A DNA stretch of 64,000 nucleotides, taken from contig NZ_CP067101.1 in NCBI RefSeq assembly GCF_016616425.1, positions 2,976,001 through 3,040,000 of the forward strand, in the 5' to 3' direction. The first letter of the stretch is position 1. Every line of letters starts with the position of its first letter. Source of the DNA: Bradyrhizobium diazoefficiens (GTDB lineage: Bacteria; Pseudomonadota; Alphaproteobacteria; Rhizobiales; Xanthobacteraceae). This document shows positions 1 to 64,000 of this stretch, one piece after another. The notes under the pieces are model-generated. The model saw nothing but the letters and a program-made list of their open reading frames with translations. It was not told the DNA's origin and made no database searches. The position numbers were made by a program, and so were the translations under genes.

Positions 1-16
1 TGCACTCAGCACGAGC

Positions 17-691
17 CTAATGCCCGTGCCCATGATCCGGCAGCGTCACCCCAAACACCTTCACCAGATCCGCCACCTGCTCCGGCGACAGATGCCGCGG
101 GTTCGTCCCACGGAGCAGCAGATACAGCTTCGCCGTCTCCTCCAGTTCTTCCGTCGCGAACACTGCGGCTTCCAGCGTGTCGCCTGCGACCACCGGGCCG
201 TGATTGGCAAGCAACACCGATGAATATCTCCCCGCCAGTCCCTTGATCGCGTCCGCCACCGCTGGGTCGCCGGGACGATAATAGGGCACGAGCGCAGTGG
301 CGCCGCATTTCATCAGGTAATAGGCGGTCATCGGCGGCAGCGCGGCGCGCGGGTCGATCTCGGGCAGCATCGACAGCGCCACCGAATGGGTCGAGTGCAG
401 GTGCACGATCGCGCGCGCACTCCCGCGCGTGTCGTACAGCGCGGTGTGCAGCGGAACTTCCTTGGTCGGCGCATCGCCCGAAACCAGCCGGCCCTGATCG
501 TCCAGCCGCGACAGTCTTGCAGGATCGAGAAAGCCGAGCGAGGCGTTGGTCGGCGTCACCAGCCAGCCACCGCCGTCCAGCCTGACGCTGATATTGCCGG
601 ACGAGCCCGGCGTCAGTCCGCGCTCGAACAGCGACCGTCCGAAGCGGCAGATATCCTCGCGCAGCCGTGTCTCATTGTTCATGGCCGTCAT
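17..691 (-). CDS. otnC: OtnC-type 3-oxo-tetronate 4-phosphate decarboxylase (class II aldolase family)
   Basis: The 224-residue protein is a class II aldolase/adducin-fold enzyme. Visible motifs are GNISVR near residue 37, the acidic KEVPLHTALY segment, the metal-binding HLHSTHS segment, and NHGPV, in the usual order and at the usual length. In the known tetronate pathway OtnC decarboxylates 3-oxo-tetronate 4-phosphate to dihydroxyacetone phosphate. The assignment rests on the neighbours: the dehydrogenase, OtnI isomerase and OtnK kinase genes start 103 bp away on the opposite strand. The ATG at 691 (MTAMNN) or the one at 682 (MNNETR) could be the start. The frame stays open far upstream, antisense to the otn genes, but that part has no homology-like content and I excluded it. 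Other class II aldolase substrates remain possible. Confidence 0.85.
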   Translation of the reverse strand: MTAMNNETRLREDICRFGRSLFERGLTPGSSGNISVRLDGGGWLVTPTNASLGFLDPARLSRLDDQGRLVSGDAPTKEVPLHTALYDTRGSARAIVHLHSTHSVALSMLPEIDPRAALPPMTAYYLMKCGATALVPYYRPGDPAVADAIKGLAGRYSSVLLANHGPVVAGDTLEAAVFATEELEETAKLYLLLRGTNPRHLSPEQVADLVKVFGVTLPDHGHGH

Positions 692-793
692 GTCCGCTTG
701 TCTCACGCTTTGGCAGCGCGGCCAAGCCGTGTTATCGGTTCGCCGAGCCGCCAAAGGGCGGCCATCCGGGAAACGTCCACAAGGGTCAGTTGC
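692..793. promoter_or_regulatory. Divergent promoter region between otnC and the tetronate dehydrogenase gene
   Basis: These 102 bp separate divergently oriented genes of one pathway, so both promoters must lie here or just inside the genes. A GCCGCC/GGCGGC hairpin (747-752 with 757-762) is visible. No clear regulator palindrome is seen and no regulator gene adjoins, so the control mechanism is unknown. Confidence 0.4.
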
Positions 794-1711
794 ATGTCCG
801 CCTCCACGCCACAGAATCAGCGCATCGCCGTCATCGGGCTCGGCTCGATGGGATACGGCATGGCGACCTCGCTGAAGCGAGCCGGCCATACCGTCACCGG
901 CTGCGACGTCTCGGCGGATGCTGTCGCGCGTTTCGTGAAGGACGGCGGCGCGGGTGCCAGGACGCCGGCCGGGGCGGCCAAGGGCGCGGACATCGTCGTC
1001 AGCGTGGTCGTCAATGCCGCACAGACCGAGACGATCCTGTTCGGCAAGGATGGTGCCGCCGAGACCATGCCCGAAGGCAGCGTCTTCATCTCCTCCGCCA
1101 CGATGGACCCCGATGTGGCGCGGCGCCTCGCTAGGCAGCTCGAGGCGACCGGCCGGCACTACCTGGATGCGCCGATCTCCGGCGGCGCGCAGCGCGCCGC
1201 GCAAGGCGAGCTGACGATCCTGGCCTCCGGCAGTCCGGCAGCCTTTACAAAAGCGCGGCCCGCGCTCGATGCCATGGCGGCAAAGCTTTACGAGCTCGGC
1301 GATGCCGCAGGGCAAGGCGCCGCCTTCAAGATGATCAACCAGTTGCTCGCGGGCGTGCATATCGCCGCCGCGAGCGAAGCGATGGCATTCGCAGCCAGGC
1401 AGGGCCTCGACATCCGCAAGGTCTACGAGGTGATTACGGCCTCCGCCGGCAATTCCTGGATGTTCGAGAACCGCATGCCGCACGTGCTCGACGGCGATTA
1501 CGCCCCGCGCAGCGCGGTCGAGATCTTCGTCAAGGATCTCGGCATCATCCAGGACATGGCGCGCAGTGCTCGTTTCCCGGTGCCGGTCTCTGCCGCCGCA
1601 CTCCAGATGTTCTTGATGACGGCTGCAGCGGGCATGGGCCGCGATGACGACGCGTCGGTCGCGCGGATGTATGCGCAAGTCACCGGCGTGAAGCTGCCCG
1701 GCGACAAGTAA
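794..1711 (+). CDS. ltnD: NAD(P)-dependent tetronate (L-threonate-type) dehydrogenase, beta-hydroxyacid dehydrogenase family
   Basis: The 305-residue protein belongs to the 3-hydroxyisobutyrate/tartronate-semialdehyde reductase superfamily. It has an N-terminal Rossmann motif GLGSMGYGMA near residue 16, the substrate motif DAPISGG near residue 130, and a downstream Lys in the KMINQLL helix that is the family's catalytic lysine. In characterised clusters LtnD oxidises L-threonate at C2 to 2-oxo-tetronate, which OtnI, OtnK and OtnC then process to dihydroxyacetone phosphate; those three are its neighbours here. The ATG at 794 gives the family's normal length. An earlier in-frame ATG at 386 lies antisense inside otnC and is unlikely. 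Whether it prefers L-threonate, D-threonate or erythronate cannot be told from sequence. Confidence 0.82.
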   Translation: MSASTPQNQRIAVIGLGSMGYGMATSLKRAGHTVTGCDVSADAVARFVKDGGAGARTPAGAAKGADIVVSVVVNAAQTETILFGKDGAAETMPEGSVFISSATMDPDVARRLARQLEATGRHYLDAPISGGAQRAAQGELTILASGSPAAFTKARPALDAMAAKLYELGDAAGQGAAFKMINQLLAGVHIAAASEAMAFAARQGLDIRKVYEVITASAGNSWMFENRMPHVLDGDYAPRSAVEIFVKDLGIIQDMARSARFPVPVSAAALQMFLMTAAAGMGRDDDASVARMYAQVTGVKLPGDK

Positions 1712-1726
1712 GTTAAGGGGATTCCG

Positions 1727-2509
1727 ATGCCTCGTTTTGCCGCCAATCTCTCGATGATGTTCACCGAAGTGCCGTTCCTCGATCGTTTCGATGCCGCAGC
1801 CCAGGCCGGCTTCACCGCTGTCGAGTTTCTCTTTCCTTACGAGCATCCCGCCGAGGCGGTCGGCGAGCGGCTCGAGCGCAACGGCCTGACCCAGGCGCTG
1901 TTCAACCTGCCGCCGGGCGACTGGAATGCTGGCGAGAAGGGCTTTGCCGCGCTCCCCTCGCGGTTCTCCGATCTCAAGGCGAGCCTGGAGACGGCGCTGC
2001 CCTATGCCAAGGCGACTGGCGTCAAGCGCCTGCACCTGATGGCCGGCATCGCCAACCGCGGCGAGCGCATCGCGATCGAGGCCTTCTACAAATCGGTGGC
2101 CTGGGCCGCGGAATTCTTCGCACCCTACGGCATCGACATCGTGATCGAGCCGATCAATGCCCGCAACGTGCCCGGCTACTTTCTCAATGATTTCGGCTTC
2201 GCCCGCGACTTGATCCAGGAGTTGCGACTGCCGAACCTGAAGCTCCAGTTCGACATCTATCACTGCCAGATCATTCATGGCGACGTCACCATGCGGCTGC
2301 GCGAGATGATGCCGATCATCGGCCATATCCAGATCGCCAGCATCCCCTCGCGCAACGAGCCCGATGGCGAGGAGCTGAACTATCCGTTCCTGTTCACAGA
2401 GCTCGACCGCCTCGGCTACGCCGGCTTCGTCGGCTGCGAGTACAATCCGCGCGGCAAGACCACCGACGGCCTTGCCTGGTTCAAGCCTTACGCTGGAGTG
2501 AAGCCGTGA
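1727..2509 (+). CDS. otnI: 2-oxo-tetronate isomerase (hydroxypyruvate isomerase family)
   Basis: The 260-residue protein is a xylose-isomerase-like TIM barrel of the hydroxypyruvate isomerase (Hyi) family. It starts with the family N-terminus MPRFAANLSMMFTE and carries the metal/substrate segments VIEPINARNVPGYF (about residues 139-152) and QFDIYHCQ (about 178-185), and GCEYNPRG near the end. OtnI interconverts 2-oxo- and 3-oxo-tetronate in the threonate/erythronate pathway. It follows the dehydrogenase by 15 bp, with a GGGG-containing ribosome site, and its stop codon overlaps the GTG start of otnK, so the three plus-strand genes form one operon. Plain hydroxypyruvate isomerase activity is the alternative, less likely given context. 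Confidence 0.85.
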   Translation: MPRFAANLSMMFTEVPFLDRFDAAAQAGFTAVEFLFPYEHPAEAVGERLERNGLTQALFNLPPGDWNAGEKGFAALPSRFSDLKASLETALPYAKATGVKRLHLMAGIANRGERIAIEAFYKSVAWAAEFFAPYGIDIVIEPINARNVPGYFLNDFGFARDLIQELRLPNLKLQFDIYHCQIIHGDVTMRLREMMPIIGHIQIASIPSRNEPDGEELNYPFLFTELDRLGYAGFVGCEYNPRGKTTDGLAWFKPYAGVKP

Positions 2510-3780
2510 CACTTGCGTTGGGCTGCATCGCGGACGACTACACCGGGGCCTCCGACCTCGCCAACACGCTGACGCGCGCGGGCCTGCGCACCGTGCAGAC
2601 CATCGGCGTGCCCGCGGACGATCTCGCACTGCCCGATGTCGACGCGGTCGTCGTGTCGCTGAAGAGCCGCTCGATCGAAGCCGGCCTTGCCGTGTCGCGC
2701 GCGCGCGCGGCGGAGACGTGGCTGCGCAGCCGTGGCGCGCGCCACGTGCTGTTCAAGATCTGCTCGACCTTCGACTCCACCGCGTCAGGCAATATCGGCC
2801 CGGTGATGGATGCGCTCCGCGCCGATTGCGGCGAGGCGATCGTGCTGGTGACGCCGGCGTTCCCGGAGACCGGCCGCACCGTCTACCAGGGCAACCTCTT
2901 CGTCGGCGCCGTACCGTTGAACGAGAGCCCGCTGAAAGACCATCCGCTGAACCCGATGCATGATTCCAACCTGGTGCGCGTGCTCGCGCGTCAGAGCAGC
3001 GCGCAGGTCGGTCTCGTCGACCTCGCCACCGTCGCACGCGGCGCGGATGCCGTGCGGGCGCGGCTGGCCGAGCTCGCGGGCAAGGGCGTCGGCGCCGCCA
3101 TCATCGACGCCGTCTTCGACCGCGACCTCGAGACGATCGGGCTCGTGGCCGGCGAACATCGCGTGTCGGTCGGTGCCTCCGGCATCGGCCTCGGGCTTGC
3201 GCGCGCGCTGGTCTCGACGGGCAAGGTCAAGCCCGCCGCAAGCAGCGAGTCCGGAGCCGCCATTGGCGGACCTGCAGCGTGTCTTGCCGGAAGCTGCTCA
3301 CAGGCCACGCTTCAGCAGATCGCGAATGCCGAACGCATCATGCCGGTGCTTCATCTCGATCAGGACCGTATTATTACGGGAGCAAAAGAAGCGGAGCGCG
3401 CGCTCGACTGGGCGAGGCCGCGGCTTGCCGATGGCCCGGTGCTGATCGCGTCGAGCGCGAAGCCCGATGAAGTCGCTGCATTGCAGGCCCGCCACGGCCG
3501 CGATGCCGCAGGGCACGCCATCGAGCAGGCCATGGCCGATATCGCCGAAAACCTCGTGAAATCGGGCGTACGGCGGCTCATCGTCGCCGGCGGCGAGACA
3601 TCCGGGGCGGTCGTCGATCGCCTCGAAATTCCCGGCTTTCTCGTCGGCGCAGAGATCGCTGCGGGCGTTCCGGTGCTGCGCGCCGTCGGTGCTGAAGCAG
3701 GCGACATGCTGCTCGCGTTGAAGTCTGGAAACTTCGGCGGTCCCGACTTCTTCTCGGATGCGCTTAGGCTCATGCGCTGA
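2506..3780 (+). CDS. otnK: 3-oxo-tetronate 4-kinase (DUF1537 family)
   Basis: The 424-residue protein is a four-carbon acid sugar kinase of the DUF1537 family, whose N-terminal substrate-binding part begins GCIADDYTGASDLAN (residues 5-19). The C-terminal nucleotide-binding part has VAGGETSGAVV near residue 362 and a glycine-rich SGNFGGPDFF near residue 407. The family was shown to phosphorylate acid sugars, and OtnK makes 3-oxo-tetronate 4-phosphate for OtnC. It starts at a GTG whose last two bases form the stop of otnI (GTGA overlap), which indicates translational coupling. The gene is full length and closes the plus-strand operon. Confidence 0.88.
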   Translation: MTLALGCIADDYTGASDLANTLTRAGLRTVQTIGVPADDLALPDVDAVVVSLKSRSIEAGLAVSRARAAETWLRSRGARHVLFKICSTFDSTASGNIGPVMDALRADCGEAIVLVTPAFPETGRTVYQGNLFVGAVPLNESPLKDHPLNPMHDSNLVRVLARQSSAQVGLVDLATVARGADAVRARLAELAGKGVGAAIIDAVFDRDLETIGLVAGEHRVSVGASGIGLGLARALVSTGKVKPAASSESGAAIGGPAACLAGSCSQATLQQIANAERIMPVLHLDQDRIITGAKEAERALDWARPRLADGPVLIASSAKPDEVAALQARHGRDAAGHAIEQAMADIAENLVKSGVRRLIVAGGETSGAVVDRLEIPGFLVGAEIAAGVPVLRAVGAEAGDMLLALKSGNFGGPDFFSDALRLMR

Positions 3781-3948
3781 GCGCAGGGCGGCTTTAGGGC
3801 CCCATTCACTTCTTTCGGTTTCCGTGCTCGAACGGAGTCGTAGCCGAGATCTGCGCAGCTAGTCTGCTGTCTGATGTGGGCGCCGCTCCTCTTCGGTTGA
3901 TTCCTAGAGTTCCCGACGGCACCCGCGCCAGCACAACGAGACCAGATC

Positions 3949-5640
3949 ATGTTTGCCAGACTTTCCATCCGCGCCAAGATCATCAGTGTCGTGGCGTTCC
4001 TGCTGGTTGCGATGACCGGCATGGGCCTGCTCGCCGTCATGAAGATGCGTGCAATCAATGCCAACACTGTCGACATCAGCACGAACTGGATGCCGAGCGT
4101 GCGGGCGTTGGGCGATGTCCGGGCGGCCGTCATCACCTACCGTAATGTGGTCCGCGAGCACATGCTGGCGGAGACGATGGATGAAAAGCTCGCGAACGAG
4201 GAGACCGCCGGAGTCGTGATGGAGGCGTTGGCTAAAGCTCGTCAACAATACGAGCCAATGATCGCTTCGCCGGAAGAGCGCGCGCTGTACACCGAGTGGT
4301 CCAGGCTCTGGGGAGAATACCAGAAGGGCGTCGAAGAGGTGATGGAGCTGTCGCGCATGGCAATCGGCAAGGTCCCGCACGAGGCTCATGAGCTGAACAC
4401 AAAGACGGTGAACAAGATCGGGCTCCAGTCTGACGATGTCCTGCGCAAGGACATCGAACTCAACATCAAGGGTGGCGAGCAGGCCGCCCGGGATGCCGCT
4501 GACAGCTACTTCCACGCTTTCCTGCTCGTTGCGATTATGCTCGGGGCTGTTGTCGTGACCGGCACCGGCGTCAGCTTCTATCTCGTCCGCGACGTCTCCA
4601 GCAGCATCGGCTCGATCACCGAGCCGATGCAGGCGCTGGGCAAGGGCGATCTTTCGGCCGAAGTCCCGCATCGCGGCGAGAAGACCGAGATCGGCGCGAT
4701 GGCCGACGTGCTCCAGATCTTCAAGGAGGCGCTGATCGCCAAGAAGGCCGCGGACGAAGCTGCGGCCGCGGATGCCGAAGCCAAGATCGAGCGCGGCCGC
4801 CGCGTCGACAACATCACCCGCGAATTCGAAACCATGATCGGCGAGATCGTCCAGACCGTGTCGTCGGCTTCAACTCAGTTGGAGGCCTCCGCCTCGACGT
4901 TGACCTCGACCGCCGAGCGCTCGCAGAGGCTGGCCACCACGGTTGCCGGCGCTTCCGAGGAAGCCTCGACCAACGTGCAGTCGGTGGCCTCGGCGACCGA
5001 GGAGATGGCCTCGTCGGTGGGCGAGATCGGCCGTCAGGTGCAGGAATCCGCGCGGATGGCAGGCGATGCCGTCGGTCAGGCGCGGGCCACCACCGAGCGC
5101 GTCAGCGAACTGTCCAAGGCGGCCGCCCGCATCGGCGACGTCGTCGAGTTGATCAACACCATCGCCGGCCAGACCAACCTGCTTGCCCTGAACGCGACCA
5201 TCGAGGCCGCTCGGGCCGGCGAAGCCGGCCGCGGTTTTGCGGTGGTCGCCTCCGAGGTGAAGGCGCTCGCCGAGCAGACCGCGAAGGCGACCGGCGAAAT
5301 CGGTCAGCAGATCTCGGGCATCCAGGTGGCGACCAACGATTCGGTCGGCGCCATCAGGGAAATCTCCTCGACCATCGAGCGTCTCTCGGAAATCTCGTCG
5401 GCGATCGCAGCCGCGGTGGAAGAACAGGGCGCGGCGACGCAGGAGATCGCCCGCAACGTACAGCAAGCCGCGCAGGGCACCCAGCAGGTCTCCTCCAACA
5501 TCAGCGACGTGCAGCGCGGTGCGACCGAGACCGGCTCGGCCTCCTCGCAGGTGCTGTCGGCTGCGCAAATGCTGTCGAACGATTCGGGTCGGCTGAAGAG
5601 CGAGGTCAGCAAGTTCCTGGCCAACGTCCGCGCGGCGTGA
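3949..5640 (+). CDS. Methyl-accepting chemotaxis protein (transmembrane chemoreceptor)
   Basis: The 563-residue protein has the standard receptor layout. Transmembrane helix 1 lies at about residues 10-32, a periplasmic helical (4HB-type) sensor at about 33-188, transmembrane helix 2 at about 189-210, a HAMP domain to about 262, and a cytoplasmic coiled-coil signalling domain to the end. The signalling tip, which contacts CheW/CheA, is recognisable around residues 400-435 ([20 protein letters not shown]). It reports a small-molecule ligand to the flagellar chemotaxis system; the ligand is unknown. It stands alone, 168 bp after otnK, so a role in sensing tetronates is only a guess from position. 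Confidence 0.93.
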
Positions 5641-5653
5641 GGCGCGCGGAGGT

Positions 5654-7171
5654 CTATGCCAACCGCCACTCCGGCACGCCATCGGCAGCCATCGTGATCT
5701 CGCCGAGCGATCCCACCGGCGTACGGTGCATATTGAGCAGATGCGCCAGGGTCGCGCCGTCGCTGGCCGGGATGCGCGCCAGCGTGCGCCGGTCGTCTTC
5801 AGTGCGCAGCATGACGACGCCGTGCTCGACCTCGCCGCCGCGGCCGTAAAGCACCGTAAAACTCTCCACCTTGCCTTTGCCGGAGACCTCGGTGACGAAT
5901 TCCGGCACCGCGCGCTTGTGACGGTCGGCCTCGCCTTGCACGCTGGTCTCCTGCGCCAGCGCCTCGCGCGGCGGCGCCTTCGAGACCACCAGCGCGTGGT
6001 GCTTGGTGACGAAGCCGCCCTGGCCGTAGAGCAGCCCGGTCCTGGCGCCGTCGCGCACACGTCGCACCATCGCGCAGGCCGCATGCGTCATGTAGGTGTT
6101 GAGCGGCGCGCCGAAGAAGGTGAGGCCGCCGGTCACGGTCGGCTGCACGTCGGCGGAAAGGCCCAGCGTCCGCCGCGCCATCTTTGGCACGCAGGGAAAG
6201 CAGCTATAGAGCTCGATTGCGTCAAATGTCTTGCCGTTGCCGTCGGCGAGGTCCATCACGCTCCCGAGTACCGCGTTCTGCGGATGGCTCTCGTAAAACT
6301 GGTCGCGCAAGAGATAGTCGCGCGGCTCCTCCGCCGAAGCGCCGCCGAGCGGGTAGACCAGCCTGTTCTCCGCGATCCCCGCTGCACGCGCCTTGGCAAG
6401 GCTGGTGAGCAGCAGCGCGCCGCCCATGTTGACGCTGGGGTTGGCGACCATGAGCTTGCTATAGGGCCAGGCGATCAGGCGATTGTCCGCGGTCGGCGTC
6501 GTGATTTCGTCCGGGGCATAGCGCCGCTTCAGCCAGGCATTGGGATTTTGCGCGGCGGCTTCCGAATAACGCGACCACAGCGTGCCGGACTCCGCCATCG
6601 CCTCGCGCGGCGTCTGACCCCAGTGCGCAGAGGACGCCGCCTCGTAGAACGGATAGACTGTGACGGGCCGGAACACGCCGAGCGTCACCGCCAGCGGCCT
6701 CTGGAACGCCGCGCCGCGCTTGGGCTCCTCGACGTCATGCGCGAACGGCGTCCATGACAGCTTTACGCCGGCACGTTCGGCCTTGGTCGCGGTCGACTGG
6801 GCCTCGGCGCCGCAGACCGCCGCCACGGTGCATTCGCCGCGTGCGATGCGCTTTGCGGCTTCGTGGAGATAGCGGATCGGGCTCTCGCCGCCGACCGGGC
6901 CGTAATGGCAATGCGAAGGCGCGATCCCGAGGCGTTGCGCCAAAAGCTTCTCCGGATCGCGGTAGCGCCAGCTCAGGAAGTTGACGACGTCGAGCGACTG
7001 CACCTCGCCGAGCAGCTTGGCGCCGGCATCCGCCTCCGCGCGCCGCAGCGCCTGTTCGAGCAGGTCGAGCGGTTCGAGGCCGTCGGTGATCTCCCTGGGA
7101 CGGTCGACGATCTCGCCGATGCCGACGATGACGGGAATGCGGTCTTCGGGGGGAGTGGTCTTCTCAGTCAT
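5654..7171 (-). CDS. Thiolase-like protein with C-terminal extension (TLP1/SCP-x-like acetyl-CoA acetyltransferase family)
   Basis: The 505-residue protein has a thiolase fold (about residues 1-400) followed by an extra C-terminal domain (about 400-505). This is the architecture of mycobacterial thiolase-like protein type 1. The helix that normally begins with the nucleophilic cysteine reads GPVGGESPIRYL here, so I cannot find the standard Cys. The ELYSCFPCVP segment corresponds to the later (D/H)CF loop of SCP-2 thiolases. It is therefore predicted to bind acyl-CoA but may not do ordinary Claisen thiolysis. It lies 35 bp downstream of the nitronate-monooxygenase-like gene on the same strand and is probably cotranscribed. 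Its substrate is unknown. Confidence 0.8.
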   Translation of the reverse strand: MTEKTTPPEDRIPVIVGIGEIVDRPREITDGLEPLDLLEQALRRAEADAGAKLLGEVQSLDVVNFLSWRYRDPEKLLAQRLGIAPSHCHYGPVGGESPIRYLHEAAKRIARGECTVAAVCGAEAQSTATKAERAGVKLSWTPFAHDVEEPKRGAAFQRPLAVTLGVFRPVTVYPFYEAASSAHWGQTPREAMAESGTLWSRYSEAAAQNPNAWLKRRYAPDEITTPTADNRLIAWPYSKLMVANPSVNMGGALLLTSLAKARAAGIAENRLVYPLGGASAEEPRDYLLRDQFYESHPQNAVLGSVMDLADGNGKTFDAIELYSCFPCVPKMARRTLGLSADVQPTVTGGLTFFGAPLNTYMTHAACAMVRRVRDGARTGLLYGQGGFVTKHHALVVSKAPPREALAQETSVQGEADRHKRAVPEFVTEVSGKGKVESFTVLYGRGGEVEHGVVMLRTEDDRRTLARIPASDGATLAHLLNMHRTPVGSLGEITMAADGVPEWRLA

Positions 7172-7206
7172 AATCTCGATTCACGATGTCAGTTGTTTCG
7201 TCATTG

Positions 7207-8340
7207 CTATTCCGCCACCAGCGCATTCATGTGCTCGACGGCTTCGGCGAACTCTTCCTTGAACTCCTGCACCACCGCGCCCGCAGATTTCACGCTGTCG
7301 ATCAGGCCGACGCCCTGGCCGACGAAATAGCTGACGAGATCGCGCGCTCTGGCGTTGCCGCCCGCCGCCGCGCGGTCGATCGAGTTGAAGGCATCGCGGC
7401 TGATGATGCTTTGCAGTGGCATCGGCAGAGCGCCGGGGCTTTCCGGCGCGCGGTCCCAGGCATCGGTCCAGACCGAGCGAAGCTGCCGCGCCGGCTTGCC
7501 GGTGCGGCCCTTCGAGCGCACCGCATCGCGCGAAGAGGCCGCGATCATCTTCTCGCGAAAGATCTCCGTGGTCTCGGCCTCGACCGTGGCCAGCCACACC
7601 GAACCAGTCCAGGCGCCGGCCGCGCCCATCGCCATGCAGGCCGCCATCTGACGGCCCGTTATGATGCCGCCGGCCGCCAGCACGGGCACGTCGCGGATCT
7701 TTTTGATCGCCTTGATCACCTCGGGTACCAGCACCATGGTCGAGACCTCGCCGCAATGGCCGCCAGCCTCGGTACCCTGCACCACGAGGATGTCGACGCC
7801 GGCCGCAACCTGGCGCAGCGCGTGCTCCTTGGCGCCGACCAGGGCGGCGACCGGCACGCCGTGCTTCTTGCCCATCTCGATCATCGCTTTCGGCGGCACG
7901 CCCAGCGCGTTGGCGATCAGGCGGATCGGATGATTGAAGGAGACCTCGAGCAGTTCCAGCGCCGTCTTGGCGTCGAAGGGCTGCGGCTGGTTGTCCGCAA
8001 CCTCAGTCGCGGTCAGCTCGATGTCGTATTTCTTCAGGAGATCGCGCGTATAGGTGCGGTGCTCCTGCGGCACGCGCGCTTGGAGGCTCTTCCAGGTGAC
8101 GTCCTTCTCGCCCGCGGTCGAGATGTTCTCGGGGATCAGCACGTCGATGCCGTAAGGTTTGCCGTCGACGTGATCGTCGATCCACTTCAACTCGCGCTCG
8201 AGCGTGTCCGGCGTGTGCACGGTCGCACCCAGAACGCCGAAGCCGCCGGCGCGGCTGACGGCGGCGACGACGTCGCGGCAATGGCTGAAGGCGAGCAGCG
8301 GGAACTCGATTCCCAGCATGTCGCAGATCGGCGATTTCAT
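7207..8340 (-). CDS. Nitronate monooxygenase / 2-nitropropane dioxygenase-like FMN enzyme
   Basis: The 377-residue protein is an FMN-binding TIM-barrel flavoenzyme of the NPD/nitronate monooxygenase family. It shows MLGIEFPLLAFSHCRD at the N-terminus, the phosphate-binding VVQGTEAGGHCGE segment near residue 190, and PVLAAGGIITGRQMAA near residue 222. Relatives oxidise nitronates or reduce enoyl-type substrates, and many sit in steroid or alicyclic acid clusters without a known substrate. The ATG at 8340 is preceded by a good GGGAGAG site. The longer upstream frame lacks family content. It is the first gene of a probable two-gene operon with the thiolase-like gene and is divergent from the Baeyer-Villiger monooxygenase. 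Confidence 0.85.
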   Translation of the reverse strand: MKSPICDMLGIEFPLLAFSHCRDVVAAVSRAGGFGVLGATVHTPDTLERELKWIDDHVDGKPYGIDVLIPENISTAGEKDVTWKSLQARVPQEHRTYTRDLLKKYDIELTATEVADNQPQPFDAKTALELLEVSFNHPIRLIANALGVPPKAMIEMGKKHGVPVAALVGAKEHALRQVAAGVDILVVQGTEAGGHCGEVSTMVLVPEVIKAIKKIRDVPVLAAGGIITGRQMAACMAMGAAGAWTGSVWLATVEAETTEIFREKMIAASSRDAVRSKGRTGKPARQLRSVWTDAWDRAPESPGALPMPLQSIISRDAFNSIDRAAAGGNARARDLVSYFVGQGVGLIDSVKSAGAVVQEFKEEFAEAVEHMNALVAE

Positions 8341-8592
8341 GGCTCTCTCCCGGCGGCCTTCGCGTTGCTGTAGTCGTTTTGCCAGCGAGGGGCGTTGGAC
8401 GCTAGCCCATCGTCGCCCGTGATGCCACGCCGGATTCGGCGGCGCACCTTGCGTGCAGGCGCCATGTCGCAGACGCTCCATTCCGCTGCACAAAATAACC
8501 GGATCAGAGCCCGCCGATTTGCCTCTTGCGCTTTCGAGACGGCGAGCAAATGCTGACAGCCAACACCAGAAACAGCGAGGGAGCGCCAGCCG
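8341..8592. promoter_or_regulatory. Divergent intergenic region between the nitronate-monooxygenase-like gene and the BVMO gene
   Basis: This 252 bp stretch separates divergent genes and should carry both promoters. GGGAGAG (minus strand) and GAGGGAG (plus strand) ribosome sites mark its two ends. I see no protein-like frame and no convincing regulator palindrome. Confidence 0.4.
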
Positions 8593-10248
8593 ATGTCGTC
8601 AGCGCAAGCTAATCCGGCCCGGATCACGGAAGCCTACGACGTTGTCATCGTAGGCGCGGGCTTTGCCGGCATGTATATGCTGCACCGCCTGCGCCAGCTT
8701 GGATTCTCCGCGCGCGTCTACGAGCAGGGCGGCGGTGTCGGCGGCACCTGGTACTGGAACCGCTATCCCGGCGCGCGCTGCGATGTCGAGAGCATGCAAT
8801 ATTCCTACTCGTTCTCGGATGAGCTCCAGCAGGACTGGGACTGGAACGAGCGCTACGCGCCGCAGCCAGAGATATTGAAATACGCAAACCACGTCGCGGA
8901 TCGCTTTGATCTGCGCCGTGACATTCAGTTCGACACCCGCGTCGAGCGCGCCGTCTTCGATGAGCGTGCGAAGCGCTGGTTTGTGAGGGTCTCGGGCAGC
9001 AAGACAGTTGAAGCCCAGTTCGTTGTGCTCGCGACAGGCTGTCTCTCGAACGCGCGCAAGCCCGACATCAAGGGGCTCGACAACTTTAGAGGTCCGGTCT
9101 ACCACACCGGCAACTGGCCACATGAGCCGGTCGACTTCACGGGTTTGCGCGTGGGCCTGATCGGCACGGGCTCATCAGGCATCCAGTCGGCACCGATCAT
9201 TGCCGAGCAGGCGAAACATCTGACGGTGTTTCAGCGTACTGCCAACTTCTCGATTCCCGCCCGCAACGCTGCCTTGACCGACGAGGAGCGCGATGCGTTC
9301 CGCAAGAATTATCCCGAGATCCGCCGCTTCGCCCGCGAGGTCGCGCGCAGCGGCATCTATGCCGAGCAGCCCGATCGTGGCGCGCTCGACGATAGCGACG
9401 AGACGAGGCGCGAAAAATACGCGGCGCGCTGGGAGCGTGGCGGGCTCACCTTCATGTATGTCTATAACAATCTCGGACTGGATCCGGCCGCCAACGACAC
9501 TGCTGCCACTTTTGTCCGCGGCAAGATCGCCGAAATCGTGAAGGATCCCGAAACCGCGAGGCTGCTTCAGCCGGACAGCCACCCGATCGGCACCAAGCGC
9601 ATCTGCATCGACACCGACTATTTCGCGACCTTCAACCGGCCCAACGTCTCGCTGGTCGACATCAAGACCCATCCGATTCAAGAGATCACGGCGAACGCCG
9701 TGCGCGTTGCGGGGAAGGACCACGAGGTCGATGCGCTGGTGCTGGCGACCGGCTTCGACGCCATGACCGGATCGGTGGCGAAGATCGATATTCACGGCCG
9801 CGGCGGGCACGCGCTGAACCGGAAATGGGCGGAAGGGCCAAAGACTTATCTCGGGCTGATGAGTGCGGGCTTTCCGAACCTCTTCATCATCACCGGGCCC
9901 GGCAGCCCGTCGGTGCTGTCCAACATGATCGTGTCGATCGAGCAGCATGTCGACTGGATCGCCGACTGCCTTGTCCACATGCGCAAGCAGGACCTTGCCA
10001 CCATCGAAGCGGGCAGGGAGGCCGAGGACAAATGGGTCGCCCATGTCAACGAGGTCGCCCATGGCACGCTCTATCCGCAGGCCAATTCCTGGTACATGGG
10101 TGCCAACATCCCCGGCAAGCCGCGCATCTTCATGCCCTATATCGGCGGCGTCGGCGTCTACCGGCGGATCTGCGACGAGGTCGCGACGAAGGGATATGAG
10201 GGGTTCGAGATGGAGCGGCTGGAGCAGCCGCAGGCGGCGGCGTCGTAA
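8593..10248 (+). CDS. Flavin-containing Baeyer-Villiger monooxygenase (type I)
   Basis: The 551-residue protein has the two dinucleotide-binding folds and the fingerprint of type I BVMOs. The FAD motif VGAGFAGMY is near residue 21, GGVGGTWYWNRYPGARCD near 44, the FxGxxxHxxxWP fingerprint (FRGPVYHTGNWP) at about 165-176, and the NADPH motif GTGSSGIQ near 190. Such enzymes use NADPH and O2 to turn ketones into esters or lactones in the cytoplasm. The ATG follows a GAGGGAG site. It is adjacent and divergent to an acyl-CoA/flavoenzyme pair and near acyl-CoA synthetases, consistent with catabolism of an alicyclic or long-chain ketone. Substrate not predictable. Confidence 0.92.
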   Translation: MSSAQANPARITEAYDVVIVGAGFAGMYMLHRLRQLGFSARVYEQGGGVGGTWYWNRYPGARCDVESMQYSYSFSDELQQDWDWNERYAPQPEILKYANHVADRFDLRRDIQFDTRVERAVFDERAKRWFVRVSGSKTVEAQFVVLATGCLSNARKPDIKGLDNFRGPVYHTGNWPHEPVDFTGLRVGLIGTGSSGIQSAPIIAEQAKHLTVFQRTANFSIPARNAALTDEERDAFRKNYPEIRRFAREVARSGIYAEQPDRGALDDSDETRREKYAARWERGGLTFMYVYNNLGLDPAANDTAATFVRGKIAEIVKDPETARLLQPDSHPIGTKRICIDTDYFATFNRPNVSLVDIKTHPIQEITANAVRVAGKDHEVDALVLATGFDAMTGSVAKIDIHGRGGHALNRKWAEGPKTYLGLMSAGFPNLFIITGPGSPSVLSNMIVSIEQHVDWIADCLVHMRKQDLATIEAGREAEDKWVAHVNEVAHGTLYPQANSWYMGANIPGKPRIFMPYIGGVGVYRRICDEVATKGYEGFEMERLEQPQAAAS

Positions 10249-10261
10249 CTACGCCTTCATC

Positions 10262-10360
10262 TCGGGGCTCGCGTCAGCGAGAACCCGGAATCCATTTCTC
10301 CGAGCATTCCTGCGGCCCGATGAATTCCGGGCTCGCCCTCCGGGCGCCCCGGAATGACAG
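10262..10360. repeat. Palindromic intergenic repeat, CCGGAATGAC family
   Basis: Imperfect inverted repeat whose arms carry CCCGGAATCCAT and TGAATTCCGGGC with the outer signature CCCCGGAATGACA. It fills most of the gap between the BVMO and glutathione transferase genes. The same family recurs at 22903-23008, 30641-30744, 32971-33054 and 42237-42342. Confidence 0.75.
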
Positions 10361-10483
10361 CGGAGGGAGCCTGCCATGACAAAACGTGAAGTTGCCGCGC
10401 CAGGCAATGCATTGCAGCGCCCTTGTCATCGGCCATCGGCGGTCTAATTAATGCAGACGCATCTTTCCGCCGGAGCCCCTCGC

Positions 10484-11359
10484 ATGACCGACATCCCCGC
10501 CTACGAGCCGCCCAAAGTCTGGACCTGGAACAAGGAGAATGGCGGGCAATTCGCCAGCATCAACCGGCCGATCGCCGGCCCTACCCACGACAAGGAGCTT
10601 CCGGTCGGCCGCCATCCGCTCCAGCTTTATTCGCTGGCAACGCCGAACGGCGTGAAGGTCACGGTGATGCTGGAAGAGCTCCTGGCGCTCGGCCATAACG
10701 GCGCCGAATACGATGCCTGGCTGATCAGAATAGGCAATGGTGATCAGTTCGGCAGCGGCTTCGTCGACATCAACCCGAACTCGAAAATCCCCGCGCTGAT
10801 GGACCGCTCCGGTCCCGAGCCGATCCGGGTCTTCGAGTCCGGCTCGATCCTGTTCTATCTCGCCGAGAAGTTCGGCGCCTTCCTGCCCAAGGATATCAAG
10901 TCCCGCACCGAGGCGATGTCCTGGCTGTTCTGGCAGATGGGCAGCGCGCCCTATCTCGGCGGCGGCTTTGGCCATTTCTACGCCTATGCGCCGTTCAAGA
11001 TCGAATACGCCATCGACCGCTTCGCGATGGAGACGAAGCGCCAGCTCGACGTCCTCGACCGGCGCCTTGCCGACAACGAATATCTCGCGGGCAAGGAGTA
11101 TACGATCGCCGACATGGCGGTGTGGCCCTGGTACGGCGCGCTCGCCAAGGGGCTGGTCTATGGCGCCGGCGAATTCCTCTCCGTGCAGGACTACAAGAAC
11201 GTGCAGCGCTGGACCGATCAGATCGCCAAGCGTCCGGCCGTGAAGCGCGGCCGCATGGTCAACCGCGTCTCCGGCGATCCTGCGAGCCAGCTCCACGAGC
11301 GCCACGACGCGAGCGACTTCGAAACCAAGACCCAGGACAAGATCGCGCTGGCGACGTAG
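10484..11359 (+). CDS. yghU: Glutathione S-transferase, YghU-like (nu class)
   Basis: The 291-residue protein matches the length and layout of the YghU/YfcG glutathione transferases. It has an N-terminal lead (PPKVWTWNKENGGQFASINRP), a thioredoxin-like domain with LATPNGVKVTVMLEE near residue 55 and the NPNSKIPAL...ESGSIL glutathione-binding segment, then an all-helical C-terminal domain. The family acts on organic hydroperoxides or as a disulfide-bond reductase in the cytoplasm. The ATG at 10484 (MTDIPAYEPP) is preferred over the one at 10451, which would add eleven unrelated residues. It stands between two repeat elements and is probably monocistronic. Confidence 0.88.
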   Translation: MTDIPAYEPPKVWTWNKENGGQFASINRPIAGPTHDKELPVGRHPLQLYSLATPNGVKVTVMLEELLALGHNGAEYDAWLIRIGNGDQFGSGFVDINPNSKIPALMDRSGPEPIRVFESGSILFYLAEKFGAFLPKDIKSRTEAMSWLFWQMGSAPYLGGGFGHFYAYAPFKIEYAIDRFAMETKRQLDVLDRRLADNEYLAGKEYTIADMAVWPWYGALAKGLVYGAGEFLSVQDYKNVQRWTDQIAKRPAVKRGRMVNRVSGDPASQLHERHDASDFETKTQDKIALAT

Positions 11360-11369
11360 TTCGAACCGC

Positions 11370-11462
11370 GTAGGGTGGGCAAAGCGAAAGCGTGCCCACC
11401 GCTTCTTGCGAGGCCGCGATGGTGGGCACGGCGCGCCAAGAGCGCGCCTTTGCCCACCCTAC
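11370..11462. repeat. Palindromic intergenic repeat, GTAGGGTGGGC family
   Basis: The ends are a perfect 11-bp inverted repeat, GTAGGGTGGGC (11370-11380) and GCCCACCCTAC (11452-11462), with internal GTGCCCACC/GGTGGGCAC arms. It lies between convergent genes and could act as a bidirectional transcription terminator. A second copy is at 13460-13547. Confidence 0.85.
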
Positions 11463-11475
11463 GGCATCTCGTCGA

Positions 11476-12753
11476 TCACGCCATGCTCAGCTCGTGGCGG
11501 CCGACCACCATCCAGTGCACCTCGTCCGGACCGTCGGCAAAGCGCAGGTGCCGTACGTCCTGATACATCTCGGCCAGCGGGGTCCAGTGCGAGATGCCGG
11601 TGGCGCCGTGCATCTGGATCGCCTGGTCGATGATCTTGCAGGCGCGCTCGGGCACCATGGCCTTGACCATGGAGACCCAGACCCTGGCCTCCTTGTTGCC
11701 GAGCACGTCCATGGCCTTCGCGGCCTTCAGCACCATCAGCCGCATCGCCTCGATCTCGCAGCGCGCCTGGGCGATGATCTGCATGTTGCCGCCGAGATGG
11801 GCGATCTTCTTGCCGAAGGCTTCGCGGGTGAGGCCACGCTGCACCATCAGGTCGAGCGCCTTCTCGGCCTTGCCGATGGTGCGCATGCAGTGATGGATGC
11901 GCCCCGGTCCGAGGCGGAGCTGCGAGATTTCGAAGCCGCGGCCCTCGCCGAGCAGCATGTTCTCCTTCGGGACTCGCACATTGTTGAAGCGCATGTGCAT
12001 GTGGCCGCGCGGTGCGTGGTCCTGGCCGAACACGTACATGGGGCCGAGCACCTCGACGCCGGGCGTGTCGCGCGGCACCAGGATCTGCGACTGCTGCTTG
12101 CTCGGCGCCGCGTCCGGATTGGTCTTCACCATCACGATGAGGATCTTGCAGCGGGGATCGCCTAAACCCGAGATGTAATATTTCTCGCCATTGATGACCC
12201 ATTCGTCGCCGACGAGCTTTGCCGTGGTCGAGATGTTCTTGGCGTCGGAGGAGGCGACGTTCGGCTCGGTCATGACATAGGCCGAGCGGATCTCGCCGTT
12301 GAGCAGCGGCTTCAGCCACTTCTCCTTCTGCTCCTTGGTGCCGACGCGCTCCAGCACCTCCATGTTGCCGGTGTCGGGCGCCGAGCAGTTCATCGTCTCG
12401 GACGCCAGCGGGCTCTTGCCGAGCTCGGATGCGATGTAGGCGTAGTCGAGGTTCTTCAGGCCCTGGCCGGTCTCGTCATCGGGCAGGAAGAAGTTCCAGA
12501 GGCCTTCCTGCTTGGCCTTGTTCTTGGCCTTTTCAAGCACTTCGAGCTGCCTCGGCGTGAAGCTCCAGCGATCCTCCTTGGTCTCGCCGGCCTTGGCGAA
12601 CTCGATCGACATCGGCTCGACGGTGTCGCGGATAAATTTCTTGACGTGATCGTAGAGCGGCCGGACCTGGTCCGACATACGGAGATCGTTGAGCTCGTCG
12701 CCGGGATTGAGGGTGTAGTTGGTGGTGCGTGGAATGTAGGTGTGCTTTGTCAT
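11476..12753 (-). CDS. Acyl-CoA dehydrogenase of the ACAD10/ACAD11 (LvaC-like) type
   Basis: The 425-residue FAD enzyme has the acyl-CoA dehydrogenase layout: MTEPNVASSDA near residue 165, GEKYYISGLGD, and a C-terminal FAD/substrate region. The segments GPGRIHHCMRTIG (about residue 283) and DGPDEVH (about 406) match the ACAD10/ACAD11 subgroup. In mammals those domains are fused to a kinase of the aminoglycoside-phosphotransferase fold, and both handle 4-hydroxyacyl-CoA through a phosphorylated intermediate. Bacterial LvaC does the same in levulinate catabolism. A matching kinase gene lies at 15299-16285. The ATG at 12753 has a GGGAGGA site. Ordinary alpha,beta-dehydrogenation is the alternative. 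Confidence 0.9.
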   Translation of the reverse strand: MTKHTYIPRTTNYTLNPGDELNDLRMSDQVRPLYDHVKKFIRDTVEPMSIEFAKAGETKEDRWSFTPRQLEVLEKAKNKAKQEGLWNFFLPDDETGQGLKNLDYAYIASELGKSPLASETMNCSAPDTGNMEVLERVGTKEQKEKWLKPLLNGEIRSAYVMTEPNVASSDAKNISTTAKLVGDEWVINGEKYYISGLGDPRCKILIVMVKTNPDAAPSKQQSQILVPRDTPGVEVLGPMYVFGQDHAPRGHMHMRFNNVRVPKENMLLGEGRGFEISQLRLGPGRIHHCMRTIGKAEKALDLMVQRGLTREAFGKKIAHLGGNMQIIAQARCEIEAMRLMVLKAAKAMDVLGNKEARVWVSMVKAMVPERACKIIDQAIQMHGATGISHWTPLAEMYQDVRHLRFADGPDEVHWMVVGRHELSMA

Positions 12754-12918
12754 TGTTCCTCCCGGGGACGCTGAGATCGTTGCGCGCAAGAATAGTCGCA
12801 GTGCGGCCAAAGTGCGAGCGCGCATTTTTCACGTGGGCCATGCCATGCGATGGAATTCGCGAAGGCGTTTGAAATGTTGTTTGAATGGCGGCGGTCTGCA
12901 GCCGTGCTGCGCTCACCG

Positions 12919-13024
12919 CTGTCATCGCCGGGCGAAGACCGGGCGATCCAGTATCCCAGAGACAGCAGTCATTGAATCGATGAGCCGCGGTGTACCGGAT
13001 TCCCCGCTTTCGCGGGGAATGACG
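12919..13024. repeat. Palindromic intergenic repeat with terminal hairpin
   Basis: The outer arms read CATCGCCGGGCGAAGACC and GCGGGGAATGACGG. The right end forms a 9-bp hairpin, ATTCCCCGC (12999-13007) with GCGGGGAAT (13012-13020). It lies between the acyl-CoA dehydrogenase and the VOC gene and may terminate the upstream minus-strand VOC transcript. Confidence 0.6.
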
Positions 13025-13036
13025 GCGGCGGCTACT

Positions 13037-13420
13037 TCAGTTCGGCATCCTATGCATCGCGCAGATCTTGTTGCCGTCGAGGTCGCGCAAATAGGCGAGA
13101 TACATCTTGCCGGCCGCGCCGCCATCGCGGATGCCCGGTGGATTCTCACAGGTCTTGCCGCCGGCTGCGAGGCCGGCCGCGTGCCAGGCTTCGACCTGCT
13201 CCGGCGAGCTGCAGGCAAAGCCGATAGTGCCGCCGTTTGCGCACGTCGCCGGCTCGCCGTTGATCGGCTTCGACACCGAGAACACGCCGGTCTTGGTGAT
13301 GTAGAAGATGCGATGGCCGTCGACCCTGGCAGGCCGGACTTCGAGCGTGCTCAGCAGTTGGTCGTAGAACGTCTTGGCCTTGTCGAGGTCGTTGGTGCCG
13401 ATCATGATATGCGAGAACAT
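13037..13420 (-). CDS. VOC/glyoxalase-fold small protein
   Basis: The 127-residue protein has one vicinal-oxygen-chelate domain. It opens with the family strand MFSHIMIGTNDLDKAKTFYD and ends with the metal-site strand YLRDLDGNKICAMHR. An H and a D/E metal ligand set seems possible (His4, a central Glu, and the distal N/K region), but the last ligand is not clearly a Glu. Members range from glyoxalase I-like isomerases to resistance proteins, so no reaction is assigned. The ATG at 13420 gives a full-length single domain. It is flanked by repeat elements on both sides and is probably transcribed alone. Confidence 0.8.
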   Translation of the reverse strand: MFSHIMIGTNDLDKAKTFYDQLLSTLEVRPARVDGHRIFYITKTGVFSVSKPINGEPATCANGGTIGFACSSPEQVEAWHAAGLAAGGKTCENPPGIRDGGAAGKMYLAYLRDLDGNKICAMHRMPN

Positions 13421-13459
13421 TTGCCCATTCCCTTCTGCGCTCTCACAAACCGAGAAGCC

Positions 13460-13547
13460 GTAGGGTGGGCAAAGCGCAGCGTGCCCACCACGGCATTCGA
13501 AAATGGCTATGGTGGGCACGGCGCGAGTGCGCCTTTGCCCACCCCAC
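13460..13547. repeat. Palindromic intergenic repeat, GTAGGGTGGGC family (second copy)
   Basis: Same family as 11370-11462: GTAGGGTGGGC at the left, GCCCACCCCAC at the right, with internal GTGCCCACCA and TGGTGGGCAC arms. It lies between two minus-strand genes, directly upstream of the VOC gene. Confidence 0.85.
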
Positions 13548-13553
13548 AAGAAA

Positions 13554-14333
13554 TCAAAACGCCGTATAGCCGCCGTCGATCACGAATGTATCCGCCGTGT
13601 GATACGACGACGCCTTGCTCATGAGATACACCGCGATGCCGCCGAAATCGGATGCCTCGCCGAAGCGGCGCACCGGAATCCGGGGCATCACGTTGGCGAC
13701 GAATTTCTCGTTGGCCATGATGCCTGATGTCATGTCGCTCTTGATCCAGCCGGGCAGGATCGCATTGGCGGTGACGCCGTAGCGGGCGAGCTCGACGCCG
13801 AGCGCGCGCACCAGCGCGTTGATGGCGGCCTTGGTCGCGGCGTAGTGCTCGTTACGCGCGGTGCCGAAGATCGAGGCGAGGCTCGAGGTCGCCACCAGCC
13901 GGCCGAAGGGATCGCCGGCATTGGCGCGCTCGGTCATGTGTCTTGCCGCGGCCTGAAAGGCGTGGAATACGCCGTCGAGATTGGTCGCAAACATCGTGCG
14001 CCATTCCTCTTCAGTGCGCTCGATGAAGGAACGCCGGCCGCCGCCGCCGATGCCGGCATTGGCGAAGCAGCCGTCGACCCGGCCGAAGCTATCGAGCGTC
14101 GCCTTGATCGCGGCGTTGACCGAGGCCGGATCGGTGACGTCGCAGACGCGGGTATCGACCTTGCCGGGAAGGCCAGCCATGCTCGCGGCGGCAGCCTTGT
14201 TCTTGTCGGGGTTGCGTCCCCAGATCGAGACGTTGCAGCCCTGGCCGGCGAGCGCCTGTGCGATGCCAAGGCCGATGCCGCCATTGCCGCCGGTGATCAC
14301 GGCCACGCGGCCGGTGAGATCGAAAATGTTCAT
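13554..14333 (-). CDS. Short-chain dehydrogenase/reductase (SDR)
   Basis: The 259-residue classical SDR has the cofactor motif TGGNGGIG near residue 14, NAGIGG near 90, and the catalytic Ser-Tyr-Lys set in SSLASIFGTARNEHYAATK (about 140-158). PGWIKSDMT follows. It should oxidise a secondary alcohol or reduce a ketone with NAD(P)(H) in the cytoplasm. The ATG at 14333 starts MNIFDLTGRVAVITGG, the normal family N-terminus. It is divergent from an enoyl-CoA hydratase gene 180 bp away and sits in the acyl-CoA catabolic region. A LvaD-like role in reducing a 4-oxoacyl group is possible but not shown. Confidence 0.88.
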   Translation of the reverse strand: MNIFDLTGRVAVITGGNGGIGLGIAQALAGQGCNVSIWGRNPDKNKAAAASMAGLPGKVDTRVCDVTDPASVNAAIKATLDSFGRVDGCFANAGIGGGGRRSFIERTEEEWRTMFATNLDGVFHAFQAAARHMTERANAGDPFGRLVATSSLASIFGTARNEHYAATKAAINALVRALGVELARYGVTANAILPGWIKSDMTSGIMANEKFVANVMPRIPVRRFGEASDFGGIAVYLMSKASSYHTADTFVIDGGYTAF

Positions 14334-14513
14334 GGCGCGTTTCCTGTTCTTGGCAAGACATCTTGGCATGCCGCGCATCAGCCGCTGCGCGCAAGATTGC
14401 TTGCGATGCTCCGATCACCATGGACAAGACCGCGCCAAAAATCAAATATACGCCCCGGCAAAACGAATTCCGGTCTGCGAAACTGACGCAAGGCCGCAAC
14501 TGACGAGGACACC

Positions 14514-15302
14514 ATGCAGTTCAAACACGTCACGCTCGATTTCGATGGTTCGGTCGCGATCCTCAAGCTCGATCATCAGGAGGTGATGAACGCGGTCTCC
14601 GTGGACATGCTGGGCGGTCTTGCCGAAGCGCTCGACGCGATCGAGGAGAAGAAGGACGAGGTGCGCTGCGTCGTCCTGACCGGGGCGGGGCGGGCGTTCT
14701 GCACCGGCGCGAATCTTCAGGGGCGCAACAATCAGTCGAAGAAGACCAAGGCCGGCTTGACGCTGGAGACCGGGTTTCATCCGTTCCTGCGCCGCATCCG
14801 CAATCTGCATTGCCCGATCGTGACCGCGGTCAACGGCCCGGCCGCGGGTGCCGGCATGAGCTTCGCGCTGCTCGGCGACATGATCCTGTGCGCGCGCTCG
14901 TCCTATTTCCTGCAGGCCTTCCGCCGCATCGGTCTCGTGCCGGATTGCGGCTCGACCTGGCTCTTGCCGCGTCTCATTGGCCGGGCGCGTTCGATCGAAT
15001 TGTCGTTGATGGGCGAGCGCCTGCCGGCCGAGAAGGCGCTGGAATGGGGCCTCGTCAACCGCGTCTACGATGACGGCGTGCTGATGGAGGAGGCGATGAA
15101 GCTCGCGCGCGAGCTCGCCAGCGGCCCGACGGTCGCGCTGTCGCTGATCCGCAAGCTCTACTGGGACAGCCCGGAAAATTCCTTCGAGGATCAGCTCAAC
15201 CTCGAATTCCAGTGCCAGCTCCGCGCCGGCGACACCCAGGACTTCCGCGAAGGCGTTGGCGCGTTCCTGGAAAAGCGGCCCGCGCAGTTCAAAGGCAAAT
15301 GA
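14514..15302 (+). CDS. Enoyl-CoA hydratase/isomerase (crotonase family, PaaG-like)
   Basis: The 262-residue crotonase has the oxyanion-hole segments GRAFCTGANLQG near residue 62 and NGPAAGAGMSFAL near residue 108. The RRIGLVPDCGSTWLLPR segment (about 139-155) has an Asp where hydratases have the second Glu, as in PaaG-type isomerases. It acts on an enoyl-CoA by hydration or double-bond migration. Its TGA overlaps the ATG of the kinase gene (ATGA), so the two are translationally coupled and the DUF6285 gene follows 3 bp later. This puts it in the same operon as the proposed 4-hydroxyacyl-CoA kinase system. Confidence 0.9.
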   Translation: MQFKHVTLDFDGSVAILKLDHQEVMNAVSVDMLGGLAEALDAIEEKKDEVRCVVLTGAGRAFCTGANLQGRNNQSKKTKAGLTLETGFHPFLRRIRNLHCPIVTAVNGPAAGAGMSFALLGDMILCARSSYFLQAFRRIGLVPDCGSTWLLPRLIGRARSIELSLMGERLPAEKALEWGLVNRVYDDGVLMEEAMKLARELASGPTVALSLIRKLYWDSPENSFEDQLNLEFQCQLRAGDTQDFREGVGAFLEKRPAQFKGK

Positions 15303-16285
15303 TCGAGGCCGAGCTTTCACACAGCGTCCAGCGCTGGTGCAAGGGCGCGACCGGCGTCACCGGCGCGGCAAAACTGTCAGGTGGCGCCAGCCAGGAAACC
15401 TGGCGCTTCGACATCGAGCATCCCGATGGTGCGATCGGCGCGATCCTGCGCCGCTCGCCGAAAGGATACGGCGCGGCGCCGACCCGCGCGGCGGGGCTTG
15501 CCGCCGAGGCGAGGTTGATGCAGCTCGCCTGTGAGGCAGGCGTGCCGTCGCCGCGCGTGATGCATGTTTTGGTGCCCGAGGACGATCTCGGCACCGGCTT
15601 CGTCATGCAGCGTGTCGAAGGCGAGACCATCGCGCGCAAGATTCTTCGCGATGACGAATACGCGGCGGCGCGGCCGCACCTCGCGCGGCAGATCGGTGGC
15701 ATTCTCGCTGACCTGCATAAACTACCGCAGGACAAGCTGCCGGCGCTGCGCAGCCGGAACGCGACCCAGGAGATCGGCGAGTTCGAGCGCGACTATCGCA
15801 GCCTGAACTGGCCCAAGCCCGTATTCGAGCTGGCGCTGCGCTGGCTGCGCGACCACGATCCAGGTCCTGGCGCCGAGACGACGCTGGTGCATGGCGATTT
15901 CCGCAACGGCAACCTCATCATCGGTCCCGACGGCATCCGCGCCGTGCTCGACTGGGAGCTTGCCCATCTCGGCGACCCCATGGAGGATCTCGGCTGGGTC
16001 TGCGTCAACTCCTGGCGCTTCGGCGAGATCGACAAGCCCGTCGGCGGCTTTGGTTCGCGTGAGGAGCTGTTCGCGGGCTATGAGGCCGCGGGCCGCAACG
16101 TCGATCCGGCGCGCGTCAAGTTCTGGGAAGTGATGGGCACACTGCGCTGGGGCATCATGTGCGGCGGCATGATGCAGCGCTTTCGCGAGGGTCCGGATCA
16201 TTCCATGGAACGCGCCATGATCGGCCGTCGCGCCTCGGAGACCGAAATCGATCTGTTGCGGCTCTTGGTGCCGCGCGGGAGCTGA
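15299..16285 (+). CDS. Aminoglycoside phosphotransferase-fold kinase, LvaA/ACAD10-11 kinase type
   Basis: The 328-residue protein has a protein-kinase-like APH fold. A nucleotide loop is near the N-terminus (LSGGASQETWRFDI), the catalytic loop LVHGDFRNGN is at about residues 197-206, and the metal motif LDWELAHLGDPMEDLGW at about 217-233. Close relatives are found fused to or beside acyl-CoA dehydrogenases, and LvaA phosphorylates 4-hydroxyacyl-CoA with help from a small partner, LvaB. Here the start overlaps the stop of an enoyl-CoA hydratase gene, a small DUF6285 gene follows 3 bp after, and an ACAD10/11-type dehydrogenase lies 2.5 kb away. Antibiotic resistance is very unlikely. Substrate is inferred. 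Confidence 0.88.
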   Translation: MIEAELSHSVQRWCKGATGVTGAAKLSGGASQETWRFDIEHPDGAIGAILRRSPKGYGAAPTRAAGLAAEARLMQLACEAGVPSPRVMHVLVPEDDLGTGFVMQRVEGETIARKILRDDEYAAARPHLARQIGGILADLHKLPQDKLPALRSRNATQEIGEFERDYRSLNWPKPVFELALRWLRDHDPGPGAETTLVHGDFRNGNLIIGPDGIRAVLDWELAHLGDPMEDLGWVCVNSWRFGEIDKPVGGFGSREELFAGYEAAGRNVDPARVKFWEVMGTLRWGIMCGGMMQRFREGPDHSMERAMIGRRASETEIDLLRLLVPRGS

Positions 16286-16288
16286 GAC

Positions 16289-16666
16289 ATGCAGGACGAA
16301 CCGACACCCGTCGAGCTGACCAAGGCGGTCGCCGATTTCCTCCGCAGCGACATCGCGCCGCTGATCTCGGGCCATCAGGCCTTCAAGCTGCGCGTCGCAA
16401 TCAACATCCTCGACCTCGTCACGCGGCAGCTGACGCTGGAGGAGGGGAGCGATGCGAAGGAGGTCGAGCGCCTGCACGCGCTGCTCGGCCTTGACGGCTC
16501 GGTGATGGATCTCAACCGCGTCCTCGCCGAGCGTATCGCCAAAGGCGAGATGGATCTGGCAACGCCGGGCCTTGCCGAGCATCTGTGGGCGACCACGATG
16601 GAGAAGCTCGCGGTCGATCAGCCGAACTACGCATCCTACAAGCGGGAGCTGTCGCGAGATTCGTAG
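16289..16666 (+). CDS. DUF6285 small protein, probable partner of the APH-like kinase (LvaB-like)
   Basis: The 125-residue, mostly helical, cytoplasmic protein has no signal peptide or membrane segment. It begins MQDEPTPVELTKAVADFL and contains an Arg-rich helix GHQAFKLRVAINILDLVTRQ and a conserved-looking LWATTMEKLAVDQPNY near the end. I recognise it as DUF6285, which usually follows APH-like kinase genes near acyl-CoA dehydrogenases. By position and size it corresponds to LvaB, needed for LvaA activity. It starts 3 bp after the kinase stop behind a GGGAGCTG site. Its TAG stop lies inside the first arm of a perfect 32-bp inverted repeat, so the extreme C-terminus may have been changed by repeat insertion. 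Confidence 0.82.
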   Translation: MQDEPTPVELTKAVADFLRSDIAPLISGHQAFKLRVAINILDLVTRQLTLEEGSDAKEVERLHALLGLDGSVMDLNRVLAERIAKGEMDLATPGLAEHLWATTMEKLAVDQPNYASYKRELSRDS

Positions 16667-16747
16667 GATGGGTAGAGCGCAGCGAAACCCATCACCTCAG
16701 GTCTTGTTCTGCTATTGATGGGTTTCGCTGCGCTCTACCCATCCTAC
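16663..16747. repeat. Perfect 32-bp inverted repeat (hairpin), terminator-like
   Basis: Positions 16663-16694 and 16716-16747 are exact reverse complements over 32 bp (arm begins GTAGGATGGGTAGAGCGCAG), separated by a 21-bp loop. The stop codon of the DUF6285 gene, at 16664-16666, is within the left arm. It can form a very stable RNA hairpin between convergent transcription units. Confidence 0.95.
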
Positions 16748-16775
16748 GCACCGGGCGAGATGGGTAGGTCTCTCC

Positions 16776-16866
16776 CCGTCATTGCGAGCGCAGCGAAGCA
16801 ATCTAGAATCCTTCCGGAGAGGCAGTCTGGGTTGCTTCGTCGCAAGGGCCCTCGCAATGATGACGG
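16776..16866. repeat. Palindromic intergenic repeat, CGTCATTGCGAG family
   Basis: The left arm is CCGTCATTGCGAGCGCAGCG, and the right arm contains TTGCTTCGTCGCAAGGG and CTCGCAATGATGACGG. It directly follows the 32-bp inverted repeat and precedes the convergent enoyl-CoA hydratase gene. Related copies are at 19181-19310 and 36859-36947. Confidence 0.8.
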
Positions 16867-16875
16867 AAACACTTC

Positions 16876-17655
16876 CTACTTCCCCACCCATTTCGGCGGC
16901 CGCTTCTCCGAGAACGCCTTCGGGCCCTCGATGTAGTCCTGCGAGGCGGCCATCGCCTTCACCGCCGGGTAGTCGCGCTGCTCCGCGATCGCCTGTTCCA
17001 GCGATACGCCGAGCCCCTTCTGGATGGCCTGCTTCGAAGCCCGGATCGACATCGGCGAGTTCCTGGCGATCGTCTCCGCCCAGCGCAGCGTGCCCGACAG
17101 CGCCTCGCCTTGCGGCACCACCTCGTTGACGAAGCCGAGCTCGAGACCTTCCTTGGCGCTGACATGGCGTGCAGTCAGGATCATGCCCATGGCTCGCTTC
17201 AACCCGATCTGGCGCGGCAACCGGTGCAGGCCGCCGGCGAGCGCGGCGAGCCCGACGCGCGGCTCGGGCAGCGCAAAGGTGGCGTTCTCCGAGGCGATAA
17301 TGAGATCGCAGGCGAGCGCGATCTCGAAGCCGCCGCCCATCGCCACACCATTCACGGCGGCGATGATCGGCTTGTCGCAGTCGAACCGCGCGGTGAGGCC
17401 GGCAAAGCCGCCCTTGTCCCAGCCGCGCTTGCCGCCGGCCGCCTGCCACTTCAGATCGTTGCCGGCGCAGAACGCCTTGTCGCCGGCGCCGGTGACGATC
17501 GCAATCCATTGCTCGGGATCGGCGGAGAAATCGTCAAACACCTTTTGGAGCTCGAAATGTGCATCCGTGTGCAGCGCATTGTAGACCTCGGGCCGCGACA
17601 GCGTGACGATCGTGATCGGACCCTTGCGTTCCACCTTTGAAAATTTCAGCTCCAT
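16876..17655 (-). CDS. Enoyl-CoA hydratase (crotonase family, CaiD-like)
   Basis: The 259-residue crotonase has both catalytic-type segments. The oxyanion hole is in KAFCAGNDLKW (about residues 61-71) and NGVAMGGGFEIALACD (about 106-121), and FALPEPRVGLAALAGG carries the Glu of the hydratase site. It should hydrate a trans-2-enoyl-CoA or dehydrate its hydroxyacyl-CoA counterpart in beta-oxidation-type catabolism. The ATG at 17655 is preceded by GGGAGAG at the right distance, so the longer upstream frame is rejected. The gene is divergent from the acyl-CoA dehydrogenase at 17868, which suggests a joint pathway. Confidence 0.9.
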   Translation of the reverse strand: MELKFSKVERKGPITIVTLSRPEVYNALHTDAHFELQKVFDDFSADPEQWIAIVTGAGDKAFCAGNDLKWQAAGGKRGWDKGGFAGLTARFDCDKPIIAAVNGVAMGGGFEIALACDLIIASENATFALPEPRVGLAALAGGLHRLPRQIGLKRAMGMILTARHVSAKEGLELGFVNEVVPQGEALSGTLRWAETIARNSPMSIRASKQAIQKGLGVSLEQAIAEQRDYPAVKAMAASQDYIEGPKAFSEKRPPKWVGK

Positions 17656-17867
17656 CGTGCTCTCCCGCATTTTCCTGTGAAGGAATATTGGCGCCATACT
17701 AACGCGCGGGTGCACTAGAGCACCATCGAATTGCGCGGGCGCGCCTTGCGCGCCTCACACGCCTTGCCTTGCTTGACTTGCGTGAGCTCTTCTCCGCTTA
17801 ATCATGCGAAGCTGGACTTCGCATAGCGCCTTAACGCAAAACGAAAAATCATTCCGGGAGAGAACCC

Positions 17868-19142
17868 TTGGATTTCTCACTGCCTGCCGATCTCGTCGCC
17901 TATCTCGGAGAGCTCGATCGTTTCATCGCACGCGAGATCAAGCCGCTCGAGGAGGCCGACGACAACATCCGCTTCTTCGATCATCGCCGCGAATGGGCGC
18001 GCACCGATTTCGAGAATGGAGGCCTGCCGCGGCACGAATGGGAAGCGCTGCTGCGCAAGGCCAAGGATCTCGCCGATGCCGCCGGCCATTTGCGCTTTCC
18101 TGTGCCGAAGCAATATGGCGGCAAGGACGGCTCCAATCTCTGGATGGCCGTGATTCGCGAGCATTTTGCCGCGAAGGGTCTCGGCCTGCACAACGACCTC
18201 CAGAACGAACATTCGATCGTCGGCAATTTCCCCATCGTCACCATGCTCGACCGCTACGGCCGCGACGACCAGAAGGCGATGATCGACGGTTCGATCAAGG
18301 GCAAGTACCGCATCACGTTTGGCCTCACCGAGCCGCATCACGGTTCGGACGCCACCCACATGGAGACGCGCGCGGTGCCGGCGACCCGCGACAACGTCAA
18401 GGGCTGGATCATCAACGGCGAGAAGATGTGGACGACCGGCATGCATGTCGCCACGCATTGCGCGCTGTTTGCGCGCACCTCGGGCAATGACGGCGATGCC
18501 CGCGGCATCAGCTGCTTCCTGGTGCCGGCGAACAGCCATGGCGTCAGGATCGAAGAGTATATGTGGACATTCAACATGCCGACCGATCATCCGCGCGTCA
18601 GCTTCACCGACGTGTTTGTGCCTGAAGACGCGCAGTTCGGCGAGGTCGGCCGCGGCCTGTCGCTGGCGCAGTGCTTCGTGCACCAGAACCGTATCCGGCA
18701 GGCGGCCAGCTCGCTCGGCGCTGCGGTCTATTGCATCAATGAGAGCGTCAAATATGCGCGCGAACGAAGGCCGTTCGGCAGGGCGCTCGCCGAGAACCAG
18801 GCGATCCAGTTCCCCCTGGTTGAGCTCGCCACGCAAGCCGAGATGCTGCGCCTGTTGATCCGCAAGACCGCCTGGGAGATGGACCAGCTCACCGAGGAGC
18901 AGATCGAGCGCACGCTCTCCGACCGAGTCTCCATGTGCAATTACTGGGCAAATCGCCTCTGCTGCGAGTCCGCCGACCGCGCCATGCAGGTCCACGGCGG
19001 CATGGGCTACTCACGCCACAAGCCGTTCGAGCACATCTACCGCCATCACCGACGCTATCGCATCACGGAGGGGAGCGAGGAGATCCAGATGCGGAAAGTG
19101 GCGGGGTTCCTGTTCGGCTATATGGGGCCGGGGAAGCACTGA
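17868..19142 (+). CDS. Acyl-CoA dehydrogenase
   Basis: The 424-residue FAD protein has the full acyl-CoA dehydrogenase layout. An N-terminal helical domain comes first, then the beta domain with FGLTEPHHGSDATHMETRA near residue 150 and GEKMWTTGM near 186. The C-terminal helices carry RERRPFGRALAENQAIQFP near 300, QVHGGMGYSRHKPFE near 376 and ITEGSEEIQMR near 404, where the catalytic base Glu is expected. It starts at TTG, supported by CGGGAGAG seven bases upstream and by the family N-terminus MDFSLP. It feeds electrons to ETF while forming an enoyl-CoA for the divergent hydratase. Substrate chain type unknown. Confidence 0.92.
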   Translation: MDFSLPADLVAYLGELDRFIAREIKPLEEADDNIRFFDHRREWARTDFENGGLPRHEWEALLRKAKDLADAAGHLRFPVPKQYGGKDGSNLWMAVIREHFAAKGLGLHNDLQNEHSIVGNFPIVTMLDRYGRDDQKAMIDGSIKGKYRITFGLTEPHHGSDATHMETRAVPATRDNVKGWIINGEKMWTTGMHVATHCALFARTSGNDGDARGISCFLVPANSHGVRIEEYMWTFNMPTDHPRVSFTDVFVPEDAQFGEVGRGLSLAQCFVHQNRIRQAASSLGAAVYCINESVKYARERRPFGRALAENQAIQFPLVELATQAEMLRLLIRKTAWEMDQLTEEQIERTLSDRVSMCNYWANRLCCESADRAMQVHGGMGYSRHKPFEHIYRHHRRYRITEGSEEIQMRKVAGFLFGYMGPGKH

Positions 19143-19180
19143 TAGCCGTGCGAATGCGACGAGGCGTCTTGCCGCGGCGG

Positions 19181-19310
19181 CAGTCTGGATTGCTTCGTCG
19201 CAAGGGCTCCTCGCAATGACGGGGAGAGAGGAGCGCGCTTTCTCCACACCGTCATTGCGAGCGAAGCGAAGCAATCCAGAAACGTCACCCCGCTGGTGAT
19301 CTGGATGGCT
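19181..19310. repeat. Composite palindromic repeats, CGTCATTGCGAG family
   Basis: A partial copy (CAGTCTGGATTGCTTCGTCG to CTCGCAATGACGG) is followed by an oppositely oriented copy (CCGTCATTGCGAGCGAAGCG to CAATCCAG). Together they form a long imperfect inverted repeat between two convergent genes, suited to bidirectional termination. Confidence 0.75.
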
Positions 19311-19324
19311 TCGCCATTTCGCGA

Positions 19325-20902
19325 TCAATTCACGCGCCGATCCTTCCCCGCCCAATACGGCTCCCGCAATTGCCGACGTAAAATCTTGCCGCTCGGATTC
19401 CTGGGCAGCGCCGGCAAGAACTCCACGCTCTTCGGCGTCTTGTAGCCGGCGATGCGTTCGCGGGTGAAGTTGATGATGTCGGTGGCGCTCGCCTGCTTGC
19501 CGGGCTTCATCACCACCACAGCTTTCACCGCCTCGCCCCATTTGTCGTCGGGCACGCCGATCACGGCGGCCTCGGCGACGTCAGGATGATCGCACAGCGC
19601 ACTCTCGACCTCGGCGGGATAGATGTTCTCGCCGCCGGAGATGATCATGTCCTTGATGCGGTCGTGGATGTAGAGATAGCCGTCATCGTCCATGTAGCCG
19701 GCGTCGCCGGTGCGCAGCCAGCCGTCGTTGCGCAGCGTCGCGGCGGTCGCCTCCGGCAGGTTCCAGTACCCCACCATGTTGGAGCCCGAGCGCGTCGCGA
19801 TCTCGCCGACCTGGCGCGGCGGCAACGGCTGGCCGTCCACGTCCAGGATCGCGATCTCGACGCCGGGCAGCGCCTTGCCGGCCGAGCGCATCCGCTCCAG
19901 CCCCTCGACGTGATCCTCCGGCGGCAGCGCGACGATCGTGCCGGTGGTTTCCGTCATCCCGTATAGCTGCACGAAGCCGCATTTGAAGACCTCGATGCAC
20001 TCCTTCAGCAGCGCCGCCGGAATTGGGGAAGCGCCATACAGCATGTATTTCAGCCGCGAGAAGTCGATCGTCCTGGCGCGCGGCTGCCGCACCACGAATT
20101 GCATGGCCGCCGGCACCATGAACAGTTTCGTGATGCCCGACTGCTCGAAGAAATCCAAGACCTTGGTCGGATCGAATTCGCGTGCGATCACCCCGCGGGC
20201 GCCGTGATAGAGGCCCATCACACCCCAGCCGGAGCCGCCGATGTGGAAGACCGGCATGGCGACCAGCGACGCGTCGTCGGTCGACCACCGGTTCCACTCC
20301 GGCTTGTCCTCGGCATTGCCGGATTGCACCAGGTTGAGAAAGTTGGCATGCGACAGCATCGCGCCCTTCGGCTTGCCCGTGGTGCCTGATGTATAGAGCT
20401 GGATCGCGATGTCGCGGGCGTCGATCGGCACCTTTGGGTCGTCACTGCTCTGCGCATCGCGCCATGCGGCAAAATCCTGCCATTCCGGCGCGCCGCCTTC
20501 AGTGGCGATGATCGTGCGCAGGCCAGGCATCTGGTCCTTGATCTGGCGGACCTGCGTGATGAACTCCGGCCCGACGAACAGCACCGGCGCCTTGCAATCC
20601 GCAACGATGAAGGCGACCTCGGGCCCGGCGAGGCGCCAGTTCACCGGCGCCATCACCGCGCCGGTCTTCATCGCGCCCATCAGCAGCTCGAAATAGAGGT
20701 CGCTGTTCTTCCCGAGATAGGCGATGCGGTCGCCCTTCTTCACGCCCATCGCGATCAACGCATTGGCGACGCGGTTGGTCTTGACGTCGAACTCGACAAA
20801 GCTGGTGAGGCGGCCCTCGAACTCGTAGGCGATGGCGTTGCCGCGGCTCCTGGCGCGCTCGCGCACCATGTCGGCGAGATTTGCCAATGGCTGTGTGGAC
20901 AT
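19325..20902 (-). CDS. Acyl-CoA synthetase (AMP-forming, FadD-like)
   Basis: The 525-residue adenylate-forming enzyme has the P-loop-like YTSGTTGKPKG near residue 176, the QLYGMTET motif near 311, RTGDAGYMDDDGYLYI near 390, and the C-terminal catalytic lysine in NPSGKILRR near 509. It activates a carboxylic acid to its CoA thioester with ATP. The ATG at 20902 follows GGGAGAA. It is the first minus-strand gene after the 20903-21106 gap and is probably monocistronic. Chain length or ring specificity cannot be read from the sequence. With the second synthetase at 23061 it shows that the region starts from free acids. Confidence 0.92.
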   Translation of the reverse strand: MSTQPLANLADMVRERARSRGNAIAYEFEGRLTSFVEFDVKTNRVANALIAMGVKKGDRIAYLGKNSDLYFELLMGAMKTGAVMAPVNWRLAGPEVAFIVADCKAPVLFVGPEFITQVRQIKDQMPGLRTIIATEGGAPEWQDFAAWRDAQSSDDPKVPIDARDIAIQLYTSGTTGKPKGAMLSHANFLNLVQSGNAEDKPEWNRWSTDDASLVAMPVFHIGGSGWGVMGLYHGARGVIAREFDPTKVLDFFEQSGITKLFMVPAAMQFVVRQPRARTIDFSRLKYMLYGASPIPAALLKECIEVFKCGFVQLYGMTETTGTIVALPPEDHVEGLERMRSAGKALPGVEIAILDVDGQPLPPRQVGEIATRSGSNMVGYWNLPEATAATLRNDGWLRTGDAGYMDDDGYLYIHDRIKDMIISGGENIYPAEVESALCDHPDVAEAAVIGVPDDKWGEAVKAVVVMKPGKQASATDIINFTRERIAGYKTPKSVEFLPALPRNPSGKILRRQLREPYWAGKDRRVN

Positions 20903-20980
20903 GTTTCTCCCGCGCATCTTGTTCTTATGCCTGGGAGTGTGGCGTCATCCGCGGGCAAAGACAATACGGGAGCCCCGGCT

Positions 20981-21101
20981 GTCGTCCCGGACAAGCCAAC
21001 GTCTCGTGTCCCGGACGCGCTGCAGCGCCCTTGCGCTGCTGCGCAGAGCTCAGCAGCGCACCACGTCGCAAGTGCGACGCGCTGCGCGGCGTCGGGGGCA
21101 C
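20981..21101. repeat. Palindromic intergenic repeat, GTCCCGGACGCG family
   Basis: It contains GTCGTCCCGGAC, GTGTCCCGGACGCGCTGCAG and, at the far end, GCGACGCGCTGCGCGGCGT arms forming nested imperfect hairpins. Related sequences are at 27583-27730 and 46771-46900. It lies between two minus-strand genes. Confidence 0.6.
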
Positions 21102-21106
21102 GAGCA

Positions 21107-21979
21107 TCACCCCCGCTTCGCCCGGTCCTTCTCGTTCTGCGCCATGATGGTCTCGCGCGCGGTCTTCCAGTCGTCGTCGCTCCAGTCGCGGAGCTGGTAA
21201 AAGTTGCCGCCCATCGCGAGCGCCTGCGCCCCATCCATCGCGATGGTCTCGCCGTTGATCCAGTCGCAGCCGCCGGAGATCAGGAACACCGCGAGGTTCT
21301 GCAGCTCCTCCATGGTGCCGACGCGGCCCATCGGATTCATCGCCTTGGTGCGTGCGCCGGCCTCGTCACCCGGCTTGATGCGCTTGCTCATGCCCTCGGT
21401 CGGGATCTCTCCGGGAGCAATGGTGTTGAGGCGGATGCCGTAGCGGCCCCATTCGGTGGCGAGCGACATCGTCATGGCGTGGATCGCCGACTTGCTCATG
21501 GCCGACGGCACCACATAGGGCGAGCCGTTGCGCACCCAGGTCACGGTGATCGAGACGACGTTGCCGGGCTGGCGCGCGGCGACCCAGCGCTTGCCGACCG
21601 CATGGGTCACGTAGAACGTGCCGTGCATGACGATATTGGCGACCGCATCGAAGCCGCGCGGCGACAGCTCCTCGGTGCGCGAGATGAAATTGCCGGCGGC
21701 GTTGTTGATCAGGTCGGTCAGCGGCGACTCGCGAAAGATGTTCTCCACCATCTCCTCGACCGCGAGCGCGTTGCGGATGTCGACGCCGTGGCTGGTGACG
21801 CGGCCGCCATACAGATCCATCAGCTCGGTCGCGGTCTCGTCGCACACGATCTTGCGGCGGCCGCAGATGTGAACTTCAGCGCCGAGCTGGAGGAAGCGCG
21901 CCGCCATCGACTTGCCGAGACCCGTGCCGCCGCCGGTCACGAGAATGCGCCGGCCGGCCAGAAGATTTTCCTTGAACAT
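21107..21979 (-). CDS. SDR-family oxidoreductase, 2,4-dienoyl-CoA reductase (DECR)-like
   Basis: The 290-residue Rossmann protein has TGGGTGLGKSMA near residue 17 and NNAAGNF near 95. The position of the usual YxxxK reads SAMSK (about residue 164), with Ser in place of Tyr. This and SLATEWGRYGIRLN-type spacing followed by APGEIPTEGMS match 2,4-dienoyl-CoA reductases and peroxisomal enoyl-CoA reductases, which lack the classical Tyr. It would reduce a dienoyl- or enoyl-CoA with NADPH. The ATG at 21979 starts MFKENLLAGRRILVTGG. It is divergent from a crotonase at 22086, in keeping with oxidation of unsaturated acyl chains. Confidence 0.85.
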   Translation of the reverse strand: MFKENLLAGRRILVTGGGTGLGKSMAARFLQLGAEVHICGRRKIVCDETATELMDLYGGRVTSHGVDIRNALAVEEMVENIFRESPLTDLINNAAGNFISRTEELSPRGFDAVANIVMHGTFYVTHAVGKRWVAARQPGNVVSITVTWVRNGSPYVVPSAMSKSAIHAMTMSLATEWGRYGIRLNTIAPGEIPTEGMSKRIKPGDEAGARTKAMNPMGRVGTMEELQNLAVFLISGGCDWINGETIAMDGAQALAMGGNFYQLRDWSDDDWKTARETIMAQNEKDRAKRG

Positions 21980-22085
21980 GGCTGTTTCCCCCGTAGGGAT
22001 TGTCAGTTAATTGGTCGATTGACTAAATCCGGCCGCCGGCGTCCTGTAAAGCGGCAACCGGTCAGGAACAGGGGAGAATTCGTCC

Positions 22086-22895
22086 ATGGAAGAGCGCGTC
22101 TCGATCTCGATCTCGGAAGGCGTTGCCGACGTGCGCCTGGTGCGCGCCGACAAGATGAACGCGCTGGATCAGGCGATGTTCGAGGCCCTTGTCGCCGCGA
22201 CCGACCGGCTTTCGAAGGAAAAAAGCGTGCGCGCGGTCGTGCTGTCGGGCGAAGGCCGCGCCTTCTGCGCGGGGCTCGACATGGGGCGTTTTGCGGCCAT
22301 GAAGGAGAAGGGCAGCAACGGAATTCCGGGTGGCGAAAATCGTGATCTCACCAGGCGCACCCACGGCCAGGCGAACTTCCCGCAAGCCGCGGTGTGGGGC
22401 TGGCGCCAGTTGCCGGTGCCGGTGATCGCGGCCGTGCACGGCGTCGCCTTCGGCGGCGGCTTCCAGCTGTCGCTCGGCGCCGACATGCGCTTCCTCAGTG
22501 CGGATGCGCGGATGTCGATCATGGAGATCAAATGGGGCCTCGTGCCTGATATGGCGGGCACACCGATCCTGGCGAGCCTCGTGCGCGACGACATCCTGCG
22601 CGATCTCACCTACACCGGCCGTATTTTCTCTGCGCAGGAGGCGATGGCTTACGGCCTTGCCACGCGCATCTGCGATGACCCGCGTGCCGCGGCGCTGGAA
22701 CTCGCTCGCGAGATCGCCGGCAAGAGCCCCGATGCGATCCGTGCGGCCAAGCGGATGCTGAACAATCTGTCGGTCGATCCGGGGCCGGCACTGCTCGCGG
22801 AGTCGGTCGAGCAGCAGAAGCTGATCGGCAGCTCCAATCAGACAGAGGCTGTGCGCGCCAATCTGGAAAAGCGTGCGGCGAAGTTTGCGGATTAG
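22086..22895 (+). CDS. Enoyl-CoA hydratase/isomerase (crotonase family)
   Basis: The 269-residue crotonase has GRAFCAGLDMGRF near residue 59, HGVAFGGGFQLSLGADMRF near 119, and SIMEIKWGLVPDMAGT near 145, where a Glu and an Asp line the active site as in double-bond isomerases or hydratases. It has a longer loop after the first oxyanion segment (about residues 70-100) than typical EchA proteins. The ATG at 22086 follows GGGGAGAATTCGTCC. It is divergent from the DECR-like reductase 106 bp away, a natural pairing for unsaturated acyl-CoA degradation, and is followed by an acyl-CoA synthetase after a repeat. Confidence 0.9.
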   Translation: MEERVSISISEGVADVRLVRADKMNALDQAMFEALVAATDRLSKEKSVRAVVLSGEGRAFCAGLDMGRFAAMKEKGSNGIPGGENRDLTRRTHGQANFPQAAVWGWRQLPVPVIAAVHGVAFGGGFQLSLGADMRFLSADARMSIMEIKWGLVPDMAGTPILASLVRDDILRDLTYTGRIFSAQEAMAYGLATRICDDPRAAALELAREIAGKSPDAIRAAKRMLNNLSVDPGPALLAESVEQQKLIGSSNQTEAVRANLEKRAAKFAD

Positions 22896-22902
22896 CAGCT
22901 CC

Positions 22903-23008
22903 CGTCATTCCGGGGCGCGCGCAGCGCGAACCCGGAATCCATTCATCCACCGCCTCTGCGGCCCAATGGATTCCGGGCTCGCGCCAAGAGGCGCGCCCCG
23001 GAATGACG
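22903..23008. repeat. Palindromic intergenic repeat with 18-bp perfect ends, CCGGAATGAC family
   Basis: The ends CGTCATTCCGGGGCGCGC (22903-22920) and GCGCGCCCCGGAATGACG (22991-23008) are exact reverse complements. Inner arms GAACCCGGAATCCAT and ATGGATTCCGGGCTC extend the hairpin. It lies between two same-strand genes and may attenuate read-through into the synthetase gene. Confidence 0.9.
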
Positions 23009-23060
23009 AGCGTGATTGTGTCGATACCCTCTAACCCGACGAAAGATCGGAAAACAAAAG

Positions 23061-24605
23061 ATGAGCGAAACGTCCCACTTCCTCGGCATCGTCTCCGGCG
23101 ACCGCCGTCGCAGCCACGCCGAAGTCGCTGGCCGCACTGACCGCATCGCAGGCGGCCTCGCCAGGATCGGCGTCCGTCAAGGCGATTGCGTCTGCATGTT
23201 GATGCGCAACGACATCGCCTTCCTGGAAGCCGCCTATGCCGCGATGCGGCTGGGCGCCTATGGCGTGCCGATCAACTGGCACTTCAAGCCGGAAGAGATC
23301 AATTACATGCTTGAGGATTCCGGCACGTCCGTGCTGATTGCGCATGCCGACATGCTGCACGCCTTGCGCGATGCGATTCCGGACGGCGTCACCGTGCTCA
23401 GCGTGCCGACGCCGCCGGAGATCCTGTCCAGCTACAAGATCGATCCGGACTATCTGACGACCCCTAGCTTCGCGATCGATTTCGAATCCTGGCTCGCACA
23501 GCAGCAGCCCTATGACGGCCCGGTCGTGCCGCAGCCGATGAACATGATCTACACGTCGGGCACCACAGGCCATCCCAAGGGCGTGCGGCGCAACGCGCCG
23601 ACGCCGGAGCAGCAGGCGGCCGGCGAGCGCATGCGCGCGATGATCTACGGGCTCAAGCCCGGCGCCCGCGCGATCCTGCCGGGCCCGCTCTATCATTCGG
23701 CGCCGAACTCGTTCGGCATTCGCGCGGGCAAGCTCGGCGGCGCGTTGGTGCTGATGCCGCGTTTCGAGGCCGAAGAGTTCCTGGAGCTGATCGAGCGCTA
23801 CAAAATCGACACCATCTTCATGGTGCCGACCATGTTCATCCGCCTGATGAAGCTGCCCGAGGCGGTCCGCAAGCGGTACGACGTTTCCTCGCTGCGCCAC
23901 GTCATTCACGCCGCGGCGCCGTGTCCGGCCGACGTCAAGCGCGCCATGATCGAATGGTGGGGACCGGTGATCTACGAATTCTACGGCTCGACCGAATCAA
24001 GCGCCGTCACCTTCGCGACGTCGGAGGACGCGCTGAGAAAGCCGGGCACCGTCGGCAGGATTTCGCCCGGCGCCGAGCTGCGCTTCCTCGGCGAGGACGG
24101 CCGCGTGCTGCCGGCCGGCGAGATCGGCGAGATCTATTCGCGCATCGCCGGGATGGCCGATTTCACCTATCACAACAAGCCGGAGAAGCGCGCCGAGATC
24201 GACCGCGACGGTTTCATCACCTCGGGCGATGTCGGGTACATCGACGAGGACGGCTACGTCTTCATCTGCGACCGCAAGCGCGACATGGTGATATCAGGCG
24301 GCGTCAACATCTACCCGGCCGAGATCGAGTCCGTGCTGCACGCCGTGCCCGGCGTCCATGATTGCGCCGTGTTCGGAATCCCCGACGCCGAGTTCGGCGA
24401 GGCATTGATGGCCGTGGTCGAGCCGCAGGCCGGCGTCACGCTCGAGGCCGGCGACGTCCGCGCAAGGCTGAAGGCTTCGCTCGCCGATTACAAGGTGCCC
24501 AAGCATATCGAGATCCGCAGCGGCCTGCCGCGCGAAGACTCAGGAAAAATCTTCAAGCGCCGCCTGCGCGATCCCTATTGGGAGCGGGTGGGACGGAAGA
24601 TCTGA
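23061..24605 (+). CDS. Acyl-CoA synthetase (AMP-forming)
   Basis: The 514-residue adenylate-forming enzyme has YTSGTTGHPKG near residue 164, the substrate/adenylate motif EFYGSTESS near 307, TSGDVGYIDEDGYVFI near 386, and the C-terminal lysine region EDSGKIFKRR near 495. It converts a carboxylic acid to acyl-CoA. The ATG at 23061 gives MSETSHFLGIVSGD, a natural N-terminus; the preceding in-frame ATG at 23016 would add 15 atypical residues. It differs clearly from the synthetase at 19325, so the region carries two independent acid-activating steps. Substrate unknown. Confidence 0.9.
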   Translation: MSETSHFLGIVSGDRRRSHAEVAGRTDRIAGGLARIGVRQGDCVCMLMRNDIAFLEAAYAAMRLGAYGVPINWHFKPEEINYMLEDSGTSVLIAHADMLHALRDAIPDGVTVLSVPTPPEILSSYKIDPDYLTTPSFAIDFESWLAQQQPYDGPVVPQPMNMIYTSGTTGHPKGVRRNAPTPEQQAAGERMRAMIYGLKPGARAILPGPLYHSAPNSFGIRAGKLGGALVLMPRFEAEEFLELIERYKIDTIFMVPTMFIRLMKLPEAVRKRYDVSSLRHVIHAAAPCPADVKRAMIEWWGPVIYEFYGSTESSAVTFATSEDALRKPGTVGRISPGAELRFLGEDGRVLPAGEIGEIYSRIAGMADFTYHNKPEKRAEIDRDGFITSGDVGYIDEDGYVFICDRKRDMVISGGVNIYPAEIESVLHAVPGVHDCAVFGIPDAEFGEALMAVVEPQAGVTLEAGDVRARLKASLADYKVPKHIEIRSGLPREDSGKIFKRRLRDPYWERVGRKI

Positions 24606-24610
24606 CAGCC

Positions 24611-24690
24611 CGTAGATGGGGTGAGCGAAGCGGTACCCGGGACAGTGAGAGACAAGATCCCGGATGTCGCTTCGCCATCCGGGTTACGAT
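24611..24690. repeat. Palindromic repeat with CCCGGATG hairpin
   Basis: An 8-bp hairpin, CCCGGATG (24659-24666) with CATCCGGG (24676-24683), follows a GTAGATGGGGTGAGCGAAGC lead. It sits just after the synthetase stop and may serve as its terminator. Confidence 0.55.
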
Positions 24691-24790
24691 GGCGCATCCT
24701 CCGACATGATCGGAAACGGACCTTCGAGCTGTCTGGCAGGGACAGCTTTCGAGCCTATATAGACGGCGTCATCGTCTTGCGGATCATCCC

Positions 24791-25195
24791 ATGGCTCCCG
24801 TATCCATTCTCCTCAATATCCTCTGGATCCTGATCGGCGGCGCCTGGATGGCGTTCGGCTGGCTGATTGCCGCGATCATCATGGCCGTCACCATTATCGG
24901 CCTGCCCTGGGCGCGGGCGGCGTTCAACATCGCCGTCTACACGCTGCTGCCGTTCGGCTCGAAGGCGGTCAGCCGCTACGAGGTCACCGGCACGAGCGAT
25001 ATCGGCACCGGCCCGCTCGGGGTGATCGGCAACATCATCTGGTTCGTGCTCGCCGGCTGGTGGCTGGCGCTCGGCCATGTCCTCACCGCGCTGGTGCTCG
25101 CCGTGACCATCATCGGCATCCCCTTCGCCTGGGCCCATCTGAAGCTCGCGGGGATCGCGCTCTGGCCGATCGGCAAGGTGATCGTGCCGGCTTAG
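24791..25195 (+). CDS. YccF-domain inner membrane protein
   Basis: The 134-residue protein consists of two similar halves. Each contains a hydrophobic pair of segments ending in a TIIGLPWARAAF or TIIGIPFAWAHLK motif, the signature of the YccF domain, and four membrane segments are likely (about residues 6-22, 25-45, 75-92, 95-113). It is an integral inner-membrane protein of unknown biochemical role. It stands alone between the synthetase gene and the ArsR gene, with no sign of operon linkage. The whole family length is present. Confidence 0.88.
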   Translation: MAPVSILLNILWILIGGAWMAFGWLIAAIIMAVTIIGLPWARAAFNIAVYTLLPFGSKAVSRYEVTGTSDIGTGPLGVIGNIIWFVLAGWWLALGHVLTALVLAVTIIGIPFAWAHLKLAGIALWPIGKVIVPA

Positions 25196-25409
25196 GGCGC
25201 GGATCCATCAACGTCGGCCTGCGGCGACAGAGGGAGGTCGACCAGCTTGGCCATCATTGGCGGCTCATGACCCGTAGCTCACGTTTCGCTCCGGCGAGCC
25301 GGCTCAGCAGGTTTGACCAAACCATCAGTTTGTGCTAATCATTAGCTATGACTTATGCCTATCTGCGAATCCGGGCATGGTTGCATGAGGGATCGGGCGT
25401 CGGTTAGCC

Positions 25410-25727
25410 ATGGCAAAAGATAGCAAGCAACTGGCCGCTCTAGGAGATCCGACTCGGAGACGAATATTCGAGCTGGTGGGGGCGCGGCCGCGCACTGTTG
25501 CTGAAATCACTCGGGAGCTAACGGTTTCCCAGTCAGCCGTCTCCCAGCATCTCAAGGTGCTGCGCGAATCTCGTTTGGTTCGCGCTGAGCCGAAGGGGGC
25601 CAGCAACGTTTATCACATCGATCCGGCGGGGCTCGGCCAGATGCGCGCCTGGCTCGACCGGTTCTGGAGCAACACGCTGGCGGCCTACAAGGCCGCCGTC
25701 GAAAAATCACGGGAGGATCAGCGATGA
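25410..25727 (+). CDS. ArsR-family winged-helix transcriptional regulator
   Basis: The 105-residue protein is a single winged helix: LAALGDPTRRRIFELV (about residues 8-23) and the recognition helix region ELTVSQSAVSQHLKVLRESRLV (38-59). There is no Cys pair of the metal-sensing type. It belongs to the ArsR subgroup that is cotranscribed with SRPBCC proteins. Its stop overlaps the ATG of the SRPBCC gene (ATGA), so the two are one translationally coupled unit, and the regulator probably controls that unit. The ligand is unknown. Confidence 0.9.
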   Translation: MAKDSKQLAALGDPTRRRIFELVGARPRTVAEITRELTVSQSAVSQHLKVLRESRLVRAEPKGASNVYHIDPAGLGQMRAWLDRFWSNTLAAYKAAVEKSREDQR

Positions 25728-26209
25728 GCAGACGTATATCGGCCGCCCCCATCAAGCAATCGATCGTGGTCGAGGCGCCTATCGAGCGCGCGTTCAAGGT
25801 CTTCACTGAAGACTTCGGAAGCTTCAAGCCACGCGAACACAATCTGCTCTCCGTCCCCATCGCGGAAACGGTATTCGAGCCTCGGGTGGGCGGTCACGTT
25901 TATGATCGCGGCGTCGACGGTAGCGAATGCCGCTGGGCGCGTGTGTTGGCCTTTGAGCCACCGACTCGCGTGCTCCTCAGCTGGGACATCAGCCCGCGCT
26001 GGCAAATCGAAACCGATCCCGACAAGACCAGCGAATGGGAGGTGCGGTTCATCGCCGAGACGCCAGGCCGGACTCGGTTAGAGCTTGAGCACCGTCACCT
26101 CGAACGTCATGGCCAAGGTTGGGAAGGCGTGCGCGACGGCGTCGAGGGCGATCAGGGTTGGCCGCTCTATCTGAAACGGTTCGCCGAACGGATTGCCCGC
26201 GAGGCGTGA
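25724..26209 (+). CDS. SRPBCC (AHSA1-like) domain protein
   Basis: The 161-residue protein has one START-like/AHSA1 domain: an N-terminal strand SIVVEAPIERAFKVFTEDF, central GGHVYDRG, and C-terminal helix GVRDGVEGDQGWPLYLKRFAE. These hydrophobic-cavity proteins bind or act on small ligands or assist folding; the specific role is unknown. It is translationally coupled to the upstream ArsR gene, a pairing seen widely in bacteria, and a MAPEG gene follows 42 bp later on the same strand, perhaps in the same transcript. Confidence 0.88.
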   Translation: MSRRISAAPIKQSIVVEAPIERAFKVFTEDFGSFKPREHNLLSVPIAETVFEPRVGGHVYDRGVDGSECRWARVLAFEPPTRVLLSWDISPRWQIETDPDKTSEWEVRFIAETPGRTRLELEHRHLERHGQGWEGVRDGVEGDQGWPLYLKRFAERIAREA

Positions 26210-26251
26210 TGCTCGCGTATCCCATGCAACCTTGTCATGCGGAGGGCCTGT

Positions 26252-26665
26252 ATGGCAGCCTACTCGCTTAGTGTGGTCGGAGTGCTTGTCCTCTGCCTCC
26301 TGTCCGTTTTGCTGGCGATTCATTCAGGATCATCCAAAGGCAGGGCGGGCGTCCTCTCCGGACCAGTCTTGCCGGCCGATGACGACAACTTGCTGTACCG
26401 GATTGATCGCGTCCACATGAACGCGGTGGAGGCGCTGGCGCCTTTTGTCGTCCCGACAATTTTGGCCATGATGGTGGGGGTCAGACCCGTTACGCTTGCC
26501 GCGCTCGTATGGGTCTATGTCGCAATTCGTCTGATCCACGTTGTGGTCTATTTGCGCGGCGGCAAAGCGGCCAAAGGCGGCAGCATCAGAACCGTCCTCT
26601 ATGTTTCAGGGGCACTCGTGACCATCATTCTCATTGGCGCGACTACCGTCGCAGCTATCCACTAA
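26252..26665 (+). CDS. MAPEG-family membrane protein
   Basis: The 137-residue protein has four hydrophobic segments (about residues 5-24, 58-78, 80-98, 111-133) and the MAPEG signature RIDRVHMNAVEALAPFVVP at about residues 44-62. MAPEG proteins are membrane glutathione- or eicosanoid-related enzymes in eukaryotes, and bacterial members are mostly uncharacterised, some with glutathione transferase activity. The ATG at 26252 is chosen because GGAGGG lies just upstream; the ATG at 26237 would place that site inside the gene. It ends the short ArsR-SRPBCC group. Confidence 0.85.
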   Translation: MAAYSLSVVGVLVLCLLSVLLAIHSGSSKGRAGVLSGPVLPADDDNLLYRIDRVHMNAVEALAPFVVPTILAMMVGVRPVTLAALVWVYVAIRLIHVVVYLRGGKAAKGGSIRTVLYVSGALVTIILIGATTVAAIH

Positions 26666-26708
26666 AGCGGAATGGCTGTAGGTTGAATCGATTGCCGCGG
26701 CTCGTTCA

Positions 26709-26825
26709 CCTCTCCCGCTTGCGGGAGAGGTCGCGCCGAAGGCGCGGGTGAGGGCTTTTTCCTCTTGGGGAGTCTTCGTTGTTGAGACACCCTCCCCCCA
26801 ACCCTCTCCCGCAAACGGGAGAGGG
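26709..26825. repeat. Paired CTCTCCCG hairpins, possible terminator after the MAPEG gene
   Basis: Hairpin 1 is CCTCTCCCGC (26709-26718) with GCGGGAGAGG (26721-26730). A small CGCGCC/GGCGCG hairpin (26732-26746) follows, then a T run at 26756-26760. Hairpin 2 is CCCTCTCCCG (26802-26811) with CGGGAGAGGG (26816-26825). This twin-hairpin element is common in alphaproteobacterial intergenic DNA. Confidence 0.8.
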
Positions 26826-26869
26826 GGCGCACCTCCGTCGCAGCGGCAATCGAGCTTCATTTCATCGCG

Positions 26870-27570
26870 CTTTAAGTATCAAAACATTGGGGTGCCTGAT
26901 GGGCAAAACACCCCACATGCAGGTCAAGGGCTGGGAGCGCAAAATATTCTGATTGACCGAAGTCACTGTTTCGGGTAAACCGCAAGACATCCCGGCCCGT
27001 CAAAGGGACGTTTCGCGATCGTCACGATACGTAGGCTGGGATGCGATGGACGCGGCAGCGCCGGCGCGTGACGGGATGGCAGGGCGGGCGACCCCCGTGA
27101 GCGATCTCGATCCGCGGCACGACACGGCGCAGTCACAGCGTTTCGTTTCGGCATTGGGGGCGAGCACGCGCGAGCTTCCGATTGTCCGGGGCGGGACGTC
27201 CGCGGACGGCAAAAGCGTGTGGTCCTGACGCCCGGGGTCTGTGCGTCAAGGCTTGCGGTGGTGCAGCGGCCCGACCGGGCGCGCGCATCGGTGATCTGCA
27301 AGGCGACGGGGGCAATAGTGCATCGCTCCCCGGGGAGAGCGCGCCATAAGCCGTAAAACCATTGCGCAGGGAAGGCCGGGATGTCCCGGCGTCACCTGTG
27401 GTCACCCCGCGTGCGTTTTTCGCGTGCGGACCCTGGGTGCCCGCCGGCGCCCGGCCTTCCCCGCGCCCTTTCTTCTCGATGAGGGCGAAACGGACAATAA
27501 AGCTCGGGCGCATGCGCCGCGAGAAGGCGAAGGCATGTCCCACAGAGATACATGTCCCACAGAGATAAAA
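26870..27570. repeat. Long structured non-coding repeat element upstream of ppc
   Basis: About 700 bp without a credible protein frame. It includes GGGCAAAACACC (26901-26912), CGTCAAAGGGACGTTTCGCG near 27000, TCCCCGGGGAGAGCGCGCCA near 27330, and a 17-bp stem (27364-27380 with 27450-27466, one mismatch) enclosing two direct copies of CGCGTGCG. I recall segments like these in many copies in Bradyrhizobium genomes, but could not check. It may be a dispersed repeat or a structured RNA. The 300+ bp gap otherwise holds no gene I can support. Confidence 0.5.
27534..27567. repeat. Tandem 17-bp duplication
   Basis: CATGTCCCACAGAGATA occurs twice back to back (27534-27550 and 27551-27567), an exact duplication, about 280 bp before ppc. 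It could alter spacing in the promoter region or simply be slippage. Confidence 0.9.
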
Positions 27571-27582
27571 GAGAGAGCTCTC

Positions 27583-27730
27583 GTGCCCCGGACGCAGCGC
27601 AGCGCGCCGCGTCTTCCGCGGCGTAGTGCGCTGCTGAGCCGGGGCCCATATGGCAGGCAATGTGCTCTGCGGCTCCTGGGTCCCGGCTCTGCGCAGCAAC
27701 GTTGGAGGCGCTGCTGCGCGTCCGGGACAC
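27583..27730. repeat. Palindromic intergenic repeat, CCGGACGC family
   Basis: The left arm is GTGCCCCGGACGCAGCGCAG and the right arm GCTGCTGCGCGTCCGGGACA, with many internal imperfect pairings. Related sequence lies at 20981-21101 and 46771-46900. It lies 114 bp before the ppc start. Confidence 0.65.
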
Positions 27731-27843
27731 GCATGGCGCGGCAGTGTGCGCCGCCCCCAAGTTCATCTTGCACTGCGGCAGAAAAATATCGCACACTCCT
27801 CCGCACCGGGGAGCCATAGGGAGCTCTTGAAGGGGAGCGAGCC

Positions 27844-30633
27844 ATGTCCCTCCAGACTGCATCATCCGACGGCGCCGAGCATCGCGCCAACCGGCCTGAG
27901 GATGTCCAGGCGCTGGAGGCCGACGCGAGGCTGCGGGACGACATCCGTCTGCTTGGGCGCATCCTTGGCGACACCGTGCGCGACCAGGAGGGCGCCGACG
28001 TGTTCGACCTGGTCGAGCGCATCCGGCAGACCTCGATCCGGTTCCACCGCGACGAGGACCGGCTCGCCCGCCGCGAGCTCGAGGAAATCCTCGACGGCAT
28101 GTCGACGTCCGAGACGGTTCGCATCGTCCGCGCCTTCAGCTATTTCTCTCACCTCGCCAACATCGCCGAGGACCAGAATAACATCCGCCAGATGCGCGCC
28201 GGCAAGAGTGGCGGCTCCGGCGTGCTGGCCGAGACGCTTGCCCATGCCAAGTCGGCGGGCATCAATGCTGATGCGCTGCGCAGCTTCTTCAAGTCCGCGC
28301 TGGTCAGCCCGGTGCTGACCGCGCATCCGACCGAAGTCCGCCGCAAGAGCACCATGGACCGCGAGATGGAGGTCGGTCGCCTGCTTGACCGCCGCGAGCG
28401 GGTGGCGCTGACCGCGGAGGAGGCCGCCGCCAGCGACGAGCAGCTTCGGCGCGAGGTGCTGACGCTGTGGCAGACCAATCTGTTGCGCCGGACCAAGCTC
28501 ACGGTGCTGGACGAGGTCAGCAACGGCCTGTCGTTCTACGATTACACGTTCCTGCGGGAGGTGCCGCGCCTGGTCAACGCACTCGAAGACCGGCTGGAGG
28601 AGGGCGGCGAGCAGGCGGCCGGCGAGCTCGCCTCGTTCCTGCGCATGGGCAGCTGGATCGGCGGCGACCGCGACGGCAATCCCTTCGTCACCGCCGACGT
28701 CATGCGCGGCACGCTGCGGCTGCAGTCGAGCCGGGTGATGCAGTTCTATCTGGAAGAGCTGCACGTGCTCGGCTCGGAATTGTCGATCGCGGCGCATCTT
28801 GCCGACGTCTCCGAGGAGCTGCGAAACCTGGCGGAGCGCTCGCCGGATACCTCGCCGCACCGGAGCGGTGAACCCTATCGCCTCGCCGTGTCCGGCATCT
28901 ATGCGCGTCTCACCGCCACGGCCGAAAAGCTCGAGGTCGAGATCACGCGCCGGCCGGTCGGCAAGGCCGCGCCTTACGGGAGCGTCAGGGAGCTGCAGGC
29001 CGATCTCGACGTGCTGCACCGGTCGCTGATCGCCAACAACGCTCGCGTCATCGCGCGCGGCCGGCTGCGGCTCTTGCGCCGCGCGGTGGACTGTTTCGGC
29101 TTTCATCTGGCCCGGCTCGATATCCGCCAGAACTCCGCCGTGCACGAGCGCACCATCGCCGAGCTGATGGATGCCGCGAACCCCGGCATGTCCTATCTCG
29201 CGCTCGGTGAGGACGCGCGCATTTCGCTGCTCACCAACGAATTGCGCTCGACCCGCGCGCTGGTGTCGCCCTTCGTCAAATACAGCGACGAGACCATGGG
29301 CGAGCTCAACGTGTTCCATGCGGCCGCGGAGGCCCATGCGAAATTCGGCTCGGACGCCATTCCCCAATGCATCATTTCGATGTGCAAGAGCATGTCCGAC
29401 ATGCTCGAGGTTGCGGTGCTGCTGAAGGAGGTCGGCCTCGTCCATCCCTCCGGGCGCAGCGCCATCAACATCGTGCCGCTGTTCGAGACCATCGAGGATT
29501 TGCAGGCCTCCTCCGGGATCATGGATCGCATGCTGTCGCTGCACGATTACCGGCGCCTGGTCGACAGCCGCGGCAGCGTGCAGGAGGTCATGCTCGGCTA
29601 TTCCGACAGCAACAAGGATGGCGGCTTCGTCACCTCGGGCTGGGAGCTCTACAAGGCCGAAATCGGCCTCGTCGACGTGTTCGAGCGTCATGGCGTGCGG
29701 CTGCGCCTGTTCCACGGCCGCGGCGGCTCGGTCGGCCGCGGCGGCGGTCCGAGCTATGACGCGATCATTGCGCAACCCGGCGGCGCGGTGAACGGCCAGA
29801 TCCGCATCACCGAGCAGGGCGAGATCATCTCGTCGAAATATTCCAACGCTGAAGTTGGCCGCAACAATCTGGAGATTCTTGCGGCCGCGACGCTGGAGGC
29901 GAGCCTGCTGCATCCGCGACAGAGCGCGCCGCGCCGCGAATATCTGACGGCGATGGATGAATTGTCGAACCTCGCCTTCAAAGCCTATCGCGGCCTCGTC
30001 TACGAAACCGAGGGGTTCGTCGATTATTTCTGGTCCTCGACCGTCATCAACGAGATCGCCACGCTGAACATCGGCAGCCGCCCGGCCTCGCGCAAGAAGA
30101 CCCGCGCGATCGAGGACCTCCGTGCGATTCCCTGGGTGTTCTCCTGGGCACAGTGCCGCCTGATGCTGCCGGGCTGGTACGGCTTCGGCAGCGCGGTCGA
30201 GCAGTGGATCGCCGCGCATCCGGACCAGGGCATGCCGTTCCTGAAAGAGCTCTACAGGGAATGGCCGTTCTTCCGCATGCTGCTCTCGAACATGGACATG
30301 GTGCTCGCCAAAAGCTCGATCGCGATCGCCTCGCGCTATGCCGAGCTCGTGCCCGACGAAGCCTTGCGCGAAAAGATTTTCGGACGCATCCGCCGCGAAT
30401 GGCACGCCTCGATCGAGAGCCTGCTCGACATCATGGGCCATGACCGGCTGCTGCAGGGCAACCCGCTGCTGGAGCGGTCGGTCCGTCACCGCTTCCCCTA
30501 TCTCGACCCGCTCAACCACGTCCAGGTCGAGCTCCTGAAGGAGCACCGCGCGCAGAATCCGGACGAGCAGGTGCTACGCGGGATTCAACTCACGATCAAC
30601 GGGATTTCGGCGGGGCTGCGGAATACGGGGTAG
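27844..30633 (+). CDS. ppc: Phosphoenolpyruvate carboxylase
   Basis: The 929-residue enzyme is full length. It has HPTEVRRKS with the catalytic His near residue 161, [11 protein letters not shown] near 273, [11 protein letters not shown] near 585, the glycine-rich loop [14 protein letters not shown] near 623, [15 protein letters not shown] near 765, and the invariant C-terminal NTG. It fixes bicarbonate onto PEP to form oxaloacetate, replenishing the TCA cycle when growth is on C2/C3 units made by catabolic routes such as those here. The ATG follows AGGGGAGCG. A nearly full-length antisense frame exists but is a composition artefact. Its promoter must lie within or beyond the structured upstream region. 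Confidence 0.98.
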
Positions 30634-30640
30634 TTTTAGC

Positions 30641-30744
30641 CCGTCGTTCCGGGGCGCCCGAAGGGCGAACTATGGTGCGCAATTACGCACCTGAGAACCT
30701 CGAGATTCCGGGTCTGGTCCTTGCGGACCAGCCCGGAATGACGG
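30641..30744. repeat. Palindromic intergenic repeat, CCGGAATGAC family
   Basis: The left end is CCGTCGTTCCGGGGCGCCCG and the right end GCCCGGAATGACGG; inner TGGTGCGCAATTACGCACC makes a second small hairpin. It lies between convergent ppc and lactonase genes and could terminate both. Confidence 0.75.
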
Positions 30745-30754
30745 CGCCACCAAT

Positions 30755-31921
30755 TTAAGGCTTCATCGCGCCCTGCACGCTGGTGTAGACGGCATAGAGC
30801 GATGTCGAGCCGCAGATATAGAGCCTGTTTCGCTGCTGGCCGCCGAAGCAAAGATTCGCAACCGTTTCCGGAATATGGATCTTGCCGAGCAACTCGCCCG
30901 AAGGCGTGTAGCAGCGCACGCCGTCCTCGTTCGGGTCGCCCCAGCCTACCGAGCACCAGACGCGTCCCTCCGTGTCGCAGCGCAAACCGTCGGTGATGCT
31001 GGGCTTGGGCATCTCTGCGAAGACCTTGCCGTTCGACACCTTCCCGCCCGCCACGTCGAGGTCGAACACCCGGATGTGAGATGGATTGTCCGGCCCGTCC
31101 GTGAAGCCCGTGTCGATGACATAGAGCTTCTTCTCGTCAGGCGCCAGGGCGATGCCGTTGGGTTCGACGAAGTCATCGATCACAACCTTGACGTCCCCCG
31201 ATTTCGGATCGACCCGGTAGACGTTGTGCTTCTCCTGCTCGGGTTCGGCTTTGATGCCCTCGTAATAGCCGCCAATGCCGTAGATTGGATCGGTGAACCA
31301 GATCGCGCCGTCGGCAGTCACGACCGCATCGTTCGGCGAGTTCAGCCGCTTGCCGTTGAACCTGTCGGCGATGATCGTAATCGAGCCGTCGAGTTCGGTC
31401 CGCGTCACGCGCCGGCCGCTATGCTCGCACGTGATCAGGCGGCCTTCGCGATCGATGGTGTTGCCGTTCGAGTTCATCGAGGGCTGCCGGTAGACGCTAA
31501 CGTGACCGTCATCCTCCGAGAAACGCATGATGCGGTTGTTCGGAATGTCGCTGAACAACACGTACCGCCCGGCTGCGAAATACACGGGACCCTCGGCCCA
31601 GCGGAAGCCGGTTGCCACGCGCTCGACGGCCATGGTGCCGGCGAAGGCCGGGAAACCGGACGGGCCGAAGGACGGCGGCCCCTTCTTGGCCGATTCCAAA
31701 TGCGAGTCGGGGTAGCGGCTGCCCGGCAGTGGTCCCAGGGGTAATGGCGCGGTCGATCTCGTCGGCGCGCCGGTCTGGCCCAGGGGAGCGACGGTGGCCG
31801 CCAGGGCTCCGTTCATGGTGATGCCCGTCGCGGCGACTGCGGCCGCCGCGCCCTTCAACAGGGTGCGGCGCGCAAGAGCGGGCTCGCTGATATCGGTGAA
31901 GATGGTCCGTGGTTTTGTCAT
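30755..31921 (-). CDS. SMP-30/gluconolactonase-family lactonase, Tat-exported
   Basis: The 388-residue protein starts with a twin-arginine leader (ARRTLLKGAAAAVAATG, about residues 17-33). A six-bladed beta-propeller of the SMP-30/gluconolactonase/LRE family follows. Metal-site segments are RWAEGPVYF (Glu near residue 107), LNSPNDAVV (Asn near 200) and DTGFTDG-type strands, with DGLRCDTEGRVWCS (Asp near 308). It likely hydrolyses a sugar or other lactone in the periplasm. The ATG at 31921 follows GGGAGGTAACC. It sits between ppc and the SDR gene and may act before uptake of an acid used by the nearby catabolic genes. Confidence 0.87.
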   Translation of the reverse strand: MTKPRTIFTDISEPALARRTLLKGAAAAVAATGITMNGALAATVAPLGQTGAPTRSTAPLPLGPLPGSRYPDSHLESAKKGPPSFGPSGFPAFAGTMAVERVATGFRWAEGPVYFAAGRYVLFSDIPNNRIMRFSEDDGHVSVYRQPSMNSNGNTIDREGRLITCEHSGRRVTRTELDGSITIIADRFNGKRLNSPNDAVVTADGAIWFTDPIYGIGGYYEGIKAEPEQEKHNVYRVDPKSGDVKVVIDDFVEPNGIALAPDEKKLYVIDTGFTDGPDNPSHIRVFDLDVAGGKVSNGKVFAEMPKPSITDGLRCDTEGRVWCSVGWGDPNEDGVRCYTPSGELLGKIHIPETVANLCFGGQQRNRLYICGSTSLYAVYTSVQGAMKP

Positions 31922-32035
31922 GGTTACCTCCCGATTTTTTCGTTGGGAGGAAACCATCCGCCCGCAATCAGGCGTAAAGCGGGCGATCTCCGGCCGGACA
32001 ACCGGAGATCGCAGTGCAGCAATGGCCGGGACCGG

Positions 32036-32950
32036 CTAGACCGGATCCCAGGTGAAGATGTCGGCGGAGCGGTCGAGCTTGTAGAACGAGCCCTTCAGCG
32101 CCGGCATGCCGTGTTCCGCGATCGACTGCGGCGTCCAGCCTTCGCTCCGCTGCACCGAGCGGATCGGACGGTTCTGGCTGAACAGGAAGATCTCGTTCAT
32201 GCGCACGCCGAAGATCTGGCCGGTGACGTCCTTGGCGGCATCGGAGATCAGGTAGCCGCAGAGCGGCGCGATCTTCTCCGGTCCCATCTGCTTGATCTTC
32301 TCGACCCGCGCCTTCTCGGCTTCGGTCTCGGTCGGGATGGTGCCGATCATCCGGGTCCAGGCGAACGGCGAGACACAGTTGGAACGGACGTTGAAGCGGC
32401 CCATGTCGAGCGCGATCGACTTCGACAGCCCGACGATGCCGAGCTTGGCGGCGGCGTAGTTGGCCTGGCCGAAATTGCCGATCAGGCCCGAGGTCGAGGT
32501 GAAGTGCACGAAGGAGCCCGACTCCTGCTCGCGGAAGATCCGCGCCGCGGCGTGGCTGACGTAGAACGAGCCCATCAGGTGCACCTTGATGACGGCTTCG
32601 AACGCCTCCACGCTCATCTTGTGGAAGATCATGTCGCGCAGGATGCCGGCATTGTTGACGACGCCGTCGAGCCGGCCGAAATGATCGGTCGCGGTCTTCA
32701 CGATCTTGCTGGCCGGGATGGCTTCGGCGACCGACTCGAAATTGGCGACCGCCGTGCCGCCGCGCTTCTTGATCTCCTCGACCACCTCCTCGGCGGGCGC
32801 CGCGTTCGAGCCCGCACCGTCGGCGGCGCCACCGGGATCGTTGACGACGACCTTGGCGCCTTCCGCCGCACAGAGCAGCGCGATCTCGCGCCCGATGCCA
32901 CGGCCTGCGCCGGTGACGATGATGACCTTGTCCTGCAGTGATTTCGCCAT
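32036..32950 (-). CDS. SDR-family 3-hydroxyacyl-CoA dehydrogenase, HSD17B4/MFE-2-like
   Basis: The 304-residue protein has TGAGRGIG near residue 13, NNAGILRD near 100, and the catalytic Ser-Tyr-Lys in TSTSGLIGNFGQANYAAAK (about 150-168). The inserted VVNDPGGAADGAG segment and the RDMIFHKM motif are typical of the dehydrogenase domain of peroxisomal multifunctional enzyme type 2. It should oxidise 3-hydroxyacyl-CoA with NAD+. A palindromic repeat separates it from the upstream thiolase-fold and DUF35 genes on the same strand; the three would make successive steps of side-chain or acyl shortening. The ATG at 32950 follows GGAGGCATCCAC. Confidence 0.88.
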   Translation of the reverse strand: MAKSLQDKVIIVTGAGRGIGREIALLCAAEGAKVVVNDPGGAADGAGSNAAPAEEVVEEIKKRGGTAVANFESVAEAIPASKIVKTATDHFGRLDGVVNNAGILRDMIFHKMSVEAFEAVIKVHLMGSFYVSHAAARIFREQESGSFVHFTSTSGLIGNFGQANYAAAKLGIVGLSKSIALDMGRFNVRSNCVSPFAWTRMIGTIPTETEAEKARVEKIKQMGPEKIAPLCGYLISDAAKDVTGQIFGVRMNEIFLFSQNRPIRSVQRSEGWTPQSIAEHGMPALKGSFYKLDRSADIFTWDPV

Positions 32951-32970
32951 GTGGATGCCTCCTGTTGTGC

Positions 32971-33054
32971 CCCGTCATTCCGGGACGGTGCGAAGCACCA
33001 GACCCGGAATCTCGAGATTCCGGGTCGCGCTTCGCGCGCGCCCGGAATGTCGGG
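32971..33054. repeat. Palindromic repeat with a perfect 26-bp core palindrome
   Basis: The ends CCCGTCATTCCGGG and CCCGGAATGTCGGG enclose an uninterrupted palindrome at 33001-33026 (half-site GACCCGGAATCTC). It belongs to the CCGGAATGAC family and lies between two genes of a likely operon. Confidence 0.9.
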
Positions 33055-33057
33055 CTA

Positions 33058-34197
33058 TTACCTCTCGTTCGTAAACACGATCGTACCTGATGCCGCGAAC
33101 ATGCCGCCGACGCCGTGGCAGACAGATATCTTCGCGTTCGGCACCTGTGCCGGCGCAATCCCGCGCATCTGGCGCACGCTCTCCTGGAGTGCGTACATGC
33201 CGTACATGCCCGAATGCATGTAGCTCAATCCGCCGCCATTGGTGTTGAGCGGAAGCTTGCCGCCGGGCCGCGTATTGCCGTCCGCGATGAACTTGCCGGT
33301 TTCCTCATGCGGCATGAAGCCGAGGTCGCCGAGGCCGAACAGCGGCAGATGCGCAAACGCGTCGTAGATCATGAGATGATCGACGTCCTTGTGCGCAATG
33401 CCGGCCTCCTTGAACGCAAGGGGCCCCGCGGTCTTGAACGCGCGCGAGGAGTTGAACGTCTCCATCTGGCTGACCATCGGCGTTTCCACGCTTTCGCCGG
33501 TGCCCATGATGTAGACGGGCTTCCTCGGAAAATCCTTGGCCCGGTCGGCCGAGGTCAGGATCAGCGCACCGCCGCCGTCGGTGACGAGGCAACACTGCAG
33601 CAGGCGGAATGGATAGGCGATCATGCGAGAGTTGAGGACGTCGGCGACCGTGATCGGGTCCTTCATCATCGCACGCGGATTCTTCGCCGCCCATTCGCGC
33701 TGCACCACCGCCACCGAAGCGAGCTGCTCGTGGGTGATGCCGTAGGTCTTCATGAAGCGCAACACCGGGATCGGGAACATGCTCGGCGGACCGTAGACGC
33801 CGTAAGGCGCCTCGAACTGGCCTTGCAGGCTGTCGGCGGGGATCGAACGCGGCGCCTTTCCGATCATCGACTTGCCGCTCTCGGCGTGGGTGATCAGCAC
33901 GGTCTTGCACAGCCCGGCCTCGATCGCGGCGGCGGCATGGCGGACGTGCAGCATGAAGGAGCAGCCGCCGACCGAGGTGCCGTCCACCCAGGTCGGCTTG
34001 ATGCCGAGATAGTGGCAGACCTGCTGCGGCGTTTCGACCGCGGTGGCAAAGCCATCGATGTCGGACAGCTTCAGCCCGGCGTCCGCGATGGCGTTGAGCG
34101 CCGCATCCGCGTGGAGCTGGAGCTGCGAGGCGTTGGGGATGACACCGAGCTCGGTGGTCTCGGCCGCGCCGACGACAGCAACCTGGTTCTTGCGCAT
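33058..34197 (-). CDS. Thiolase-fold acyl-CoA enzyme, Ltp2-like (probable retro-aldolase subunit)
   Basis: The 379-residue protein has an SCP-x/thiolase fold. The nucleophile region reads TSVGGCSFMLHV near residue 75, so the position of the usual Cys of CATGS is a Ser, with a Cys displaced four residues on. The late loop NTNGGGLSYMHSGMYG near residue 315 and YDAFAHLP near 275 match Ltp2-type proteins, which with a DUF35 partner cleave 3-hydroxyacyl-CoA side chains by retro-aldol reaction. Such a partner gene lies 3 bp upstream in the same operon. A true thiolase is the alternative. The start at 34197 (MRKNQVAVVGAAETTE) is canonical. Confidence 0.85.
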   Translation of the reverse strand: MRKNQVAVVGAAETTELGVIPNASQLQLHADAALNAIADAGLKLSDIDGFATAVETPQQVCHYLGIKPTWVDGTSVGGCSFMLHVRHAAAAIEAGLCKTVLITHAESGKSMIGKAPRSIPADSLQGQFEAPYGVYGPPSMFPIPVLRFMKTYGITHEQLASVAVVQREWAAKNPRAMMKDPITVADVLNSRMIAYPFRLLQCCLVTDGGGALILTSADRAKDFPRKPVYIMGTGESVETPMVSQMETFNSSRAFKTAGPLAFKEAGIAHKDVDHLMIYDAFAHLPLFGLGDLGFMPHEETGKFIADGNTRPGGKLPLNTNGGGLSYMHSGMYGMYALQESVRQMRGIAPAQVPNAKISVCHGVGGMFAASGTIVFTNER

Positions 34198-34200
34198 GGC

Positions 34201-34614
34201 TTATCCCTTCGCCGGACGGAAGACGGGGAGGGTGATCCTGTCATCGAGCACCTGGAAGGCGACCTCGAGCTTCATGTCGAGCTCGAGCGCCTCCGGCGTC
34301 TGCGGGCAGTCGATGATGTTGCTCATCATCCGTGGCCCTTCCGCGAGCTCGACCACCGCGATGGCGTAAGGCGGCGTGAAGCCGGGCGCGGCGGGGCGGT
34401 GGTTGATCACGTAGCTGTAGAGGAAACCCTTGCCGCTCGCCTTGAAGACCGAAACCTTGCGCGAGGCGCAGGACGGACAGAACGGGCGCGGCGGGAAGTA
34501 GACATGCGCGCAGGCGTCGCAGCGCTGCAGCCGCAGCTCGCCAGCCTTGGTGCCGTCCCAGAAATGCTGGGTCTCCGGCGTGGGTTTCGGTCGCGCGCGC
34601 TGCGGTTCGGCCAT
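34201..34614 (-). CDS. DUF35/OB-fold zinc-ribbon acyl-CoA-associated protein
   Basis: The 137-residue protein has an N-terminal helix, a zinc ribbon with CxxC-x11-CxxC spacing (CDAC ... CPSC, about residues 32-49), and a C-terminal OB fold. It is the DUF35 (ChsH2-type) partner of thiolase-fold proteins, which binds acyl-CoA and completes the active site or stabilises the complex. Its stop is separated from the partner's ATG by only three bases, strong evidence for a complex. It is the first gene of the minus-strand unit and is divergent from the amidase gene. Confidence 0.9.
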   Translation of the reverse strand: MAEPQRARPKPTPETQHFWDGTKAGELRLQRCDACAHVYFPPRPFCPSCASRKVSVFKASGKGFLYSYVINHRPAAPGFTPPYAIAVVELAEGPRMMSNIIDCPQTPEALELDMKLEVAFQVLDDRITLPVFRPAKG

Positions 34615-34790
34615 GTCGGAAACCTCCCAAAAGGCGAGCTTCGCCCCCGCCTGTTTCGATCTTGATGCGACAATCGGCTATCGTGCGCCAACGGTCCAGC
34701 AATGCGCATGCATGCCATCATGCGCACAATGCTTGTGTCGAACTGAGGCAGCGCTATAGATTGCGCGCGCCGATATTCCGTGAGACAGAC

Positions 34791-36140
34791 ATGACCGAAT
34801 TTCCGACACTGGCGAAGCTCGCCGAGGATCTTGAAAGCGGCCGCACTACCGCCCGCAAGCTGGTCGAGGCGTGCCTCGCCAGGATTGCCGATCCCGCCGG
34901 CGAGGGCCAGCGCACCTTCCTCCATGTCGACAAGGAGGCTGCGCTCGCGGCGGCGGACGCGATGGACGGCTTGCGCAAGGTGAAGGCCGCGCCGTCGCGC
35001 TATGCCGGTATTCCGGTCTCGATCAAGGATCTGTTCGACATCAAGGGCCAGGTGACGCGCGCCGGCTCGCGCGCACTCGAGGACTCCCCGCCGGCCGAGC
35101 AGGATGCCGCGACAGTGGCGCGCCTGCGCAGGGCCGGCTTCGTCGTGATCGGCCGCACCAACATGACCGAGTTCGCCTATTCCGGCATCGGCATCAATCC
35201 ACATTACGGCACACCGAAGGGCGCCTGGAACCGAAGCGAGGGCCATGTGCCCGGCGGCTCCTCCTCGGGCGCAGCCGTCTCCGTGCTCGACGGCATGGCG
35301 CATGGCGCGCTCGGCACCGACACCGGCGGCTCGTGCCGGATTCCGGCGGCCTTCAACGGCATCGTGGGCTACAAGCCGACGCAGCGCCGCGTGCCGCTCG
35401 ACGGCTCGGTGCCGCTGTCGTTCTCGCTCGACAGCATCGGGCCGCTCGCGAGATCGGTCAGCTGCTGTGCCATACTCGATGCTGTGCTGGCGAACGAGCC
35501 GATCGCCCCGCTGAAGCCACGGCCGGTCAAGGGCATGCGGCTGGCGGTGCCGACCACGATCGCGCTCGATGACCTCGACGCGGAGGTCTCCGAGACCTTC
35601 GAGCGCGCGCTGAAGACGCTGGCCGATCGTGGCGCCATCATCGAGCGCATCGAGATGGCCGAATTCCACGACATCGGCCCGATGAACGCAAAGGGCGGCT
35701 TTGCCGCTTCTGAGAGCTACGCCTGGCATCGCTACCTCATCACCGCCAAGGGCGACGTCTACGATCCCCGCGTTTCCGTCCGCATCCTGCGCGGCGAGGC
35801 GCAGAGCGCAGCAGACTATATCGACCTCCTCAACGAGCGCCGCTCGCTGATCGCCCGCGTCAATACGCGCATCGCGCCCTACGATGCCCTGGCGCTGCCG
35901 ACCACCGCCAACACGCCGCCGAAGATTTCGGATCTTGCCGACGACAAGGCGTTCACCACCCAGAACCTGCGCGCCCTGCGCAACTGTACCCTGATCAACA
36001 TGATCGATGGCTGCGCCATATCGCTGCCGGCACATCGCAAGGGCGACGTTCCGGTCGGCCTGATGCTTGCGGGCGCGGGCGGATCGGACCGCCGCATTTT
36101 CGAGCTTGCTGCCGGAATGGAGGCCGTCATTCGTGTTTGA
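34791..36140 (+). CDS. Amidase (amidase-signature family)
   Basis: The 449-residue protein has the amidase-signature triad. The catalytic Lys is in SIKDLFDIKG near residue 76, the cis-Ser in GGSSSGAAVS near 157, and the Ser nucleophile in GTDTGGSCRIPA near 175. It hydrolyses an amide or related C-N bond in the cytoplasm; substrate unknown. The ATG at 34791 gives MTEFPTLAKLAEDLESG. The final codons overlap the GTG start of the DUF2848 gene by eight bases, so the pair is translationally coupled and likely acts on the same compound. Divergent from the DUF35 gene. Confidence 0.9.
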   Translation: MTEFPTLAKLAEDLESGRTTARKLVEACLARIADPAGEGQRTFLHVDKEAALAAADAMDGLRKVKAAPSRYAGIPVSIKDLFDIKGQVTRAGSRALEDSPPAEQDAATVARLRRAGFVVIGRTNMTEFAYSGIGINPHYGTPKGAWNRSEGHVPGGSSSGAAVSVLDGMAHGALGTDTGGSCRIPAAFNGIVGYKPTQRRVPLDGSVPLSFSLDSIGPLARSVSCCAILDAVLANEPIAPLKPRPVKGMRLAVPTTIALDDLDAEVSETFERALKTLADRGAIIERIEMAEFHDIGPMNAKGGFAASESYAWHRYLITAKGDVYDPRVSVRILRGEAQSAADYIDLLNERRSLIARVNTRIAPYDALALPTTANTPPKISDLADDKAFTTQNLRALRNCTLINMIDGCAISLPAHRKGDVPVGLMLAGAGGSDRRIFELAAGMEAVIRV

Positions 36141-36819
36141 CCTGACTTTCACCGTCGACGCCCAGGACACCACGACGCCGTTGACGCTGGCGATCGACCA
36201 GATGGTCATCGCCGGCTGGACCGGCCGCGACACGATCGCGCGCGACAAGCACATCGCCGAGTTGGAAGCCATGGGCATCGCCCGCCCGGTCTCGACGCCG
36301 ATCTACTACCGCGCTTCGGCGCGGCGGCTGACCATGGAAGACCGCATCGAATGCACCGGCGGCGATTCAAGCGGCGAGGTCGAATTCGTGCTGATCGGCT
36401 GGCAGGGCCGCATCTTCGTCGGCTGCGGCTCCGATCACACCGACCGCAAGGTCGAGGCCTATAGCGTCACGGTCTCAAAGCAGATGTGCGACAAGCCGAT
36501 CGCGTCCACGCTGTGGGAGCTTGAGGAGGTCATCGGCCACTGGGACAGGATGATCCTGCGCTCCTACGCCACGATCAAGGGCGCGCGCGTGCTCTACCAG
36601 GAGGGCACGCTGGACGCGATGCTGCCGATCGACGACCTCATCGCGCGCGGCTTTCCGGGCGGGAAATTGCCCGACGGCTGCGCCATGTTCGGCGGCACGT
36701 TTGCAGCCAAGGGCGGCATCCGCCCCGCCAACCGTTTCGAGTTCGAGCTTGAGGATCCCGTGCTGAAGCGCACGATCAGGCACGGGTACGACGTGGTGAC
36801 GCTTCCGGTGCTAGGCTAA
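36133..36819 (+). CDS. DUF2848 family protein
   Basis: The 228-residue cytoplasmic protein matches DUF2848, with the N-terminal MVIAGWTGRDTIARDKHIAE (about residues 25-44) and C-terminal RPANRFEFELEDPVLKRTI. The AGWTGRD segment recalls the fumarylacetoacetate-hydrolase-type fold, but no catalytic set is certain and no function is known to me. The GTG at 36133, inside the end of the amidase gene, gives the family's usual length; the longer upstream frame is antisense-like in content. Coupling to the amidase implies a joint two-step pathway, for example breakdown of an amide or ureido acid. Confidence 0.82.
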   Translation: MFDLTFTVDAQDTTTPLTLAIDQMVIAGWTGRDTIARDKHIAELEAMGIARPVSTPIYYRASARRLTMEDRIECTGGDSSGEVEFVLIGWQGRIFVGCGSDHTDRKVEAYSVTVSKQMCDKPIASTLWELEEVIGHWDRMILRSYATIKGARVLYQEGTLDAMLPIDDLIARGFPGGKLPDGCAMFGGTFAAKGGIRPANRFEFELEDPVLKRTIRHGYDVVTLPVLG

Positions 36820-36858
36820 TCTCTCTCCACAACATCATTGCGAGCGGAACTCTCTCCT

Positions 36859-36947
36859 CCGTCATTGCGAGGAGCCCTTGCGACGAAGCAATCCAGGCTG
36901 TTTCCGCGGAGGGATTCTGGATTGCTTCGCTTCGCTCGCAATGACGG
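36859..36947. repeat. Palindromic intergenic repeat, CGTCATTGCGAG family
   Basis: The ends CCGTCATTGCGAG and CTCGCAATGACGG are exact reverse complements over 13 bp. Inner GAAGCAATCCAG and CTGGATTGCTTC arms extend the pairing. It lies between the DUF2848 and 2OG-oxygenase genes. Confidence 0.9.
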
Positions 36948-37007
36948 GGAGAGAGTCATCGGAAATCGGGTGGCGGGGGTGAGCGTCCGGCTGCGAAGGT
37001 GATTGCT

Positions 37008-37754
37008 ATGACAATAACCGCGCGAAAATCTGCCCAACCCTCCGTTTCCGACATTGCCTCCCATGTCGACGCCCTCGACTGGCCCCAGATCACCGGCGAG
37101 CTCGACACCCACGGCTGCGCCGTGCTGAAGGGCCTGCTGACGCCGGAGCAATGCCGCGCCATCGCCGCGCTCTATCCCGATGACGCCAACTTCCGCAGCC
37201 GCATCGTCATGGGCCGCCACGGCTTTGGCCGTGGCGAGTACAAATATTTCGCCTATCCGCTGCCCGAGCAAATCGCGCAGCTCCGCCCGGCGCTCTATGC
37301 GCACCTTCAGGGCGTGGCCAACCGCTGGAACGAGGCGATGGGCATCGACATCCGCTATCCCACAGCGCATGCGGCGTTCCTGAAGCGCTGCCACGAGGCG
37401 GGGCAGGCGCGGCCGACGCCCCTGCTGCTGCAATACGAAGCGGGCGACTACAATTGCCTGCATCAGGATCTCTATGGCGAGCACGTGTTCCCGCTCCAGG
37501 TCGCGATCCTGCTCTCTGAGCCCGGACGCGACTTCACCGGCGGCGAATTCGTGCTGACCGAGCAGCGGCCGCGCATGCAGTCCCGCGCCGAAGTCGTGCC
37601 GCTGGCGCAGGGCGATGCGGTCGCCTTCGCCGTGCATCACCGTCCGGTGCAGGGGACACGCGGTGCTTACCGCGTTAATCTGCGCCACGGCGTCAGCCGG
37701 ATTCGCTCCGGTCAGCGCCACACGCTGGGTGTGATCTTTCATGATGCCAAATGA
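37008..37754 (+). CDS. 2-oxoglutarate/Fe(II)-dependent oxygenase
   Basis: The 248-residue protein has a double-stranded beta-helix oxygenase core. The iron ligands are seen as HQD in YNCLHQDLYGEHVFPLQ (about residues 150-166) and His in FAVHHRPVQG near 212, with a 2OG-binding Arg in YRVNLRHGVS near 224. It hydroxylates or oxidatively demethylates an unknown target using O2 and 2-oxoglutarate. The ATG at 37008 follows GAAGG. Its stop is ten bases before the alkB start, so both are likely cotranscribed, suggesting a role near alkylation damage. No Ada-like gene is present here. Confidence 0.87.
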   Translation: MTITARKSAQPSVSDIASHVDALDWPQITGELDTHGCAVLKGLLTPEQCRAIAALYPDDANFRSRIVMGRHGFGRGEYKYFAYPLPEQIAQLRPALYAHLQGVANRWNEAMGIDIRYPTAHAAFLKRCHEAGQARPTPLLLQYEAGDYNCLHQDLYGEHVFPLQVAILLSEPGRDFTGGEFVLTEQRPRMQSRAEVVPLAQGDAVAFAVHHRPVQGTRGAYRVNLRHGVSRIRSGQRHTLGVIFHDAK

Positions 37755-37763
37755 GCGCAGGCG

Positions 37764-38417
37764 TTGACGGCTGATCTGTTCGAGAGCGTCGCCGAGGCAC
37801 AGCCGTCACGCGAGGAGATCGCCGACGGCGCGGTGCTGCTGCCCGGATTCGTCAAGCCGATCGAGAACGAGCTGATCGCCTCCGTGCGCGCCATCGTGGC
37901 GCAATCGCCGTTGCGCCGGATGACCACGCCAGGTGGCCACCTGATGTCGGTGGCGATGACCAATTGCGGCGAGCGCGGCTGGATCACCGATCACACAGGC
38001 TATCGCTACGACCCGATTGATCCGCGCACCGGCGCGCCATGGCCCGCAATGTCCCCGGTGCTCCGCGATCTGGCCCGCCGTGCGGCAGAGCAGGGCGGTT
38101 TTGCCGGCTTTGCACCCGATGCATGCCTCGTCAACCGCTACGAGCCCGGCACGCGGCTGACGCTGCATCAGGACAAGGACGAGCTGGACTATTCGGCGCC
38201 GATCGTGTCGGTCTCGCTCGGGCTGCCCGCGACCTTCCTGTTCGGCGGCCTCGCCCGCAGCGACAGGCCGCGGCGTTTCCGGCTCGTGCATGGCGACGTC
38301 GTGGTCTGGGGCGGAGCCAGCAGGCTGGCCTATCACGGCGTCGCGCCGCTCGCCGATGGCGAGCACGCGCTGCTCGGGCACAGACGGATCAATCTGACCT
38401 TTCGCAGAACGCGATGA
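37764..38417 (+). CDS. alkB: Alpha-ketoglutarate-dependent DNA/RNA demethylase AlkB
   Basis: The 217-residue protein matches bacterial AlkB along its length. It has MSVAMTNCG near residue 54, the LINRY-type strand CLVNRYEPGTRLTLHQDKDE with HxD iron ligands (about residues 123-142), VSVSLGLPATFLFGG, HGDVVVWGG-SRLAYHGV with the distal His near 190, and NLTFRRTR at the end with the 2OG Arg. It reverses 1-methyladenine and 3-methylcytosine lesions. The start is a TTG at 37764; an in-frame stop lies ten bases upstream, so no earlier start is possible. Coupled to a second 2OG oxygenase. Confidence 0.95.
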   Translation: MTADLFESVAEAQPSREEIADGAVLLPGFVKPIENELIASVRAIVAQSPLRRMTTPGGHLMSVAMTNCGERGWITDHTGYRYDPIDPRTGAPWPAMSPVLRDLARRAAEQGGFAGFAPDACLVNRYEPGTRLTLHQDKDELDYSAPIVSVSLGLPATFLFGGLARSDRPRRFRLVHGDVVVWGGASRLAYHGVAPLADGEHALLGHRRINLTFRRTR

Positions 38418-38425
38418 TCTCCCGC

Positions 38426-38533
38426 CTCATTCTGAGGAGCTTGCGAAGCAAGCATCTCGAAGGATGAAGGCCAACGCAGCAGCGGGGGCCTTCATGGTTC
38501 GAGACGGCGCTTCGCGCCTCCTCACCATGAGGA
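38426..38533. repeat. Palindromic intergenic repeat, CCTCATTCTGAGG family
   Basis: The ends CCTCATTCTGAGG and CCTCACCATGAGG enclose GGATGAAGGCC and GGCCTTCAT arms. It lies between the convergent alkB and TPP-enzyme genes and could terminate both. Confidence 0.75.
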
Positions 38534-38536
38534 CAA

Positions 38537-40165
38537 CTACGGCTTCGGTGGGTGAATGAAGGCCCACGGGCTGACCTCGGAATCCCTGGTCACCTCGACC
38601 GAGATCAGATACGGCCCGCCGTGGCTCAGCGCTTTCTCCAGCACGGCCTTGAACTGATCCGGCGCGGTGACACGCGCAGCCGCGACGCCAAATGACTCCG
38701 CGAGCTTGACGAAATCCGGATTAACGAGGTCGGACGCCACCACGCGCCCGTCGAAACGTTCGCGCTGGTCGCGGCGGACATTGCCGTAGGCATTGTTGTT
38801 GAACACCAGCGTCACTATGCCGATGTTGAACTGCACGGCCGTCGAGAGCTCCTGCACACCGAACATGAAGCCGCCATCGCCGGTGATCGCCACCACCGGT
38901 CTGTCGGGATTGGCGACCTTGGCCCCGAGCGCGGTCGGAAAGCCCGAGCCGAGCGTGCCCTGGTAGCCCGAGGTGATGAAGGTGCGCGGCTGGTAGATCG
39001 GAAAGCCGTACCAGGAGGCGAAGCCGACCTGCGACAATTCATCGGTGACGATCGCGTTCGCCGGCAGCACCTCGCGCAGGATGTTGAGATACGCCATCTG
39101 CGGCTGGATGCGCTGGATCTCCTTTTGCGCCAATGCTGTGGCCTCGCGGATTTGCTCGCGCCGGCCGCGGGTCCGCGCATAGCCGGCTTTCTTCACCGCC
39201 GCGACGAGATCGGCCGTTCCGGCTTTGGCATCGGCGACGATGGCGGCATCGACGACGACCCGGCGCATCTCGGCCGGGTCGATATCGATCCGAACCGACT
39301 TGAGTCCGTTCGGCTGCCAGGGCCAGCGGAAGCCCGATGCCGGCAGTTCCGCGCGGGTGCCGATTGCGATCATCAAATCAGTTGTCGGCCAGAGCTTGTA
39401 GGCCGCGGCCATGGTCAGGCCGAGCTCGTGCGCGTTGGAGACGATACCACGGCCGCTGCGGAAGGCGACCACGGGCGCATCGATCATCTCGGCGAGCTCG
39501 AGGATGTCCCCGCCCGCCTCGATCGCGCCGCTGCCGACGAAAATCATCGGCGCCTTGCTGTTCTTGACCAGCGCGGCGGCCTGCTTCACGAGATCAGGAT
39601 CGGGCTGCGGGGCGGGTAGGGGCTCCAGTACCCGGGCGGCGGCCGTGTCCGCGCGCTGGGTGAAGACATCCCAGGGCATCTCGACCGAGGCGGGGCCGCG
39701 CCGGCCGGACGTCATCTCCTGGAAGGCGCGCGCCACGACGGTCGGCGCGTTGCCGGGATATTCGATCCGGTCTGCCCATTTCACATAGGTGCGCAAGGTC
39801 GCGAGCTGGTCCGGCATTTCGTGCAGATGGCCGCGGCCCTTGCCCAGAAACTGCGTCGGCACCTGGCCGGTGACGCACAGCACCGGCTCGTTGCAGCCAT
39901 AGGCAGTGAGCAGCGCCGCGCTGGCATTGAGCACGCCGGGGCCGGGCACCACGCTGAACACGCCGGGCCTGCCGCTGGAGCGCGCATAGCCGAACGCCAT
40001 GTAGCCACAGGCCTGTTCGTGCCGTGCGCCGATCACCTTGAGCTGGGCTTGGTGGAAGGCATCGAACAGGCCGTAGACCTGCGCACCGGGCAGGCCGAAC
40101 ACGGTATCGACGCCGTGGGCGACAAGCCCGCTTACGATCGCTTCGCCGCCGGTGAGGGTGGTCAT
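38537..40165 (-). CDS. Thiamine diphosphate-dependent enzyme (acetolactate synthase/decarboxylase superfamily)
   Basis: The 542-residue protein has the three TPP-enzyme domains. The activating Glu is in ARHEQACGYMAFGYAR near residue 50, a central domain has FVGSGAIEAGG near 222, and the TPP motif is GDGGFMFGVQE ending in NNNAYGNVRRDQ (about residues 430-460). It is not a typical acetolactate synthase by neighbours. It follows the FAH-family gene by 25 bp at the end of the homoprotocatechuate operon, so decarboxylation of a 2-oxo acid feeding or draining that pathway (for example an aryl-pyruvate or benzoylformate-like acid) is plausible. The ATG at 40165 (MTTLTGGEAIV) fits the family; substrate unknown. 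Confidence 0.85.
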   Translation of the reverse strand: MTTLTGGEAIVSGLVAHGVDTVFGLPGAQVYGLFDAFHQAQLKVIGARHEQACGYMAFGYARSSGRPGVFSVVPGPGVLNASAALLTAYGCNEPVLCVTGQVPTQFLGKGRGHLHEMPDQLATLRTYVKWADRIEYPGNAPTVVARAFQEMTSGRRGPASVEMPWDVFTQRADTAAARVLEPLPAPQPDPDLVKQAAALVKNSKAPMIFVGSGAIEAGGDILELAEMIDAPVVAFRSGRGIVSNAHELGLTMAAAYKLWPTTDLMIAIGTRAELPASGFRWPWQPNGLKSVRIDIDPAEMRRVVVDAAIVADAKAGTADLVAAVKKAGYARTRGRREQIREATALAQKEIQRIQPQMAYLNILREVLPANAIVTDELSQVGFASWYGFPIYQPRTFITSGYQGTLGSGFPTALGAKVANPDRPVVAITGDGGFMFGVQELSTAVQFNIGIVTLVFNNNAYGNVRRDQRERFDGRVVASDLVNPDFVKLAESFGVAAARVTAPDQFKAVLEKALSHGGPYLISVEVTRDSEVSPWAFIHPPKP

Positions 40166-40190
40166 TGCATCATTCCACTTCGATTGTTGG

Positions 40191-41060
40191 TCAGGCTTCG
40201 TCGACGACACCGTTGCGCAAGCATCCGATGCCCTCGGCCTCGACCTCGACGACGTCGCCGGGCTTCAGGTAACGCGGCGGATCGAACCGCGCGCCGGCGC
40301 CGGTCGGCGTGCCCGTGACGATGATATCGCCGGGAACGAGGGTTGCGAAGCTCGAGATGTAATTCACGAGATAGCGGAACGGAAACATCAGCCGGCTGGT
40401 GCGATCGTCCTGCCTGAGCTCGCCGTTGACGTGCGTGGTGAGACGGATATCCGCAATCTGCGATTCCGATGTGTAGGGCACGAGCCACGGGCCGAGGCTG
40501 CCGCTGCTATCAAAATTCTTGCCTTGCGTGACGTTGAACTTGGCGTGGCGCAGCCAGTCGCGCACCGAGCCCTCGTTGCAGAGCGTCAGCGCGGCGATGT
40601 GATCGAGCGCGGCGCTTTCCGGAATGTGTCGGCCCTGCTTGCCGATCACCAGCACGATCTCGCCCTCATAGTCGAGCTGCGCGGACGCGCGCGGACGCAC
40701 CAGCGGCGTGTCGTGGCCCACGAAGGAGCGGGGCGAGCGCATGAACATGCTCGGATATTTCGGCGCGTCCTGGCCGTCCTTGTACTCGGCATTGCGGTCG
40801 GGATAGTTGACGCCGATGCAGATGATCTTTTCCGGTGCGGGCACCGGCGGCAGCCAGGTGATGTCGGCGAGCGCGTGATCCGGCGCGCGGCCGGCGGCTT
40901 CTTCGGCAAGGCTCGACAGCCTTCCGGCGGCAATCACCTCGCGCAACGTCGGAAAATCCTTGGCATGGCGTGTGGAGAGATCGACGATGCCGTCGTCGAC
41001 GACGGCGCCGTACTTGATCACACCCTTGACGCAATAAGTGGCGAGGCGAGGGAGGATCAT
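40191..41060 (-). CDS. Fumarylacetoacetate hydrolase-family protein, probable HpaG-like decarboxylase
   Basis: The 289-residue protein has the FAH fold with KIICIGVNYPDRNAEY near residue 78, the metal ligands in DYEGEIVLVIGK (Glu-x-Glu near 130) and TQGKNFDSSGSLGPWLV near 177, and VTGTPTGAGARFDPP near 252. In homoprotocatechuate degradation a FAH-family enzyme (HpaG/HpcE) decarboxylates 5-oxopent-3-ene-1,2,5-tricarboxylate, and no other gene here fills that step. It lies between hpaD and the TPP enzyme on the same strand. It is about half the length of fused HpaG, consistent with a single-domain version. A different FAH activity cannot be excluded. Confidence 0.85.
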   Translation of the reverse strand: MILPRLATYCVKGVIKYGAVVDDGIVDLSTRHAKDFPTLREVIAAGRLSSLAEEAAGRAPDHALADITWLPPVPAPEKIICIGVNYPDRNAEYKDGQDAPKYPSMFMRSPRSFVGHDTPLVRPRASAQLDYEGEIVLVIGKQGRHIPESAALDHIAALTLCNEGSVRDWLRHAKFNVTQGKNFDSSGSLGPWLVPYTSESQIADIRLTTHVNGELRQDDRTSRLMFPFRYLVNYISSFATLVPGDIIVTGTPTGAGARFDPPRYLKPGDVVEVEAEGIGCLRNGVVDEA

Positions 41061-41073
41061 CGGCGAGCTCTCT

Positions 41074-41202
41074 TGTCGTCCCGGCGAACGCCGGGACCCA
41101 TACCGCGGAATCTATCGATTGAATAAGGTCCGAGTACCGAACCACGCGTCTTCGCCAAACTCCTCCCTGTGGTTATGGGTCCCTGCTTTCGCAGGGACGA
41201 CG
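41074..41202. repeat. Palindromic intergenic repeat with two terminal hairpins, inside the hpa operon
   Basis: The left hairpin is GTCCCGGCG (41078-41086) with CGCCGGGAC (41089-41097), and the right hairpin GTCCCTGC (41179-41186) with GCAGGGAC (41191-41198). GACCCATA and TATGGGTC arms pair the two halves. It fills the gap between hpaD and the FAH gene. Confidence 0.9.
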
Positions 41203-41232
41203 GGTGGAGAGAGACTTCGAAACTCACTGGCA

Positions 41233-42216
41233 TCAATCCGCCACCAGCACGTCGGCCACAAATTTCGGTTCGCGGACGGCTTGCCCCGCGAACAGAGAGC
41301 CCTGCTCGAACCAGGAGCGCGGGGCAGGGGCGCCCCACAGCGTCTGGCGGCGCGGGTCGCGGAGCGACCAGCGCAGCGGCTCGTGGTCGTGATCGCCGGT
41401 GAAATAGTCGCTGGTGTAAAGCTCCAGACGATGCCCGTCGGGGTCGCGGACATAGAGGAAGAACGCGTTCGAGATGCCGTGGCGTCCCGGGCCGCGCTCG
41501 ATGTTCTTCACGAAGCCTTGCGCGGCCATGATATCGCACAGATGGATGATGTTCATGGCCGTTGGCGTCCAGTAGGCGAAGTGGTGCAGCCTCGGGCCTC
41601 TGCCATTGGTGATCGCAAAATCGTGGACGTTGCCCTTGCGATGCATCCAGGCGGCAGCGATGCGGCCGTTCGGGCCGTCTTCCTCTGCGTATTCGGTGAG
41701 GCGGAAGCCGAGCCGGGCATAGAACTCGACGGTGTCCTGCACCTCGGCGGCGAAGACGTTGAAATGATCGAGCCGCTGCGGATGGCAGCCCCGGTAGAGG
41801 TCGTAGCGACGCAGCAGATGCGGCCGACGGTCCATCGATGCATAGAGCTCGATCTGGAAGCCGAAGGGGTCGGTGAATTGCAGCGTGCGGCCCTGGAACG
41901 GCTGATCGACAAAGCCGTAGGCAAGGCCGTTCTCGGAGAGAAACGCGGCGGCCTTGTCGAGGTCCTTGTCGTTGCCGACCTTGAAGCCGAGCCGGGCGCA
42001 GGCCGCCGCTGCGGCCTTGCGCAGCACCAGTGAGTGATGCTGGTGTTCCTCGGCGCCGCGCAAGTAGACGACGTTGTCGTCGGCATCCTCGACATGCAGA
42101 CCGATGGTGGCCTCGTAGAACTCGCGGCTCAGCTTCAGGTCGGTCACGTCGAGCACGACGTGGCTGGAGCGGATGATGTTGAACGGCGGCTCGAAGATGT
42201 GTTGCGGTACGGGCAT
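41233..42216 (-). CDS. hpaD: 3,4-dihydroxyphenylacetate 2,3-dioxygenase (extradiol, VOC type)
   Basis: The 327-residue protein has two VOC modules and the metal ligands of the HPCD/MndD type: His in RLDHFNVF (about residue 150), His in PRLHHFAYW (about 211) and Glu in HRLELYTSDYFTGD (about 265). The C-terminal YTSDYFTGDHDHEPLRW lid motif is highly specific to homoprotocatechuate 2,3-dioxygenases, which open the ring of 3,4-dihydroxyphenylacetate with Fe(II) or Mn(II). hpaE, hpaF and hpaH lie directly upstream in the operon. The ATG at 42216 (MPVPQHIFEPPFN) is chosen over longer upstream frames that run through the repeat at 42237-42342. Confidence 0.93.
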   Translation of the reverse strand: MPVPQHIFEPPFNIIRSSHVVLDVTDLKLSREFYEATIGLHVEDADDNVVYLRGAEEHQHHSLVLRKAAAAACARLGFKVGNDKDLDKAAAFLSENGLAYGFVDQPFQGRTLQFTDPFGFQIELYASMDRRPHLLRRYDLYRGCHPQRLDHFNVFAAEVQDTVEFYARLGFRLTEYAEEDGPNGRIAAAWMHRKGNVHDFAITNGRGPRLHHFAYWTPTAMNIIHLCDIMAAQGFVKNIERGPGRHGISNAFFLYVRDPDGHRLELYTSDYFTGDHDHEPLRWSLRDPRRQTLWGAPAPRSWFEQGSLFAGQAVREPKFVADVLVAD

Positions 42217-42236
42217 TTGCGTTTCCCCCTCGGTCC

Positions 42237-42342
42237 TGTCATGCCAGGGCGGCTCGAAGAGCCGAATCCGGAATCCATCGCGCAGCAGAGTTGGTGGATG
42301 AATGGATTCCGGGTTCGATGCTTTGCATCGCCCCGGAATGAC
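42237..42342. repeat. Palindromic intergenic repeat, CCGGAATGAC family, inside the hpa operon
   Basis: The left arm begins TGTCATGCCAGGGCGGC with GAATCCGGAATCCAT. The right arm is ATGGATTCCGGGTTCGATGC ending CCCCGGAATGACA. It fills the gap between hpaE and hpaD. Confidence 0.85.
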
Positions 42343-42344
42343 AA

Positions 42345-43883
42345 TCACATTCCCAATTTCTGAATCTTGTGCGTGCCTCGCGCCAGCGAGACATGCTTGG
42401 TTTCCATGTAGAAGTCGAACGAATAATCGCCGCCGTCGCGGCCGATGCCCGAGGCCTTCATGCCGCCGAACGGCGTCGGCAGATGGCGGACGTTCTCCGA
42501 GTTCAGCCAGATCATGCCGGCCTCCAGCGCGTCGGCGACACGCAGCGCGCGGCCGACGTCGTTGGTCCAGACATAGCCGGTCAGGCCATAACGGATGTCG
42601 TTGGCGATCTCGATCGCCTCGGCCTCGTCACGGAAGGGCAGCACGGTGAGGAAGGGGCCAAATACCTCCTCCTGCGCCACGCGCATCTTGCCGTGCGCGC
42701 CGGTCACCAGCGTCGGCTCGACATAGTGTCCGCCGCCCGGGCCGTCATACGCCTTGCCGCCGACTGCGATCGTCGCGCCGTCCTGCCGCGCCACGTCGAA
42801 ATAGGAGCAGACCTTAGCCAGATGCCGCTCGTGGATCAGCGGCCCGATCTCGGTCGCGGGATCGAGGGGATGGCCGACCTTCAGCGCCTTCACGCGTGCC
42901 GTCAGCTTCTCTACGAACTCATCCGCGATGCTGGCCTGAACCAGCAGGCGGCTCGACGATGTGCAGCGCTCGCCGTTGAGCGAGTAGATCATGAACACGA
43001 CCGCATCGAGCGCGCGGTCGAGATCGGCGTCGTCGAACACGATCACCGGGTTCTTGCCGCCGAGCTCGAAATGCACGCGCTTCAAGGTCGACGCGCCCTG
43101 TTTCATGATCGCCGAGCCCGTCGCGCTCTCGCCGACGAAGCCGATCGCCTTGATGGCGGGATGCTCGGTCAGCGCCTTGCCGGCCTCCTCGCCGAAACCG
43201 TGGACAGTGTTGAGCACGCCGTCTGGAACGCCAGCCTGCTTGGCCAGCTTCGACAGGATATCCGCGGTGACCGGCGACCATTCGGCCGGCTTGTGCACGA
43301 CGGTGCAGCCAGCGGCCAGCGCAGGGGCGATCTTCCAGGTCGAGAGCATGAACGGCGTGTTCCACGGCGTGATCACGCCGACGGGGCCGATCGGCACGCG
43401 CGTCGAGATGTTCCAGTGCTCGTCGCTCGGCGTGTTGAGGCCGTCGCGCGCCTCCGCGCATTTGTCGGCGAAGAAGCGGAAATTCTCGGCGGCGCGGATC
43501 GCGGCCTTGGCCATGAAGCGATAGGCCTGCCCGGTGTCGATGCATTCGAGCACCGCGATGTCCTCGGCATTGTCCTCGATGGCGTCGGCCACGCGATGCA
43601 GCAGCTTCTTCCGCATCGCCGGACCCATGTCGCGCCAGGATTTGAAGGCGAGCGCAGCGGCCGTTGCGGCGCGGTCGATGTCCTCGGCGGTGCCACGCGC
43701 CACGCGCGCGAGCGTTGTTCCGTCGACCGGCGACTTCGTCTCGAATGTCTCGCCGGAGATCGAGGGAACGGTGTTGCCGTCGATCATGTGACCGATGCCG
43801 TCGGCACGCAGCGTCTTCAAGAGCGGCGCGACGCGCTCGCGATTGGCCTGGAATATATCGGCTTTCGGTGCGGACTTATCCAT
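42345..43883 (-). CDS. hpaE: 5-carboxymethyl-2-hydroxymuconate semialdehyde dehydrogenase
   Basis: The 512-residue aldehyde dehydrogenase has the NAD segment ITPWNTPFMLSTWKIAPAL (about residues 168-186), GFVGESATGS near 249, catalytic Glu in HFELGGKNP near 272 and catalytic Cys in NGERCTSSSRL near 306. HpaE oxidises the ring-cleavage semialdehyde of homoprotocatechuate to 5-carboxymethyl-2-hydroxymuconate. It overlaps the end of hpaF by eight bases, and its ribosome site GGAAGC lies in hpaF, so the two are coupled. The extended N-terminus (MDKSAPKADIFQAN) is a little longer than enterobacterial HpaE. Confidence 0.92.
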   Translation of the reverse strand: MDKSAPKADIFQANRERVAPLLKTLRADGIGHMIDGNTVPSISGETFETKSPVDGTTLARVARGTAEDIDRAATAAALAFKSWRDMGPAMRKKLLHRVADAIEDNAEDIAVLECIDTGQAYRFMAKAAIRAAENFRFFADKCAEARDGLNTPSDEHWNISTRVPIGPVGVITPWNTPFMLSTWKIAPALAAGCTVVHKPAEWSPVTADILSKLAKQAGVPDGVLNTVHGFGEEAGKALTEHPAIKAIGFVGESATGSAIMKQGASTLKRVHFELGGKNPVIVFDDADLDRALDAVVFMIYSLNGERCTSSSRLLVQASIADEFVEKLTARVKALKVGHPLDPATEIGPLIHERHLAKVCSYFDVARQDGATIAVGGKAYDGPGGGHYVEPTLVTGAHGKMRVAQEEVFGPFLTVLPFRDEAEAIEIANDIRYGLTGYVWTNDVGRALRVADALEAGMIWLNSENVRHLPTPFGGMKASGIGRDGGDYSFDFYMETKHVSLARGTHKIQKLGM

Positions 43884-44274
43884 GGGCAGCTTCCGCTTTC
43901 AGGGCGTCGTGAATGTTGTTGCGCTTCCAGCTGGTGTCCTTGTCGTTGATCTGCATGTCGAACGACAAAGCGAATTTGCTGGAGGCAAAGACGGGATCGA
44001 GATGGCGGCAGAGTGCCTGGAAGACGTGCTCGCCGGCTTTCTGGCGGGTCGGAAGATCGCGGCCCTCGCCGATACGCAGGACCATGTCGAGAAAGCCATA
44101 GTCTTGCCGCGCGTCGGCGATCGCATAATGCTCGCAGCGGATGGCGCGGACGCGGATGCCGCCGAGCGGGAAGGTGCCGGTCTCGACCGCCGCCTTGCGC
44201 ACGACTTCGCATACCAAGCCAATGTCGAGACGGCCGTCGAGATTGGCCGAATATTCAATCGTGAAATGCGGCAT
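43876..44274 (-). CDS. hpaF: 5-carboxymethyl-2-hydroxymuconate delta-isomerase
   Basis: The 132-residue protein starts Met-Pro-His-Phe-Thr-Ile-Glu; the Pro becomes the N-terminal catalytic base after Met removal, as in tautomerase-fold CHMI. RAIRCEHYAIAD near residue 43 and the C-terminal KRNNIHD motif match the family, which is slightly longer than 4-oxalocrotonate tautomerase. It isomerises 5-carboxymethyl-2-hydroxymuconate to its 2-oxo form for the following decarboxylation. It lies 30 bp after hpaH and overlaps hpaE. Confidence 0.93.
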   Translation of the reverse strand: MPHFTIEYSANLDGRLDIGLVCEVVRKAAVETGTFPLGGIRVRAIRCEHYAIADARQDYGFLDMVLRIGEGRDLPTRQKAGEHVFQALCRHLDPVFASSKFALSFDMQINDKDTSWKRNNIHDALKAEAAHG

Positions 44275-44304
44275 CCCGGTTTCACTCCCTGTATTTCTTA
44301 TGCA

Positions 44305-45111
44305 TCAGGCGAAGTAGCAGCTGACCGAGCCATAGGCGCCATAATCGGCCTGAATTGTGTCGCCCTTGCGGGTCTCGATCGGACGGATGAAGGAGCCTGC
44401 AAGCACGACCTGGCCCGGCTCGAGCGCAAGGTCGAGCGGCGCGATCTTGTTGGCGAGCCAGGCCACGGCGGTGGCGGGATGATTGAGCACGCCGGCGGCC
44501 AGGCCGGTCTCCTCGAGCTGTCCGTTCCTGAAGCAGAGCGCGCCGATCCAGCGCAGGTCGGCGTCGAGCGGGCGGATCGGCCGGCCGCCGAGCACGATGC
44601 CGGCATTCGCGGCATTGTCGGCGATGGTGTCGAAGATCTTTCGCGTCGCTTTCGTCTTGGGATCGATGCGCTCGATCCGGGTGTCGAGAATCTCCAGCGC
44701 CGGCACCACGAAGTCGGTGGCGTTGAGCACGTCGAACATCGTGCAGTCGGGGCCTGCGAGGCGCCTGCTCATGACAAAGGCGAGCTCAGCCTCCACGCGC
44801 GTGGCGATGAAGCGCTCGGCCGGCACCAAGCCGCCATCGGCAAAGAACATGTCGTCGAGCAGCACGCCGGAATCCGGCTCGTCGATGTTGAGCGCGCTCT
44901 GCATTGCCTTCGAGGTCAGGCCGATCTTGTGGCCCCTGACGATGCGCCCCTCGGCGATCTTGACGTCGACCCAGGCCTTCTGAATCGCGTAGGCATCAGC
45001 AATGGTGATGTCGGGAAAATCCTGCGAAAGCTGCCGGATCTGCGTGCGGGTCTTCTCCGCCTGGTGCAGACGCCCCGCGCAAGCTTGGATACCGTCGTTG
45101 GAAAGCGCCAT
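44305..45111 (-). CDS. hpaH: 2-oxo-hept-4-ene-1,7-dioate hydratase
   Basis: The 268-residue protein is a FAH-superfamily hydratase of the HpaH/MhpD type, with RGHKIGLTSKAMQ near residue 59, the metal ligands in EAELAFVMSRRL near residue 107, and VLAGSFIRPIETRKGDT near 238. It hydrates 2-oxohept-4-ene-1,7-dioate to the 4-hydroxy compound that HpaI cleaves to pyruvate and succinic semialdehyde. It is the first gene of the minus-strand operon, 35 bp from a perfect TTAACATGTTAA palindrome and divergent from hpaR, so transcription is probably repressed by HpaR. Confidence 0.92.
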   Translation of the reverse strand: MALSNDGIQACAGRLHQAEKTRTQIRQLSQDFPDITIADAYAIQKAWVDVKIAEGRIVRGHKIGLTSKAMQSALNIDEPDSGVLLDDMFFADGGLVPAERFIATRVEAELAFVMSRRLAGPDCTMFDVLNATDFVVPALEILDTRIERIDPKTKATRKIFDTIADNAANAGIVLGGRPIRPLDADLRWIGALCFRNGQLEETGLAAGVLNHPATAVAWLANKIAPLDLALEPGQVVLAGSFIRPIETRKGDTIQADYGAYGSVSCYFA

Positions 45112-45222
45112 TTGTGATCTTACAAATTGGGATGCCGTGGGATACTTAACATGTTAAATGAATCCGTCAAACACAATTCCGGCTTGCTGCATTGCAAACG
45201 TCTTGCGGCTTGAAAGGGCGTC
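45112..45222. promoter_or_regulatory. Divergent hpaH-hpaR promoter region
   Basis: This 111-bp gap between the operon's first gene and the divergent MarR-type regulator should carry both promoters. It contains the HpaR-type palindrome annotated separately at 45146-45157, which lies close enough to block initiation toward hpaH. Confidence 0.7.
45146..45157. promoter_or_regulatory. Putative HpaR operator, TTAACATGTTAA
   Basis: A perfect 12-bp palindrome, extended to a 16-bp site with one mismatched pair (44-59: ACTTAACATGTTAAAT). Its AT-rich sequence stands out in this G/C-rich DNA. Position, symmetry and the adjacent MarR-family gene make it the likely HpaR binding site. Confidence 0.7.
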
Positions 45223-45741
45223 ATGGTGAAGAGACCGGCTGATCCAGCCAACGGGAACGCCCCCGCCGCTCGGCAGGTGCCGATGCGCGATTTCTCGCGC
45301 TCGCTACCGATGTCGCTGCTGCGGGCCCGCGAGGCGGTGATGCGGCAGTTCCGTCCCTCGCTGCGCGAGCACGGCCTGACCGAGCAGCAATGGCGCATCC
45401 TGCGTGCGCTGGCGGCGATCGAAGCGGTCGAAGTCACGGAACTCGCGCGCACGGCGTTCCTGCTCGGACCGAGCCTGTCGCGCATCCTGCGCGATCTCGA
45501 GGCGCGCAGTCTGATCGAGCGCAAGACCGCGAAGGCGGACCAGCGCCGCAGCATGGTCTCGATCTCGAAAGAAGGCGTGAAGCTGATGGCCTCGGTGGCG
45601 CCGACGTCGGAGGCGATCTATGCCGAGATCACCCGGCGCTTCGGCGCAGGCAGGCTCGCCGAATTGCAGGAGATGCTCGGCGCGCTCGAACAGAGCCTTG
45701 CCGGTCTCGGCGCGGCGGACGAGCCGAGTGCCGAGGACTGA
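45223..45741 (+). CDS. hpaR: MarR-family repressor of the homoprotocatechuate operon
   Basis: The 172-residue protein has a MarR winged-helix core: REHGLTEQQWRILRALAAI (about residues 47-65), the recognition helix region LLGPSLSRILRDLEARSLIERK (about 82-103), and the wing DQRRSMVSISKEG. It carries the homoprotocatechuate-operon regulator style MRDFSRSLPMSLLRAREAVM near residue 21. It probably represses hpaH-F-E-D until a pathway compound is bound. Divergent from hpaH with a perfect palindrome between. The N-terminal 20 residues are Pro/Ala-rich and may be partly untranslated if a later start is used. Confidence 0.9.
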   Translation: MVKRPADPANGNAPAARQVPMRDFSRSLPMSLLRAREAVMRQFRPSLREHGLTEQQWRILRALAAIEAVEVTELARTAFLLGPSLSRILRDLEARSLIERKTAKADQRRSMVSISKEGVKLMASVAPTSEAIYAEITRRFGAGRLAELQEMLGALEQSLAGLGAADEPSAED

Positions 45742-45990
45742 CAGCAGATATGCGCGTCCGGGTGCCGCAAGCCATGGACATGCATGCGCATTTTCGCGCA
45801 AATTGCGGCCCGGGGTGGCGCTGGATCTGGCGCCGATTCCCGGCGCCAGTGGGCGACCGCATAGGTCTTGCGCCATTGCGAGCGTAGCGCGGCGCTCCGG
45901 TTAGCGCTAACAGCAGGGTCGTGCTGTCGCGGCGCTCGTCATGGTGACGACGGTCCAGACACGGTCGAAACAACAAAGAAGGAAGGCAAC
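45742..45990. promoter_or_regulatory. Intergenic region between hpaR and the HpaI-family aldolase gene
   Basis: These 249 bp contain GC-rich small hairpins (for example CTGGCGCC-type arms near 45830-45850) and the GTTAGCGCTAAC palindrome at 45900-45911. The gap is long for an operon, so the aldolase gene most likely has its own promoter. Confidence 0.5.
45900..45911. promoter_or_regulatory. Putative LacI-family operator, GTTAGCGCTAAC
   Basis: A perfect 12-bp palindrome with the central CG step typical of LacI/GalR-family operators, 79 bp before the GTG of the HpaI-family gene. It differs from the HpaR-type palindrome. No LacI-family gene is in the window, so the regulator would be encoded elsewhere. 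Confidence 0.5.
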
Positions 45991-46767
45991 GTGGCGAACA
46001 AGGTCAAGGAAATCTGGAAGTCGGGCAAGGCGGTGATCAATGCATGGCTGGCTATACCCTCCGGCTTCTCGGCCGAGATGATCGCGCAATGCGGCTTCGA
46101 CAGCGTCACCGTCGACATGCAGCACGGCGTGCAGGACTATCTGTCGATGGTGCAGTGCTTCCAGGCGATGGACAAGCATCCGGCGACGCCGATGGTCCGC
46201 GTGCCCTGGAACGAGCCCGGCATCATCGGCAAGGTGCTCGACGGCGGCGCCTATGGCGTGATCTGCCCGATGGTCAATACGCCGCAGGAAGCAAGGAACC
46301 TCGTCTCCTATTCCAAGTATCCGCCGAAGGGCACGCGCTCCAACGGCCCGATCCGTGCCGGCATGTACGGCACCGCGGGCTCCTACCAGAAGACCGCGAA
46401 CGACGACATCGTGCTGCTGCCGATGATGGAGACCAGGACCGCAGTCGAGAGCATGGAGGCGATCCTCGACGTCGAGGGTATCGACGGCGTCTATATCGGC
46501 CCGTCCGACCTCGGCTTCTCCTATGGCCTCGAGCCCAAGCTCGACCGCACCGAGCCCGAGATCCTCGCGATCTACGAGAAGATCATCAAGGAGTGTGGCA
46601 AGCGCGGCCTCAACGCGGGCATCCATTGCAGCGGCGCCGAGGGCGCGGTGCGCGCCATCAACATGGGCTTCAAGCTGGTGACGCTGTCGAACGAGGTCGG
46701 CCTGATGACGACCTACGCCAAGATGCAGGTCAACCAAACCCGCAAGGATTCGGCTGGCAAGGCTTGA
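45991..46767 (+). CDS. HpcH/HpaI-family class II aldolase (4-hydroxy-2-oxoacid aldolase)
   Basis: The 258-residue TIM-barrel aldolase has VDMQHGVQD with the active-site His near residue 42, MVRVPWNEPG with the substrate Arg near 69, the metal Glu in MMETRTAVE near 146, and the metal Asp in YIGPSDLGF near 173. In the homoprotocatechuate pathway HpaI cleaves 4-hydroxy-2-oxoheptanedioate; related enzymes (GarL, RhmA) cleave sugar-acid ketoacids. The Gln before the catalytic His replaces the Glu of E. coli HpaI. It starts at GTG after AAGGAAGG. It is followed by a UxaA/GarD gene, so either or both roles are possible; I therefore leave the symbol empty. Confidence 0.88.
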   Translation: MANKVKEIWKSGKAVINAWLAIPSGFSAEMIAQCGFDSVTVDMQHGVQDYLSMVQCFQAMDKHPATPMVRVPWNEPGIIGKVLDGGAYGVICPMVNTPQEARNLVSYSKYPPKGTRSNGPIRAGMYGTAGSYQKTANDDIVLLPMMETRTAVESMEAILDVEGIDGVYIGPSDLGFSYGLEPKLDRTEPEILAIYEKIIKECGKRGLNAGIHCSGAEGAVRAINMGFKLVTLSNEVGLMTTYAKMQVNQTRKDSAGKA

Positions 46768-46770
46768 TCT

Positions 46771-46900
46771 CTTGTCCCGGACGCGATGCGGCGCTTGGCG
46801 CCGCTTCGCAGCGCCTGGACCCCGTTGCTTGCGAAAGACATGACACATGGGCCCCTCGCATTAGCGCACGGTTTTCACGTTGCGCTGCGTCCGGGGCGCG
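46771..46900. repeat. Palindromic intergenic repeat, GTCCCGGACGCG family
   Basis: The left arm is TTGTCCCGGACGCGATGCGG and the right arm TTGCGCTGCGTCCGGGGCGC, with an inner GGCGCTTGGCGCC hairpin. It lies between the aldolase and dehydratase genes. Confidence 0.65.
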
Positions 46901-46926
46901 ATACTTGAAGACCTGAGGAGATATCC

Positions 46927-48450
46927 ATGACCATCAGCCCCGTCATCCGCCTGCATCCCGATGATGGCGTGCTGATCGCGCGCGCCAGCCTGCCGCCGGG
47001 GATGGTCGTCGCCGACGGCGTGACCACGGTCGATCGCATTCCTTCCGGCCACAAGGTCGCGATCAAGCCGATCGCGGTGGGTGAGCCGATCAAGCGCTAC
47101 GGCCAGATCATCGGCTTTGCCACGCAAGCCATCGCGCCGGGTCAGCACGTGCACACCCAGAACTGCGGCATGGGCGACTTCGCCAAGGACTACGCCTATT
47201 GCGCCGACGTCAAGCCGACGCCGAATTTCGATCTGCGGGCGAGCTTCGAAGGCATTCGTCGTCCGGACGGCCGCGTCGCGACGCGCAACTATATCGGCAT
47301 CCTCACCTCGGTGAATTGCAGCGCGCATGTCGCCAGTCTCGTCGCCGACGTCTTCAAGAAGAATCCCTTCACCGGCGACAATCCGCTGGCCGATTTCCCC
47401 AATGTCGACGGCGTGGTCGCGCTGACCCACAAGACCGGCTGCGGCATGACGCAGAACGAACCGCTGGCGCTGCTTCGCCGCACGCTCGGCGGCTATGCGC
47501 GGCACGTCAATTTCTCTCACGTCATCGTGCTCGGTCTCGGCTGCGAGGTGAACCAGATCGGCGGGCTGATGGAAGAGCAGAAGCTCGCCGGCCGCCTGCG
47601 CGCGATGGACATCCAGGAGGTCGGCGGCACCCGCAAGACGGTGGAGGCGGGCATCGCCTTCGTGCGCGAGGCGCTGGCCGATGCCAACAAGGTGAAGCGC
47701 GAAACTGTGCCGGCGAGCGAGCTCACCGTGGCCCTGCAATGCGGCGGCTCGGACGGCTATTCCGGCGTGTCAGCCAATCCCGCGCTGGGCGCGGCCAGCG
47801 ATCTCATCGTGCGCCATGGCGGCACCGTGGTCCTGTCGGAGACGCCGGAGACGTATGGTGCCGAGCATCTGCTGACGCGCCGTGCCGTCAGCCGTGAGGT
47901 CGGCGAGAAGCTGGTCGATCTCATGCGCTGGTGGGACGAATACACGATGCGCGAAGGCGCCGAGATGAACGCCAATCCGAGCCCCGGCAACAAGGCTGGC
48001 GGCCTCACCACCATTCTGGAGAAGTCGCTCGGCGCGATGGCGAAGGCCGGCACCACCAACCTCGTCGAGGTGCTGCGCTACGCCGAGCCCATCACCAAGA
48101 AGGGCTTCGTCTTCATGGACACGCCCGGCTACGATCCGGTCGCCGCGACCGGGCAGGTCGCGGGCGGCGCCAATCTGGTCTGCTTCACCACGGGGCGCGG
48201 CAGCGTGTTCGGCTGCAAGCCGGCGCCCTCGATCAAGCTCGCCACCAACACGCCGATGTACAAGCGCATGGAAGAGGACATGGACGTCAATTGCGGCACC
48301 ATCCTCGAAGGCGAAGAGAGCGTCGAGCAATGCGGCCAGCGCATTTTCGATCTCATCCTCAAGACCGCCTCGGGCCAGCCGACCAAGAGCGAGAGCTTCG
48401 ATTTCGGCGGCGCCGAGTTCGCGCCCTGGGTGCTCGGGGCGACGATGTGA
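46927..48450 (+). CDS. UxaA/GarD-family sugar-acid dehydratase (altronate/galactarate type)
   Basis: The 507-residue protein has the full UxaA layout. An N-terminal SAF domain (about residues 1-95, with the HVHTQNCGMGDF motif) is followed by the catalytic part with RRPDGRVATRNYIGI near 103, THKTGCGM near 171, GLGCEVNQ near 200, CGGSDGYSGVSANPA near 275, and the C-terminal EFAPWVLGATM. Family members dehydrate altronate, galactarate or related aldonates/aldarates to 2-keto-3-deoxy acids with iron. Paired with an HpaI/GarL-family aldolase upstream, it could form a dehydratase-aldolase route to pyruvate. Exact substrate unknown. Confidence 0.88.
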   Translation: MTISPVIRLHPDDGVLIARASLPPGMVVADGVTTVDRIPSGHKVAIKPIAVGEPIKRYGQIIGFATQAIAPGQHVHTQNCGMGDFAKDYAYCADVKPTPNFDLRASFEGIRRPDGRVATRNYIGILTSVNCSAHVASLVADVFKKNPFTGDNPLADFPNVDGVVALTHKTGCGMTQNEPLALLRRTLGGYARHVNFSHVIVLGLGCEVNQIGGLMEEQKLAGRLRAMDIQEVGGTRKTVEAGIAFVREALADANKVKRETVPASELTVALQCGGSDGYSGVSANPALGAASDLIVRHGGTVVLSETPETYGAEHLLTRRAVSREVGEKLVDLMRWWDEYTMREGAEMNANPSPGNKAGGLTTILEKSLGAMAKAGTTNLVEVLRYAEPITKKGFVFMDTPGYDPVAATGQVAGGANLVCFTTGRGSVFGCKPAPSIKLATNTPMYKRMEEDMDVNCGTILEGEESVEQCGQRIFDLILKTASGQPTKSESFDFGGAEFAPWVLGATM

Positions 48451-48879
48451 GAACGCTCGCGCGCAGCATAAATGCAATTGCGTGTCATTAGGAAACGCGC
48501 TGCCAATGGGCCGCGCGTGTCGTTGCGCAAACTGCACCGATCGCTCGCTACGTAGTGATAGCGAGCCAAGCTTTCTTATTTTCCGACATCTCGCCGGTCG
48601 ACGGCATCATCGTGGGATCGCCCAGGCAGAAGCTCGGCGTCGCCGTCGACGTGCTGCTGGTGGAATGATCACAGCGTCCCGCGCTGCCCCCTTTTTGGGT
48701 TGTGTCTGTCCGTTAACGCAACCGAAATGCCGCGGAGCACAACTGAAACATATTTTCGTAATCTCGTTTCCGAGGTTTGGTCAGTTGACCCAACATAAGG
48801 TATGCTAGCGTCGCGTCGAGCACAAGAATGAGACGTCGGGAGTTGGCGTGGGACACCACCGACAAGTGGGGCAGCATCC
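48451..48879. other. 429-bp intergenic region with a possible vestigial coding segment
   Basis: Between 48492 and 48668 the plus strand has one open frame without an ATG, ending in a protein-like stretch (DISPVDGIIVGSP then QKLGVAVDVLLVE and TGA). It may be a decayed 3' end of a gene. The remainder has lower GC and presumably carries the promoter of the HD-domain gene (TATGCT-like element near 48801). Nothing else is seen. Confidence 0.25.
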
Positions 48880-49707
48880 ATGATGACGTTACCGAGACTG
48901 GCGGCGGAAACCCTGGAGAAGATGCTGGGCTCGTTCATGCGCCGCCGGTACGACGAGCCGTCTGCCAGGGTGCTGGAGGGCTCGACGCGTACCGCGATGG
49001 AATGCATCGGCAACAGCGACGCACTGTACCACAACATCGAGCATACCATGCTGGTGACGCTGGCAGCTCAGGCGATCCTCACGGGGCGTAATCTCCATGC
49101 GCATCTCGCGGCGGAGGACTACCTCCATATCCTGATCGCCTGCCTTGCGCACGACATCGGCTACGTCCGCGGCCTGTTTCCGGAGGATGACGAAGACGGT
49201 TTCATCATCGACGAGGCCGGGACCAAAGCGTCGCTGCCGCGGGGCGCTTCGGATGCCAGTCTGATGATGTATCACGTCGATCGGTCGAAACTCTTCGTGC
49301 GACGGCGACTACCGCCGATCCGCGGGCTCGACTCTGAGCGCATTGCCCGCGCCATCGAGGGCACGCGCTTTCCGGCCCGCGAGGGCCAGGAGTATGACGA
49401 GGAGGCCTCGATCCTGCGCGCGGCCGACTTCATCGGCCAGCTCGGCGATCCCAACTATCTGCGCAAGGCCAATGCGCTCTATTACGAGTTCGAGGAGGTC
49501 GGCATCAACCGCCAGCTCGGCTATGATTCGCCGGCCGACATCGTGAACCGCTATCCTCAGTTCTACTGGAACAGCGTCGCACCGCACATCCAGACCGAGA
49601 TCGGCTATCTCAACAAGACCGAGATCGGCCGGCAATGGATCGCCAACCTCTACAGCAACGTGTTCCGCGCCGAGCGCGACATCTCGCTGTCCGGCCCGCA
49701 GAGATAG
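48880..49707 (+). CDS. HD-domain metal-dependent phosphohydrolase
   Basis: The 275-residue protein has an HD fold: metal ligands are the His in LYHNIEHT (about residue 50) and the HD pair in CLAHDIGYVRG (about 91-92), with a later Asp in ILRAADFIGQLGD near 185. The family removes phosphate from nucleotides or cyclic nucleotides in the cytoplasm; this type lacks sensor or synthetase domains, so its substrate is unclear. The ATG at 48880 (MMTLPRLAAETLEKML) gives a complete domain. It is followed 58 bp later by an alpha/beta hydrolase gene on the same strand. Confidence 0.85.
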   Translation: MMTLPRLAAETLEKMLGSFMRRRYDEPSARVLEGSTRTAMECIGNSDALYHNIEHTMLVTLAAQAILTGRNLHAHLAAEDYLHILIACLAHDIGYVRGLFPEDDEDGFIIDEAGTKASLPRGASDASLMMYHVDRSKLFVRRRLPPIRGLDSERIARAIEGTRFPAREGQEYDEEASILRAADFIGQLGDPNYLRKANALYYEFEEVGINRQLGYDSPADIVNRYPQFYWNSVAPHIQTEIGYLNKTEIGRQWIANLYSNVFRAERDISLSGPQR

Positions 49708-49713
49708 CCCCGG

Positions 49714-49758
49714 CCCTTGTCGTCCGGATGAGCGCAGCGACGTCCGGGCCGGCGGCGC
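49714..49758. repeat. Short palindromic repeat fragment
   Basis: CTTGTCGTCCGGATGAGCGC followed by GCGACGTCCGGGCCGGCGG resembles the ends of the GTCCCGGACGCG repeat family. It occupies most of the gap between the HD and hydrolase genes. Confidence 0.35.
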
Positions 49759-49765
49759 CACATCC

Positions 49766-50668
49766 GTGAGCAAAATCATGCAACAAAAAACCATCGCCAC
49801 GGACATCCTCGACATCGCCTATCGCGAATATGGCGCGCCCGACGGCTGGCCGTGCATCATGGGCCACGGCTTTCCCTACGACGTGAACGCCTATGCCGAA
49901 ACCGCGCCGATCATTGCGCAAGCCGGCGCGCGCGTTCTGGTGCCGTGGCTGCGCGGCTACGGGCCGACGCGTTTTCGCGCTGCGGACACCCTGCGCTCCG
50001 GCGAGCAGGCGGCGCTGGGCGCCGATCTCTTGGCCTTCATGGATGCGCTTCATATCGCGCGCGCAATCGTCGGGGGCTATGACTGGGGCGGGCGCGCGGC
50101 CTGCGTGATCGCAGCGCTCCATCCGGAGCGCGTGATCGGCCTCGTCTCCGGCAATTCCTACAACATCCAGAACATCGCCGAGGCCATGGAGCCGGCCTCG
50201 CCGCCGGAGGAGGCGGCGCTCTGGTATCAATATCTCTTCCACAACGAGCGCGGCCGCCGCGCGCTGGAGCGCAATCGGCGCGGCTTTGCCCGCCAGCTCT
50301 GGGTGATGTGGTCGCCGAAATGGGCGTTCGACGACGCAACGTTCGACAGAAGCGCGGCGTCGTTCGACAATCCCGATTTCGTCGATGTCGTGATCCACTC
50401 CTATCGCCACCGCTATGCGCTGGTCGACGGCGACCCCGTCTATGCCGCAATCGAGGCGACGCTCGCAGGTCAACCGCCGATCCGCGTTCCGACCATCGCG
50501 ATCGACGGCGACAGCGACGGCGTCAATCCCGGCACGGCTCGTCACGCACACAAGTTCGAGGGATTTTTCGAGCGGCGCGTCTTCAGCGATGCCGGTCACA
50601 ACTTGCCGCAGGAGCGGCCGGCCGAATGGGCGCAGGCCGTAATCGACGTCCGGAAAGCGGCCTCATAG
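49766..50668 (+). CDS. Alpha/beta hydrolase, epoxide hydrolase/dehalogenase-like
   Basis: The 300-residue protein has an alpha/beta-hydrolase fold: an oxyanion segment GHGFPYDV near residue 33, nucleophile elbow GGYDWGGRA near 105 with Asp rather than Ser, and a C-terminal catalytic His in [11 protein letters not shown] near 278. Asp nucleophiles are typical of epoxide hydrolases and haloalkane dehalogenases, which form a covalent ester intermediate. A cap domain follows the nucleophile. The start is GTG at 49766 or ATG at 49778; neither has a strong ribosome site. Substrate unknown. Confidence 0.87.
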
Positions 50669-50805
50669 AGCTCGTTCCTCGTCTCGCGGCTGATCTGTCT
50701 GCCGTCCTTCCAAATTTTCCTGATCCTGGGAACCTTTTCCGGTTGCCGCCGTCCAAGCTGTGGGGCCGCATTCTGAATGCCGGCTCGTTGCAGGGGAGGA
50801 TTTCG

Positions 50806-51432
50806 ATGGAGTCACAAGTGCGCAAGCTGGAACGTGTCGCGGTTGCGCAGGCGCCGACCGCGCGACCTGACAGGGCGGAGGTCGAGCAGGCGATCCGGAC
50901 CATGATCCGCTGGGCCGGCGACGATCCCGCGCGCCATGGCCTACGCGACACGCCGGATCGGGTGGCACGTGCCTTCGAGGAGTATTTTTCTGGATACGCG
51001 CAGGATCCGACCGAAATCCTGCAAAAGACCTTCGAGGAGATCGAAGGCTATGACGAGATGATCGTCCTGCGCGGCGTTCGCTTCGAGAGCCATTGCGAGC
51101 ACCACATGGCGCCGATCGTCGGCCGCGCCTGGGTCGCCTATATTCCGCAGGGGCGCGTCGTCGGCATCAGCAAGCTTGCGCGCGTGGTCGACATCTACGC
51201 GAAACGGCTCCAGATCCAGGAGAAGATGACCGCGCAGATCGCCAATACCATCAACGACGTGCTCAAGCCCGAAGGCGTCGGCGTCATCATCAAGGCGACA
51301 CATCACTGCATGACCACGCGCGGTGCGCACAAGCCCGGGACCGATCTCGTCACCAGCCGCATGCTGGGTGTGTTCCGCGACAATGCGCTGACGCGCCAGG
51401 AACTATTGGGTCTCGCCAATTCCGACCATTGA
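50806..51432 (+). CDS. folE: GTP cyclohydrolase I
   Basis: The 208-residue enzyme has the zinc ligands in [12 protein letters not shown] (Cys and His near residues 97-100) and [11 protein letters not shown] (Cys near 168), and the substrate motif [13 protein letters not shown] near 127. It converts GTP to 7,8-dihydroneopterin triphosphate, the first step of folate (and pterin) synthesis. The ATG at 50806 follows GGGAGGA. It is complete, sits 27 bp before a Rieske-FAD reductase gene, and could be a second copy if the main folE lies elsewhere; this window cannot decide. Confidence 0.97.
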
Positions 51433-51459
51433 CCCGCGCTAGCTCGAGGAGACGGCGCC

Positions 51460-52998
51460 ATGTCCAAGAACGACAAGTCCAAGAACGACAAGCCGAACGG
51501 ACCGGACCTGACCAAGGGCGTATCGCTGAGCGCGTTCACGGACGGCAAAATGCTCGGTCACGTCGGGAACGAAGACGTTCTGCTGATGCAGGCCGGCAGC
51601 GAGATCTTTGCGATCGAGCCGGCCTGCAGCCATTATCACGGCCCGCTCGCCGAGGGCCTTGTGGTGGGCGACACCATCCGCTGTCCCTGGCATCACGCCT
51701 GCTTCTCCTTGCGCACCGGCGAAGCCACACGCCCGCCGGCGCTGAACGCGCTGGCGGTATGGGAGGTCACGCGCGATCGGGACGACATCATCGTTCGCCG
51801 TAAGCGCGAGGCGCCGAAGCCGCTGGCCGCTCATCGCAGCGCGCCGACGCCGGAAAAATTCGTCATTATCGGCGGCGGCGCCGCCGGCTTCTCCGCCGCC
51901 GAGACGCTCCGGCGCGAGGGCTTTGCCGGCGCCATCACCATGCTCAGCAATGACGGCGCGTTGCCCGTCGACCGGCCAAACCTCTCCAAGGATTACCTCG
52001 CGGGCAACGCGCCGGAGGACTGGTTGCCGCTGCGCGGCGAGGACTATTACCAGAACGCAGGCATCGATCTCAGGCTCAACACCGACGTCTCCGCCATCGA
52101 TGCGAAGACGCGCAGCGTCACGCTCGGCAATGGCGACAAGGTCCCGTTCGACCGGCTGCTGCTCGCGACCGGTGCCGAGCCGGTCAAGCTGCAGATTCCT
52201 GGTGCGGACCAACCCCATGTTCACACCTTGCGCTCCGTCGCCGACAGCCGCGCCATCGTCGAGGCCGCAGGGAGCGCCAGGCGCGCGCTGGTAATCGGCG
52301 CCAGCTTCATCGGCCTCGAAGTTGCGGCGTCCTTGCGGGCGCGCAAGATCGAGGTGCACGTGGTCGCGCCGGAAGAGCGGCCGATGCAGAAGGTGCTCGG
52401 CGCCGAGATGGGCGATTTCGTCCGGTCATTGCATGAAGAGAACGGCGTGATCTTTCACTTGAAGGATACGGTGGAAAGTCTCGATGGCATGCGCGCAAAG
52501 TTGAAGAGCGGCGCGGTGATCGAGGCTGACCTGGTCGTCGTCGGCATCGGCGTCAAGCCGCGCCTCGCGCTCGCCGAGCAGGCGGGGCTGGCGGCCGATC
52601 GTGGCGTCAGCGTGAGCGAATATCTGGAGGCCAGCGTATCCGGCATCTTCGCGGCCGGCGACATCGCGCGCTGGCCCGATCCGCATTCGCGGCAAACCAT
52701 CCGCGTCGAGCATTGGGTGGTGGCGGAGCGTCAGGGGCAGACCGCAGCACGCAACATGCTCGGCAGGCGCGAGCGCTTCGATGCGGTGCCGTTCTTCTGG
52801 AGCCAGCACTACGACGTGCCGATCAACTATGTCGGCCACGCCGAGAGCTTTGATGACATCGCGATCGACGGCAGCGTCAAGGACAAGGATTGCCTGCTGA
52901 AGTACCGCAAGAGCGGTCGCGTGCTTGCGGTCGCCTCAATTTATCGCGATCTCGACAATCTCAAGGCCGAATTGGAGATGGAGCGGTCGCGGGCTTGA
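51460..52998 (+). CDS. Rieske [2Fe-2S]-FAD/NAD(P)-dependent oxidoreductase (AIF-like ferredoxin reductase family)
   Basis: The 512-residue protein fuses an N-terminal Rieske domain (cluster ligands CSH near residues 56-58 and CPWHH near 76-80) to a pyridine nucleotide-disulfide-type reductase. The reductase part has an FAD motif GGGAAGFSAAE near 140, an NAD motif IGASFIGLEVA near 280, and FAAGDIARWPDPHS near 398. It should move electrons from NAD(P)H through FAD to the Rieske centre or an external acceptor. A lysine-rich charged N-terminus (MSKNDKSKNDKPNG) precedes the Rieske part. It follows folE closely; the physiological partner is unknown. Confidence 0.92.
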   Translation: MSKNDKSKNDKPNGPDLTKGVSLSAFTDGKMLGHVGNEDVLLMQAGSEIFAIEPACSHYHGPLAEGLVVGDTIRCPWHHACFSLRTGEATRPPALNALAVWEVTRDRDDIIVRRKREAPKPLAAHRSAPTPEKFVIIGGGAAGFSAAETLRREGFAGAITMLSNDGALPVDRPNLSKDYLAGNAPEDWLPLRGEDYYQNAGIDLRLNTDVSAIDAKTRSVTLGNGDKVPFDRLLLATGAEPVKLQIPGADQPHVHTLRSVADSRAIVEAAGSARRALVIGASFIGLEVAASLRARKIEVHVVAPEERPMQKVLGAEMGDFVRSLHEENGVIFHLKDTVESLDGMRAKLKSGAVIEADLVVVGIGVKPRLALAEQAGLAADRGVSVSEYLEASVSGIFAAGDIARWPDPHSRQTIRVEHWVVAERQGQTAARNMLGRRERFDAVPFFWSQHYDVPINYVGHAESFDDIAIDGSVKDKDCLLKYRKSGRVLAVASIYRDLDNLKAELEMERSRA

Positions 52999-53034
52999 TC
53001 CGCGACAAGGTCCGATCCCGCCTCGCCGGGAGGG

Positions 53035-54552
53035 TCAATCCTGCGGCATCTCGTCGAGCGGCCAGATCGGGCGGCGTACCTTGCGGTAGGTCAGGGCCGT
53101 GTAATCGTTCGTGGCGAGCCCGCCGCTGTCGGCCAGGATCACCTCCTTGGCCATCGGCTCGAACGCGGCCCGGAAGTGGTGCGCAGACTTGACGGCGACG
53201 ACCCGAAACTGCGCCGGCTCAGCGCCGAGAATGCGGAACATTTCCTGGTCATAGGTCTGCAGCGTGTTGGTCGACAGGACGATCGAGATCCCGTTCACCT
53301 CGACCATGGCGGACGGGCCGAGCGTCATGGGCTGGCCGGCATTCATCGGTCCCTCGCAGACGAATGCGCCATCCGACAGGGCGACCACCCGGCCGGTCAG
53401 CGCGAGCGGCGGCCCGTAGCTTGCGGGATCGCGCTTCGCACCGACAACGACGTCGAGGCCGGCCCCGAGGCCAGCGGCATGACAGCGGGCGGCGGCTTCG
53501 GGGTCGCCGAGGACGCCGAACAGCACGCCTTTGACGTTGGCCTGCAGCAGTGCCTCCAGCAGGCGGACACCGTCGCCATAGGCGCCCGAACCCGGGTTGT
53601 CGCTGTAGTCGGCGATCACCAGTGGACGGGGATCGGCGACATCCGCTGCGGCATCCAGTGCACGCGTCGTCGCGGTCGGCAAGTCGTACACGGCGACCGT
53701 GACCTCGGCGCGCCGACGGTACATCTCGTCATAGAGCGCGGCCGCAGCCTGCCGCGCGGCCGTCTCGGCGGCGTTGTGCGAGGTGTCGTAGGTGACCTGC
53801 ACGCTGGGGCCGACTTCGGCAATGTCCGAGCGGCTGAAGCCCGCGCAGACGTCAACGGACAACAGGCCGGGCGTTTGCGCCTGCATGCCGGCTGCGCGCG
53901 CCAGCAGGTCGCTCATCACGCCGCCCTGGGTTCGGCCGTGGTTGCATCCGTCGAGCAGCGGTCCCTGGAGGTGGACGACCTTGGGACGGATCTTGCCGTC
54001 CATCGCCGACTGCAGCAGTTCGGCTGCCCGGAGCGCTGTCTCGTACTGGTCGATATGCGGATAGGTCCGGTACGGCAGCATGATGCTGGCGAGCCGGCCC
54101 ATGCGCTCGGTGACGTTGGCATGCAGGTCGAGCGTCACCGCAATCGGGATCGTTGCGCCGAGTCGCTTGCGCAACCCTTCCAGCAGCGCACCCTCGGCGT
54201 CGTCCTCGGTCTCGGTCACCATGGCGCCGTGCAATGCGAGGATGACGCCGTCGAGCGGTCCGGTCTCGCAGGCCTCGTAGACCAGGCGCTGCAGCTCGGC
54301 CCAGCAGTCGGCCGTCACCTTGCCGGACGGCGTGGCCGCGGCGGCAATCGGCTGCACCAGCGTCCAGCCGTAGCGTCTGGCTGCAGCCAGATGCGCGGCG
54401 ATCTCCATCCTGGTGGCGCCCAGCGCGGGGGCGATCTCGGCACCCAGCAGAAAGAGCCGCTTGCGATAGTCATCGAGCGTGGTGGGAACGATCGAGAAAG
54501 TGTTGGTCTCGTGGGCGACCTGCGCCGAGAGAACGCGCCGTGTCTGGCTCAT
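53035..54552 (-). CDS. M81-family metallopeptidase (MlrC/microcystinase-C-like)
   Basis: The 505-residue protein matches the MlrC family. It has SAQVAHETNTFS near the N-terminus with zinc ligands, LALHGAMVTETEDDAEG near residue 104, VTLDLHANVTERM near 138, YPHIDQYET near 164, a C-terminal segment with DNPGSGAYGDG near 324, and KSAHHFRAAFEP near 466. MlrC cleaves linear microcystin peptides in Sphingomonas, but most members are in peptide or amide uptake clusters without known substrate. It is the last gene of a dipeptide-type ABC operon, 52 bp after the second ATPase, so it probably degrades the imported compound. The ATG at 54552 follows AAGGAAT. Confidence 0.9.
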   Translation of the reverse strand: MSQTRRVLSAQVAHETNTFSIVPTTLDDYRKRLFLLGAEIAPALGATRMEIAAHLAAARRYGWTLVQPIAAAATPSGKVTADCWAELQRLVYEACETGPLDGVILALHGAMVTETEDDAEGALLEGLRKRLGATIPIAVTLDLHANVTERMGRLASIMLPYRTYPHIDQYETALRAAELLQSAMDGKIRPKVVHLQGPLLDGCNHGRTQGGVMSDLLARAAGMQAQTPGLLSVDVCAGFSRSDIAEVGPSVQVTYDTSHNAAETAARQAAAALYDEMYRRRAEVTVAVYDLPTATTRALDAAADVADPRPLVIADYSDNPGSGAYGDGVRLLEALLQANVKGVLFGVLGDPEAAARCHAAGLGAGLDVVVGAKRDPASYGPPLALTGRVVALSDGAFVCEGPMNAGQPMTLGPSAMVEVNGISIVLSTNTLQTYDQEMFRILGAEPAQFRVVAVKSAHHFRAAFEPMAKEVILADSGGLATNDYTALTYRKVRRPIWPLDEMPQD

Positions 54553-54604
54553 AGGGGATTCCTTCTTCTTCTTGCTTCTTCTTGCTTGTTCTTGTTTTCC
54601 ATGG

Positions 54605-55567
54605 TCACCGGCTGCGAAGGTGGCACTCGACGCGTCCATGGTCGTCGCGCAGGGTTTCCGGGCGCTGATGCCGGCACACGTCCATGACGGCGGGACAGCG
54701 TGGATGGAACGCGCAGCCGTTGGGCGGGTCGATGGGATTCGGATAAGAGACGCCGAGATGCGTGTCCGGAATGCCGAGGCCCGGCTCCGGGGTCAGAACC
54801 GACTGCAACAGGGCGGTCGTGTAGGGATGACGCGCCTCGGCGAACAGACGTGCGGTCGGGGACACCTCGACGATGCGGCCGAGATACATCACGGCGACGC
54901 GGTTGGCGATGTGCTCGACCACTGCGAGGTTGTGGCTGATCAGCAGATAGGTGAGGCCGAGCTCCTTCTGCAGGTCCAGCAGCAGGTTGAGGATCTGGGA
55001 CTGCACCGAGACGTCGAGGGCCGAGGTCGGCTCGTCGCAGATGATCACCTCGGGCTCCATGGCGAGGGCACGCGCAATCGCGACGCGTTGCCGCTGGCCG
55101 CCCGACATCTGGCCCGGATAGCTGTCGGCGACGCGGCGCGGCAGGCCCACGAGGTCGAGCGTCGTGGCGACCCGCCGCGCCCGTTCGGCAGGCGTGCCGA
55201 TGGCGTGCACCTCCAGCGGCGCGGCGACGATCTGCGATACCGTCTTGCGCGGGTTCAGCGACGAATAAGGATCCTGGAACACCGGCTGGATGCGGCGGGC
55301 CCGGGCTTTCGGATCGGCGCCGGCAAGGGTCTGGCCGTCGATCAGGACTTCGCCGGAGGACGGCGCCAGCAGGCCGAGCAGGATGCGCGACAGCGTCGTT
55401 TTTCCGCAGCCGGATTCGCCGACCAGGCCCAGCACTTCGCCGCGGCGCAGGCTCAGCGACACGTCGTCGACGGCCTTCAGCGTCGCCGTGCCGCGCAGCA
55501 GTCCGCGGCTGATCCGGAAATCGCGACTGACACCACGCAGCTCGAGAATGGGCGCCTGGTCGCTCAT
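54605..55567 (-). CDS. Dipeptide/oligopeptide-type ABC importer ATPase (DppF/OppF-like)
   Basis: The 320-residue ATPase has Walker [13 protein letters not shown] near residue 54, signature [15 protein letters not shown] near 162, Walker [13 protein letters not shown] near 182, and the C-terminal oligopeptide-transporter extension with a Cys-containing [15 protein letters not shown] motif near 286. It powers import with the upstream permeases. Its ATG overlaps the stop of the first ATPase gene (ATGA), so both are translationally coupled. Confidence 0.95.
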
Positions 55568-56583
55568 GCGGAGACCGTCCCCTCGTTATCGGCGAGAACG
55601 CAGCGCACGGCGTGCTCGGGTCCGAGAACACGGAGCGGAACGGGGTGCCGGCAAGGCTCGTGCGCCAGGCTGCAGCGCTCGCGGAAGCCGCATTCCTGCA
55701 AGGGGCCGACAAGCGAAGGCACGATGCCCGGAATGCTGCCGAGATGCGCGCCGGGTTGCGTGCGCCCCGGCACGGGGATGCAGCTGAGCAGGCCCTTGGT
55801 GTAGGGATGCTGCGGCGTGGCGAAAATCTCCTGCGCAGTGCCGGTCTCGACGATCTCGCCGGCATACATCACGGCGACACGGTCGGCGACGCGGGCGACC
55901 ACGCCGAGATCGTGGGTGATCAGGACCAGCGCCAGACCCATCTCGCGCTTCAACTCCAGCAGCAGGTGCAGGATCTGCGCCTGCGTGGTGACGTCGAGCG
56001 CGGTGGTCGGCTCATCGGCGATGATCAGCTCCGGCCCGCACATCAGCGTCATGGCGATCATCACGCGCTGGCGGAGGCCGCCGGACAGTTGGTGGGGATA
56101 TTGGGCGAGCCGGCGCTCGGCCGCGGTGATGCCGACCCGCTCCAGCAGATGCATGGCCCGCTCGCGCGCCTCCCGGCGGCTGACGCTGCGATGACACTGC
56201 AGCGCCTCCATCAACTGGTCGCCGACGCTGTAGGCCGGGTTCAGCGAGGTCATGGGCTCCTGGAAGATCATCGCCATGCGATTGCCGCGCAGCGCCGCCA
56301 TGCGTCGGCCCGACATTCGCTCCAGGTCCTGCCCGTCGAAGCGCAGTTGCGCCGCGGCGCGGCGGGCCTTGCGCGGCAAGAGGCCCATCACGGCCAGCGA
56401 GGTCATCGACTTGCCGCAGCCGGACTCGCCGACGATGCAGAGCGTTTCGCCGCGCTTGACGTCGAAGGAGATGCCGCGCACGGCGTGCAGCATGCCGCGC
56501 TCCAGCGGCAGGTCGACACGCAGATCCCTGACCACGAGCAGCGACGCGCCCGCATCCCTGGTCGGTGCAACGCCGTCGCTCAT
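55564..56583 (-). CDS. Dipeptide/oligopeptide-type ABC importer ATPase (DppD/OppD-like)
   Basis: The 339-residue ATPase has Walker A GESGCGKSMTSLAV near residue 52, signature LSGGLRQRVMIAMTL near 162, Walker B LIIADEPTTALDV, and the Cys motif GFRERCSLAHEPC near the C-terminus. The ATG at 56583 (MSDGVAPTRD) overlaps the end of the second permease gene by four bases, so the frame's longer upstream extension, which runs antisense-like through that permease, is rejected. Confidence 0.95.
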   Translation of the reverse strand: MSDGVAPTRDAGASLLVVRDLRVDLPLERGMLHAVRGISFDVKRGETLCIVGESGCGKSMTSLAVMGLLPRKARRAAAQLRFDGQDLERMSGRRMAALRGNRMAMIFQEPMTSLNPAYSVGDQLMEALQCHRSVSRREARERAMHLLERVGITAAERRLAQYPHQLSGGLRQRVMIAMTLMCGPELIIADEPTTALDVTTQAQILHLLLELKREMGLALVLITHDLGVVARVADRVAVMYAGEIVETGTAQEIFATPQHPYTKGLLSCIPVPGRTQPGAHLGSIPGIVPSLVGPLQECGFRERCSLAHEPCRHPVPLRVLGPEHAVRCVLADNEGTVSA

Positions 56584-57485
56584 CCCCGGCCCTCCGGCGC
56601 CATGACGTCGCGCAAGCCGTCGCCCAGAAGGTTGATGGCCAGGACCAGCAGGAACAAGGCGGCCCCCGGAATGGTGATGAGCCATGACTTCAGGAACATC
56701 ACCTTGCGCCCCTCCGAGACCATGAGGCCCCAGGATGGGGTCGGAGGTTGCACGCCGAGGCCGAGAAACGACAGGGCCGCTTCGAGCAGGATGGCGTGCG
56801 CCATTTCCAGCGTGGCGACGACGATCAGCGCGCCGAGCACGTTGGGCAGGATCTCCGAGCAGACGATGCGTAGGACCGACATCCCGACCGCCCGTGCAGC
56901 GGTCACATATTCGAGGTCGCGCACCTGGCGCGTGGCGCTTCGCATGACCACCGCAAAGCGATCCCACAGCAGAAAGCCGAGCACCAGCACCACGACGTGC
57001 AGGGAGCTGCCAGCAATGGCGACGACGGCCAGTGCGACCAGGATCACGGGCATCGAAAGGCGGGTCGTGACGACGAAGTTCACCACGTGATCGACGCGGC
57101 CGCCGAAATAACCGGCCGCGACGCCGATCGTCGTGCCGATGAGGCCGGAAATCACCATCGTCACCAGGCCGATCGTCAGCGAGACACGCGAGCCGTAGAT
57201 CATGCGGCTGAGATAGTCGCGGCCGAGCTGGTCGGTGCCGAGCGGATGGGCCCAGCTGCCCTTGGCGGCCCAGACCGGATCGATCATCCGCCGGGTCAGG
57301 TCCTGGGCATAGGGATCGTGCGGAGCCAGCAAGGGCGCAGCCAGGGCGACGATGATGCAGGCGAGCAAGAGGCCGCCGCCGAACACGACGCCGCCATGGC
57401 GGAGCGCGCGTCGGCGCATCCGCGCCCACGGGCTGAGCGGCACGAAGGACTCGCCGGGCAGTGGCATTGCGGTCATGTCGGTCAT
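56580..57485 (-). CDS. ABC importer permease (DppC/OppC-like)
   Basis: The 301-residue membrane protein has an N-terminal membrane segment (about residues 30-52), a periplasmic DPYAQDL-containing loop with GTDQLGRDYLSRMIYGSR near 83, and five further membrane helices with the coupling loop AARAVGMSVLRIVCSEILPN near 200. This is the DppC pattern. It starts at 57485 or at the ATG at 57476, five or fourteen bases after the DppB-like gene. It forms the channel with that gene product. Confidence 0.93.
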   Translation of the reverse strand: MTDMTAMPLPGESFVPLSPWARMRRRALRHGGVVFGGGLLLACIIVALAAPLLAPHDPYAQDLTRRMIDPVWAAKGSWAHPLGTDQLGRDYLSRMIYGSRVSLTIGLVTMVISGLIGTTIGVAAGYFGGRVDHVVNFVVTTRLSMPVILVALAVVAIAGSSLHVVVLVLGFLLWDRFAVVMRSATRQVRDLEYVTAARAVGMSVLRIVCSEILPNVLGALIVVATLEMAHAILLEAALSFLGLGVQPPTPSWGLMVSEGRKVMFLKSWLITIPGAALFLLVLAINLLGDGLRDVMAPEGRG

Positions 57486-57489
57486 GGCG

Positions 57490-58407
57490 TCAGGCCACCC
57501 TGATCCTGGGGTCGAGCCAGGCATTGAAGAGGTCGGCGAGCAGCGCGAGCAGGATATAGATGACGGATAGCATCAGCACGATGCCCTGCACGACGGTGAA
57601 ATCGGAGCGCTGCAGCGAGATCCAGGCGAGCTGGCCCACGCCGGGCATCGCGAAGACCGCTTCGATCACGATCGAGCCGCTCAGCATGAAGCCGAACTGC
57701 ACTGCGGCCAGCGCGACGACCGGGATGACGGCGTTGCGCAGCGCGTGCTTGAACAGCACCTTGCCCGTCCGCAGGCCCTTGGCGCGCGCGGTGCGGATAT
57801 AGTCGGAATCCAGCACCTCGACCATGCCGGCGCGGGTCAGCCGCATGATGGCCGGCGCCGCATAATAGCCAAGCGCGATCGCTGGCATGATGTAGTGCTT
57901 GAAGCTTCCAGTGCCCGAGATCGGCAGCAGCCGCCACGACACGCCGAGCACGAGCATCAGCATCAATGCGAACCAGAAGCTGGGCATGGCTTGGCCGAAC
58001 ACGGCAATCCACAGGCAGACGCGATCGAGCAGGCTGTTCGGCCTCAGCGCGGCAATGACGCCGAGCGGGATCGAGAGCAGGACGGCGAAGACGAGCGCCA
58101 GTCCGCCGAGCGCCAGCGTCACCGGGAGCCGTTCGGCAATCAGCTCGGAGACGGGAACGCGGAAATAGACCGAGCGGCCGAGATCACCCGACAGCGCCTT
58201 GCCGGCCCAATCGAGATACTGCACCGGCAGCGGGCGGTCGAAGCCGAACTGATGGCGGACCGTCTCGATGTCGGCCTGGGTCGCCCCTTCGCCGGCCACT
58301 GCCAGCGCGATGTCGCCCGAGGCGCGCAGCAGGCCGAATGCCACGATGGAGACAGTGATGGCGACCAGCAGGGCCATCCCCATTCGCTTGACGAGAAAGC
58401 TCAACAT
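57490..58407 (-). CDS. ABC importer permease (DppB/OppB-like)
   Basis: The 305-residue membrane protein has six likely membrane helices, the N-terminal FLVKRMGMALLVAITVS helix, a large periplasmic loop containing FGFDRPLPVQYLDW near residue 50, and the coupling motif TARAKGLRTGKVLFKHALRN near 195. The family pattern is DppB. The ATG at 58407 is preferred to an upstream GTG at 58416 because the family starts MLxFLxKR. It follows the binding-protein gene by 68 bp. Confidence 0.93.
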   Translation of the reverse strand: MLSFLVKRMGMALLVAITVSIVAFGLLRASGDIALAVAGEGATQADIETVRHQFGFDRPLPVQYLDWAGKALSGDLGRSVYFRVPVSELIAERLPVTLALGGLALVFAVLLSIPLGVIAALRPNSLLDRVCLWIAVFGQAMPSFWFALMLMLVLGVSWRLLPISGTGSFKHYIMPAIALGYYAAPAIMRLTRAGMVEVLDSDYIRTARAKGLRTGKVLFKHALRNAVIPVVALAAVQFGFMLSGSIVIEAVFAMPGVGQLAWISLQRSDFTVVQGIVLMLSVIYILLALLADLFNAWLDPRIRVA

Positions 58408-58475
58408 GCCTGCCACTCACGTGCATGCGGTCGCTCCGGAGAACGGCCGCTTGTCCGCATGCCTACCGGGTTTCG

Positions 58476-60029
58476 TTACTTCCAGCTCGCCCGGGCGAAA
58501 TGCGGGATCTCGTCCGAGGTGGGCGTGAAGTTGAGGTCCGAGGTGAAGGCGTAGGTGTAGGGATAAGACCACAGCGGCAGCCAATAGGCCTGATCGGCGA
58601 TGCGGTGCAGGGCCTTGGAATAGGCCTCCTTGCGCGCAGCGGGATCCGTCTCGGTGTCGCCTTTGATCAGGTCGGCCTTCACCTCGGCGTCGTTGTAGGT
58701 GTCGTCGGGCAGCCCCTCGAAGAAGACGCTTGTCGAGGCCGAAATATCCCCGATCGAGTTCGAGCCCCATGTCATGAACGCCATCTGCGATTTGCCGCTG
58801 CGGATCGCATCGCGAATCGCGGCGTACTTGCCGTAGTTCAGGCTCGCCTTGATGCCGATCTTGGCCAGGTCGCCGACCATTGCCTCCGCGAGCTCGCGGT
58901 CGCGATAGCCGTCGAGCGTGATCGAGAACCCGTCGGGATAGCCGGCTTCCTTGAGCAGCGATTTCGCCTTGGCAACGTCATAGTCGTAGCTCTTCGTCGT
59001 CTGGTCGCAGCCGAACTGCTCGGGGAAGCAGGCGCTGCGCACGATGTGGGCGCCGCCGGCGAACAGGTTGTCGACGATGGCCTTGCGGTTGATCGCATGG
59101 GAAATCGCCTGGCGCACTGCGAGCTTGTTGACGGGACTCGCACCAGCCTTGCCCGCCGCGTCGAACGTCAGGTAGCCAAAGCGCATCGTCTCGGCATCCT
59201 TGACCGTCAGATTCGGCGCCGAACGCAGCGCGTCGGCCTGGTCCTTGTCGACCTTCCAGATCCAGTCGACGCCGCCGGTCATCAGCTCCGCGAGCTGGGT
59301 ATTCTTGTCGGGGATCGTGCGCATCACGAGCTTGCCGATCTGCGGCTGCCCGTTCGGACTGCCTTTCCAATAGTGATCGTTACGCACGAAGGAGATCGAC
59401 TGCCCCTTGACGATTTCGGTCACCTTGTAAGGGCCGCTGCCGATGGGGTGCGCCTCCATGCCTTCCTGTCCGACCTTCTTGGTATATTCGTTCGGATAGA
59501 TCGGCACCGGGCCCGCGAGATATTCCAGCGCCGCAGGGAAGGGCTTTTTGAGGAACAGGCGCACCTGGTAGTCGCCCAGCTTCTCGGCATGGTCCATCCA
59601 CGACACGCTGGACGTGTTCTTCACCTTGGCTTCGGGGCTCGTGAAGTAGTTCACGGTGAAGACGACGTCGTCGGCGTCGAACGGCTCGCCATTCTGGAAA
59701 GTCACGCCCTTGCGCAGTTCGAGATCCAGGGTGGTCTTGTCGACCCATTTCCATGACGTCGCAAGCGAGGGCTTGTATTCGCCGGAAACCGGGTCGCGGT
59801 AGACCAGATTGTCCCAGATCAGCCGGCTGAGGATCACGCCGTCGCGGCTGGTGCTCTGGTAGAAGTTGACCGCTTCGACCTCCTGCTCCAGCGCAAAGGT
59901 CAGGGTGTCGTCGGCCTTGCCGGCCATGGCGGGCGCCGGACCGAGCGCCGCAACGCCGACGCCAAGCGCGAGCGCCGCTGCGGAAGCGAGAGGCGGCAGG
60001 CGCCGCGAAAGCCGGAAATCCCTGAGCAT
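58476..60029 (-). CDS. ABC importer periplasmic substrate-binding protein (SBP_bac_5, peptide/nickel type)
   Basis: The 517-residue protein has a Sec signal peptide (Arg-rich N-region, hydrophobic core about residues 14-30, probable cleavage after PAMA near 36). A two-lobed extracellular solute-binding family 5 domain follows, with SRLIWDNLVYRDP near 63, VTFQNGEPFDADDVVFT near 105 and GSGPYKVTEI near 190. It captures a peptide-like or other amphipathic ligand. It is the first gene of the six-gene operon and divergent from the IclR regulator, which likely controls it. Ligand unknown; the M81 enzyme hints at a peptide or amide. Confidence 0.93.
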   Translation of the reverse strand: MLRDFRLSRRLPPLASAAALALGVGVAALGPAPAMAGKADDTLTFALEQEVEAVNFYQSTSRDGVILSRLIWDNLVYRDPVSGEYKPSLATSWKWVDKTTLDLELRKGVTFQNGEPFDADDVVFTVNYFTSPEAKVKNTSSVSWMDHAEKLGDYQVRLFLKKPFPAALEYLAGPVPIYPNEYTKKVGQEGMEAHPIGSGPYKVTEIVKGQSISFVRNDHYWKGSPNGQPQIGKLVMRTIPDKNTQLAELMTGGVDWIWKVDKDQADALRSAPNLTVKDAETMRFGYLTFDAAGKAGASPVNKLAVRQAISHAINRKAIVDNLFAGGAHIVRSACFPEQFGCDQTTKSYDYDVAKAKSLLKEAGYPDGFSITLDGYRDRELAEAMVGDLAKIGIKASLNYGKYAAIRDAIRSGKSQMAFMTWGSNSIGDISASTSVFFEGLPDDTYNDAEVKADLIKGDTETDPAARKEAYSKALHRIADQAYWLPLWSYPYTYAFTSDLNFTPTSDEIPHFARASWK

Positions 60030-60215
60030 CCCTGTCTGCCTTTCCGTGTCCGTCGTGCCGCCACACGCGCCCCCCTCAGCCTTGGGAACGTTGTATCGCC
60101 ACGCGATATTGGATAGCTATCCTGCGATATCAAAGCTTCCACATTTGCCGGAACGCGTCAAATATTTGTTGGAGTGCGCTACCTGGAGTCGCAAGCAGTG
60201 GGCAGGGAAGATCGA
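60030..60215. promoter_or_regulatory. Divergent promoter/operator region between the ABC operon and the IclR gene
   Basis: It contains GGATAGCTATCC (60111-60122), a perfect 12-bp palindrome, flanked by direct repeats GCGATAT (60103-60109 and 60124-60130), and TATCGC/GCGATA inverted arms at 60094-60108. Such clustered sites between an IclR gene and its divergent target fit an IclR-type operator. Confidence 0.65.
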
Positions 60216-61013
60216 ATGGAGCGGCCGGCCGGCAGCAAGCAGGACGCGAAGGGCAATGGCCTCTACGTCACTGCAGTCGAGCGCGCGATGCGGGTGCTGG
60301 AGGTCGTGGCGGGTGGCATGGCGCCGATGAGTCTGAGCGAGATCAGCGCCGCCACGGGCTTCGGCAAGAGTGCGGCGCAGCGGCTCACGCACACGCTGAC
60401 GACGCTCGGCTATCTCGAGAAGAATCCGGAATCGCGACGCTACCGCCTGACGGTGCGCGCGCTCGATCTTGCGCATGGCTTTCTCATCACCGACCCGCTG
60501 ATCAACGAGGGCCTGCTGCATCTGATCGACGCCAGCGAGCGCGCCGGCGAGACGATCAACATGGGCAAGCTCGATGGCAGCGACTTCATCTACATTGCCC
60601 GCCTGCCGGCGCATCGAATGAACGTTGCCGCGGCCCTGGTCGGGCGGCGGCAGCCAGCTTATTGCGCCTCCGGCGGCCGCGCCATGATGTCGCAGATGCC
60701 CCCGTCCGAGGTCGAGGCGCTGCTGGACTCGCGGGCGCTGCATGCTCTGACACCGATGACGATCATCGACCGGGCGCGCATTCTGGAGATCGTCGAGCAG
60801 GCGCGCCTTGATGGCTTCTGCGTGACGAACCAGGAGGTACTGCTGGGCGAAATCGCCGTCTCTGCACCAATCACCGACGAATGGCGCCGCCCGATCGGCG
60901 CGGTGCAGAGCTCGGTCTCGACCGCTGCCTGGACGCTGAAAGCCGTGCGCGAGAAGCTGGCGCCGCAGGTCATGGAAGCCGCACGCCTGATCTCGCGTCC
61001 TCACAGGCGTTGA
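60216..61013 (+). CDS. IclR-family transcriptional regulator
   Basis: The 265-residue protein has an N-terminal winged helix (AVERAMRVLEVVAGG at about residues 16-30, the recognition helix around FGKSAAQRLTHTLTTLGYLEK at about 50-70) and a C-terminal GAF-like effector domain with the family motifs INMGKLDGSDFIYIARL and GRRQPAYCASGGRAMMSQMP. It most likely controls the divergent ABC importer-M81 operon in response to the imported compound. The ATG at 60216 follows AGGGAAG at good spacing; a GTG at 60174 would add 14 residues. Confidence 0.9.
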   Translation: MERPAGSKQDAKGNGLYVTAVERAMRVLEVVAGGMAPMSLSEISAATGFGKSAAQRLTHTLTTLGYLEKNPESRRYRLTVRALDLAHGFLITDPLINEGLLHLIDASERAGETINMGKLDGSDFIYIARLPAHRMNVAAALVGRRQPAYCASGGRAMMSQMPPSEVEALLDSRALHALTPMTIIDRARILEIVEQARLDGFCVTNQEVLLGEIAVSAPITDEWRRPIGAVQSSVSTAAWTLKAVREKLAPQVMEAARLISRPHRR

Positions 61014-61234
61014 CCTGACAGCGCTTGTCCCGTTGCGGAACTTGAGCTCGTCTCGCCGATGCGGACGTCGTCGAGGGCCCGCGTACTTGGCAATCTGCTC
61101 AAGGAGTTGAAGCGATAGCCCGATCCGGGCGAATCGGACCGCACTGTTCCAAGTAGAGGTATTCACATTCCCAAATCGCTCGGGAACTTAAGCTCACTTT
61201 TGAACTTAACCTTGGTTGCAGCTGGAGGCAGGCC

Positions 61235-61627
61235 TTGGCGAATTCTTCATTGCTGATTTTGGTGGTCGAAGACGACGGCCTCGTCAAGGACATTGTCCGG
61301 GAGGCATTGTCAGAGGGAGGCTTTGAATCGGAGGTTGTAGCCTCCGGCGAGCAGGCGCTGGCTGTGCTGCAAGGCGAGCATCCCGACTACCGGGCAGTTG
61401 TCACCGACATCAATTTGCAAGGCGAACTGACCGGGTGGGATGTTGCAAGGCGAGCCAGAGAGCTCAATCCCGAGATTCCGGTTGTCTACATGAGTGGCGC
61501 TGCCGCCGATCAATGGACGTCCCACGGTGTTCCCAACAGCTTGCTGTTGCAGAAGCCGTTCGCGCCTGCCCAGGTCGTGACGGCGATATCCCAGCTTCTC
61601 AACCAGATCCGGCCCCCGCATGAATGA
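61235..61627 (+). CDS. Single-domain response regulator (receiver only)
   Basis: The 130-residue protein is one CheY-like receiver: acidic pair EDD near residues 10-12, phospho-acceptor Asp in AVVTDINLQG near 57, and the switch Lys in LLLQKPFAP near 105. No output domain is attached, so it relays phosphate in a phosphorelay or binds another protein, as CpdR- or DivK-type regulators do. It starts at TTG (61235) after GGAGGCAGG. There is no histidine kinase gene nearby, so its partner is unknown. Confidence 0.9.
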   Translation: MANSSLLILVVEDDGLVKDIVREALSEGGFESEVVASGEQALAVLQGEHPDYRAVVTDINLQGELTGWDVARRARELNPEIPVVYMSGAAADQWTSHGVPNSLLLQKPFAPAQVVTAISQLLNQIRPPHE

Positions 61628-61816
61628 GGCGGTCTCGTGTGCATGTTGGATCGCGCCCGGCGCGGGCCGGGGACTTATCCGCGGCAACGGAAGCCGCGGA
61701 TAAGCGAGAGTTTGATCCGACGAGAGCCGGATGTCCCATCTTCGCTGGCTCAGCGCAGATCGTGCACCAGCCCCGCCATGGACACGATCAACGCAACCAA
61801 GGTCCATGCCACCGGG

Positions 61817-62242
61817 CTATTCAGGAATGGCAATACCTGAACCTCCGAGCTCGGCGGGAAAGTCCTTCAGCTTTGGCAGGCCGTCCTTGATCGGCAAGAC
61901 AGTCTCGGAATAGTTGACGTGCACGCCGGGGACGAATTTGAGCGACGGGATCGTGGCGGCATACACGTCGACCAGCCCGAGCGGCGGGTGCTCGGTCATG
62001 AGATGGCCCCCACAGCTCTTGCAGTACTGTCGATGACTCAAATCCGCTTTCGCGAACGTGCCGACGAATTCGGTGCCCCTGGTCACGCGCACGTTCTGCT
62101 GTTTCCACAGCGTGAACGCATTGACCGGTGCGGCCGACCAGGAGCGGCACGAGGAGCAGTGGCAATAACCCATTCCCTCCGGCTCGCCGTCCGCTTCGAT
62201 CGCAACGGCGCCGCAAAAACACCTGCCCGTGTAGGTCGTCAT
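61817..62242 (-). CDS. GFA-family (CENP-V/glutathione-dependent formaldehyde-activating) zinc protein
   Basis: The 141-residue protein has the GFA zinc-binding pattern: CFCGAVAIEA near residue 8, GYCHCSSCRSW near 25, YCKSCGGHLMTEHPP near 74. The family binds structural and catalytic zinc and includes formaldehyde-glutathione adduct enzymes, but most members have no demonstrated reaction. The ATG at 62242 gives MTTYTGRCFCG, the normal N-terminus. It lies 90 bp downstream of the SRPBCC gene on the same strand and may be cotranscribed with it. Confidence 0.88.
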   Translation of the reverse strand: MTTYTGRCFCGAVAIEADGEPEGMGYCHCSSCRSWSAAPVNAFTLWKQQNVRVTRGTEFVGTFAKADLSHRQYCKSCGGHLMTEHPPLGLVDVYAATIPSLKFVPGVHVNYSETVLPIKDGLPKLKDFPAELGGSGIAIPE

Positions 62243-62332
62243 GATATTGATTCTCCGTGATTTCAATGAGTTGAACGTTTGAACATCCGGCCGATGCAAT
62301 GTTGGCGCCGGTCATAAGACAGTCGGAGCGTC

Positions 62333-62845
62333 CTATTTGGAGAGCCGGGCCTGAATCTCCGCAAGACCCGCCTCGTAGACGCCGTTCAAAGCCTGGTCTG
62401 CGGCCTTCTCCTTGCCCATATCGGGCATGTAGGAGCCGCTCCAGATGACGGTCGACGACCCGTCTCCCTTCGCGATCACCTTGATCGTCGCAGTGTAATG
62501 CGAGACCGGCAGCGGGCTCGCCAGAAACTGGTAGGAATAGCTGTGCTCGGCCTCGTTTCGAGCGGTCTGCGTTTCCACGAACGCAGCCTTGCCGTCCTTC
62601 GTCACGAGAATGCGCGTCGGCGTGGCCTTGCCATCTTCGATGCATTGGCCGACCGGCGGCAGCCAGTCCTTGATCGCGCAGAACGGCCCGATCAACGACC
62701 ATACGGCTGACACCGGCGCTTTCACGTCGGCACTGCGCGAAATCGTGGCTGCAAGAGCCGGGGCGGTGCCGGCGCTGAGCAGCGCCATGCCGAACACGGC
62801 GGCCCCGGCCAGCGTCAGCTTCGCGTCGAATGGAATCCTTGTCAT
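62333..62845 (-). CDS. Exported SRPBCC (polyketide cyclase/dehydrase-like) protein
   Basis: The 170-residue protein has a signal peptide (hydrophobic core about residues 8-29, probable cleavage after ALA near 32) and a START-like domain with DVKAPVSAVWSLIGPF and a C-terminal amphipathic helix QALNGVYEAGLAEIQARL. It resembles MxaD-like exported SRPBCC proteins, whose role is unknown. Divergent from the HxlR-type regulator, which likely controls it through the inverted repeats between them. Confidence 0.87.
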   Translation of the reverse strand: MTRIPFDAKLTLAGAAVFGMALLSAGTAPALAATISRSADVKAPVSAVWSLIGPFCAIKDWLPPVGQCIEDGKATPTRILVTKDGKAAFVETQTARNEAEHSYSYQFLASPLPVSHYTATIKVIAKGDGSSTVIWSGSYMPDMGKEKAADQALNGVYEAGLAEIQARLSK

Positions 62846-62978
62846 CGCAATTGCCTCATCATTTACAGGTTTGTGTCAAAGGCTCGTGTTGCCGCCGTTG
62901 CGCAACGGCGGCTCGGAGCCGGCTTCGAAGCGGTTCAAGTCCGCATCGCGGCGAGTTAGCAGGGGCCAACAAGGACCC

Positions 62979-63023
62979 ACTAGTTCAGAGACTGAATCGG
63001 ACCGGTACAGAAATTGAACTAGT
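62979..63023. promoter_or_regulatory. Putative HxlR operator: ACTAGTTCA inverted repeat
   Basis: ACTAGTTCA (62979-62987) and TGAACTAGT (63015-63023) are exact reverse complements 27 bp apart. A second palindrome, TTCAGAGACTGAA (62984-62996), overlaps the left arm. They lie between the divergent SRPBCC and HxlR genes and stand out as AT-rich. Confidence 0.6.
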
Positions 63024-63079
63024 CGTCGGTGCGGCTTCCACAGTACGCTCTCCCCGATGAATGATCTCAGGAGGCAGGC

Positions 63080-63778
63080 ATGGCCGCCGGCAGCTACAGG
63101 CAGTTCTGTCCGGTCGCGATGGCCGCGGAGGTTCTATGCACGCGTTGGACCGTAGTCTTGCTGCGCGAACTCATCGCCGGGTCGACGCGCTTCAACGACT
63201 TGCGGCGCGGCGTGCCGCGAATGTCGCCGGCGCTGCTCTCGCAACGGCTCAAGGACCTCGAGGCGGCCGGAATCATCGCTCGCGAGGCATCACCTTCAGA
63301 AGCCGGCGTGTTCGAATATCGGCTGACGTCGTCCGGACGAGAGCTCGGTCCTATCGTGGAAGGCTTCGGAACATGGGGACAACGACGGATCAGCGCCGCT
63401 CTGTCGCTTCAGCATCTCGATGTTCAGCTCTTGATGTGGGACATGCGGCGCAACTTGAACACAACGCCGATGCCGCAGCGTCGAAACGTCATTCAATTCG
63501 TCTATCCGCAGCTTCCGGCAACGCAACGGCATTGGTGGTTGATCGTCGACCCCAAGGACGGCGTTGACCTCTGTTCGGTCGATCCGGGGTTCGAGGTCGA
63601 TCTCTATGTCTCCGTCGACTTGCGCACCATGACCGCGATCTGGATGGGGCTCGACACGATCCGGGCGGCTGTAAGCAACGGCCGGATGATGCTGACCGGG
63701 GACCGTCGGATTGCATCCTCGATGCAGACATGGCTTGGTCTCAGCCCATTTGCAAAAGAGAAAAAGCTGGCGAGCTGA
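63080..63778 (+). CDS. HxlR-family transcriptional regulator with C-terminal extension
   Basis: The 232-residue protein begins with an HxlR winged helix: FCPVAMAAEVLCTRWTVVLL near residue 9, RFNDLRRGVPRMSPALLSQR near 36, and REASPSEAGVFEYRLTSSG with the wing. An additional domain of about 110 residues (about 115-232) follows, resembling the SCP-2/sterol-carrier-like extension seen in some HxlR proteins, perhaps a ligand-binding part. It probably controls the divergent exported SRPBCC and GFA genes. Cys-10 and Cys-19 could allow redox sensing. The ATG follows GGAGGCAGGC. Confidence 0.9.
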   Translation: MAAGSYRQFCPVAMAAEVLCTRWTVVLLRELIAGSTRFNDLRRGVPRMSPALLSQRLKDLEAAGIIAREASPSEAGVFEYRLTSSGRELGPIVEGFGTWGQRRISAALSLQHLDVQLLMWDMRRNLNTTPMPQRRNVIQFVYPQLPATQRHWWLIVDPKDGVDLCSVDPGFEVDLYVSVDLRTMTAIWMGLDTIRAAVSNGRMMLTGDRRIASSMQTWLGLSPFAKEKKLAS

Positions 63779-64000
63779 AGTCTCCCCGGGCGTGGTGGGG
63801 TGGAGGCCCTTGTCGCGGCACGTTTGCTGACAGGTGTGAAGCAGACGTCGAGGCGGTGGCACTTCGGACCCGAAGCAGAAATCTGCCCGGGGCGGCGCCA
63901 CCGTTATGACGACATCATGCCGGTGTTTTGCCCGACGGGTCAAATCGGATTCGTAAAATCCGCAAGAGATCGCGTTGGCCTTCAAGCCATTGATAAAGCT
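63779..64000. other. Terminal 222 bp, no gene recognised
   Basis: No credible protein frame. It contains GGTGTTTTGCCC (63922-63933), the reverse complement of a segment at 26901-26912, within CATGCCGGTGTTTTGCCCGA. This looks like a dispersed intergenic repeat. Confidence 0.4.

What the first reader, a model, noticed from the sequence alone, without database searches (positions are those of the whole stretch)
11476..16666. Possible new LvaABC/ACAD11-like route for 4-hydroxyacyl-CoA
An APH-fold kinase (15299-16285), a small DUF6285 protein 3 bp after it, and a coupled crotonase lie near an ACAD10/ACAD11-type dehydrogenase (11476-12753, GPGRIHHCMR and DGPDEVH motifs). In Pseudomonas levulinate catabolism LvaA+LvaB phosphorylate 4-hydroxyacyl-CoA and LvaC converts it onward; mammalian ACAD10/11 fuse the same kinase and dehydrogenase. 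Here the parts are split and joined by BVMO, GST, SDR and synthetase genes rather than a levulinate operon, so the natural substrate (for example a lactone-derived 4-hydroxy acid) is likely different and undescribed.
Basis: partly seen in the sequence, partly recalled or inferred. Interest (0 to 1): 0.78.

Follow-up and report, generated by a model that had tools for sequence, protein, structure and literature searches.

The report
LvaAB-like kinase module in Bradyrhizobium
A soil bacterium carries a small enzyme set that probably tags hydroxylated fatty-acid-like molecules with phosphate so the hydroxyl can be removed; it is a divergent relative of a known levulinate-degrading system, with partner enzymes and a substrate that are not yet described.

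Summary
The genes are real and correctly placed, except that the ACAD11-type dehydrogenase (ACADa, 11476-12753) is on the minus strand. The kinase (15299-16285) and the DUF6285 protein (16289-16666) form a coupled operon with a crotonase. A Pseudomonas operon with the published lvaR/lvaABCDEFG gene order carries DUF6285 in the lvaB place, and its kinase shares a clade with the window kinase, away from ACAD11-pair kinases. The LvaA/LvaB link is therefore supported. ACADa keeps the reported phosphate-pocket residues of ACAD11. Two things were missed. (1) The genome has a separate, adjacent ACAD11-type kinase-dehydrogenase pair elsewhere. (2) The most conserved partner of this kinase in Alphaproteobacteria is a second dehydrogenase, ACADb (17868-19142), without that pocket: 34 of 35 genomes with a window-type kinase (42% identity or more) have it. 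ACADa orthologues are rarer (14 of 231 genomes), but all 14 carry kinase and ACADb. Best reading: a DUF6285-dependent 4-hydroxyacyl-CoA kinase feeding ACADa (or another ACAD11-type enzyme), with ACADb and crotonases in the same pathway. The substrate is unknown; the BVMO is missing from the block in two close relatives, which weakens the lactone idea. New variant of a known kind.

The parts
14514..15302 (+). crotonase (enoyl-CoA hydratase/isomerase, NF004635/PRK05981), first gene of the coupled operon
   Evidence: Pfam ECH_1 189 bits; NCBIfam PRK05981 487 bits over cut-off 351; ATGA overlap with the kinase
15299..16285 (+). APH-fold kinase KIN, LvaA-type: probable 4-hydroxyacyl-CoA kinase
   Evidence: Pfam APH 129 bits; 33% to LvaA of a Pseudomonas lva-type operon, E 3e-42; clade with LvaA split from ACAD11-pair kinases at 100/100
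16289..16666 (+). DUF6285 protein, LvaB family: probable helical subunit of the kinase
   Evidence: PF19802 111 bits; DUF6285 in the lvaB position of an lva-type operon; fused to kinases elsewhere; AF2 model all-helical, pLDDT 84.7, pTM 0.53
11476..12753 (-). ACADa: ACAD11-type dehydrogenase, probable 4-phosphoacyl-CoA phosphate-eliminating enzyme
   Evidence: E 1.2e-116 to ACAD11; R626/R631/H634/R637/D753 equivalents all kept (residues from PMC12440821)
17868..19142 (+). ACADb: second acyl-CoA dehydrogenase, catalytic Glu, no HCMR pocket; most conserved genomic partner of the kinase in Alphaproteobacteria
   Evidence: Pfam ACAD domains; FVHQNRIRQAASSLG and TEGSEEIQ; 34 of 35 genomes with a window-type kinase have it. 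Start codon TTG uncertain
16876..17655 (-). second crotonase (DpgD/EchA19-like, below those models' cut-offs)
   Evidence: Pfam ECH_1 209 bits; NCBIfam scores; next to KIN-DUF6285 in L051, L063 and the same-genus loci
13554..14378 (-). SDR oxidoreductase between ACADa and the operon
   Evidence: Pfam adh_short_C2 200 bits; kept beside the module in L063
13037..13420 (-). glyoxalase/bleomycin-resistance-fold protein; membership in the pathway uncertain, start uncertain
   Evidence: Pfam Glyoxalase 26 bits
19325..20917 (-). acyl-CoA synthetase, candidate CoA-activating enzyme
   Evidence: NCBIfam PRK06187 662 bits; 49% to the ligase that heads the Sulfitobacter kinase-DUF6285-ACADb run
8593..10248 (+). 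Baeyer-Villiger monooxygenase of the phenylacetone/steroid monooxygenase type; possible upstream step, not shown, doubtful member
   Evidence: E 1e-196 to 1W4X; near the module in L052 and L063, but absent between NMO and GST in L056 and L058

Best explanation
The crotonase-kinase-DUF6285 operon encodes an LvaAB-type, DUF6285-dependent kinase that phosphorylates the hydroxyl of a 4-hydroxyacyl-CoA. An ACAD11-type enzyme (in Bradyrhizobium most likely ACADa, possibly also ACAD2 elsewhere in the genome) then eliminates the phosphate to give a 2-enoyl-CoA, and the crotonases hydrate it into beta-oxidation. ACADb is an ordinary-type dehydrogenase of the same pathway acting before or after this step. 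Shown here: gene families, conserved residues, clades, operon coupling, gene fusions, co-occurrence. Inferred: the phosphorylation, the phosphate elimination, the order of steps. Unknown: the substrate.
For: LvaB identity by architecture: Pseudomonas L247 has PrpR/sigma54 regulator - APH kinase - DUF6285 - ACAD (RLAPARLTHCMR) - SDR - ligase - DUF485 - SSF symporter, the lvaR/lvaABCDEFG make-up described in PMC6692424 and PMC9399607 (passages). DUF6285-linked kinases, window KIN and LvaA included, split from ACAD11-pair kinases with 100/100 support. HCMR (phosphate-pocket) ACADs lie in the locus with LvaA-type kinase-DUF6285 pairs in 64 of 80 named loci (the best 80 of 534 confirmed) and 36 of 37 Pseudomonas loci; ACAD11-type enzymes lie within 5 kb of window-kinase relatives in five other alphaproteobacterial genomes (G249, G267, G340, G391, G394). 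ACADa keeps R626, R631, H634, R637 and D753 equivalents. ACADa orthologues (72% identity or more; next match 58%) occur in 14 of 231 genomes, from 10 families, and all 14 have the kinase and ACADb. Kinase-DUF6285 fusions: read in 4 loci (L071, L073-L075) and in 7 of 80 named loci. A natural fusion folds with pTM 0.90.
Against: ACADa is not in the operon and is absent near the module in L063, whose genome has only one ACAD11-type match at E 1e-60. Among 25 fetched DUF6285 loci the stretch held ACADb in 12, an LvaC-type HCMR ACAD in 6 and neither in 7. The canonical pair elsewhere could be ACADa's true context. R176, a modelled CoA contact of the ACAD11 kinase, pairs with Q in KIN in one pairwise alignment (my reading). 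KIN is only 33% identical to LvaA, and window DUF6285 gave no BLAST hit to that LvaB at 1e-3; they are linked only through the Pfam model. PMC11342911 quotes 62% and 56% identity of ACAD10/11 to LvaC, which the L247 enzyme does not fit (31% to own ACAD2), so its identity with KT2440 LvaC is by gene order only. Co-occurrence p-values are not corrected for phylogeny.
Confidence: 0.6

Rival explanations
1. The working pair is kinase-DUF6285 with ACADb, and ACADa is a genus-level neighbour. ACADb either takes the phosphorylated acyl-CoA with a different pocket, or oxidises it ordinarily with electrons passed to ETF.
For: 34 of 35 genomes with a window-type kinase (42% identity or more) have ACADb and 3 of 196 others do. 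Direct neighbours in f2, f11 and f12 genomes. A Sulfitobacter pontiacus plasmid run ligase-kinase-DUF6285-ACADb-crotonase-crotonase-thiolase-TRAP has no HCMR enzyme in the 14 kb fetched. The ACADb helix FVH[QE]NRIRQAASS is nearly invariant and carries H and R where the two non-HCMR ordinary rows carry other residues.
Against: 36 of 37 ACADb genomes also hold an ACAD11-type enzyme somewhere; ACADb has Glu, not Asp, at the base and lacks R626/H634/R637 equivalents; all 14 ACADa genomes have the kinase.
Confidence: 0.2
2. The kinase phosphorylates another hydroxyl, for example a tertiary alcohol of a steroid or terpenoid acid, as 25-hydroxysteroid kinase does; phosphate is then eliminated by a lyase or crotonase.
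For: 25-HSK structures 9FSG/9FT5 are among the top five Foldseek rows (2, 4, 5) for the fused kinase model of a relative, and 9FSG is a weak phmmer hit for the window kinase (E 3.5e-4). The nearby BVMO is of the phenylacetone/steroid monooxygenase type.
Against: 25-HSK acts on free steroids, and its paper names no lyase gene nearby (passages of PMC8449060). The match to the ACAD11-type kinase 3DXP is stronger (E 1.5e-14). No steroid-ring gene was recognised among the genes scanned between 386 and 25195.
Confidence: 0.12
3. Chance neighbours: ACADa works with the canonical ACAD11-type kinase K2 coded 1.8 Mb away, and the kinase-DUF6285 pair serves an unrelated reaction.
For: K2 and ACAD2 lie side by side in the same genome; ACADa is on the opposite strand from the kinase.
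Against: ACADa orthologues occur only in genomes with the kinase and ACADb (14 of 14); within ACAD11-type genomes, 14 of 14 have ACADb against 22 of 75 others; synteny in 6 of 6 other same-genus genomes.
Confidence: 0.08

Closest known systems
Levulinate operon lvaRABCDEFG of Pseudomonas putida (LvaAB kinase, LvaC dehydrogenase)
   Same: LvaA-clade kinase followed directly by an LvaB/DUF6285 protein; a phosphate-pocket ACAD, an SDR and a CoA ligase nearby
   Different: Kinase 33% identical; no LvaR, DUF485 or symporter among the genes scanned; the ACAD is of the ACAD11 type and split off; an extra ACADb and two crotonases; no levulinate evidence
ACAD10/ACAD11 and their split bacterial pairs (own-genome K2-ACAD2)
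   Same: ACADa belongs to the ACAD11-type clade (100/100) and has the same active-site signature
   Different: The kinase is outside the ACAD11-pair kinase clade (100/100) and comes with DUF6285; the own-genome K2-ACAD2 pair has none, as the genome's one DUF6285 is in the window
25-hydroxysteroid kinase of Sterolibacterium (PDB 9FSG/9FT5, PMC8449060)
   Same: APH-fold kinase that phosphorylates an alcohol so that phosphate can be eliminated
   Different: Free tertiary steroid alcohol, lyase unknown; only distant sequence similarity
Sulfitobacter pontiacus plasmid run (NZ_CP049346.1)
   Same: Ligase (49%), kinase (51%), DUF6285, ACADb (69%), crotonases in one run
   Different: With thiolase and TRAP transporter; no ACADa in the stretch; function also unknown

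Membership tests
LvaAB-type kinase (LvaA + LvaB) | APH kinase in the LvaA clade | tested here: met
   Clade of the DUF6285-linked kinases incl. LvaA, split from ACAD11-pair kinases 100/100; place inside it (relative to the LvaA subclade) open
LvaAB-type kinase (LvaA + LvaB) | LvaB-family (DUF6285) protein coded next to the kinase | tested here: met
   PF19802 111 bits in the window; 86.5 bits for the lvaB-position protein of L247. KT2440 sequence itself not examined
LvaAB-type kinase (LvaA + LvaB) | Phosphorylates 4-hydroxyacyl-CoA | not testable with these tools
   needs enzyme assay
lva operon (levulinate catabolism) | lvaR, lvaABCDE, DUF485 and symporter in one operon | tested here: not met
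   No PrpR/sigma54, DUF485 or SSF match among the window genes scanned between 386 and 25195, against L247
ACAD10/11-type dehydrogenase (for ACADa) | R626, H634, R637 and Asp base (D753) of mouse ACAD11 | tested here: met
   Alignment to 8V3U/8V3V, residues from PMC12440821, comparison
ACAD10/11-type dehydrogenase (for ACADa) | Clade of ACAD11-like enzymes | tested here: met
   18-row clade with ACAD2-type enzymes 100/100; ACAD10/11 themselves were not rows of the tree
ACAD10/11-type dehydrogenase (for ACADb) | HCMR phosphate pocket and Asp base | tested here: not met
   FVHQNRIRQAASSLG and Glu base; own clade 100/100
ACAD10/11-type kinase | Kinase groups with ACAD11 kinase domain relatives | tested here: not met
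   KIN 57 bits to 3DXP and 41 to 8V3V, against 411 and 251 for K2; tree
25-hydroxysteroid kinase | Acts on 25-OH steroids; close sequence relation | tested here: inconclusive
   Fold match rank 2 for a fused relative; window kinase E 3.5e-4

The most novel reading that the evidence does not exclude
A third class of phosphoacyl-CoA-processing dehydrogenase: ACADb, with a catalytic Glu and a conserved H/N/R helix in place of the HCMR pocket, acts directly on the product of a DUF6285-dependent kinase, so that a widespread alphaproteobacterial pathway phosphorylates and deoxygenates a hydroxyacyl-CoA by chemistry different from LvaC/ACAD11.
Probability: 0.15. Interest if true: 0.8.

Novelty: new variant of a known kind. 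Interest (0 to 1): 0.52.

Why it matters
It gives DUF6285, a family of unknown function with 7,888 relatives of the window protein found in one search, a testable role as the constant partner of a 4-hydroxyacyl-CoA kinase. It suggests that the phosphorylate-then-eliminate strategy of ACAD10/11 exists in bacteria with two separate kinase clades, here in one genome, and points to ACADb as an overlooked partner with an unexplained active site.

Tried and rejected
Kinase + DUF6285 + ACADa as a simple LvaABC equivalent was the starting reading. Neighbourhoods first moved me to ACADb alone as the partner, then genome-wide co-occurrence brought ACADa back. Both results are reported.

Search for an lva operon by LvaC: PMC11342911 (passages) quotes 62% and 56% identity of ACAD10/11 to LvaC, so I searched 119 Pseudomonas genomes with the ACAD11-type enzyme and opened six extra copies; none was an lva operon. 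Searching by DUF6285 found one. The LvaC-position enzyme of L247 is 31% identical to own ACAD2 and scores 195 bits to ACAD11 8V3U. I could not reconcile this with the quoted 62%; the KT2440 sequence was not examined.

Papers: PMC11342911 abstract, discussion (part 1 of 2) and passages; PMC12440821 abstract, structure and discussion sections, passages; PMC6692424, PMC9399607, PMC9628823, PMC10949508 and PMC8449060 passages only; Rand et al. 2017 not held, known only through the papers above.
Full report
Setting. The window lies in a 7.14 Mb single-contig genome (window base 1 = G000:C1:2976001). The closest named DUF6285 proteins are Bradyrhizobium, so I call it Bradyrhizobium.

Anatomy. Between 5.6 and 25 kb the window holds a run of CoA-type catabolic genes: thiolase-like (5654-7171-), nitronate-monooxygenase-like (7207-8493-), BVMO (8593-10248+), GST (10451-11359+), ACADa (11476-12753-), glyoxalase fold, SDR (13554-14378-), crotonase (14514-15302+), kinase (15299-16285+), DUF6285 (16289-16666+), crotonase (16876-17655-), ACADb (17868-19142+), ligase (19325-20917-), SDR (21107-21979-), crotonase (22086-22895+), ligase (23016-24605+). 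The crotonase stop and kinase start share ATGA, and DUF6285 starts 3 bp after the kinase stop codon, so these three are one coupled operon by sequence.

ACADa is an ACAD11-type enzyme. It matches ACAD11 (8V3U) at 394 bits; after the three ACAD11 chains and 4HR3 (372 bits) the next chain scores 140. The residues that PMC12440821 (section read) ties to the 4-phosphate (R626, H634, R637, on the helix with R631, and base D753) are all present in RLGPGRIHHCMR and ADGPDEVH. It falls in a clade with the ACAD2-type enzymes at 100/100.

The same genome has a canonical pair elsewhere. Of 10 APH matches in the genome the best (188 bits) is K2 at 4793737-4794396, adjacent to ACAD2 at 4794685-4795893, 55% identical to ACADa. 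K2 scores 411 bits to 3DXP and 251 to the ACAD11 chain 8V3V; the window kinase only 57 and 41.

DUF6285 is the LvaB family. DUF6285 is over cut-off in 36 of 398 Pseudomonas genomes, at 38 places. I fetched 37 of the 38: all 37 have an LvaA-type kinase beside DUF6285, 36 an HCMR dehydrogenase in the fetched stretch, and 17 show kinase-DUF6285-ACAD-SDR-ligase in that order. One of them, L247, extended, reads PrpR/sigma54 regulator (divergent), kinase, DUF6285, ACAD, SDR (255 aa), ligase, DUF485, SSF symporter: the published lvaR/lvaABCDEFG make-up (passages of PMC6692424; PMC9399607). PMC6692424 reports, from Rand et al., that LvaB (12 kDa) interacts with LvaA and that both genes are needed. KT2440 itself was not examined.

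Kinase clades. A 41-row tree puts the DUF6285-linked kinases, with LvaA and the window kinase, on one side of a 100/100 split and the ACAD11-pair kinases on the other. Fusions were also read in L071 and L073-L075; equal open frames suggest them in 12 of 58 DUF6285 genomes of the class set (matched by eye, list). A natural fusion (Roseococcus, L181) folds with mean pLDDT 91.4 and pTM 0.90, so the two domains have a defined arrangement in the model.

Who is the partner? DUF6285 is in 26 of 249 proteobacterial genomes. In the 25 neighbourhoods fetched (the own genome is the 26th) a kinase relative is present in 25 of 25; the stretches (16-20 kb) also hold ACADb in 12, an LvaC-type HCMR enzyme in 6, neither in 7; ACADa only in the 6 same-genus genomes. 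L063, same family, keeps thiolase, NMO, BVMO, SDR, both crotonases, kinase, DUF6285 and ACADb but no ACADa, and its genome has one ACAD11-type match only (E 1e-60).

Genome-wide, in 231 Alphaproteobacteria (at most 7 to 21 candidates scored per genome, so counts are lower bounds): kinase relatives in 60, DUF6285 in 58 (all with the kinase), ACADb in 37 (36 with some kinase relative). With a 42% identity cut for window-type kinases, chosen after seeing the list, 34 of 35 have ACADb against 3 of 196 others. ACADa orthologues (72-100%, next match 58%) occur in 14 genomes from 10 families; all 14 have kinase and ACADb; among ACAD11-type genomes 14 of 14 have ACADb against 22 of 75 others. Mostly these genes are not adjacent, so the link is by presence, not position. 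Fisher p-values of the six tests run from 5e-7 to 4e-36 and ignore phylogeny. Kinase relatives lie within 5 kb of an ACAD11-type enzyme in five other genomes (G249, G267, G340, G391, G394) and of ACADb in six others (G087, G295, G334, G340, G420, G450) (the ACAD11 rows were those picked by eye).

Mechanism. Shown: families, residues, clades, fusions, co-occurrence. Inferred: KIN with DUF6285 makes a 4-phosphoacyl-CoA; ACADa (or ACAD2) eliminates phosphate to a 2-enoyl-CoA with FAD cycling as proposed for ACAD10/11 (PMC11342911, PMC12440821); crotonases hydrate it. ACADb, with a normal Glu base and no HCMR pocket, is placed in the same pathway at an unknown step. A Sulfitobacter plasmid shows ligase-kinase-DUF6285-ACADb-crotonases-thiolase-TRAP genes in one run, which suits import, activation and oxidation of an organic acid. 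A Thermus plasmid has an HCMR dehydrogenase-kinase-DUF6285-histidine phosphatase run.

Substrate. The BVMO is closest to phenylacetone and steroid monooxygenases and could yield an ester or lactone, but only neighbourhood ties it to the kinase. It is seen in L052 and L063 and absent between NMO and GST in L056 and L058; the other three same-genus stretches do not reach far enough to tell. APH-fold 25-hydroxysteroid kinase (PMC8449060 passages) is a reminder that the hydroxyl need not be at C4.

Verdict. A divergent LvaAB-type module with an ACAD11-type dehydrogenase and an overlooked second dehydrogenase: a new variant of a known kind, of medium interest, with clear tests.

Noticed in passing
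window 386-3780: Three-gene run: NAD-binding 3-hydroxyisobutyrate-dehydrogenase-like, xylose-isomerase-like TIM barrel, and SBD_N/NBD_C kinase; looks like four-carbon acid sugar catabolism (recalled, not tested).
   Followed up: no
window 3949-5640: Methyl-accepting chemotaxis protein with four-helix-bundle sensor next to the catabolic block.
   Followed up: no
L071, L073, L074, L075, L130, L131, L132, L152, L158, L165, L181: Kinase and DUF6285 fused into one protein in several lineages.
   Followed up: partly
L101 6345-6986; L138 8360-9070: Histidine phosphatase (His_Phos_1) gene beside kinase-DUF6285 in Thermus and Pseudomonas capeferrum, as reported beside lvaA in P. citronellolis (PMC6692424 passages); role unexplained.
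   Followed up: partly
L194 7228-8496, L195 7268-8536: 116 of 119 Pseudomonas genomes match the ACAD11-type dehydrogenase at E 1e-90; in two Pseudomonas genomes opened (L194, L195) no clear kinase lies beside it, so its kinase partner is unclear.
   Followed up: partly
window 17868-19142 and ACADb relatives: ACADb helix FVH[QE]NRIRQAASS is nearly invariant across families, with H and R where the two ordinary rows differ; could be a different charged pocket.
   Followed up: partly
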